Source of the DNA: a virus | Length of the DNA: 27,349 nucleotides | IMG/VR virus record: IMGVR_UViG_3300044655_001163 | Span: 1 to 27,349 of that record | Reading direction: 5' to 3' (one strand) | In this document: positions 1 to 27,349 of the stretch, piece after piece | Layout: each line of letters begins with the position of its first letter | Numbering within the stretch: position 1 is the stretch's first letter | The notes under the pieces: model-generated | What the model saw: the letters and a program-made list of their open reading frames with translations, nothing else | The model's database searches: none | Told to the model about the DNA's origin: nothing | Program-made: the position numbers and the translations under genes

Positions 1-253
1 GTTGCTCAATATCTTCTATTAAGCGGTGTGATGAGCCCCAATAATCTTTCCAGTCTGTTTCTATGACTTCGTGTCGTTTATTTTTCTTGCCTTTTAGAGG
101 TGGTCTCTTTTTGATGGTAGTAAAGTACTTGCGGCCAATATAATCATGACCATTTGTTGTGTTGGTTATTCTATATATAAAGCCATAATAGGTTTGAATA
201 TCCTCAGAGTCAAATATTACACCATTGTACGTCCAAGGATATTCATATGCCAT
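1..253 (-). CDS. GIY-YIG domain protein, 3' end cut by window edge
   Basis: The reading frame begins at the ATG at 253-251 and runs off the left edge, so only the first 84 residues are visible. They begin MAYEYPWTYNGVIF, followed by YGFIYRITN and then DYIGRKYF, which are the two strands of a GIY-YIG nuclease fold (YGFIY ... YIGRK). Next come a basic stretch (KKRPPLKGKKNKR) and DWKDYWGSS. From memory this resembles small GIY-YIG proteins widespread in T4-like marine phages, usually annotated as UvrC-like or putative endonucleases; the match is recalled, not searched. It differs from the NUMOD3-bearing endonuclease at 6893-7546 and shows no NUMOD repeats in the visible part. Only 8 bases separate it from the upstream gene, and no Shine-Dalgarno sequence precedes the ATG. 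A cut site or cellular role cannot be inferred. Confidence 0.75.
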   Translation of the reverse strand, partial: MAYEYPWTYNGVIFDSEDIQTYYGFIYRITNTTNGHDYIGRKYFTTIKKRPPLKGKKNKRHEVIETDWKDYWGSSHRLIEDIEQ

Positions 254-258
254 AAGTC

Positions 259-266
259 TATTTATT
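259..266 (-). promoter_or_regulatory. Late-promoter-like AATAAATA
   Basis: On the minus strand this reads AATAAATA, fitting the NATAAATA late-promoter pattern of T4-like cyanophages (T4: TATAAATA). It overlaps the TAA stop of the 63-aa gene and ends 5 nt before the ATG of the GIY-YIG gene, which has no Shine-Dalgarno sequence. If used, the transcript would start at about the ATG. Chance occurrence in AT-rich DNA is a serious alternative. Confidence 0.35.
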
Positions 267-453
267 TCGTTGCCTTAGCAGCATTTTTCTTCTCTTGAAT
301 TTCTGCACGGCGGGCCTTAGTTAGCTTGCCTAGGTCACCTAAAGCTCCACGAGCACGAGTTCCTGCTGCGCCTACTCCTTTGCCTTCAAATTTCTCATTT
401 TCTGCTAGGTATGCATCATATGCTGCTACGATTTGTTCATGTGTTGTTGCCAT
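262..453 (-). CDS. Small basic histone H1/Hc1-like protein (63 aa)
   Basis: This 63-residue, lysine- and arginine-rich protein starts MATTHEQIVAAYDAYLAE and has the core GVGAAGTRARGALGDLGKL followed by TKARRAEIQEKKNAAK. The pattern (acidic amphipathic helix, then G-x-x-A-A-G-T-R-A-R, then a Lys/Arg/Ala-rich helix) resembles bacterial Hc1 histone H1-like proteins, where a KGNKAAGTRARK-type segment is typical. That suggests a DNA-binding or nucleoid-associated role, perhaps on phage or host DNA. The assignment rests on recalled family patterns. The start is well supported: AGGAG lies 7 bases before the ATG, in the short gap after the upstream 56-aa gene. It is the penultimate visible gene of the minus-strand cluster. 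The overlapping plus-strand frame is a shadow. Confidence 0.75.
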   Translation of the reverse strand: MATTHEQIVAAYDAYLAENEKFEGKGVGAAGTRARGALGDLGKLTKARRAEIQEKKNAAKATK

Positions 454-464
454 TTTACTTCTCC

Positions 465-635
465 TTAGTGTTGTAACATTGCTTGTTTACGAGCAATTTC
501 TTTTGAAATCTTTACTTTGTTTTTCTTTTGTTGCGTTTTTTCTAATAATGCTGTTAGTTGCGTAACGTTAAGCGGACCTAATCTAGGTTTGCCTGTACGT
601 GTCTGCATAGGATTGCCTTTCTTCTTAACTGCCAT
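465..635 (-). CDS. Small basic phage protein of unknown function (56 aa)
   Basis: The frame runs from the ATG at 635-633 to the TAA at 467-465 and encodes 56 residues, starting MAVKKKGNPMQTRTGKPRLG and continuing through LNVTQLTALLEKTQQKKNK to a basic C-terminus. It is very basic, with no cysteines and no membrane segment. The middle (LNVTQLTALLEKT) should be helical. The start is supported by an AAGGAG Shine-Dalgarno sequence overlapping the stop of the upstream radical SAM gene, and by tight spacing on both sides (9 and 11 bases). Similar RxGRPRLGPLN-type small proteins exist in T4-like phages as far as I recall, but no function is known to me. It could be a nucleic-acid-binding accessory protein; that is only a guess from charge. 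Confidence 0.7.
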   Translation of the reverse strand: MAVKKKGNPMQTRTGKPRLGPLNVTQLTALLEKTQQKKNKVKISKEIARKQAMLQH

Positions 636-644
636 AACTGCTCC

Positions 645-1661
645 TTACCATTCTGTTGCGTACGATTGATTTACCACTGCTTTATTACATTTAGTCCTAC
701 ATTCCGACCTGGAGAAAATTTCAAACTCTTCTCGCCAAAATTCGTCAGTTAAGACCTCATTTAATGATCTTTGATTAAGATCGAACTGCTTTTTGCTTAC
801 ATCTAACCACTCGTTGTTGTGTGCGTATCTATTTGCCACCCAACAGCAGGGAAACAAATGTCCTTGACTATTAACAAATAGCCCTTTATTGCCAATACTA
901 CACAACGGAGTTACTTTGCCAAACGTAATCGCTTGGTTATATAATTTTAAATTAGTTTTTGCACCAATGGTGCTTTCTCTACGTTCGTTAAAATGGGTAA
1001 ACACACGTTGAAATCTGTGGTCACTACTAATTAACTCGTCTCTAGGCTGCAGCGAGTCGCCTTCTGGGTATATACTATATACTTTATGGAACTTTGTACT
1101 TAAAGTCAACTGAAATTGATCAAATCCTAGTTCTTTAGCCAACAGCTTCATATCTTCTAGCTTATCTTGATTAAAACTAAAAGCAATGGCATCCCAGGTC
1201 ATATAAACATGGCTACTTCCACGCAAAGTAGTAATGCCTTGTATGATACTAGCCCAATCGCTGTTTACACGATACTGCTCGTTGCTGGCTTGATCCCATC
1301 CGTCTAAACTAAAGTGTACATGATCGTCTTGATCTAATGTCTGACCTAGTCTACTCCACCAATCTATATTCTTATAGCTACCATTGGTAACAATAACAAA
1401 CTTAACTGGCTTTATACTTTTAATATATTCAATGACATCTATTAGATCATGCGCATAGATAGGATCACCATCGTCACCACAGAATGTAATCTTTTCTACA
1501 TTAGACAGTATAAACTCTGGAGTAAAGTTCTTTTTAAAGAACTCTAACCGTAATTCTGTATTGACTAAAGTATCGGGCACTTCTGTGCGAGCACAACGCA
1601 GGCACTTTAATGTACACTTGCTAGATATCTCAATGTGCCAATGCCAGGTTGCTAGTTTCAT
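645..1661 (-). CDS. Radical SAM protein with C-terminal cysteine cluster
   Basis: This 338-aa protein has a radical SAM 4Fe-4S motif near the N-terminus, CTLKCLRC (Cys16, Cys20, Cys23; CX3CX2C), directly after the first beta strand. A GGEP-like turn follows as CGDDGDPIYAHD (residues 61-72). C-terminal cysteines at 254, 272, 273, 321 and 325, in the setting CSIGNKG...GHLFPCCW...CRTKC, resemble the SPASM/twitch region that binds auxiliary Fe-S clusters in peptide- or protein-modifying radical SAM enzymes. The substrate is unknown. The ATG overlaps the end of gene 46 by 4 bases (ATGA), so translation is probably coupled to it, and the 56-aa gene starts 9 bases after the stop. Membership of the superfamily is clear; the subfamily is not, and tRNA, protein and peptide substrates are all possible. 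Confidence 0.88.
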   Translation of the reverse strand: MKLATWHWHIEISSKCTLKCLRCARTEVPDTLVNTELRLEFFKKNFTPEFILSNVEKITFCGDDGDPIYAHDLIDVIEYIKSIKPVKFVIVTNGSYKNIDWWSRLGQTLDQDDHVHFSLDGWDQASNEQYRVNSDWASIIQGITTLRGSSHVYMTWDAIAFSFNQDKLEDMKLLAKELGFDQFQLTLSTKFHKVYSIYPEGDSLQPRDELISSDHRFQRVFTHFNERRESTIGAKTNLKLYNQAITFGKVTPLCSIGNKGLFVNSQGHLFPCCWVANRYAHNNEWLDVSKKQFDLNQRSLNEVLTDEFWREEFEIFSRSECRTKCNKAVVNQSYATEW

Positions 1662-3430
1662 TTTACTTCTACATCATTGTTATAGGTTGTAAACCCATTT
1701 TCTTTTACCACAGTTAAAATATTGTTCACACGACCAGCAAGTTCATCTTTATGCGACACTAACCAAATAGATTTGTTATTCTCTCTAGTCATTTTCTTAA
1801 GGATAGCTAAGGCATTTTCAACACCTGAAGTATCCATGCCCGAATCGACGAGCTCATCAATAAACAATAAGTTAATTGGTTGATATAAACTTTCCCATAC
1901 ATCACGGAATGCCCATGACAAGCTAAGGATAAGTCTATTACGTTCACCACGGCTCAAGTTATCAAAGTCTAACTCTCGTCCCAGTTCTTGTATTTCTACA
2001 CTTAGATCGTTTAGGAACTTAACAGAGTGCGGTAAGCCAATCTTATCTAAGTAGTATCCTAGGCGTGCGTTTAAGTAGCTTAGGTTTTGGTCAATAATAC
2101 GTTTACGTATAAATGAATCTTTGTTTGTTAATAGTTTCAATAAAAACTCTTGATGCTCTTTAACACGCATTAGTTTATTCATTACAGCATAATCAATTTC
2201 AGCCAGGGCTGTGGTCTTCATTTCCTCAATCTGTTCATCGTAAGGATCAGTTTCGGCAATCTTACCTGCTAATTGCCCTTGCAAACTCGCCACAGTACTA
2301 CGGTGATGGATTGCATCTTCTTCTTTATCGTAGAATACTTTTGGTTGTTGACCTAATTCACCTAATTCTTGTTTAGCTATTGTTAACGCTTGTAGATCTG
2401 TTTCGTGCTGGGTATGCAACGTTTGTACTTCACGTAAGCTGATTTCTTTAACTCCTAACATCTCTGAGTGCTTGTCGTCGTGTAGATCTTGTCCACAGCT
2501 ACTACATTTATGATCTCGCAGTAACGCAATGTCGGCTTCTACCTTCTGTATATTTTTAGTTTCGCGGGTTAGGTCTTGATCAGCACGCAGTATCGCCTTA
2601 TCTAAGTCGGCAATGTCTTTACGTGTTTGATTGTAAGTAGTCAATGCCTTGTGTGCTGCAATTTCTGTATCAATATCAAGCTCTAATAAATTATCTAGTG
2701 CAGTTTGTAGTTTGCTTACATCTTCTGTGTGTTTGGTAGTCCACAAGTTTTGTCGACGTTTTAGGCTCTCAATTTGCTCTTGAATACGGCCATTTGCGTC
2801 AGTTATGGCCTTAATATTGAACTCTTCTTGCTGAATTGCATCCTTAGTAGCCTTACCCTGCTCTTTCAGCGAATCTGCCTTTTCACTTAATAATGTAATA
2901 CCAAGTAGTTGTTCGATAATAGTACGTTGATCGTTGGCCTTAAGACTTAAGAACGGCTCAGTGTAGGTATTAAGTGCTACAATATGTTTAAACATATCAT
3001 GGCTCATACCTAGCAAGCGTTCAATTTCGGCTTGCGTTTCACGGCTATCGCCTTGGCTGTTATCATCCTTGGCTTCTTGTTCTTGTTCGCCGATATAGAA
3101 TTTAAGTACATTTGACTTACGACCGCGTTCGATACGATAACTTTCTCCATTCACTTCGAAGTCGATGGTAACCAACATGCCTTTGGCATTAGTTTTATTA
3201 ATTAAGTTATCTTTTTTAATATTTGTAAGTGCTGTGCCATATAAGCCGTACGACAATGCGTTAATGATAGTAGTCTTGCCTGTACCATTGCGTGCCCCGC
3301 TGTCGTCTCCACCTAAGTCAATGTTCTCGCCTAAGACCAAAGTTAGGTCTTGACGATCAAACTCAACGGCTTGTGTAGCATTGCCCACGCTCATAAAGTT
3401 GCGTACTGTTAAATTCTTTATTTTAAACAT
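1658..3430 (-). CDS. 46: Recombination endonuclease subunit gp46 (SbcC/Rad50-like ATPase)
   Basis: A 590-aa SMC-type ATPase and the Rad50 counterpart of the gp46-gp47 complex, which resects double-strand ends for recombination-dependent replication in T4. The motifs appear in the right order: Walker A in GARNGTGKTT (residues 45-54), a long coiled coil with the zinc hook CSSCG (Cys309, Cys312), a coiled-coil return, the ABC signature LSRGERNR (492-499), Walker B LLFIDE (521-526) and the H-loop in WLVSHKDE (His560). Length is close to T4 gp46 (560 aa). Its start overlaps the preceding radical SAM gene by 8 bases and its end overlaps the next radical SAM gene by 4, so it sits between two radical SAM genes. 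Nothing suggests inactivation. This identification is very secure. Confidence 0.97.
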   Translation of the reverse strand: MFKIKNLTVRNFMSVGNATQAVEFDRQDLTLVLGENIDLGGDDSGARNGTGKTTIINALSYGLYGTALTNIKKDNLINKTNAKGMLVTIDFEVNGESYRIERGRKSNVLKFYIGEQEQEAKDDNSQGDSRETQAEIERLLGMSHDMFKHIVALNTYTEPFLSLKANDQRTIIEQLLGITLLSEKADSLKEQGKATKDAIQQEEFNIKAITDANGRIQEQIESLKRRQNLWTTKHTEDVSKLQTALDNLLELDIDTEIAAHKALTTYNQTRKDIADLDKAILRADQDLTRETKNIQKVEADIALLRDHKCSSCGQDLHDDKHSEMLGVKEISLREVQTLHTQHETDLQALTIAKQELGELGQQPKVFYDKEEDAIHHRSTVASLQGQLAGKIAETDPYDEQIEEMKTTALAEIDYAVMNKLMRVKEHQEFLLKLLTNKDSFIRKRIIDQNLSYLNARLGYYLDKIGLPHSVKFLNDLSVEIQELGRELDFDNLSRGERNRLILSLSWAFRDVWESLYQPINLLFIDELVDSGMDTSGVENALAILKKMTRENNKSIWLVSHKDELAGRVNNILTVVKENGFTTYNNDVEVK

Positions 3431-4946
3431 AAGATCTCAAATTTATATACTCGGGAAATACTTCTTCAAACTTTTCGCAGCGATAAGTGTCTTGCATATC
3501 ATTGGATTTAAAAAAATTACCCAATAAATGACTTTGGTCACAAGCATACATATATTGTAACACATCCTTCCACGATGATACAAGATGTTCTGCATCAGAA
3601 ATACTCTCTAACCAATTGATATGATCTAAAATATATTTCTCTGCTTGATCTTTGTATTTTTTTGGTAATACTTGTACATTCATATTATCTGGAATAATCA
3701 TTATACGAAAAGATAGTGCTTTTGCTGGTAGTTGATGTACAGTAATCCACCGATGTTGCAATTTTGGTAAATTAAAAATATTAAGCATATGAACAATGCT
3801 GTTTATTTCAAAATCTACATAATCTTTTACTAGACTATAATTTTTCTCAATATCATCATAGTTAGTTCCGTGTCTTACATAGCCAGCTTGCTTTCCTATT
3901 AGATCAATACTAGCACGAAATATTACGGTACTAAATTGTTTCCAATATTCAATAATATTAAAATTTTTATATGTTAACACTGTAAAATTAGAATTATATG
4001 ACAGCGGTACATCGGTACGTTGATGTTTAATTAATAAATCTAATACTTGATAGTGTTCCGCCATGATCAACGGCTCACCACCAGCAAAATGCACAATATC
4101 TAAATTTGGTATATTATCTTCAACAAATTCTAAAGTATTTTTAAGTTCGGTGGATGATAATTTTAATTCGATAAATTTATTATCGCCAAACAGGGCTGCG
4201 TTCTCGTGTGCAATCCGACTACTATAAGTACTTCCACACATTTTACATTTTAAATTGCAAATATTTGAAAGCCGAATATCTAAATAACGCAATTTAAATT
4301 CTGAAAAAGTACCATCAGGTTTAGTTAGATTAGTTAAATTTTTATAATTTCCCCATTGAGCATTAACTTTTTGCCTACCTGATAAGAGCCCTGCATCTTC
4401 GTTTTTCCAGCACGCTGAACAACTGTCCGGACGTTGGTTTGACAGCATCTGTCTTCTAACTTTTCTCATATTCTCATTATTAGCTATATCAGATAACGGA
4501 CCGTCGGATATATTTCCTAGTGCAAATTTCTCATCAAACTCGCAACATGTGCCCACTTTGCCTTGGGGATTTACAAATACGTGTATCCATGGATACAAGC
4601 ACAACGAGTTAACAGTTGATAGTTGTCGATCAAATACTCCGCCGATAGATTGAATCCTAATATCGTTCTCAAACGGTGCAAAAACATTTTTTGCTAGGTT
4701 AAGTTCGTTGATAATATTTAAATTATTGGTATGTATTATTACAAAAAAATTAGGTATGTCTAACATTGTTAGATATTCTTGTAATTTTAATAAAGACTCA
4801 CCCGCAGTATCGCTGTTTTTATATCGATCGCCGGTGTATCTAATATCTAATGTATAGTTGGTAGGAAATGTATCTAATTTTTCTCTAGATAATACATTGT
4901 ATAACCAGTTATCGCCATTGGTGAGATATTCTGATAAGTTAATCAA
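3423..4946 (-). CDS. Twitch/SPASM-type radical SAM protein, TTG start
   Basis: This 507-aa protein has its radical SAM motif in the middle: CNLKCKMC (Cys230, Cys234, Cys237), followed by a perfect GGEP at 289-292. Before it lies a cysteine-rich module, SLCLYPWIHVFVNPQGKVG (Cys116), then CC (134-135) and CSAC (Cys176, Cys179), like the SPASM/twitch Fe-S domain but placed N-terminally. Such proteins occur in environmental T4-like phages as 'twitch domain-containing radical SAM protein'; their substrate is unknown to me. The start codon is TTG, immediately abutting the TAA of gene 47 (TAATTG). The next in-frame ATG is codon 61, so TTG is likely and implies coupled translation. It overlaps gene 46 by 8 bases. 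It is AT-richer than its neighbours (sampled 60-base lines hold 16-21 G+C, against 25-29 in gene 46), which suggests later acquisition. Confidence 0.88.
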   Translation of the reverse strand: MINLSEYLTNGDNWLYNVLSREKLDTFPTNYTLDIRYTGDRYKNSDTAGESLLKLQEYLTMLDIPNFFVIIHTNNLNIINELNLAKNVFAPFENDIRIQSIGGVFDRQLSTVNSLCLYPWIHVFVNPQGKVGTCCEFDEKFALGNISDGPLSDIANNENMRKVRRQMLSNQRPDSCSACWKNEDAGLLSGRQKVNAQWGNYKNLTNLTKPDGTFSEFKLRYLDIRLSNICNLKCKMCGSTYSSRIAHENAALFGDNKFIELKLSSTELKNTLEFVEDNIPNLDIVHFAGGEPLIMAEHYQVLDLLIKHQRTDVPLSYNSNFTVLTYKNFNIIEYWKQFSTVIFRASIDLIGKQAGYVRHGTNYDDIEKNYSLVKDYVDFEINSIVHMLNIFNLPKLQHRWITVHQLPAKALSFRIMIIPDNMNVQVLPKKYKDQAEKYILDHINWLESISDAEHLVSSWKDVLQYMYACDQSHLLGNFFKSNDMQDTYRCEKFEEVFPEYINLRSYV

Positions 4947-5963
4947 TTATAGATGCCTGTATATATCTAATAGCAAGTTGGGATCATAATGTTCACTGTT
5001 AATATTAGTCAATTGGTTAGTAACAATGGTATCGATGCTTTCGAATTGAATGTTACCTAGTTGTATATCTTGACCAATGTCCATGTTTTTAACAGGGATT
5101 AATGTAAGTTCACGTAGGTTATAAGTGCCCACAAATGTTTCTTTAATAAACGTAGCTTCTTCATAGGTGATATCGATGTCGATATTAACACGACAGTGCA
5201 TCTGCGGTAGTAATAATGTTTCTGGTGTACGTAATACATCGCTTAATCCATAGACACGATACTTAGGTTGATTAGGCCACGCTTTGAATACAGGGTCTTC
5301 GCCCCAGGTAAGTATCATCATACCGCGATCGTCGTCGCCGGCGTCCGCGTAGTTGTGCGGGAAAGCATTGCCAATGTAGGTAATGTTCTTATTAGTTTGA
5401 CGTTTATGGAAGTGTCCGCTAAACATACGATCCACGTGCCCAAAGTGCTCACCACGTAATTCGCCATGCTCTGGCATCTGTACCATAGCATTCATAAAGA
5501 AGTGTGGCAACTCAAAATGGCCAAACATATACTTGGCATTGATCTTAGGAATCTTTTTGTAGTCGTCGCCCACTAGCCAAGGCACAATACTAACATCACC
5601 TTCGCTGTAGAAATCATTTACAATTTCAATATTAGGAATATGTCTAGCCCACTCAGCTGACTGTATATCACGTTTATCTCTATAGTACAGGTCGTGATTA
5701 CCTGGAATAAAGATAACGCGGTCAAAGGCCTTGCCTAACAACTCTAAAGCTGTTAGGCTGTAATTTAAAGTAACGATGTTAATAGCCGCCCTGTTGTTAT
5801 GCCAGTCACCTAGCATAAAACAAGTATCGCACCCTTCTGCCTTTGCTTCTTCAATAAACCACTTAACAAAGTTTAAACAATCATCATTGTGTAGCTGACT
5901 GTTAGACTTTAAGCCAAAGTGAATGTCTGTCAGAACTGCTGCTTTTTTAAATAAATTTGCCAT
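4947..5963 (-). CDS. 47: Recombination endonuclease subunit gp47 (SbcD/Mre11-like)
   Basis: A 338-aa calcineurin-like metallophosphoesterase, the nuclease partner of gp46. The conserved metal-binding blocks are all present: DIH (Asp13, His15), LGDWH (Asp53), GNHD (residues 88-91), GHFE (His149) and SGHFHKRQ (His184, His186). Length matches T4 gp47 (339 aa). In T4 the gp46-gp47 complex trims DNA ends to produce single-stranded DNA for UvsX. The gene follows gp55 after 52 bases and directly abuts the TTG-started radical SAM gene. No Shine-Dalgarno sequence is obvious before the ATG. A TATACT hexamer lies 6 bases upstream of the start codon and might be a host-type -10 element, but no good -35 element is seen, so I do not annotate it. 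Confidence 0.96.
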   Translation of the reverse strand: MANLFKKAAVLTDIHFGLKSNSQLHNDDCLNFVKWFIEEAKAEGCDTCFMLGDWHNNRAAINIVTLNYSLTALELLGKAFDRVIFIPGNHDLYYRDKRDIQSAEWARHIPNIEIVNDFYSEGDVSIVPWLVGDDYKKIPKINAKYMFGHFELPHFFMNAMVQMPEHGELRGEHFGHVDRMFSGHFHKRQTNKNITYIGNAFPHNYADAGDDDRGMMILTWGEDPVFKAWPNQPKYRVYGLSDVLRTPETLLLPQMHCRVNIDIDITYEEATFIKETFVGTYNLRELTLIPVKNMDIGQDIQLGNIQFESIDTIVTNQLTNINSEHYDPNLLLDIYRHL

Positions 5964-6015
5964 ATGTTTAGTATACGTGAATCTAAGGTTAAAAGTCTAA
6001 TTTATGATAGCCAAA

Positions 6016-6921
6016 TTACTCGTCAGCACCCCAACCACCGCCACCACCCCAATCACCCTGGCGAGTGTAGCTTGGTGTGTAATTGTTCATCTCTAAGATA
6101 TCGTCACGAATGTTTTGATTGCGCTTCTCAATGTTTAGAACACGTGTAAAGCTATTAGTAATGGCCGCTGTATAATAAGCAAATGGATTTTGTGATTTAG
6201 CTTCATCAAACTGTAGGCCAATCTGCGATAGTTGCAGTAATGCTTGACTACGCATTTCATCGTTATAGGTATAACCGCGCCAGTTGCTACGAGTAGCATA
6301 GCGTTCACATAGTTTAATAAACATGTGTGCGAGCTTGTTAGTCATGTTGCCGTGGTCTTTGCTAAACTTGCCTTTTTCTAAATCGCCCTTCCAGTGGCTT
6401 TTACCTACTAGATAAGGTTTATTATCTACGTCAACCTTATAATGTTGGAACGGAGGGAAATTGCACTTAGTATATTTTGCAGGTGCTTTAACCTGCATGC
6501 TAGGATCATCGTACTCTGTTTCAAACGTATCGTCATCTTCCATCTCTTCTCGAAGTTTGTCGTCTGCTTTCTTTTGTTTAGCTTCATCAATTGGTATATG
6601 ATCCCAAGTCATAACCCGAAATACTACGTCTGTGCTTGGGGTATCTTTTAAAGGAGCAGCATATTCATCTAACTTCTTTTTAATGCCGTTTAATAAATCA
6701 ACTTCTTGGGCTTCTTTTGCCAGTCGTTCTATACGTGAACTGCGAGCTTCTGCAATGATTTTCCTAGTAATTTTGTCAGTACCGTAGATAATCATGTCGT
6801 AGTCTTTATAGCTAGGGTCTATGTAACTACAAAATGTTGACTTACTTTTATGAATTTCCTTTAGAATATCTTTATTATTTAAATAGTTAACTTTACGAAT
6901 TTTGATTCCCCTTATTTTCAT
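6016..6921 (-). CDS. 55: Late-transcription sigma factor gp55
   Basis: The C-terminal half (MTNKLAHMFIKLCERYAT, NWRGYTYNDEMRSQALLQ, QNPFAYYTAAITNSFTRV, LNIEKRNQNIRDD) matches the conserved sigma region 2-like core of gp55 in T4-like phages; gp55 directs host RNA polymerase to late promoters. The N-terminus (KVNYLNNKDILKEI) lines up with T4 gp55 (KYNYVNNKELLQAI). At about 301 aa it is much longer than T4 gp55 (185 aa) because of an acidic, Lys-rich insertion between those parts. The tail ends GDWGGGGGWGADE, with no T4-like DFLYE clamp-binding motif. The start given is the ATG at 6921-6919, inside the end of the homing endonuclease gene. The ancestral start position is seven codons further in, where an ATT (6900-6898) follows AAGGGG at good spacing. 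The true start is uncertain; the identity is not. Confidence 0.92.
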   Translation of the reverse strand: MKIRGIKIRKVNYLNNKDILKEIHKSKSTFCSYIDPSYKDYDMIIYGTDKITRKIIAEARSSRIERLAKEAQEVDLLNGIKKKLDEYAAPLKDTPSTDVVFRVMTWDHIPIDEAKQKKADDKLREEMEDDDTFETEYDDPSMQVKAPAKYTKCNFPPFQHYKVDVDNKPYLVGKSHWKGDLEKGKFSKDHGNMTNKLAHMFIKLCERYATRSNWRGYTYNDEMRSQALLQLSQIGLQFDEAKSQNPFAYYTAAITNSFTRVLNIEKRNQNIRDDILEMNNYTPSYTRQGDWGGGGGWGADE

Positions 6922-7546
6922 ATGCTGCTCTTCTGGCAGCAGACCAAGGTTTTCCTCGGTGCACCTTACCAATATTTTCTCTATGCTGATTGCTGAATGG
7001 CGCTTTGGGCTTTCCTATTAGTGTCTTGCTAATATGTTCCTTGTGCTTGGCGGATAATGATCTACCTTTTGCTATGTTGGACATTTTTTCCTTAGTCTCC
7101 ACTGATCGTTTCTTACCGCTATTTGCTGAACTAATTTTTTGTTTAGTCTCTGCACTCAACGGAGTTCTTATTCTATTTTTTGCCGCTATAGATCTCTTTA
7201 ATTTAGTTTCTAAAGACTCGTTTCTTTTAGCATACGCTAATTTTTCTCTAGTTGCAAGAGAAGGATTACTAATACCTTCTCCGCTATTGGTTCTATTATG
7301 TAAAATGCCAGTACCTAAATCTTTTCTACCGTATTTTGCAATTAACTCTATTTCTAAATTGTGTGCTTGTTGTTCTGTTAAATTTTGTTTAATAAATGTG
7401 ATATTTGATCTGTCTTTAGGAAGAGGAGCATAATGTTTAACATACGCTCTATTTCCGGTGCCTTTGCCTATATAATACGGTGTGCCTGATTTATCCGTGG
7501 AAGAATCTTTACTTCTAAGATAGGCATAAACATAAAAGTTCTGCAT
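6893..7546 (-). CDS. GIY-YIG homing endonuclease with NUMOD3 repeats
   Basis: This 217-aa protein has an N-terminal GIY-YIG nuclease domain: FYVYAYL, then PYYIGKGTGNRAY (YIG at 25-27, probable catalytic Arg33), AHNLEIELIAKYG (candidate catalytic Glu65 or Glu67) and ILHNRTNSGEG. The C-terminal half is a string of roughly five or six degenerate NUMOD3 units (S-x-E-T-K-x-K-x-S-x-A-x-x-G-K type), such as PLSAETKQKISSANSGKK, which bind DNA in group I intron and free-standing homing endonucleases like the T4 Seg proteins. It appears intact. It lies upstream of gene 55 and overlaps the chosen gp55 start by 29 bases. A fragment of a second gp55 5' end lies just upstream, so it seems inserted at the start of gene 55. 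A perfect TATAAATA lies 16 bases before the ATG and AAGGA supplies the ribosome site. Confidence 0.93.
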   Translation of the reverse strand: MQNFYVYAYLRSKDSSTDKSGTPYYIGKGTGNRAYVKHYAPLPKDRSNITFIKQNLTEQQAHNLEIELIAKYGRKDLGTGILHNRTNSGEGISNPSLATREKLAYAKRNESLETKLKRSIAAKNRIRTPLSAETKQKISSANSGKKRSVETKEKMSNIAKGRSLSAKHKEHISKTLIGKPKAPFSNQHRENIGKVHRGKPWSAARRAAYENKGNQNS

Positions 7547-7562
7547 AACAATCCTTTTATAT

Positions 7563-7570
7563 TATTTATA
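7563..7570 (-). promoter_or_regulatory. T4-type late promoter TATAAATA before homing endonuclease
   Basis: The minus strand reads TATAAATA, the exact T4 late-promoter -10 octamer recognised by gp55-bound RNA polymerase. Its 3' end is 16 bases from the endonuclease ATG, so a transcript starting 6-7 bases downstream would carry a short leader with the AAAAGGATT ribosome site. Late promoters before phage homing endonucleases are known (I-TevI). The setting is strong, but an octamer alone is weak evidence in AT-rich DNA. Confidence 0.6.
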
Positions 7571-7572
7571 CT

Positions 7573-7599
7573 TTTATTTAGGTAATTTACCTTTCTCAT
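7573..7599 (-). pseudogene. Duplicated 5' stub of gene 55, cut off by the endonuclease insertion
   Basis: From the ATG at 7599-7597 the minus strand encodes MRKVNYLNK, and the intact gp55 downstream reads (I)RKVNYLNNK at its ancestral start. Seven residues after the start codon are identical, while six of the seven codons differ synonymously (for example AGA/CGT, GTA/GTT, CTA/TTA), as expected of homologous coding sequence rather than a fresh copy. After about codon 8 the similarity ends. The frame runs on through the promoter and into the endonuclease region out of frame, stopping after 43 codons at TAG (about 7468). An AAAAGGATT ribosome-site-like sequence lies upstream with rather long spacing. 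I read this as the original gp55 start, now severed. A short real peptide from this frame cannot be excluded. Confidence 0.65.
7580..7592. repeat. 13-bp inverted repeat AGGTAA-T-TTACCT
   Basis: A perfect 6+1+6 inverted repeat lies within the gp55 stub, in the divergent region between the minus- and plus-strand gene blocks and just upstream of the endonuclease late promoter. It could be a repressor operator, part of the endonuclease recognition site, or coincidence; the coding constraint on RKVNYLN explains part of the sequence. Confidence 0.35.
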
Positions 7600-7638
7600 G
7601 CTAGAGGAATCCTTTTAATATACTACTATAATACAGTC

Positions 7639-7646
7639 AATAAATA
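7639..7646 (+). promoter_or_regulatory. Late-promoter-like AATAAATA for the virion gene block
   Basis: AATAAATA fits the NATAAATA late-promoter pattern and ends 24 bases before the first virion gene's ATG at 7671. The ribosome site AAGAGG (7656-7661) fits inside the resulting short leader. The location, at the head of a long block of structural genes, is what a late promoter should have. The rest of the 7600-7670 gap is AT-rich and holds no gene; any minus-strand host-type promoter there is too weak to annotate. Confidence 0.5.
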
Positions 7647-7670
7647 CAATAAAGCAAGAGGTTTTATTAT

Positions 7671-8726
7671 ATGGCATTAAATTTAGGTGGTTTATTTAAC
7701 CAATCAGCTGGTAGCTTACCTACCCGTGCATTAACCGGTGGCGGTAAAGATGTATTTTCTTTATTAAACCCAAGTAACGCACGTAATGCCATATCTGGCT
7801 TGTTGCCAGGTGGTATGAGTAGTGAAGCTAAAAGTACACCAAACATAGGCTTCCAAAGTGCAAATGGTACCGGCGGAGCCACTGCGGCTAATGAGGACGA
7901 TTGGCGAGTAAGAATAAGTCTATCTCCTAAAGCTAAAATTTGGTATCAAGATCCTACAATGCTACCTAATGCACTAATGTATCCATTAGTTGAAACTAAC
8001 GGAGTTATATTTCCGTACACCCCTGCAATCACAGTTACTCATAACGCAACTTACTCTTCAGCAAGCCTTACACATAGTAATTATCCTGCATATTTCTACA
8101 ACAACTCAGAAGTGGCAGCTATTACAATCAGTGGAGACTTTACGGTACAAAATCCCAGCGACGGCCAGTACCTAATGGCTGCAATATACTTTTTCCGCAG
8201 TGCTACTAAGATGTTCTTTGGGCAAGGCGATAACGTAGGCAACCCGCCACCAATTGTGTTCTTAGATGGATACGGTAGTCACTACTTCCCACACATACCT
8301 TGTGCAGTTACATCATTCCAGCACACCTTGCCAGATGATGTTGACTATATTCAAGTACCTATCAGTAGAACTACCCTACAAGAATCACAGATTTCACCAC
8401 CAAGTGTGACAAATAATACCACGCCAGATCTAGCAACTAACAGTATTACTGGTCCTAACGGAGAAATCTATGCGCCAAATTGGGGAGCCACTGGGTCTGC
8501 ATCGGGTGATGCCAAATTAGCAGCTAACAATGCCAGAGCTAATACTACAAAAACAGAATATAATACAATCACCACAACATCACGCTTACCGACAAGAAGC
8601 TCAGTTTCTATAACACTACAACCAATGTACAGCCGTAAAAATCTTGCTGACAACTTCGATCTTAATAAATTTGCACAAGGATTTTTATTGGCTAACAGCG
8701 ATACTGGTGCAGGAGGATTTATCTAA
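7671..8726 (+). CDS. Baseplate tail-tube cap-like protein (T4 gp48/gp54 type)
   Basis: A 351-aa virion protein. The N-terminal 75 residues are Gly/Ser/Asn-rich and low in complexity. The conserved core follows: WRVRISLSPKAKIWYQ (78-93), GVIFPYTPAITVTH (111-124), YFYNNSEVAAITISGDFTVQ (141-160) and YLMAAIYFFRSATKMFFG (167-184), with another strand-rich block near the C-terminus (RSSVSITLQPMYSRK). I recall this core from T4-like marine phages, where the gene sits directly before gene 53 and is annotated as baseplate or tail-tube cap (gp48-like). Whether it corresponds to T4 gp48 or gp54 cannot be decided here, so no symbol is given. A ribosome site (AAGAGG) and a late-promoter-like motif precede it. 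The last base of its TAA stop is the first base of the next ATG, so translation should be coupled. Confidence 0.72.
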   Translation: MALNLGGLFNQSAGSLPTRALTGGGKDVFSLLNPSNARNAISGLLPGGMSSEAKSTPNIGFQSANGTGGATAANEDDWRVRISLSPKAKIWYQDPTMLPNALMYPLVETNGVIFPYTPAITVTHNATYSSASLTHSNYPAYFYNNSEVAAITISGDFTVQNPSDGQYLMAAIYFFRSATKMFFGQGDNVGNPPPIVFLDGYGSHYFPHIPCAVTSFQHTLPDDVDYIQVPISRTTLQESQISPPSVTNNTTPDLATNSITGPNGEIYAPNWGATGSASGDAKLAANNARANTTKTEYNTITTTSRLPTRSSVSITLQPMYSRKNLADNFDLNKFAQGFLLANSDTGAGGFI

Positions 8727-9028
8727 TGGCAACAAATTACGGCAAAGCTAGTCCCTATTCAAAAACAGATTTTTATGGGTTTTTTATGGATGTGGCCACA
8801 ATTCCTAGCATACCCATTGATCCTAAGGATGTACAATATCAAATTGATGCTATCTATAAACAACGTCCCGACCTATTAGCCTACGACTTATATGGCGACC
8901 CTAAATTATGGTGGGTATTTGCTATACGAAATCCCAATGTTATTCAAGACCCTATATATGATTTTGAGCCCGGGGTAACTATCTATATCCCACAAAAACA
9001 AAATCTAGTAGCAAGTTTAGGACTTTAA
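8726..9028 (+). CDS. 53: Baseplate wedge protein gp53
   Basis: A 100-aa protein with the features of gp53 in T4-like phages: a short N-terminal part (SPYSKTDFYGFFMDV), then LLAYDLYGDPKLWWVFAIRN and PIYDFEPGVTIYIP. The D-x-Y-G-x-x-x-L-W-W-x-I-A-x-x-N signature followed by a LysM-like G-x-x-I-x-I-P end is shared with many contractile-tail baseplate proteins. In T4, gp53 completes the wedge and helps join wedges around the hub. This version is about half the length of T4 gp53 (196 aa), apparently keeping only the conserved core, as is common in marine relatives. A strong AGGAGG ribosome site lies in the end of the preceding gene, and the start overlaps that gene's stop by one base. Confidence 0.88.
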   Translation: MATNYGKASPYSKTDFYGFFMDVATIPSIPIDPKDVQYQIDAIYKQRPDLLAYDLYGDPKLWWVFAIRNPNVIQDPIYDFEPGVTIYIPQKQNLVASLGL

Positions 9029-9040
9029 TGAGAAGTATCA

Positions 9041-12000
9041 ATGGATAATCGAATCACGTCACTAACCCCAGCCACACGAGCCCTGGCTCAACAGCTCATT
9101 GACGCTTGTGCTGCTGCAGGGGTGCCAATCAAACTTACCAGCACACTAAGAACTGTAGCAGAACAAGATGCGTTATATGCACAAGGCCGTACCGCACCTG
9201 GGCAGATTGTTACAAATCTTAAAGGTGGTCAGGGAATACACGAAACAGGACAAGCCTTTGACGTTATACCTGTAAATGGTGGATATCATGCTTCACAAGC
9301 AACCTGGGATAAGATTGGTTCCATTGGTGAAGGTTTAGGGTTAGAGTGGGGCGGGAACTGGAAGGGCTTTAAGGATTTACCGCACTTCCAATTACAAGGT
9401 GCAAAACCCGGCAGGCCGTCACCGGGCTCGGCCCCAAGTGCGCAGCCTAGCTTAAGTGGAGTGCCCTGGACTGGGCCAATACCGTCTGAATCAGATAACG
9501 TTGATAGAGCAACTCCTGGCACCGATATTTTTATAGTGCAAAATGCGCCACCAATACCTAATAGACTACATCGATATGCCAGTTATATCTATTCTTTAAG
9601 TCTACACATGATGACCAATGAAGAATACGACAATTTAGTTGTAACGCAGGAATACTCGGCTAAAAATGTCATTATAGCCAGTGCAGGGCGCCACAGTGCT
9701 AATTTCCAACGTAATAAAAATTGGATCGAAGATTTCTATTTTGAAAACTTCAGCATGAAGACTATCATAAGTCCCAATGACGAATCAGGTAATACAAACG
9801 CCATTAGCTGCAATTTTGAAATTATAGAACCATATGGCTTTACAATGGTTGAACGAATTATCAAAACTACTGAAGATTTAGGTGGTAGTAATTACCTTGA
9901 CATGCCCTATCTAGTACAGATTGATTTTTTTGCTATCGACGACGCCGGAGAAATTACCGGTGCGGTTCCGGAATTACAGAAACGTTTTCCGATTAAACTT
10001 AATAAATTAGGCATTAGAATTACAGAACGTGGCGCTGTATACGACTTTAGAGCATCACCATACGGTCACGCAGCATTTGAAAGCACTACAGTGACGGTAC
10101 CAGCCAATATGGAAGTAACATCACGAACTATAGTTGATTTCTTTAAAAGCAGTGAAGACACATCCGTTGGTGGCCTTAATCAAGCCATTCAGCAGTTTGA
10201 CACGAATCAGCGAGAATCGACCTCTCCATCTACGGGTACACCTGCAACGCTTAATGCTGACTCGTTTGGCACTGCTATTAATGCCTATTACAAAGGGTTA
10301 AAAGACGCAGGCAAAATAGCCATAGCAGATGTATATCGTTTTGAATTCTTACCCGACCCCGACACAGGGCAAGATATCTTAGGAACAGCAACGTTTATAG
10401 AAGATAAACGTAATACTCCTAAAGAAACCCCAATGAAGAAAAACGAAAGCATTAAAGATGCTGTCAGCATGAGAATGGCCGATATCGGCAGTAGTCAAAA
10501 CACATACGATACTAGTAGGGGTATTTTTAGTATTAATTATGGCACAACAATTGACAAATTATTAGAATATGTAATACGTAACAGTTCTTATATCCACGAC
10601 CAATTGGTATTACCTGATGGTATATCCAATGAAGAATACAAAGCCCGCAAGGACGCGATGAAAGATAAGCCACTTAAATGGTTTAGAATTATTCCTAAGG
10701 TAAGACCACTGGGCTTTGATAAAATAAGAAAAATACAAGCTAAAGAAGTAACCTACACTGTTAAGCCTTATAAGATGTATAACTTACGTAGCGATATTGC
10801 GCCGCAAGGAACAGTAGTTACACCAGTTAAGGCATACAACTATTTCTTTACAGGAAAGAATAGCGATATCATTCATTTAGATATTGTGTTTAATACATTA
10901 TATTATACTCAACAAACTGCCTATAGAAGTAGCATGGCCAGCCAAAATCCCACAGGCGATAGTATTACTACAAACTATGAATTTCAAAATGCTCCTAACT
11001 ATTCGGGAGGCGATGCGCCTAAAGGTATTAACTATGACGCAGTAATGCCTCTAGTAATGAAACCTGTTGTGCAAAACTCTAAAGCAGTGGCCACTGGCAA
11101 TCCAAGTACTGCTAAAGAAGTCGGTGCAGCTGACCTAGCAGATAGTATTATGAGTAGTAGTGAAGCAGACATGCTTAGAGTAAAGATGACCATCATTGGT
11201 GATCCCGACTATATTAAACAAGACGATATATTTTACGGTGCAGACACATCAAATTCTTTAAGAGTTAGTTCAGAAATTGACAAGCGTTTGTTGCCTGATG
11301 GTGGCAGTCTTGTGATGGATGACGGTAGTTTATACGTACAAGTATTGTTTAAGGTTCCTAGAGATATAGACGACAGCACAGGCTTTATGAAATATGATGC
11401 AGGTGAGCGAAATAGTGTGTTTAGCGGATTGTATCAAGTGCTTAGTGTAACTAGTACATTTGCCAAAGGACAATTTACTCAAGAGCTCACGATGACCAGA
11501 ATACCAAGACAGGTAGCATTTGATTATGTAAGTAGAAATAACAATCAATCGGCAGAACGTCCTGGCTCAGCTACTGTAGCTGCAACCCCAGTGCAACAAG
11601 CACCTAACCCACCCACGACAGATACTGCCACAGCAACTGACACAGCCGGAGATCAAATTCCAGGGCAAGAACAAGCGGCACCCATAGCAAATAACACCGA
11701 AGCTGCACCATCTACACAACAACAAGATTTAGCGGCAGTTAGGGCCGCCGGAGTTGCAACAGATATTAACAATCAAAATGCTCCAGTTGCAGTGTCACCG
11801 CTGCCAGTTCCGACCGAAGCAGATAATAATGCACAGTTCTTGGGTAAAGCAAAAGTAATAGCACAACAAGTTAAAGATCTAGTAATGCAACGCGATAGTG
11901 TTTATAACTCGTATAGATCTACCGATAGCGGACTGACCAGAGTCGAAGATCAGTTGATTGCTGATGACCCGGCCAATGCTGATTTGAGTGAAAAAGAACT

Positions 12001-12229
12001 AGCAGCCAAATCACAAGAATATGCTACATTGTTAGCAAGAAAACAAAATCTACTAGCACAACAAAAATCGCTAAATCAACAAATAGTAGATACAGCAAAC
12101 TCAATCCCGGCGCTAGGGTTTAGTATGAATGCAACAATTCAGTCTAGTGTGCAGTTTAACACCACAGCAAGAGGTCCTAACCCATCAATTGTTGTTGGCG
12201 GACAAACAATATTAGAGCAACAATATTAG
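9041..12229 (+). CDS. Baseplate hub protein with N-terminal M15 (VanY-like) peptidase domain
   Basis: A 1062-aa fusion. Residues 1-120 form an M15 (L-alanyl-D-glutamate/VanY type) peptidase with STLRT (Arg37), zinc ligands His67 and Asp74 in GIHETGQAFDV, LEWGGNW (102-107), and Asp112/His115 in KDLPHFQL, spaced like the catalytic Asp and third zinc ligand of the T5 endolysin. A Pro/Ser/Gly linker follows. The large middle (from about 160 to 820) contains RLHRYASYIYSLSLHMM, NYLDMPYLVQIDFFAIDDAG and similar blocks that I recall from baseplate hub/structural proteins of marine T4-like phages. Then comes a Pro/Ala/Thr/Gln-rich spacer (about 830-930) and a C-terminal coiled coil (about 934-1023). 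It probably sits at the hub and cuts peptidoglycan stem peptides during infection. All M15 catalytic residues seem present. The exact T4 equivalent (gp27-like?) is uncertain. Confidence 0.82.
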   Translation: MDNRITSLTPATRALAQQLIDACAAAGVPIKLTSTLRTVAEQDALYAQGRTAPGQIVTNLKGGQGIHETGQAFDVIPVNGGYHASQATWDKIGSIGEGLGLEWGGNWKGFKDLPHFQLQGAKPGRPSPGSAPSAQPSLSGVPWTGPIPSESDNVDRATPGTDIFIVQNAPPIPNRLHRYASYIYSLSLHMMTNEEYDNLVVTQEYSAKNVIIASAGRHSANFQRNKNWIEDFYFENFSMKTIISPNDESGNTNAISCNFEIIEPYGFTMVERIIKTTEDLGGSNYLDMPYLVQIDFFAIDDAGEITGAVPELQKRFPIKLNKLGIRITERGAVYDFRASPYGHAAFESTTVTVPANMEVTSRTIVDFFKSSEDTSVGGLNQAIQQFDTNQRESTSPSTGTPATLNADSFGTAINAYYKGLKDAGKIAIADVYRFEFLPDPDTGQDILGTATFIEDKRNTPKETPMKKNESIKDAVSMRMADIGSSQNTYDTSRGIFSINYGTTIDKLLEYVIRNSSYIHDQLVLPDGISNEEYKARKDAMKDKPLKWFRIIPKVRPLGFDKIRKIQAKEVTYTVKPYKMYNLRSDIAPQGTVVTPVKAYNYFFTGKNSDIIHLDIVFNTLYYTQQTAYRSSMASQNPTGDSITTNYEFQNAPNYSGGDAPKGINYDAVMPLVMKPVVQNSKAVATGNPSTAKEVGAADLADSIMSSSEADMLRVKMTIIGDPDYIKQDDIFYGADTSNSLRVSSEIDKRLLPDGGSLVMDDGSLYVQVLFKVPRDIDDSTGFMKYDAGERNSVFSGLYQVLSVTSTFAKGQFTQELTMTRIPRQVAFDYVSRNNNQSAERPGSATVAATPVQQAPNPPTTDTATATDTAGDQIPGQEQAAPIANNTEAAPSTQQQDLAAVRAAGVATDINNQNAPVAVSPLPVPTEADNNAQFLGKAKVIAQQVKDLVMQRDSVYNSYRSTDSGLTRVEDQLIADDPANADLSEKELAAKSQEYATLLARKQNLLAQQKSLNQQIVDTANSIPALGFSMNATIQSSVQFNTTARGPNPSIVVGGQTILEQQY

Positions 12230-12240
12230 GATAATAAGAT

Positions 12241-14289
12241 ATGGCAATAGATAGTAGAGCCGGCAATAAGGTTATTAAAAATGCTCGTCGTGAAGATGCG
12301 GCAGGTACCCGTGTTGATCCGTATCCCTATATTGGTATTATTAAAAATAACTTAGACCCGACCCGCAGTGGTAGATTACAAGTTTATATTCCGGACCTAG
12401 GTGGTCCTGAAGATGATCCAAAAAACTGGCGCACAGTTAGTTTCACTAGTCCGTTTTTAGGCTACACTAGTCAAACACAATCGTCAACTGATCGTCCTAG
12501 TCAAGAAAATAAATTTGGTACAGTGCACCACACCTATGGTATGTGGATGGTGCCACCAGATATCGGTGTGCAGATTATTGTAATTTTTGTAGCCGGTGAT
12601 CCGTTGCGTGGCTACGGACTAGCATGTGTTAATCCGCATTTAAGTCATTATATGATGCCTGGCTTAGCTGGGACATCAAATGTTGATCGTAATAGTTTAA
12701 CCCCGGGGCAGCGTAAACAAATTCAGGAAGGTGATATTGTACCGGTTGTGGAGTTTAACCAATATACCAGTGATTTTACTAACGCTGCATTCTATAACAA
12801 TAACAAACCGTTACATACGTATCAGTATTCAATATATCAAAAACAAGGCTTAGAAAGAGATATTGTCCGTGGCCCAGTTTCTAGTAGCAGCCAACGAGAA
12901 AGTCCTAGTTTTGTATTTGGTATTAGTACACCCGGTCGCCCTGTTAATGACCCAGCAGATGATCCAAGTTATCTGCCAGATCTCGAAGCTGGCAAATTAA
13001 ATTCTAAATATACCGAGGTAAAATCACGCAAAGGCGGCCACGTATTCTTAATGGATGACGGCGCTACCACAGGCGAAGACCAACTTATTCGATTACGTAC
13101 AGCGGGTGGTCATCAAATTTTAATGCACGACAGCAACGAGTCACTGTATATTGCTCATGCCAACGGTTATAGCTGGGTAGAATTAACTAAAGATGGTAAA
13201 ATTTTAGCCTACAGCAAACGTGGTATGGCCTTACGTACAGAAGGTACATTTGACATACACGCCGACGGTGACTTTAATCTTGATGTAGGTGGCAAAATTA
13301 ATATCAAGGCAGGTACTAGTCTAAAATTAGAAACACCTCTAATAGATTTTCTTGCTGAAGGTAAATTTAATGTAACTGCAAATTCTGGTACTGAATTTAA
13401 GGTAGGCGTATTTAAAGTAGATTCAGCCGCAAAAATTGGTCTTAAAGCCGGAGGCATAATTGCACTTGAGGGTGCTAGCATTAAACAGAATAGTGGCGGC
13501 ACAGATTCATTAAAAGCTATAACTCCTATACAAACCCGTAAACTGCCCGAAGTAACTGGCTCTGGAGGCACGTGGTCAAGTAAACCCGGCGCTCTAGAGT
13601 CTATTGTAACCTTTGCACCCACACACGAACCGTATGACCGTGGTACCAGAGCCAGAGCATTTATACCAACAAGCCCTGGTATACAACCTAATGCTTCCTT
13701 CTCGGGTACTGATGCAACTAAAAGCGATACAACTTTAACTGCGGGTGTAGAAAACGCAGCTACCCCTAAAGATATTCGTAATCAACCACCTGCGGTTGCA
13801 CCAGCTGGTTCACTGACTAAAGATCAAACTACTGCCTTGATGTCGCAGCTAGGACAGGGCAATGACTATACTACCACTGGCAGTGATGGTAAACTAGGCA
13901 AATATCAATTGGATTACAAAGCATTACAAGAGCAAGGCTATATTAAGAGTACAGTGACCAGCAACGATCAATTGACTAACCCTAATAGCTGGACAAACAA
14001 AAACAGTATCACCGATGCAACTAGCTTTTTAAGCAACAAAACAGAACAAGAAAGTGTGATGTCAGCAGTAACTAATCAAAATTACACTAACCTACTGGCT
14101 AGCGGTGCTATTACAGCTGAACAAATTGCAGCCGATGTTGCTGGCATGATGAGTGTAGCTCATAAGTTAGGCTCAGATGCTGCACTATCATTTAGATCAG
14201 GTAGCGGCCCTGGCGCAGAATTGTTTAACCAAGGCAAATATGCAGTTAGCGTGCTGGCACCTAAACTACCAAGTATCAATGCTGGATAA
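12241..14289 (+). CDS. 5: Baseplate central spike / hub protein gp5-like
   Basis: A 682-aa protein with an N-terminal gp5/VgrG OB-fold (residues about 27-130: YPYIGIIKNNLDPTRSGRLQ, VYIPDLGG, MWMVPPDIGVQIIVIFVAGD). A C-terminal-type repetitive beta-helix spans about 290-420, with alternating strands (SLYIAHANGYSWVEL, GTFDIHADGDFNLDVGG, KINIKAGTSLKLE). It should form the trimeric membrane-piercing spike. Unlike T4 gp5, no lysozyme domain is visible between OB-fold and helix. Instead, residues about 530-665 (GKLGKYQLDYKALQEQGYI, LTNPNSWTNKNSI, DVAGMMSVAHKLG) form an alpha-rich domain that I recall from marine phage spikes, possibly lysozyme- or transglycosylase-like or cell-wall binding. AGGA precedes the ATG, 11 bases after the hub gene. 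The stop codon overlaps a late-promoter-like motif for gene 25. Confidence 0.85.
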   Translation: MAIDSRAGNKVIKNARREDAAGTRVDPYPYIGIIKNNLDPTRSGRLQVYIPDLGGPEDDPKNWRTVSFTSPFLGYTSQTQSSTDRPSQENKFGTVHHTYGMWMVPPDIGVQIIVIFVAGDPLRGYGLACVNPHLSHYMMPGLAGTSNVDRNSLTPGQRKQIQEGDIVPVVEFNQYTSDFTNAAFYNNNKPLHTYQYSIYQKQGLERDIVRGPVSSSSQRESPSFVFGISTPGRPVNDPADDPSYLPDLEAGKLNSKYTEVKSRKGGHVFLMDDGATTGEDQLIRLRTAGGHQILMHDSNESLYIAHANGYSWVELTKDGKILAYSKRGMALRTEGTFDIHADGDFNLDVGGKINIKAGTSLKLETPLIDFLAEGKFNVTANSGTEFKVGVFKVDSAAKIGLKAGGIIALEGASIKQNSGGTDSLKAITPIQTRKLPEVTGSGGTWSSKPGALESIVTFAPTHEPYDRGTRARAFIPTSPGIQPNASFSGTDATKSDTTLTAGVENAATPKDIRNQPPAVAPAGSLTKDQTTALMSQLGQGNDYTTTGSDGKLGKYQLDYKALQEQGYIKSTVTSNDQLTNPNSWTNKNSITDATSFLSNKTEQESVMSAVTNQNYTNLLASGAITAEQIAADVAGMMSVAHKLGSDAALSFRSGSGPGAELFNQGKYAVSVLAPKLPSINAG

Positions 14290-14292
14290 ATA
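14285..14292 (+). promoter_or_regulatory. Late-promoter-like GATAAATA before gene 25
   Basis: GATAAATA fits NATAAATA. It overlaps the TAA stop of the spike gene and ends 5 bases before the ATG of gene 25, which lacks a Shine-Dalgarno sequence. Initiation 6 bases downstream would give a leaderless message. The same geometry occurs at 259-266 on the other strand. Confidence 0.4.
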
Positions 14293-14297
14293 TTAAT

Positions 14298-14678
14298 ATG
14301 GCCGGCGCAACGTATAAAGGATTTAGTACATTAGGAGCAAGCAGAAATTTCCGCTTGACTGACTTTGACTTAATCAAACAAGATATCATAAATCATTTCA
14401 ATATCCGCAAAGGTGAGAAGTTGATGAACCCTAACTTTGGTACAATTATCTGGAACGTTCTATATGAACCGTTTACAGAAGATTTAAAAAGCGTAATCAT
14501 ATCAGACATATCAGCCGTTGCTGGCTATGATCCTCGTGTTAGTTTTGATAATATCATAGTTACAGAATACGACCAAGGTATTCAAATTGAACTGCAATTA
14601 CGCTACGTCCCAACCAATCAAATTAATACAATGCTGTTAAATTTTAACGGCGAATCTCAATCTCTTTCTGCGCAGTAA
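14298..14678 (+). CDS. 25: Baseplate wedge subunit gp25
   Basis: A 126-aa protein of the gp25/'Gene 25-like lysozyme' family, close in length to T4 gp25 (132 aa). The family core is visible: NFRLTDFDLIKQDIINHFNI, RKGEKLMNPNFGTIIWNVL and YEPFTEDLKSVIISDI, then the two-strand end (DNIIVTEYDQGIQIELQLRY). The 'lysozyme' name in family databases reflects an old claim; in contractile tails gp25 (and its type VI secretion homologue TssE) is a wedge protein contacting gp6 and gp53 and seeding sheath assembly. It sits between the spike and gene 6, as in many marine T4-like phages. No ribosome site is seen before the ATG; see the promoter-like motif at 14285-14292. Confidence 0.95.
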   Translation: MAGATYKGFSTLGASRNFRLTDFDLIKQDIINHFNIRKGEKLMNPNFGTIIWNVLYEPFTEDLKSVIISDISAVAGYDPRVSFDNIIVTEYDQGIQIELQLRYVPTNQINTMLLNFNGESQSLSAQ

Positions 14679-14701
14679 TTAACTACACAGTTTATTTCTA
14701 A

Positions 14702-14709
14702 GATAAATA
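14702..14709 (+). promoter_or_regulatory. Late-promoter-like GATAAATA before gene 6
   Basis: GATAAATA lies in the 51-base gap between genes 25 and 6. Its end is 20 bases before the ATG of gene 6, so a transcript starting about 6 bases later would contain the weak ribosome site TTGGGA. Both position and motif fit a T4-like late promoter. Confidence 0.5.
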
Positions 14710-14729
14710 CATTATATTGGGAATAATGT

Positions 14730-17700
14730 ATGGCAATTACCACAAGACAATCGAGTTTATTAGTTGCAGAGGACTGGACAAAAGTCTATCAGACCTTCCG
14801 TAACGCTGACTTCCAAAGCTACGATTATGAAACTATTCGTGCTTCGATGATTAGTTACCTTCAGTTGTACTATCCAGAAGACTTCAACGACTATATCGAA
14901 TCAAGCGAATTTATTGCATTAATCGATATGATTGCCTTCTTAGGTCAATCATTGGCCTTCCGTGGTGATTTAAACGCTCGCGAAAACTTCATTGATACTG
15001 CACAACGTCGTGACAGTGTATTAAAACTAGCACGATTAATATCATACAACCCTAAACGCAATATCAATAGCAGAGGCTATTTAAAATTTGACAGTGTGTC
15101 AACAACTGAAACAGTATTCGACAGTAACGGTATTAATCTAAGCGGTCTAGTGGTTAATTGGGCAGACAGTGCTAACAGCAATTGGTTAGAACAATTTACT
15201 ATTATCTTAAATGCTGCGTTAGAAAGCAATCAAATGATCGGCAAGCCTGCAGGCAGTCAGACTATTGCAGGTGTTAACGTAGAAGAATATAACATAAATT
15301 ATGTTCCTGGTAGATTGTCAGTTTACCCATTTAAAGCCACAGTGGCTGGTACTAGTATGGATTTTGAATTTGTAAGTCCCACTAGCACAGGCGAAAGTTA
15401 TGTATATGAAACGGCACCATTTGTAAGTGCACCGTTTAATTTCTTATACAAAAATGACGGGCTAGGTAATGGCAGCAATAATACAGGTTACTTCTTGTAC
15501 TTTGTACAAGGTATTATACAATCGCGTGATTTCAACTTTGCGGAAAGTATCCCTAACCGCATTTTTAATATCAACGTAAACAACATCAATAACAGTGACG
15601 TTTGGTTATACAGTGTAAACAGTGATGGTACGTTAGGACAGCTATGGACACAGGTTCCTGCTGTGGCTAATACTAATGTTATCTATAACAATAGTTCAAA
15701 TCGTAATATCTATCAGGTAAACACACAGGCTGCCGATCAAATTGATTTAGTATTTGGTGACGGCGCATTTAGTAATATTCCGCAAGGCAACTTCCGTGTA
15801 TATTATAGAGCATCAAACGGTTTGCAGTACAAAATTACACCTGACGAAATGCAGGGTGTGGTTATGTCTATTAATTACGTCAGCCAATCGGGCCGTGTCG
15901 AAGTATTAAACATCTCAACCAGTCTACAATACACTATTGCTAACTCAAGTACACGTGAAAGTCTAGACGACATACGTCAAAAAGCTCCACAACAATTCTA
16001 TACACAGAATCGTATGATCACAGGTGAAGATTATAACATCTTACCTTACACGCTATTCAGTAACATTTTAAAAGTAAAAGCAGTTAATCGTACAAGTTCT
16101 GGGGTTAGTCGTTACCTAGATGTTATTGACGCAACTGGCAAATACTCAAGCACTAACATCTTTTCACAAGATGGCATGTTATATCGTGACAGTTTAACTG
16201 ACACATTTAGCTTTGACTTCTTTACAACCAATGACATCTATCGTACGATTTACGATCGTGTGGCACCAATTGCACAGTCAACAGAAACACAACAATTATT
16301 CTACGCCGACTATCCGTTGATTACCTTAACAGATGTATATTGGCACACATCAACTACAATTGCCAACGGTTGTACTGGTTTTTTCGTCGATGTAGCAGGT
16401 AATATCCTACAAATTGGTGATATAGTTGCTAACAGCAACAAATACATTCGCCAAGGTGCGATTGTTAGATTTAGCGCAGGTGCAGGCAATTATTTTGATA
16501 GCCAAAACTATGTACGCACAGGTACTCCTAGCAAATCAGGCGACAAATATTATGTATATGCAGCTATTGAATTAGTAGTGGGTGATGGTACTAATGGTGG
16601 GCAAGGTAATTTAGCCAGTGGTGCAGGACCTGTTACACTAAATCAAATTATTCCAGCAGTGGGATTGGACGGTAATGAACAAACTATCATTGGTGATAAA
16701 GTGTTTGCTGTGTTTAATGTTGATTTTCCTAACGCACTAGTACAGTCTATGGTAGGCTATATACAAGCCTATGCTAACTTTGGCCTACGCTACGACACAG
16801 ACACTGGTACTTGGAAAATTATATTACCAACAGATTTAGACTTGGCTGATGACTTTAGTCTAACATGGGCGGGTGATACTAGCGGCCAGGCCAAAGATGC
16901 TAGCTGGATTATCGCTTTTCAAACAGTAGGTAAAACATACACAGTATTATATCACGGATTAAACTACGTGTTTGAAAGTGTATTAGAAACTAACTTCTAC
17001 TATGATGGCGCTACAAAGATTTTTGATGCTAAAACGGGACTAACAGTACACGATCAAATTAAGGTGTTAAAAGTTAATAGCAATCCTGATGATAGCAACC
17101 CATTGGCATTGGATTATATATGGTACATCAATAAGTCGATTACTGAAGTTGACGGATATGTAAATATTGATAAAATTTATATAACATTCAGCGACAGCGA
17201 CAATGACGGCATACCCGATAATCCTGAACTGTTTGATCTTATTGTGAACCCTACGGTAAACACTGCTGAAAAATACGTATACTTCCAAGACACTGTTGGT
17301 TACGATAACTTTGTTATTCAAACTCCTGTAGATAATGCCACAGTGGTGTCATCGTACAGTACCTTGCGTGCAATCGAACAGGCTAAAACACTATATCAAA
17401 CAGGACAATTATTTTACATTCCTAATTTAGATATATTCTATCAATTGACTGTGAGCGGTGCAGTGTTTGCAATTAACACAGTTACGGGGTACACAGCTAA
17501 ATTAGGGCGCCAAGATTTGTACTTCCAATATCGTCATAACAGTCCTAACAACAGACGTATTGATCCGAGCCCAAATAACATCATTGACTTGTATGTATTA
17601 ACACAGCAATATTCAATTGATTATCTGGCATGGATACAGGATACCTCTGGACAAGTTTCACAGCCGATGGAGCCCACCAGTGAAGAATTGCAACTTGACT

Positions 17701-18149
17701 ACAGTACCCTGGACAACTATAAAGCAATCAGCGACACTATCATTTATAATCCTGCTAAGTTTAAACCTTTATTTGGTAGCAAAGCAATACCTACATTGCA
17801 GGCCACGTTTAAGATAGTTAAAAATCCTAATGTAGTAGTTAGTGATAACGAAATTAAAACCAGTGTAATCGCAGCGATCAACACATATTTTGATGTCGGT
17901 AATTGGGACTTTGGTGAAACGTTTTACTTCAGTGAACTAGCAAGTTATTTGCATGTTCAACTAAGTCCCAATGTTTCTAGCATTATTATTGTTCCTGCTA
18001 ACCAAGCAGATGCATTTGGTAGTTTGTTACAGGTAAATGCTAACATTAATGAAATTATTACAAGCGCAGCCACTGTAGACAATGTACAAATTATTACAGC
18101 GATTACTGCAGCACAATTGAATCAAACTGGCGCAATCATAGTAAGTTAA
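14730..18149 (+). CDS. 6: Baseplate wedge subunit gp6
   Basis: A 1139-aa protein whose N-terminal region is typical of gp6 in T4-like phages: YDYETIRASMISYLQLYYPE, SEFIALIDMIAFLGQSLAFR, NARENFIDTAQRRDSVLKLA and LISYNPKRNINSRGYL. The rest is beta-rich with a Baseplate_J-like organisation; RESLDDIRQKAPQQFYTQ and MITGEDYNILPYTLFSN resemble the conserved central block of gp6/gpJ proteins. gp6 forms the ring that holds the wedges together and rearranges on contraction. It is considerably longer than T4 gp6 (660 aa), with extra strand-rich segments after about residue 480. A late-promoter-like motif precedes it and the giant structural gene starts 17 bases after its stop. It is expected to contact gp25 and gp53. 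Confidence 0.93.
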   Translation: MAITTRQSSLLVAEDWTKVYQTFRNADFQSYDYETIRASMISYLQLYYPEDFNDYIESSEFIALIDMIAFLGQSLAFRGDLNARENFIDTAQRRDSVLKLARLISYNPKRNINSRGYLKFDSVSTTETVFDSNGINLSGLVVNWADSANSNWLEQFTIILNAALESNQMIGKPAGSQTIAGVNVEEYNINYVPGRLSVYPFKATVAGTSMDFEFVSPTSTGESYVYETAPFVSAPFNFLYKNDGLGNGSNNTGYFLYFVQGIIQSRDFNFAESIPNRIFNINVNNINNSDVWLYSVNSDGTLGQLWTQVPAVANTNVIYNNSSNRNIYQVNTQAADQIDLVFGDGAFSNIPQGNFRVYYRASNGLQYKITPDEMQGVVMSINYVSQSGRVEVLNISTSLQYTIANSSTRESLDDIRQKAPQQFYTQNRMITGEDYNILPYTLFSNILKVKAVNRTSSGVSRYLDVIDATGKYSSTNIFSQDGMLYRDSLTDTFSFDFFTTNDIYRTIYDRVAPIAQSTETQQLFYADYPLITLTDVYWHTSTTIANGCTGFFVDVAGNILQIGDIVANSNKYIRQGAIVRFSAGAGNYFDSQNYVRTGTPSKSGDKYYVYAAIELVVGDGTNGGQGNLASGAGPVTLNQIIPAVGLDGNEQTIIGDKVFAVFNVDFPNALVQSMVGYIQAYANFGLRYDTDTGTWKIILPTDLDLADDFSLTWAGDTSGQAKDASWIIAFQTVGKTYTVLYHGLNYVFESVLETNFYYDGATKIFDAKTGLTVHDQIKVLKVNSNPDDSNPLALDYIWYINKSITEVDGYVNIDKIYITFSDSDNDGIPDNPELFDLIVNPTVNTAEKYVYFQDTVGYDNFVIQTPVDNATVVSSYSTLRAIEQAKTLYQTGQLFYIPNLDIFYQLTVSGAVFAINTVTGYTAKLGRQDLYFQYRHNSPNNRRIDPSPNNIIDLYVLTQQYSIDYLAWIQDTSGQVSQPMEPTSEELQLDYSTLDNYKAISDTIIYNPAKFKPLFGSKAIPTLQATFKIVKNPNVVVSDNEIKTSVIAAINTYFDVGNWDFGETFYFSELASYLHVQLSPNVSSIIIVPANQADAFGSLLQVNANINEIITSAATVDNVQIITAITAAQLNQTGAIIVS

Positions 18150-18166
18150 CAAAAAACGGGACTAGC

Positions 18167-21100
18167 ATGGCAACAAGAAAAACCTATAAATTTTTACCTA
18201 CCGTATTCCAAAGTGATGCTAATAAGAAATTCTTAGCCGCTACAATGGATCAGTTAGTAACTGAACCAAACTTAGAGACGCTTTATGGATATATTGGTCG
18301 TAAATTCGCCCCTACATATAAAACTGGTGATAGTTATGTTGTTGAATACAACTCGACTAGACAGAATTATCAGCTAGAGCCGGGGGTTGTAATCAAAGAT
18401 GAACAAAACAATGTTATCTTTGTTGCTGACTATATTGATCTATTAGATAAAATTGGATATTATGGTGGATTAACAAATAATCACAGTCGTTTATTTGAAC
18501 AAGATTATTATACGTTTGATCCTAGGATTAGTTTTGACAAATTAATTAATTTTAGTCAATACTATTGGCTACCAGATGGACCTGACCCGGTTGATGTAAA
18601 CACCAGCGGGGTTGATTTAACGATTACCTACACCGTGACACGTGATGCTGCTAACGGTCGTTATATATTTAGAAACAACGGTGTTGTTGATAACAGTATT
18701 ATTTGTGCCCGCGGCGGAGTTTATGAGTTTGTAGTTGACCAACCGGGTGTGCCGTTTTGGATTCAAACAGAGACTGGTATAGACGGTGTAGTTAGTGCTA
18801 CTCCTACCTTAAGTTCACGCGATGTATTTGGCGTAGAAAATAACGGTGCTGATAACGGTATAGTAACATTCAAAGTACCACAAACCTACGCACAAGATCG
18901 TTATGTCAATATGCCTACTGTGTTTAGTGTAGACTATGCTACTCCTATCCCGTACAGTCAGCTAGCTAATAAAACATTAAGCCAATTTTTAACCGCATAT
19001 CCACAATATGCAGGTATCACAGGTCGACTAAACGGCAGATATACTATATTTGTTGATGTTAACACGTGGACAAATGCAGGCGAAGACGCCTGGACTAATC
19101 CTGTAGTAGTTGATAATGATGGCGATATTATTCCGGGGTACGATGCCAATGCGGTCATTGCTGAAGAAGATCGTTATGACATATGGCGTGTGGTTTATGT
19201 TGACATTGGTCAAAAATTACGTTTAGATACACCTATTGCTGCAAATATTATTGCTGGTACAAGTTTAACAGTGGGGAGTCAGATAGTATCATTGTTATAT
19301 GACGCAACTGTAGGTCAAGAATATGTTTATGTTCCTGATACTATTACTATATCAGCTAATGCAACTATAAAACGTACAGATGTCATAACTGCACTGTCTG
19401 CAACTGCATCTGGTACTAACGAGATCACTGTTACGACTACAACCGGCTTGGTAGCAGGCATGCCTGTGATATTTGTTGGAAACCCAGCAGTGGGGGGAAT
19501 AATTTCAGGTACTACTTACTATATTAAAGATGTTACTTCAGTAACAACATTTACAATCAGCGACACGGTTAGTGGAAGTGAATTTATCTTAACCAACGGC
19601 ACAGGAGTAATGAATGTAACAGCGTCGTATACAGATATTGCCAGCGGCACCATAGTTACAAGTATTGCATCCGGTGATCCGTTACTTAAACTGATTCATA
19701 CACAGGACGTAGCAGTTGATGAGAAAGTTTATGTCAAACTTGGCATTGCAAATGCTAATAAAGAATTTTTTAAAGATTACGATGGCTTCTTTGCTACAGT
19801 TCCGTTATTAACCTCACAAAATAATCAATTATGGATTCAAGATGGACTGTCACCACGCATCTACACCCCAATCAAAGTTATACAATATTCTGGGTGGACT
19901 ATTGACGTAGAGACTGATATCATCGGACAACAATACTATACTAGTCCCAACGGTATTGAATTTACATCAGGCCTTAAAGTACAATTTGGTGACGACGTAA
20001 CTCCTGCATATTATCAAAATCGTCAATTTTATGTTGAACAAGTTGGTGATATTGGTGGTGGCACCCAACTAGTGCCCGTCGACGAACTGATAACTCCAGA
20101 ATCATATATCGACGAGATTGCAGTAAATTACCCGGGTGAATATTTTCCTGATTACATCACAATCAATCGTTCTAGTCGTGAGCGCAACGCCTGGGCACGA
20201 AACAATCGATGGTTCCATGTTGATGTAATTACCGCTACAGCGACCTACAATGGTACTATTCCAACCTTTAGTAATGGTATTCGTGGTCAGCGTCCTATTG
20301 TACAATTTGAATCTAATATGCAATTAGTCAATGACGGTAGAGTTGCAAAGGCGCCAATTGGCATATTAGACACGACTATTCAGAATGCATTCGTCGACCT
20401 ACAAGGTAAAACATATACTAGTGTATTTGGCATTGAATTATTTGACAGCAACGGAGATATTGTCTACCCAAATGGGCTACGTGTAATTTTTGGTAACGAT
20501 ACTGACTCGTTAGTTAAAAATAAAATTTATCTATTGACTTTAGTTCAATATAGTCTAAACTCATTACAATTACCCTCGGGTCCATATTACATCGAACTTA
20601 CAAAAGCAGTTGATGGTGATGTTAGTGCTTACGATACCACAGTGGTTAAACTTGGAATTAATAAAGGTAGCCAATGGTGGTTTGATGGGGTCAATTGGAA
20701 TCGTAGCCAACAAAAAGAATATCTACAACAACCGCCGCTGTTTGATGTATTAGACAGCAAATTAAATCTTAGTACCGGGCAGGTTGTGCAAGGCAAGAGC
20801 TTGGGCCAATATACCCGTAGCACATTTATAGGCACACAGATATTCGGCTATGATCGTGCCACATCAGGTACCACAGATACTGTATTAAGTAGAGGTCCGG
20901 TTGCACCCATATTCGATGCAAACGGTAATGCTATTACTAACTTCTATTTAAGTTATAAAAACTTTACAACCCAAGGTGATATTAAATTTCAAAATTTCTT
21001 TAATACAGATACCTTTAGTTATGTAGATGATTCCGGTAAGATTGTATCACAGAATATTAATTTAGGATATGTTCAAAAAATTATAGATAGCCAAACATTG

Positions 21101-24100
21101 GAGCCAAAGAATACATGGCTAACAGTGCCTGAGCAAAGTAAACAATATCAATTATTCAGCTTTGTTTATACAGAACCATCAGACCCTGATAATTATCTAA
21201 ACATCAACGGCTATACTGACACATTTACCTTAGACATTACACCAGTAAGTGATGAACAATCTATTCCTTATGTAAAAGTATTCCGAAATTTTGTATATTT
21301 AAAACCTACAACTGAATGGACAATTATAGGTAATCAAATTACTATTAACATTACATTAAATATCAACGATCAAATTGATATTTTAGTGTATAGTAACGAA
21401 ATAAGTTCTACTGCATTTTATCAAGTTCCACAAAACTTAGATTTAAATTCACAGAACACGGATATTAACAGTTTAACACTAGGACAATTACGTAACCATT
21501 TAGTGGCATTGGCTCAAAACAGTACCATCGTTGAGGGTGACGTACTAGCACAAAGTAACCTACGTGACATTGACATTAAACAACAAGGTGGTACTATTCT
21601 TAAACATAGTGCACCTGTGCCATACGCAAGTTTATTCTTAATCGATGACCAGGCTAATTTTATTAATAGTGTTCGTTATACACAACAAGAATACACTAAA
21701 TTTAAAAACAAATTCTTAGAATTAAGCACTAGTCTCGAAGGCATTGACCCAACTGACCCTATAGGCAGCGTTGATACGATTTTAACAAGAATTAATCTTG
21801 TTAAAAATAAATCATTCTCTTGGTATTACAGTGACATGGTACCTTACGGTCCGTTAAAAAATATTGTCGGACAAATAGGAGCAATCGACGGATTTGAAGT
21901 ATTTGACCCGTTAAAGACAAATTACGAAATTACAAATATTTTCAATGATACAAAACTGAGCAATCAGGCAGTATTGGTATATTTAAACGATCAGCAACTC
22001 ATTAAAGGCATTGACTACAACTTTAGAACAGATACTCCAAGTATTGATTTTAATATTACCTTAACAGTTGGCGACATTATTAAAATTGTTGAATACAGTA
22101 ACACCGATGGCAACTATGTTCCGGAAACTCCAACTAAACTCGGATTATGGCCTAGTTATACTCCGGAAATCTTTGTAGATGACACATATAGAACGCCTAC
22201 TACAGTTATTCGCGGGCATGACGGCAGTATTACTCCTAGTTTCAACGACTATCGCGATAACTTCTTGTTAGAATTAGAACTACGTATCTATAACAATATC
22301 AAGTTATCTGCTAATACAACATTTAGCGACATTTTTAGTGTAATTCCTGGTAAATTTAGATCTAGTGATTACACCTTAGCAGAATCAAATCAAATATTCA
22401 GTCAAAGTTTCTTAAACTGGGTTGGCAATAACAAACTTGATTATACTGTTAATGATACTTTTGACCCTAATGATCCGTTTACTTGGAACTATCGTGCAAG
22501 CCGTGATCGAGTGGATGGTGAATTATTACCGGGTAGTTGGCGTGCTTGTTATATGTACTTCTATGATACATATCGCCCGCAGTTAACACCGTGGGAAATG
22601 CTAGGATTTGCTAGTATGCCGGCCTGGTGGCAAGGCTTCTATGGCCCTGCACCGTACACTGGCGCAAATAAAGTTTTATGGGATGACTTAGAAGCAGGGT
22701 ACATCCGTTACGGTGATCGTCAAGGTATAGACCTAAATTATGCTCGCCCAGGACTATCGGGATTTATTCCTGTCGATGAAAATGGTAATTTAATTAGTGT
22801 GGCACAATTACTATGCCGCACATTTAATAACAAGCAATCGGGGGCTGCATGGGCAATCGGCCAACAAGGTCCTGTAGAATTTGCATGGCGTATGAGCAGT
22901 GACTTTCCATTTGCTGCTCAACAGGCATTGGCGTTATTAAAACCAGCTAAGTATTTCGGTACATTGATTGATGTAAACTCTTACACACCATTGAACGCAT
23001 TGTATAGTCGCTCGACTGATGTGCAGGGTATTACAACAGAAACTACTCAGTATCTTGAAGACAGTACAAATAGACAGATTACACAGTCAGCGGTTGACTA
23101 TAACGGTGATACTAGTTCCGGTACTGTTTATCGCGGCGCAGGATATATCAACTGGATTACTGAATATTTGATTAACCAAGGCGTTAGTCCAGTAAAATAT
23201 CTATTACCGTTAATACAAAACTTCCAAGTAAATTTAACCTATAAGGTGAGTGGATTCACAGATCAGAAATATTTAGAGGTATTGGCTGAACAAGTCAGTC
23301 CAACAAGTACCAATGATAGTATTCTTATACCCAATGAAAACTATAAAATATTCTTAAATGAAAAACCAGTGGCCATAGATGAAATCATTTACAGTGCGCT
23401 TATTATTGAGAAAACAACCAACGGTTACAGTATACGCGGTTATGATTTGTTTAACAGTTACTTTACAATCATACCAAGTATCGTAAACAACAACGTTAGC
23501 AAAATTAAAGTATTAAACAGTACAGCTACGATCTATAATGATTATCAAAATCTATTAATGAATGTACCTTACGGCTACGAGTTTAATACACAACAACAAG
23601 TAGTTGATTTTATGATCAGCTACGAACGCTATCTAATAGCACAAGGATGGACATTTACTGACAGTGATCCTCAATTGAACGAAATTAAGAATTGGCGTTT
23701 GAGCGCACGTGAGTTCTTATATTGGGCACAACAAGGGTGGAAGCCGGGCAGCATATTAGTTGTAAGTCCAGTTTCGAATACATTAAATGCTATTACTAGC
23801 GGCGCAGTGACAGAGGGTATTGAAGATAGTCAATACGGCAGCAGAGTAGTCGACCAAAACTTTAATCTTATTAAGAACAATAATTATGCAGTATATAGAA
23901 CACCTACGGAGTTTAAACTAGAACTACAAGATGCAGCTAGTGTTATTGGTTATGTAAAAGTTGCCTTGGTACAATATGAACACACATTAATATTTGACAA
24001 TACCACAGTGTTCAATGATGTTATCTATCAACCAAGCAGCGGTAACCGCCAGTTCCGTTTAAAACTAATTGGTCAACGTACAGCAGATTGGGACGGCAGT

Positions 24101-27100
24101 CTAAGTCCAGAAGGCTATGTATATAATAGCGGCGCAGTAGATGCATGGTACCAAGGTCAAGATTATCTTAAAGGTGATCTAGTACAATACAAGAGTCAAT
24201 ATTATACTGCTCTTCAAGATATTCCTGCTAATGAAACATTCCAGTTCCAAATTTGGCAGGTATTAGGCAAGAACGAAATACAAACAGGTCTATTGCCTAA
24301 TTTTAGCACAATTGCTGTAGAAAGTCAATCATTTTATGATAGTTATGCTAAGATACGTAACAAAAATCAAATGGCCTACAGTCATGCACTTATTGGCTTT
24401 AGAGAACGTCAATACCTTAGTGATTTAGGTCTAACAGAAACAACACAAATTGAATTCTACAAAGGGTATGTAGCGCAAAAAGGTACTAAGAATGCAGTTG
24501 ATGCATTTACCAAAGCGACTATTAACAACTTAACTAGTAACATTGCACTATATGAAGAGTGGGCAGTGCGTGTTGGTGAATACGGTGCCCTAACTAGTAA
24601 CCCGTTTGTTGAAATTGCTTTAGATGAAAAAGCATTTGGCGTAAATCCTAGTGTGGCAAGTTTCGTAGATGCGGCTGATAATAATCTAGCCAATGGAATT
24701 ACAGTATTCAACAGTACACAATTGTACAAATCATACGGTGCGTATTCTGCAAACGTTGCTTTAAATAGAACTGAAAACAGCGACTATGACAACGACATTC
24801 CCACAGCGGGATATGTAAACATTGACGACGTTAACTTACAAATCTTTGACTTGACAAATTATGTTGACTTGGATAATAAGATTGCAGATATGGGCAGTGG
24901 TTACCTAATTTGGGTAGCTAAAGACTTTACGCAAGATTGGAATGTATTTCGTGTAACAGAAACTAACAATCAGATCACCGCAGTGACAAATAGTCTAAAT
25001 GGATATATTACATTTACTACAGATAATCCACACGGTCTTTCTAAATATGATATATTCTTAGTTAAGAATTTTGACGCAGCCTACAACGGCTTCTATCAAA
25101 TATTACGTGTAACCGGAGCATCGAGTCTTTTGGTAAGATATACAGGTGATATTACTAACCTAGGTAACTTAACCACTCAGACTGGTAGTGGTATGTTATT
25201 TCGGTTAGATAGTATGCGCTTCAAATACATGGAAGATAGTCGTGTATACGGCCTAAGCAACCCGCCCAATGGATGGAAAGTTGGCGATAAGATTTGGATA
25301 GACGATGATGCAGAAACTACCTCAGTACAAGGTCAACCATATGGCACACAACCTAGCGGTACATGGAAGGTATATGAAAAACAAACGCCGTGGAATTTAG
25401 ATCAAGAAGTAACCAAAGGTGGCAGTGAATACGTACCCAATGATGGATTTGGCACAGCAGTAAAAATGTCAGCAGATGGATTAATTATTGTTGCTGGCGC
25501 CGCGCAACAAGGACAGATTCAATTTACCACAACAGGATACTTAAATGCCAATGTAGGTGCGTATATTGAGCAAGTAACTTCAGGGGCTAACTTAACTTTG
25601 GTTGGCAACCTAGGCGGTAATCTCTATGCAGGGCAATACAACAACAATCAGATATTTGACGCAGTTGGAAATCTGTCAGTGCTTTCTATAGATACTGGTG
25701 CTAAATTTGTATCATCTATTACACGTGTTGGATATGTAAATACCTTCCTTAAAAATTATTCAGGTGATTTTGATGCAGGACTCACGCTCAATCCAACTGC
25801 TGCAAACACTTACGCATACGGTCATTCGGTAGAATTAGCAACCACAGCCGCAGGTGATACTAAAGTGGCAATTGGTGCACCTAGTAGTTGGTCCGGCAAT
25901 GGCTACGTATATATCTATGACAAAATATTATCGAGCTACTCGTTTGATCGTGGCCAAATTCTTGTAAGTAATGTTACCGGAGACCAATTTGGTTACAGCC
26001 TAGCATTTAACCAGACTGGTGAATGGTTATATGTAAGTGCACCGGGCAATAACAGCGTATATGCCTACGGGTTACAACGGTATGTTCCGGTACAAACTCA
26101 ACTTGCATCTGTTAATAACAAAAATACTATATATTTAAATAGCCCTATTTCAGCTAATCCAACAGATGTACTAATACAAGCAAATACTGGTGCAAGAACT
26201 TCTATTCTTAGTGTAGTTTCTAGCACAGAAATTGTTGTTGATAATATTACAAATTTTGTAAACGCACCGACAAGTACAGACGGCAATGTACTTGTTGGTA
26301 ATTTAACTATACTTGCTAATATTAGTGTTTTAAGTAGCGGTAATTTAATAACATACAGTGCTTACCCAATTAATCTAATAAGCAATGCCGCAGTAAGCAG
26401 CATTCAAATAAATTCATTTACACCGGACTTTACTTCGGGTAGTGATGCAAATAGTTTATTAATTACTAACTTAGATAAAACATTTATTCCTTACGTTGAT
26501 TATGTATTTGACTATAGCACACGCACAGTTAATTTTATTAATAACGGTAACGTTGCTAGCCCGGCTAATATTTCAGCCACCACAGTTACTATCACACAAC
26601 GTCCTTACTATGCACTAGTGCAAAAATTAACTGTGCCTACTGGTAATAGTTGGGCACAGTTTGGTTATGCTATTTCATCAAGTTTTGATGGCGCACAGGT
26701 GGCTATTGGTGCTCCCGGTGACACTGTTTTGGACGGTAACGATATATTACAACGAGGTGCAGGTGCTGTTTATGTGTACGATCGTGTCATTGAAGCATTT
26801 AATTCAGTTACCGATGCAGTAACTGGCACCGGCGGTCAAGACTACACTACTGAAAATAACATTGCAACTGTACATAAAGTTACCATTGACGGTGTCGAAA
26901 ACACAGCATACACTGTGGTGGGCACTAATACAATTAGATTTACTAATCCGCCTGTAATAGGGCAGGTTATTCTTATTGAGGTTAATAAATTTAACTACCT
27001 AGAACGCCTAATTGGTGTGGATAGTTTAACAGGTGGGTTGGCTGCAATTCAAGCAAACGCTGCGTTTGGTACAAGTTTAACAATTTGTAGTAATAACTGT

Positions 27101-27349
27101 GCGATTTACATTGGTGCACCGTATTATGATAACGGTACAGAATATAACAGCGGTGCTGTATGGAAATTTCATAACCGCGGTAGATTGTATGGTACCGACA
27201 CAGGCTATGTACTAAATCCAACATTCAATCCAGTTGATACAATTCGTTTAAACAATTTTGAAGTTCGTATTAGTCTAGGCCTGACAGGCAACGTAACTGT
27301 AAGTACTGGAGATTGGATCACACAACCGAGCACTGGCGCTAACGTGCGA
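18167..27349 (+). CDS. Giant baseplate/virion structural protein with FG-GAP-like repeats, 3' end cut by window edge
   Basis: The frame opens at the ATG at 18167 and stays open to the right edge: 3061 codons with no stop. The N-terminus (MATRKTYKFLPTVFQSDANK, LVTEPNLETLYGYIGRKFAP, INFSQYYWLPDGPDPV) matches what I recall of very large structural proteins lying after gene 6 in marine T4-like phages, the place of T4 gp7. A conserved region at about 1380-1700 contains YRPQLTPWEMLGFASMPAWW and FYGPAPYTGANKVLWDDLEA. Around residue 1994 lies a CBM5/12-like motif (WYQGQDYLKGDLVQYKSQYY). From about 2420 onward FG-GAP-like blades appear (DGFGTAVKMSADG, AYGHSVELA..VAIGAPSS, DQFGYSLAFNQTG, AQFGYAISSSFDG..VAIGAPGD, AAFGTSLTICSNN). 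It is probably a peripheral baseplate protein with adhesive modules. Equivalence to gp7 is inferred from position only. Confidence 0.85.
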   Translation, partial: MATRKTYKFLPTVFQSDANKKFLAATMDQLVTEPNLETLYGYIGRKFAPTYKTGDSYVVEYNSTRQNYQLEPGVVIKDEQNNVIFVADYIDLLDKIGYYGGLTNNHSRLFEQDYYTFDPRISFDKLINFSQYYWLPDGPDPVDVNTSGVDLTITYTVTRDAANGRYIFRNNGVVDNSIICARGGVYEFVVDQPGVPFWIQTETGIDGVVSATPTLSSRDVFGVENNGADNGIVTFKVPQTYAQDRYVNMPTVFSVDYATPIPYSQLANKTLSQFLTAYPQYAGITGRLNGRYTIFVDVNTWTNAGEDAWTNPVVVDNDGDIIPGYDANAVIAEEDRYDIWRVVYVDIGQKLRLDTPIAANIIAGTSLTVGSQIVSLLYDATVGQEYVYVPDTITISANATIKRTDVITALSATASGTNEITVTTTTGLVAGMPVIFVGNPAVGGIISGTTYYIKDVTSVTTFTISDTVSGSEFILTNGTGVMNVTASYTDIASGTIVTSIASGDPLLKLIHTQDVAVDEKVYVKLGIANANKEFFKDYDGFFATVPLLTSQNNQLWIQDGLSPRIYTPIKVIQYSGWTIDVETDIIGQQYYTSPNGIEFTSGLKVQFGDDVTPAYYQNRQFYVEQVGDIGGGTQLVPVDELITPESYIDEIAVNYPGEYFPDYITINRSSRERNAWARNNRWFHVDVITATATYNGTIPTFSNGIRGQRPIVQFESNMQLVNDGRVAKAPIGILDTTIQNAFVDLQGKTYTSVFGIELFDSNGDIVYPNGLRVIFGNDTDSLVKNKIYLLTLVQYSLNSLQLPSGPYYIELTKAVDGDVSAYDTTVVKLGINKGSQWWFDGVNWNRSQQKEYLQQPPLFDVLDSKLNLSTGQVVQGKSLGQYTRSTFIGTQIFGYDRATSGTTDTVLSRGPVAPIFDANGNAITNFYLSYKNFTTQGDIKFQNFFNTDTFSYVDDSGKIVSQNINLGYVQKIIDSQTLEPKNTWLTVPEQSKQYQLFSFVYTEPSDPDNYLNINGYTDTFTLDITPVSDEQSIPYVKVFRNFVYLKPTTEWTIIGNQITINITLNINDQIDILVYSNEISSTAFYQVPQNLDLNSQNTDINSLTLGQLRNHLVALAQNSTIVEGDVLAQSNLRDIDIKQQGGTILKHSAPVPYASLFLIDDQANFINSVRYTQQEYTKFKNKFLELSTSLEGIDPTDPIGSVDTILTRINLVKNKSFSWYYSDMVPYGPLKNIVGQIGAIDGFEVFDPLKTNYEITNIFNDTKLSNQAVLVYLNDQQLIKGIDYNFRTDTPSIDFNITLTVGDIIKIVEYSNTDGNYVPETPTKLGLWPSYTPEIFVDDTYRTPTTVIRGHDGSITPSFNDYRDNFLLELELRIYNNIKLSANTTFSDIFSVIPGKFRSSDYTLAESNQIFSQSFLNWVGNNKLDYTVNDTFDPNDPFTWNYRASRDRVDGELLPGSWRACYMYFYDTYRPQLTPWEMLGFASMPAWWQGFYGPAPYTGANKVLWDDLEAGYIRYGDRQGIDLNYARPGLSGFIPVDENGNLISVAQLLCRTFNNKQSGAAWAIGQQGPVEFAWRMSSDFPFAAQQALALLKPAKYFGTLIDVNSYTPLNALYSRSTDVQGITTETTQYLEDSTNRQITQSAVDYNGDTSSGTVYRGAGYINWITEYLINQGVSPVKYLLPLIQNFQVNLTYKVSGFTDQKYLEVLAEQVSPTSTNDSILIPNENYKIFLNEKPVAIDEIIYSALIIEKTTNGYSIRGYDLFNSYFTIIPSIVNNNVSKIKVLNSTATIYNDYQNLLMNVPYGYEFNTQQQVVDFMISYERYLIAQGWTFTDSDPQLNEIKNWRLSAREFLYWAQQGWKPGSILVVSPVSNTLNAITSGAVTEGIEDSQYGSRVVDQNFNLIKNNNYAVYRTPTEFKLELQDAASVIGYVKVALVQYEHTLIFDNTTVFNDVIYQPSSGNRQFRLKLIGQRTADWDGSLSPEGYVYNSGAVDAWYQGQDYLKGDLVQYKSQYYTALQDIPANETFQFQIWQVLGKNEIQTGLLPNFSTIAVESQSFYDSYAKIRNKNQMAYSHALIGFRERQYLSDLGLTETTQIEFYKGYVAQKGTKNAVDAFTKATINNLTSNIALYEEWAVRVGEYGALTSNPFVEIALDEKAFGVNPSVASFVDAADNNLANGITVFNSTQLYKSYGAYSANVALNRTENSDYDNDIPTAGYVNIDDVNLQIFDLTNYVDLDNKIADMGSGYLIWVAKDFTQDWNVFRVTETNNQITAVTNSLNGYITFTTDNPHGLSKYDIFLVKNFDAAYNGFYQILRVTGASSLLVRYTGDITNLGNLTTQTGSGMLFRLDSMRFKYMEDSRVYGLSNPPNGWKVGDKIWIDDDAETTSVQGQPYGTQPSGTWKVYEKQTPWNLDQEVTKGGSEYVPNDGFGTAVKMSADGLIIVAGAAQQGQIQFTTTGYLNANVGAYIEQVTSGANLTLVGNLGGNLYAGQYNNNQIFDAVGNLSVLSIDTGAKFVSSITRVGYVNTFLKNYSGDFDAGLTLNPTAANTYAYGHSVELATTAAGDTKVAIGAPSSWSGNGYVYIYDKILSSYSFDRGQILVSNVTGDQFGYSLAFNQTGEWLYVSAPGNNSVYAYGLQRYVPVQTQLASVNNKNTIYLNSPISANPTDVLIQANTGARTSILSVVSSTEIVVDNITNFVNAPTSTDGNVLVGNLTILANISVLSSGNLITYSAYPINLISNAAVSSIQINSFTPDFTSGSDANSLLITNLDKTFIPYVDYVFDYSTRTVNFINNGNVASPANISATTVTITQRPYYALVQKLTVPTGNSWAQFGYAISSSFDGAQVAIGAPGDTVLDGNDILQRGAGAVYVYDRVIEAFNSVTDAVTGTGGQDYTTENNIATVHKVTIDGVENTAYTVVGTNTIRFTNPPVIGQVILIEVNKFNYLERLIGVDSLTGGLAAIQANAAFGTSLTICSNNCAIYIGAPYYDNGTEYNSGAVWKFHNRGRLYGTDTGYVLNPTFNPVDTIRLNNFEVRISLGLTGNVTVSTGDWITQPSTGANVR

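Follow-up and report, generated by a model that had tools for sequence, protein, structure and literature searches.

Radical SAM genes interleaved with genes 47 and 46 in a probable cargo zone of T4-like phages

Introduction

Why should a virus interleave genes for two radical SAM enzymes with those of its recombination nuclease? This arrangement is found in the window analysed here, a stretch of 27,349 nucleotides that makes up the whole contig of IMG/VR record IMGVR_UViG_3300044655_001163 (positions 1 to 27,349; completeness of the genome not established). One radical SAM gene, rS1, separates the genes for gp47 and gp46, and a second, rS2, follows gene 46. To our knowledge, T4 has no such radical SAM genes. 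A first-pass annotation of the sequence proposed two readings of this gene order, namely a functional link between the enzymes and the gp46/47 nuclease, or the repeated use of the locus as a cargo site.

The existence of T4-like phages rich in radical SAM genes is already known. According to the accessible part of one study, a T4-like environmental viral genome of 183 kb carries 12 radical SAM genes, a richness shared with the phages described here, while that part of the paper mentions neither a placement at 46/47 nor an array at tail-fibre genes (PMC5332604, mSphere 2017). Radical SAM genes have also been reported in Campylobacter relatives of T4 (PMC3322345). The T4-like pelagimyophages contain radical SAM cassettes together with glycosyltransferases in a hypervariable tail-fibre region, and the authors favour host O-chain modification as the role of the glycosyltransferases; whereas those cassettes lie in the tail-fibre region, the present group carries radical SAM genes in the recombination operon as well (PMC7029224, mSystems 2020). 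In cyanophages, a hot spot adjoins gp46, but its cargo is different, and radical SAM genes are not mentioned in the accessible part of that report (PMC3037559, Environ Microbiol 2010). In the open-access literature, we found neither the 46/47 slot described as a place for radical SAM genes nor a conserved five-gene radical SAM array.

Results

Two radical SAM genes are tightly coupled to genes 47 and 46

Genes on the minus strand of the window follow the order 55 - 47 - rS1 - 46 - rS2 - two small genes - GIY-YIG (Table 1). The tight coupling noted at first sight is confirmed by coordinates and sequence: the TAA stop codon of gp47 abuts the TTG start codon of rS1, rS1 and gp46 overlap by 8 bases (3423-3430, ATGTTTAA), and gp46 and rS2 overlap by 4 bases (1658-1661, ATGA). 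The unusual start of rS1 is supported by a relative at 72-75% nucleotide identity with identical gene order (L012), in which a TTG likewise lies immediately 3' of the gp47 stop codon. A second contig (L001) repeats the 47 - rS1 - 46 - rS2 arrangement at 100%, and its recurrence there and in L012 shows that it is not due to chance. For the sigma factor gene, an in-frame ATG at 6921 seems a likelier start than the TTG at 6972. Scans for promoters and terminators yielded little above shuffled sequence.

Table 1 Features of the locus, listed from the head of the operon to the contig end.
Feature	Position	Strand	Evidence and remarks
NUMOD3/GIY-YIG homing-endonuclease-like gene, operon head	6893..7546	-	Pfam NUMOD3 E 1.3e-4; phrog_314 homing endonuclease E 4e-10
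Late sigma factor, gp55-like	6016..6972	-	phrog_12791 E 9e-84; left border of the cargo zone
gp47, SbcD/Mre11-like nuclease subunit	4947..5963	-	phrog_100 E 2e-60; Metallophos
rS1, radical SAM enzyme, 507 aa	3423..4946	-	NF033640 356 bits; cysteines; predicted structure with pLDDT 88.4
gp46, SbcC/Rad50-like subunit	1658..3430	-	phrog_77 E 2e-100
rS2, radical SAM enzyme, 338 aa	645..1661	-	Pfam; alignment of 25 relatives; cysteines; predicted structure with pLDDT 85.5
56-aa basic protein	465..635	-	No match in family searches; co-occurrence test against rS2
63-aa basic protein, histone H1-like Hc1 motif	262..453	-	PF07432 E 7e-10
GIY-YIG protein, truncated by contig end	2..253	-	phrog_7363 homing endonuclease E 6e-12

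rS1 and rS2 carry auxiliary cysteine clusters at opposite ends

Both proteins belong to the radical SAM superfamily and are predicted to cleave SAM with a bound 4Fe-4S cluster. The core CX3CX2C motif is formed by cysteines 230/234/237 in rS1 and 16/20/23 in rS2, while the GGEP motif at residue 289 of rS1 is replaced in rS2 by CGDDGDP. Further cysteines of the SPASM/twitch type are placed at opposite protein ends, as initially described, preceding the core in rS1 (116/134/135/176/179) and lying C-terminally in rS2 (254/272/273/321/325); in each protein their number fits one auxiliary cluster. Catalytic and auxiliary cysteines of both enzymes are intact and conserved, with the core cysteines invariant in alignments.

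rS1 is a full-length member of the N_Twi_rSAM family (NF033640), scoring 356.4 bits against a curated cut-off of 170, and its residues 116-180 match Pfam SPASM (49.5 bits, cut-off 21.5). In a profile of rS1 and its relatives, the N-terminal part aligns with the auxiliary domain of BtrN. Beyond the family model, rS1 carries an additional N-terminal α/β domain of ~105 residues (about residues 1-105), which recurs in roughly half of the enzymes encoded in the 55-47 and 47-46 slots; among array enzymes it is clear in one, that of L239. These counts are contingent on the ORF starts chosen.

rS2, which is not a member of N_Twi_rSAM (31.3 bits against 170), scores slightly below the cut-off of Pfam Radical_SAM (residues 10-151, 27.3 bits, cut-off 29.5) and just reaches that of SPASM (residues 254-325, 21.7 bits, cut-off 21.5). 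Nor is it viperin-like at equivalog level, with 26.3 bits to the viperin_w_prok model against 180. Judged by these profiles, rS2 is a radical SAM/SPASM-like protein without a specific family. Its dN/dS of 0.06-0.09, a simple NG86 estimate, is like that of gp46 and indicates strong purifying selection. The structural models of both enzymes are of good quality (Table 1) and gave fold matches at E 4e-6 and 3e-10. Among solved structures, BlsE and viperin are nearest to the core fold of rS2, with a TM-score of about 0.45-0.55 on the query and about 16-18% identity, which amounts to resemblance only; as the modelled folds match these two and peptide maturases alike, they leave the substrate undecided.

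The stretch between gene 55 and SegE holds variable cargo

To place the locus among its relatives, loci were fetched with rS2, rS1 and gp46 as separate queries, the gp46 set being unbiased for radical SAM content. The zone was taken from sigma-55 to 4 kb beyond gene 46, and counts refer to all loci fetched, without dereplication. On the right, the cargo zone of relatives is bordered by the GIY-YIG gene, whose positional counterpart in L044 matches SegE_GIY-YIG. In two close relatives (L003 and L004), the 47|46 site is empty: the stop codon of gp47 runs into the start codon of gp46 as TAATG, and the flanks show 83-86% nucleotide identity on both sides. Elsewhere the same site holds an SGNH-like gene (L005), another radical SAM gene (L014), 2.9 kb of sequence (L208), an epimerase (L155) or an AMP-binding enzyme. 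Nearly all cargo from gene 55 to the GIY-YIG gene is co-directional (329 of 331 ORFs). With variable content between core genes and empty sites, the stretch looks as cargo hot spots of T4-like phages do, which upholds the earlier suggestion of a repeatedly used cargo site. We are highly confident that the 55-47-46-SegE stretch is a cargo slot in a group of T4-like phages. A cultured relative, PA5oct, has a compact 55-47-46 order, and no radical SAM match was detected in its genome.

At least one radical SAM gene lies in the zone of 26 of the 46 evaluable gp46-picked loci, and at least two in 13. Across 24 gp46-picked contigs, Pfam Radical_SAM matches number 18 in 196 kb of zone (0.092/kb) and 90 in 1874 kb outside it (0.048/kb, or 0.018/kb without arrays, since 56 of the 90 sit in tandem arrays). 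The zone is enriched 1.9-fold over all outside sequence (Poisson P 0.018) and 5-fold over non-array sequence. Long contigs each carry 3-21 radical SAM genes. Together, the enrichment and this genome-wide abundance make the zone a preferred secondary site in radical SAM-rich phages. A random scatter of radical SAM genes with no linkage to 46/47 describes the superfamily, which is indeed scattered, but neither the denser zone nor rS2, which is tied to gene 46.

rS2 is a stable resident, and slot enzymes are of several lineages

In all 79 evaluable rS2 loci, gene 46 lies just upstream, abutting in 76; in some loci the contact is made via a tandem paralogue (about 297 aa). An rS2 ortholog is present in only 10 of the 55 evaluable gp46-picked loci. 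Strictly tied to gene 46, rS2 stably occupies the slot behind it. A near-identical rS1 was found only in L001, with relatives at the same place in L012 (57%) and L210 (42-43%). In the tree, rS1 and these two form the sister group of array clade 3, the third array gene (support 0.999); the remaining slot enzymes group close to array clade 4 or in other parts of the tree, so that the slot has been filled from multiple lineages.

The two small basic proteins downstream had been put forward, with weak support, as candidate partners or substrates of the enzymes. Their genes show no association with rS2 (Fisher P 0.60 and 1.0): they are found in loci that lack rS2, and rS2 in loci that lack them. 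On this absence of co-occurrence we reject them as dedicated substrates, and neither qualifies as the linked precursor peptide of a RiPP maturase, a part that another peptide may still play.

A conserved radical SAM array adjoins tail-fibre genes

The window spans only 27 kb, and the array is known from related contigs. Of the 11 gp46-picked contigs that reach at least 64 kb, 10 contain 4-6 radical SAM genes, typically five, arrayed in tandem, and the array members form five orthologous clades that recur across phages. Upstream of the array lie tail-fibre genes (phrog_19602), two families that are related to each other and carry DxD-like motifs, and another whose L245 member matches Glycos_transf_2 (E 0.0013). 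Downstream are a conserved 357-aa protein, SGNH-like genes, whose family matched GDSL lipase in a profile search of solved structures (E 6e-4), and carbamoyltransferases. An epimerase beside the array in L237 has kin in the 47-46 slot of L155, and more generally gene families neighbouring the array recur in 46/47 slots. Several array genes are, on their motifs, probable glycosyltransferases. For the array neighbours A1, A2 and A3, profile searches against solved structures yielded no useful match, and hhalign of two array families against the Phosso glycosyltransferase gave no match. In Atu_ph07 and Phosso, cultured relatives that have radical SAM arrays, radical SAM genes adjoin tail-fibre or virion genes.

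Discussion

The explanation that we consider best overall, at a probability of roughly 0.5, is a translationally coupled cargo zone that serves a surface- or sugar-tailoring system, with gp46/47 as bystanders. Cargo genes lie precisely at the stop/start junctions of core genes, where they can be co-transcribed and co-translated without harm to 47 or 46. rS1 may be fairly recent cargo, whose nearest kin are copies of the third array gene, and rS2 an older occupant of the position behind gene 46. Each enzyme would contain two 4Fe-4S clusters, one catalytic and one auxiliary, and would cleave SAM to remove a hydrogen from a small molecule or a sugar-like compound, as part of the system to which the array belongs.

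The function of that system is probably to make or tailor a modification on the surface of the virion or the envelope of the host, because the array adjoins genes for tail fibres, a sugar-nucleotide epimerase, carbamoyltransferases, SGNH-like esterases and probable glycosyltransferases. For the system of rS1 and rS2 themselves, we propose a surface or sugar role tentatively, at somewhat less than even odds. A Paenibacillus relative of the N_Twi family lies in an apparent ketosynthase/acyl-carrier operon, not in a glycan cluster, and the fold matches to peptide maturases and the motif-based naming of several glycosyltransferases also count against it. That five tandem N-twitch enzymes, sugar enzymes by the tail fibre and the 46/47 members form a multi-step radical pathway, making a modification of tail proteins or host glycans new to viruses, is a less likely extension.

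An unlikely alternative places rS1 and rS2 in DNA hypermodification, where they would make or tailor a modified base, hence their site among replication and recombination genes. The 55-47 interval of T4 holds the α-glucosyltransferase for modified DNA, and that of Phosso holds a glycosyltransferase that weakly matches DNA-sugar transferases (PF20691 E 0.026, phrog_842 E 0.012); a search with T4 AGT gave no match, but lacked a positive control and is uninformative. BlsE and viperin, moreover, act on nucleosides or nucleotides. Thymidylate-synthase-family genes occur in 7 of 15 long records; they are absent from the other 8, although many of these records are fragments. The main radical SAM array, moreover, adjoins tail-fibre genes. 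Radical SAM enzymes with SPASM/twitch domains are frequently peptide maturases. A sactipeptide maturase (5why), SkfB, SuiB and anSME are among the structures matched by fold, and one enzyme of the Atu_ph07 array gives weak scores against the DynA/PapB maturases. A RiPP-like modification of a small protein, such as the 56- or 63-aa protein or a tail-fibre peptide, is nevertheless rather improbable: the small genes and rS2 are independent of each other, the cysteines of rS1 and rS2 suffice for only one auxiliary cluster, and all maturase family models stay below cut-off.

The partnership with the gp46/47 nuclease envisaged by the first-pass annotation, in which the enzymes might for instance modify the nuclease itself or DNA ends, is very unlikely. 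It would account for the translational coupling and for the constant position of rS2 behind gene 46. Yet many gp46 loci are devoid of rS2 or of radical SAM genes altogether, PA5oct does without a radical SAM match, the slots can be filled by unrelated enzymes instead, and these phages have further radical SAM genes in the array. What still speaks against gp46/47 as bystanders is the strict tie of rS2 to gene 46, which could mean more than common descent. Least probable of all is that homing endonucleases drove insertions that retain no function; GIY-YIG genes do flank the zone at both ends, but intact catalytic motifs, the low dN/dS of rS2 and the exact stop/start fusion argue against it.

Returning to a surface- or sugar-tailoring cargo zone, an odd gene order has led to a testable system, in which a single contig can carry as many as 21 radical SAM genes, a conserved five-enzyme array adjoins the tail-fibre genes, and the recombination operon provides a second site for cargo. 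If its enzymes do tailor tail fibres or surface sugars, complex radical chemistry would operate at the phage-host interface. The locus also serves as a warning that tight operon coupling alone is a poor guide to function. Beyond the survey loci, a genome scan with tight alignment returned 15 relatives in mixed neighbourhoods, some of which are probably phage contigs in MAGs.

Genes flanking and heading the operon

After gene 46, nine of the surveyed loci of related phage contigs carry a short-chain dehydrogenase gene coupled to a radical SAM gene resembling rS2, the radical SAM enzyme encoded after gene 46 in the window, with the partner protein being ~41% identical to rS2. The window's 63-aa protein, which carries a histone H1-like Hc1 motif, is common to many relatives that differ in the cargo inserted between their core genes.

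The GIY-YIG/NUMOD3 homing-endonuclease-like gene heading the operon extends into the 5' end of the sigma-55 gene and is 97% identical to its copies in two related loci (L005 and L006). The T4 late-promoter-like motif TATAAATA lies 17 bases upstream of this first gene, and occurs once in the window versus five times expected by chance.

Array enzymes and large proteins

In two loci, radical SAM proteins of the tandem array beside the tail-fibre genes bear an N-terminal fusion of ~200 aa, containing FYPGAGGNRY or FYLGAGGNRY, which is perhaps a P-loop or sulfotransferase-like domain. The window additionally encodes a virion-like protein of 1062 aa with an N-terminal M15/VanY peptidase domain. One open reading frame of the window is 3061 aa or longer and continues past the contig end.

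Locations of the features described
Feature	Location	Remark
Hc1-motif protein	window 262-453	
GIY-YIG/NUMOD3 homing-endonuclease-like gene	window 6893-7546	first gene of operon
TATAAATA	window 7563-7570	
Virion-like protein	window 9041-12229	
Large open reading frame	window 18167-27349	
Short-chain dehydrogenase + rS2-like radical SAM pair	L213:9761-11457; L190:9360-11056	and similar
Array radical SAM proteins with N-terminal fusion	L241:2092-4041; L243:6990-8939

Follow-up and report, generated by a model that had tools for sequence, protein, structure and literature searches.

In the phage studied here, an M15 peptidase at the N-terminus of a gp27-type baseplate hub is likely to be the active, virion-borne enzyme of cell-wall penetration, beside a spike whose C-terminal domain, without catalytic glutamate, is probably a pseudo-enzyme; the hub N-terminus itself appears to be exchangeable. 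The probability of this reading is put at roughly 0.65. The window, by which the whole analysed stretch of 27,349 bases is meant, is an IMG/VR virus record and a fragment. By sequence and predicted fold, a peptidoglycan-degrading domain here sits in a structural protein.

The hub protein and its N-terminal domain

The genes of the baseplate block lie in the order 351-aa structural protein, gp53-like protein, hub, gp5-like spike, gp25 and gp6, and a late sigma factor and an SbcD-like gene are found on the opposite strand. On the plus strand, to which all coordinates below refer, the gp53-like baseplate wedge gene (8726-9028) adjoins the hub upstream and forms the conserved left border of a variable site. 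The hub frame is open throughout 9041-12229 and yields 1062 aa. It comprises the M15 domain (aa 1-120, 9041-9400), a Pro/Ser/Gly-rich linker (aa 121-166, 9401-9538), a gp27/VgrG-type core (aa 167-850, 9539-11590) and a C-terminal extension (aa 851-1062, 11591-12226) with long helices predicted at about aa 926-1020. Within the block, as also in the named phages compared below, the hub gene adjoins that of the spike (682 aa, 12241-14289). The gp25-like (14298-14678) and gp6-like (14730-18149) wedge genes follow; the latter was used for placing the phage and its product is 36.8% identical to gp6 of Agrobacterium phage Atu_ph07. A giant tail-region frame of 3061 aa, still open at the window end, occupies 18167-27349, and a sister contig has, apparently at the same place, a giant frame of 4857 aa (L271:2205-16775).

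Residues 1-120 of the hub match PF13539 (Peptidase_M15_4) with E 2.8e-10 and 41 bits, and VanY with E 5.8e-7 and 29.8 bits, the Pfam cut-off being 25 in both cases. Four PHROG families named endolysin are matched with E values from 7.7e-32 to 3.4e-24. In the PDB, the matches include the L-Ala-D-Glu peptidase 2vo9 (E 3.6e-22), which we take to be the Listeria phage endolysin Ply500, and LysB4 (6akv, E 4.7e-19). As sequence matches, these are far beyond chance. Arg37, His67, Asp74, Asp112 and His115 each face an identical residue of 2vo9 in the alignment, and the five presumably correspond to the zinc ligands (His/Asp/His), the catalytic Asp and the conserved Arg of Ply500. The M15 identity and these residues are established by computation. 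The domain most resembles L-alanyl-D-glutamate endopeptidases, which is its predicted activity; zinc and a substrate of that kind would be expected for it.

The whole hub was folded by AlphaFold2 with 44 hub rows, at a mean pLDDT of 62. Confidence is better than this mean for most of the core (roughly residues 170-820) and poor for the M15 part, with pLDDT in blocks of 26-75, probably because only three alignment rows cover it. Twenty-three M15 rows added to deepen the hub alignment were scattered by MAFFT over the hub core and were removed again. The top Foldseek matches of the model are hubs of eCIS, T6SS and phages, with T4 gp27 (1k28_D) at E 1.4e-5. By VIA-align, 7b5h_AJ reaches Z 14.0 (rmsd 3.7, 265 aligned) and T4 gp27 reaches Z 11.6 (rmsd 4.2, 246 aligned), both within model residues of about 174-825. 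The core is also assigned to PHROG 11190, virion structural protein, and the hub homologue of PA5oct is annotated in its record with ESI-MS/MS as a virion protein. On the strength of the model, the 1062-aa protein is the gp27/VgrG-type central hub of a contractile-tail phage and, by analogy with the gp27-type fold, probably a trimer. An earlier note, made from the sequence alone, had named this protein a baseplate hub and had placed in its first 120 residues an M15 peptidase with the same five residues; the fold matches bear out the one statement, and the profile matches, the PDB matches and three haplotypes the other.

These haplotypes come from five other IMG/VR contigs (L002-L006), of different metagenome records, in which the same 1065-codon open frame with M15 is present and the M15 domain is 91-93% identical. 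L003 and L006 are the same in the hub gene, and the N-terminus of L003 is common to L004-L006, so that three haplotypes remain: window, L002 and L003. All five residues are unchanged in them (window, L002, L003, L006). The recurrence in related phages for which the earlier note had suggested a search is found, and the frameshift that it feared might have joined two genes in the assembly is excluded by the five contigs and three haplotypes. From the three pairings of these haplotypes, which are not independent of one another, dN/dS is 0.007-0.010 in the core of the hub, 0.014-0.039 in the C-terminal domain of the spike, 0.09-0.12 in M15 and 0.13-0.31 in the linker, where it is the highest within the hub. 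Both M15 and the spike domain are under purifying selection.

The N-terminal end of the hub is a variable site flanked by two conserved elements, the gp53-like gene and the hub core. In a comparison with nine selected relatives, identity is 58-98% for the 351-aa gene upstream, 63-99% for gp53 and 46-98% for the hub from aa 167; residues 1-120 match L003 only, without a match in any of the eight relatives that lack M15. In the sister L008/L010, the values are 79% for gp53 and 68% for the same part of the hub. The linker (aa 121-166) or its immediate surroundings probably contain the domain-swap junction. Altogether 269 loci were examined, with 169 hubs complete at the 5′ end and 126 distinct ones; eleven of these carry a PF18013 lysozyme, three M15, two a domain here called NNPGN, and 110 none of the three enzyme types. 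Pfam confirms PF18013 in L011, L012 and L015 (E 1e-27 to 3e-31). Pfam gives no match for the NNPGN domain, which is carried by L007 and L027. Among PHROG families it scores best with 873 (E 4.1e-17 for L007, 7.5e-22 for L027), an "endolysin" listed under head and packaging; tape-measure families and those called "tail injection transglycosylase" come next. In the PDB, the L007 domain matches Gp29 (9vvp, E 2.9e-6). In 98 of the 110 hubs without these enzyme types the N-terminus still measures at least 60 aa. A Pfam scan of 76 of the 98, from which 22 hubs including three of named phages were omitted, yielded one LysM, in L395 (L395:5045-5518), and two weak matches (Baculo_PEP_C, Bacillus_HBL); many N-termini among these hubs are of low complexity as judged by eye. 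LysM typically binds peptidoglycan and is not an enzyme.

In the hub tree, the M15 rows form one clade, which is sister to L007 with NNPGN (support 100/99), and both are sister to L011 with PF18013 (100/100); the labels of the N-terminal domain need five changes on the tree. This placement implies that unlike N-terminal domains replaced each other among close kin. As far as their sequences tell, wall-active domains would be exchanged at this site, whether M15, PF18013 lysozyme, the transglycosylase-like NNPGN, LysM or none recognised.

Elsewhere, the M15 domain is found mainly in short proteins. Among 88 domain rows from the best 80 of 351 viral relatives, 76 lie in ORFs of 100-349 aa. The other 12, in ORFs of about 1065 aa, all belong to the hub-M15 clade, several being repeat entries for the same contigs. 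A set of 158 domain rows that includes bacterial genomes, drawn from the best 80 of 351 viral and the best 80 of 120 genome relatives, adds as further ORFs above 400 aa two Luteimonas proteins and one eCIS-type protein. The latter (L323:2374-5595, from a Thermoflexales MAG) has 1073 aa with eCIS_core, M15, GH46 and SH3, and may degrade cell walls in connection with a contractile injection system. An M15 tree of 138 rows and 129 columns did not place the donor; L108, at a path of 1.51, is the nearest outside row among those listed.

The spike and its C-terminal domain

The gp5-like spike has an OB-domain match, which in the window scores 23.0 bits, just below the Pfam value of 23.8, and is above the cut-off in L007, L014, L031 and L027. 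Its last 185 residues (13732-14286) are predicted with pLDDT 94 as mostly helices. Sequence searches with the intact form of this domain gave only sub-threshold Transglycosylase-like matches in Pfam and one unrelated match in the PDB (E 0.28), so a fold search was needed. The top Foldseek matches are MltE lytic transglycosylases (3t36, E 0.019, probability 0.97), with no match at E <= 0.001. In VIA-align, 6cf8 scores Z 11.2 (rmsd 3.2, 141 aligned) and MltE 6ghy scores Z 10.8 (rmsd 3.7, 149 aligned), values at which a helical fold (Z under about 13) may represent a mere common arrangement; ranks 1-29 are all lytic transglycosylases. In intact relatives, ES-G-G is followed by G-Y-V-G-K-Y-Q, a pattern which we take to be that of the lytic transglycosylase class, and a sub-threshold Transglycosylase-like match falls at the same place. 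The spike C-terminal domain is likely to have a lytic transglycosylase fold.

The residues of the ES motif are absent from the window, L002 and L003, where the alignments have a gap at that column; in the window, the site at which relatives hold the extra residues is 13855-13860, at the junction of residues 42 and 43 in the 185-aa piece. In a first set of 70 distinct spike C-domains, the catalytic Glu is present in 56. A gap at the Glu column is seen in nine (window, L002, L003, L011, L016, L017, L023, L024 and L026), Thr in L027 and another residue in L038-L041. When the set is enlarged to 122 distinct domains, Glu is found in 97, a gap in 10 and another residue in 15. The domain without Glu is probably kept folded as a pseudo-enzyme, perhaps with a role in glycan binding.

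In the tree of the domain itself, all nine gap-type sequences from the first set fall into one clade (100/100). The hub tree, in contrast, includes seven of them and rejects their grouping as a single clade (p-AU 3e-47, with a log-likelihood lower by 295); a tree built from the spike N-terminal part likewise splits them. This conflict points to recombination, and the simplest reading is that the spike C-domain or its intact alternative moved between phages.

The spikes of wider relatives have a variety of C-termini. A GH24 lysozyme is present in L051 (E 1.5e-19) and SLT in L045 (E 6.1e-6), and a GH19-like match is sub-threshold in L062 (E 0.033) and visible by eye only in L072, L073 and L086. 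The spike of Atu_ph07 (L182:4205-6802) ends in a trypsin-like domain, PF13365 (E 6.1e-17, aa 700-849), located where the spikes of relatives carry wall-degrading domains. Vibrio phage 2.275.O (L188) has no annotated hub gene at the place where the other syntenic phages have one, between its gp53-like gene and a spike with GH24.

Hub enzyme, spike glutamate and wall penetration

The state of the spike is known for 86 hub rows, 15 with a hub enzyme and 71 without a recognised one. The Glu is missing in 10 of the 15 and kept in 5; among the 71, it is missing in 13 and present in 58. The raw association has a Fisher p of 0.0004, for rows that are related by descent. Gap-type spikes are seen next to enzyme-bearing hubs only (9/9), the gap-type L024 and L026 being without a scorable hub start. 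One clean sister pair is available, L027 (NNPGN, Glu replaced by Thr) versus L232 (no enzyme, Glu kept). Tree pairs differing in hub enzyme number 2-3 in the first set and 3 in the wider one, and Glu changed the same way in a mean of 1.4 and 2.1 of them, respectively. Conversely, 5 and 12 tree pairs differ in Glu, and the hub enzyme differs in just 1.8 and 1.0 of these. About one in twelve of the Glu pairs of the wider set therefore involves the hub enzyme, which indicates that Glu was mostly lost without a recognised one; the FastTree tree of that set, with about 12 Glu changes mostly without a recognised hub enzyme, gives the same picture. Because the rows are related and the contrasting tree pairs too few, no causal claim from hub enzyme gain to Glu loss is made. 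Hub gain as the driver of spike decay was considered and set aside, given that Glu is also lost without a recognised hub enzyme and that the tree-aware tests are underpowered.

The absence of the catalytic Glu from the lytic-transglycosylase-like domain of the spike makes the hub M15 the likely active penetration enzyme in this clade. The peptidase would be carried in the virion on a linker of about 45 residues at the hub N-terminus. Once the sheath has contracted, the tube would carry hub and spike through the outer envelope, and the M15 domains, three of them if the hub is the trimer that its fold suggests, would meet the peptidoglycan on their linkers and cleave stem peptides locally near the tip. 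This local cleavage would open the mesh for the tube, and the strongly conserved spike domain without Glu may still bind glycan. Both the presence of the domain in the virion and the time at which it acts are presumed in this scheme. A further virion enzyme could be encoded beyond the window fragment or within the neighbouring frame of at least 3061 aa.

The earlier note had held that the enzyme class used for penetration changed and moved to another protein. This is plausible for the present clade, with its M15 on a gp27-type hub and its spike without Glu, and it does not hold in general, 5 of the 15 hub-enzyme rows keeping the Glu. The T4 gp5 lysozyme, with which the note had compared the hub enzyme, is not its direct forerunner: the spikes of near relatives end in a lytic-transglycosylase-like domain, and the hub N-terminus is variable.

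It is also conceivable that M15 is active in the virion and accessory only, the main job being done by the spike or another virion protein, so that nothing "moved". The hub-enzyme rows that keep Glu would fit this, as would the several forms of lytic domain on the spikes of the lineage's relatives and the 13 of 71 rows missing Glu without a recognised hub enzyme, from which it follows that Glu loss need not follow the hub enzyme. Yet the ES-motif residues are wholly absent from the clade, and the restriction of the gap type to enzyme-bearing hubs also speaks against it; an accessory role is held to be unlikely, if not markedly so. A hub-attached endolysin serving lysis at the end of the cycle, rather than entry, is quite improbable. 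It would accord with the prevalence of short endolysin-type ORFs among M15 relatives (76 of the 88 rows) and with a scan of the 67-kb sister contig (G002; L269-L272), in which 48 of 57 ORFs of at least 90 aa were covered, leaving aside nine, namely the giant frame and ORFs homologous to genes of the window. No endolysin or lysis family was seen in these 48 ORFs within the first 25 of 32 Pfam families and the PHROGs listed. Nevertheless, this contig is incomplete, and the few hub copies of a virion would seem ill-suited to bulk lysis.

That M15 has lost its catalysis and persists as a relic, or acts as a plug in the structure, is less probable again: it does evolve faster than the hub core (0.09-0.12 vs 0.007-0.010), but its dN/dS is far below 1 and all five residues are kept. 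As to two genes fused by the assembly, nothing was found in favour, and the open frame common to contigs of different metagenome records makes this a negligible prospect. The preferred reading continues to be the virion-borne hub peptidase acting in entry beside the inactive spike domain. A bolder extension of it is tentative and rather doubtful, namely that the N-terminal end of the hub serves specifically as an exchange port for wall-active domains with different chemistries and that, where a hub enzyme is present, the spike transglycosylase tends to become a conserved, mobile glycan-binding pseudo-enzyme matched to such hubs. If this were true, phages could retune wall breaching without rebuilding the tail.

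The 48 scanned ORFs of the sister contig also include six with radical-SAM matches, a carbamoyltransferase, a nucleotide-sugar epimerase, a thymidylate synthase, DHFR and APS kinase.

Comparison with known systems

The hub resembles T4 gp27 in fold (1k28, Z 11.6) and likewise stands next to a gp5-type spike. In T4, the lysozyme is located in the middle of gp5, whereas in the window the peptidase is on the hub and the spike ends in the transglycosylase-like domain without Glu. Ply500 (2vo9) and LysB4 (6akv), which are free endolysins, have the same type of M15 catalytic domain, placed in the window inside a structural protein of 1062 aa. Homologous hub, spike and gp6 are present in the jumbo myoviruses RaK2, GAP32, PA5oct, Atu_ph07 and Phosso; the gene order is that of the window in the first three, apart from small extra genes, and partly so in Atu_ph07 and Phosso. 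The hubs of RaK2, PA5oct and Atu_ph07, the three scanned, gave no Pfam domain, and their spikes end in a GH24 lysozyme (RaK2), the trypsin-like domain (Atu_ph07) or nothing recognised (PA5oct). Vibrio phage phiKT1024 encodes in its tail block an 878-aa "putative peptidase" (UOK16716.1, L274:14491-17127) that matches VanY (E 5.6e-8). There the domain is internal (aa 593-663), and the protein, encoded next to the tail-tube cap gene, would by position be tape-measure-like and not a hub. A probable near-identical homologue in phage Pv27 is called an endolysin.

The series L007, L011 and the M15 clade, together with the pair L027 and L232, offers a natural set of differing domains on one conserved hub, in which it can be asked why phages use one wall-cutting chemistry over another. 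The named gp6 relatives (40 listed of 92 records) infect Gram-negative bacteria.

No printed precedent for M15 on a hub was found in the open-licence PMC literature, where related papers only were met. The closest is that on phage 0305phi8-36, whose gp147, a gp27 homologue, bears a transglycosylase at its N-terminus and NLP and M23 domains at its C-terminus (PMC2147016). Both terminal domains are described there as varying between relatives, and the authors suspect transfer from stand-alone genes. A wall-degrading domain at the N-terminus of a gp27 homologue is thus shared with the window, and a hub-borne lytic domain as such was already known from this source (PMC2147016). The differences are the Bacillus thuringiensis host and the arrangement with transglycosylase N-terminal and peptidases C-terminal; the section on gp147 mentions neither M15 nor an inactive spike domain (PMC2147016). 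What is new here is probably the combination of an M15 domain at the N-terminal end of the hub with a spike that probably ends in a pseudo-enzyme. In the RcGTA, a Rhodobacter phage-like particle, a peptidoglycan peptidase, g14, has been assigned to the tail; it is a separate protein of 150 residues, perhaps inside the tube, not fused to the hub, and its assignment is called uncertain (PMC7296036). According to two reviews, virion endopeptidases are almost confined to phages of Gram-positive hosts (2018; PMC6116005), with phi6 as the one demonstrated case among phages of Gram-negative hosts (2017; PMC5380687). If the host of the window phage is like those of its relatives, the hub peptidase would widen this known range of virion endopeptidases.
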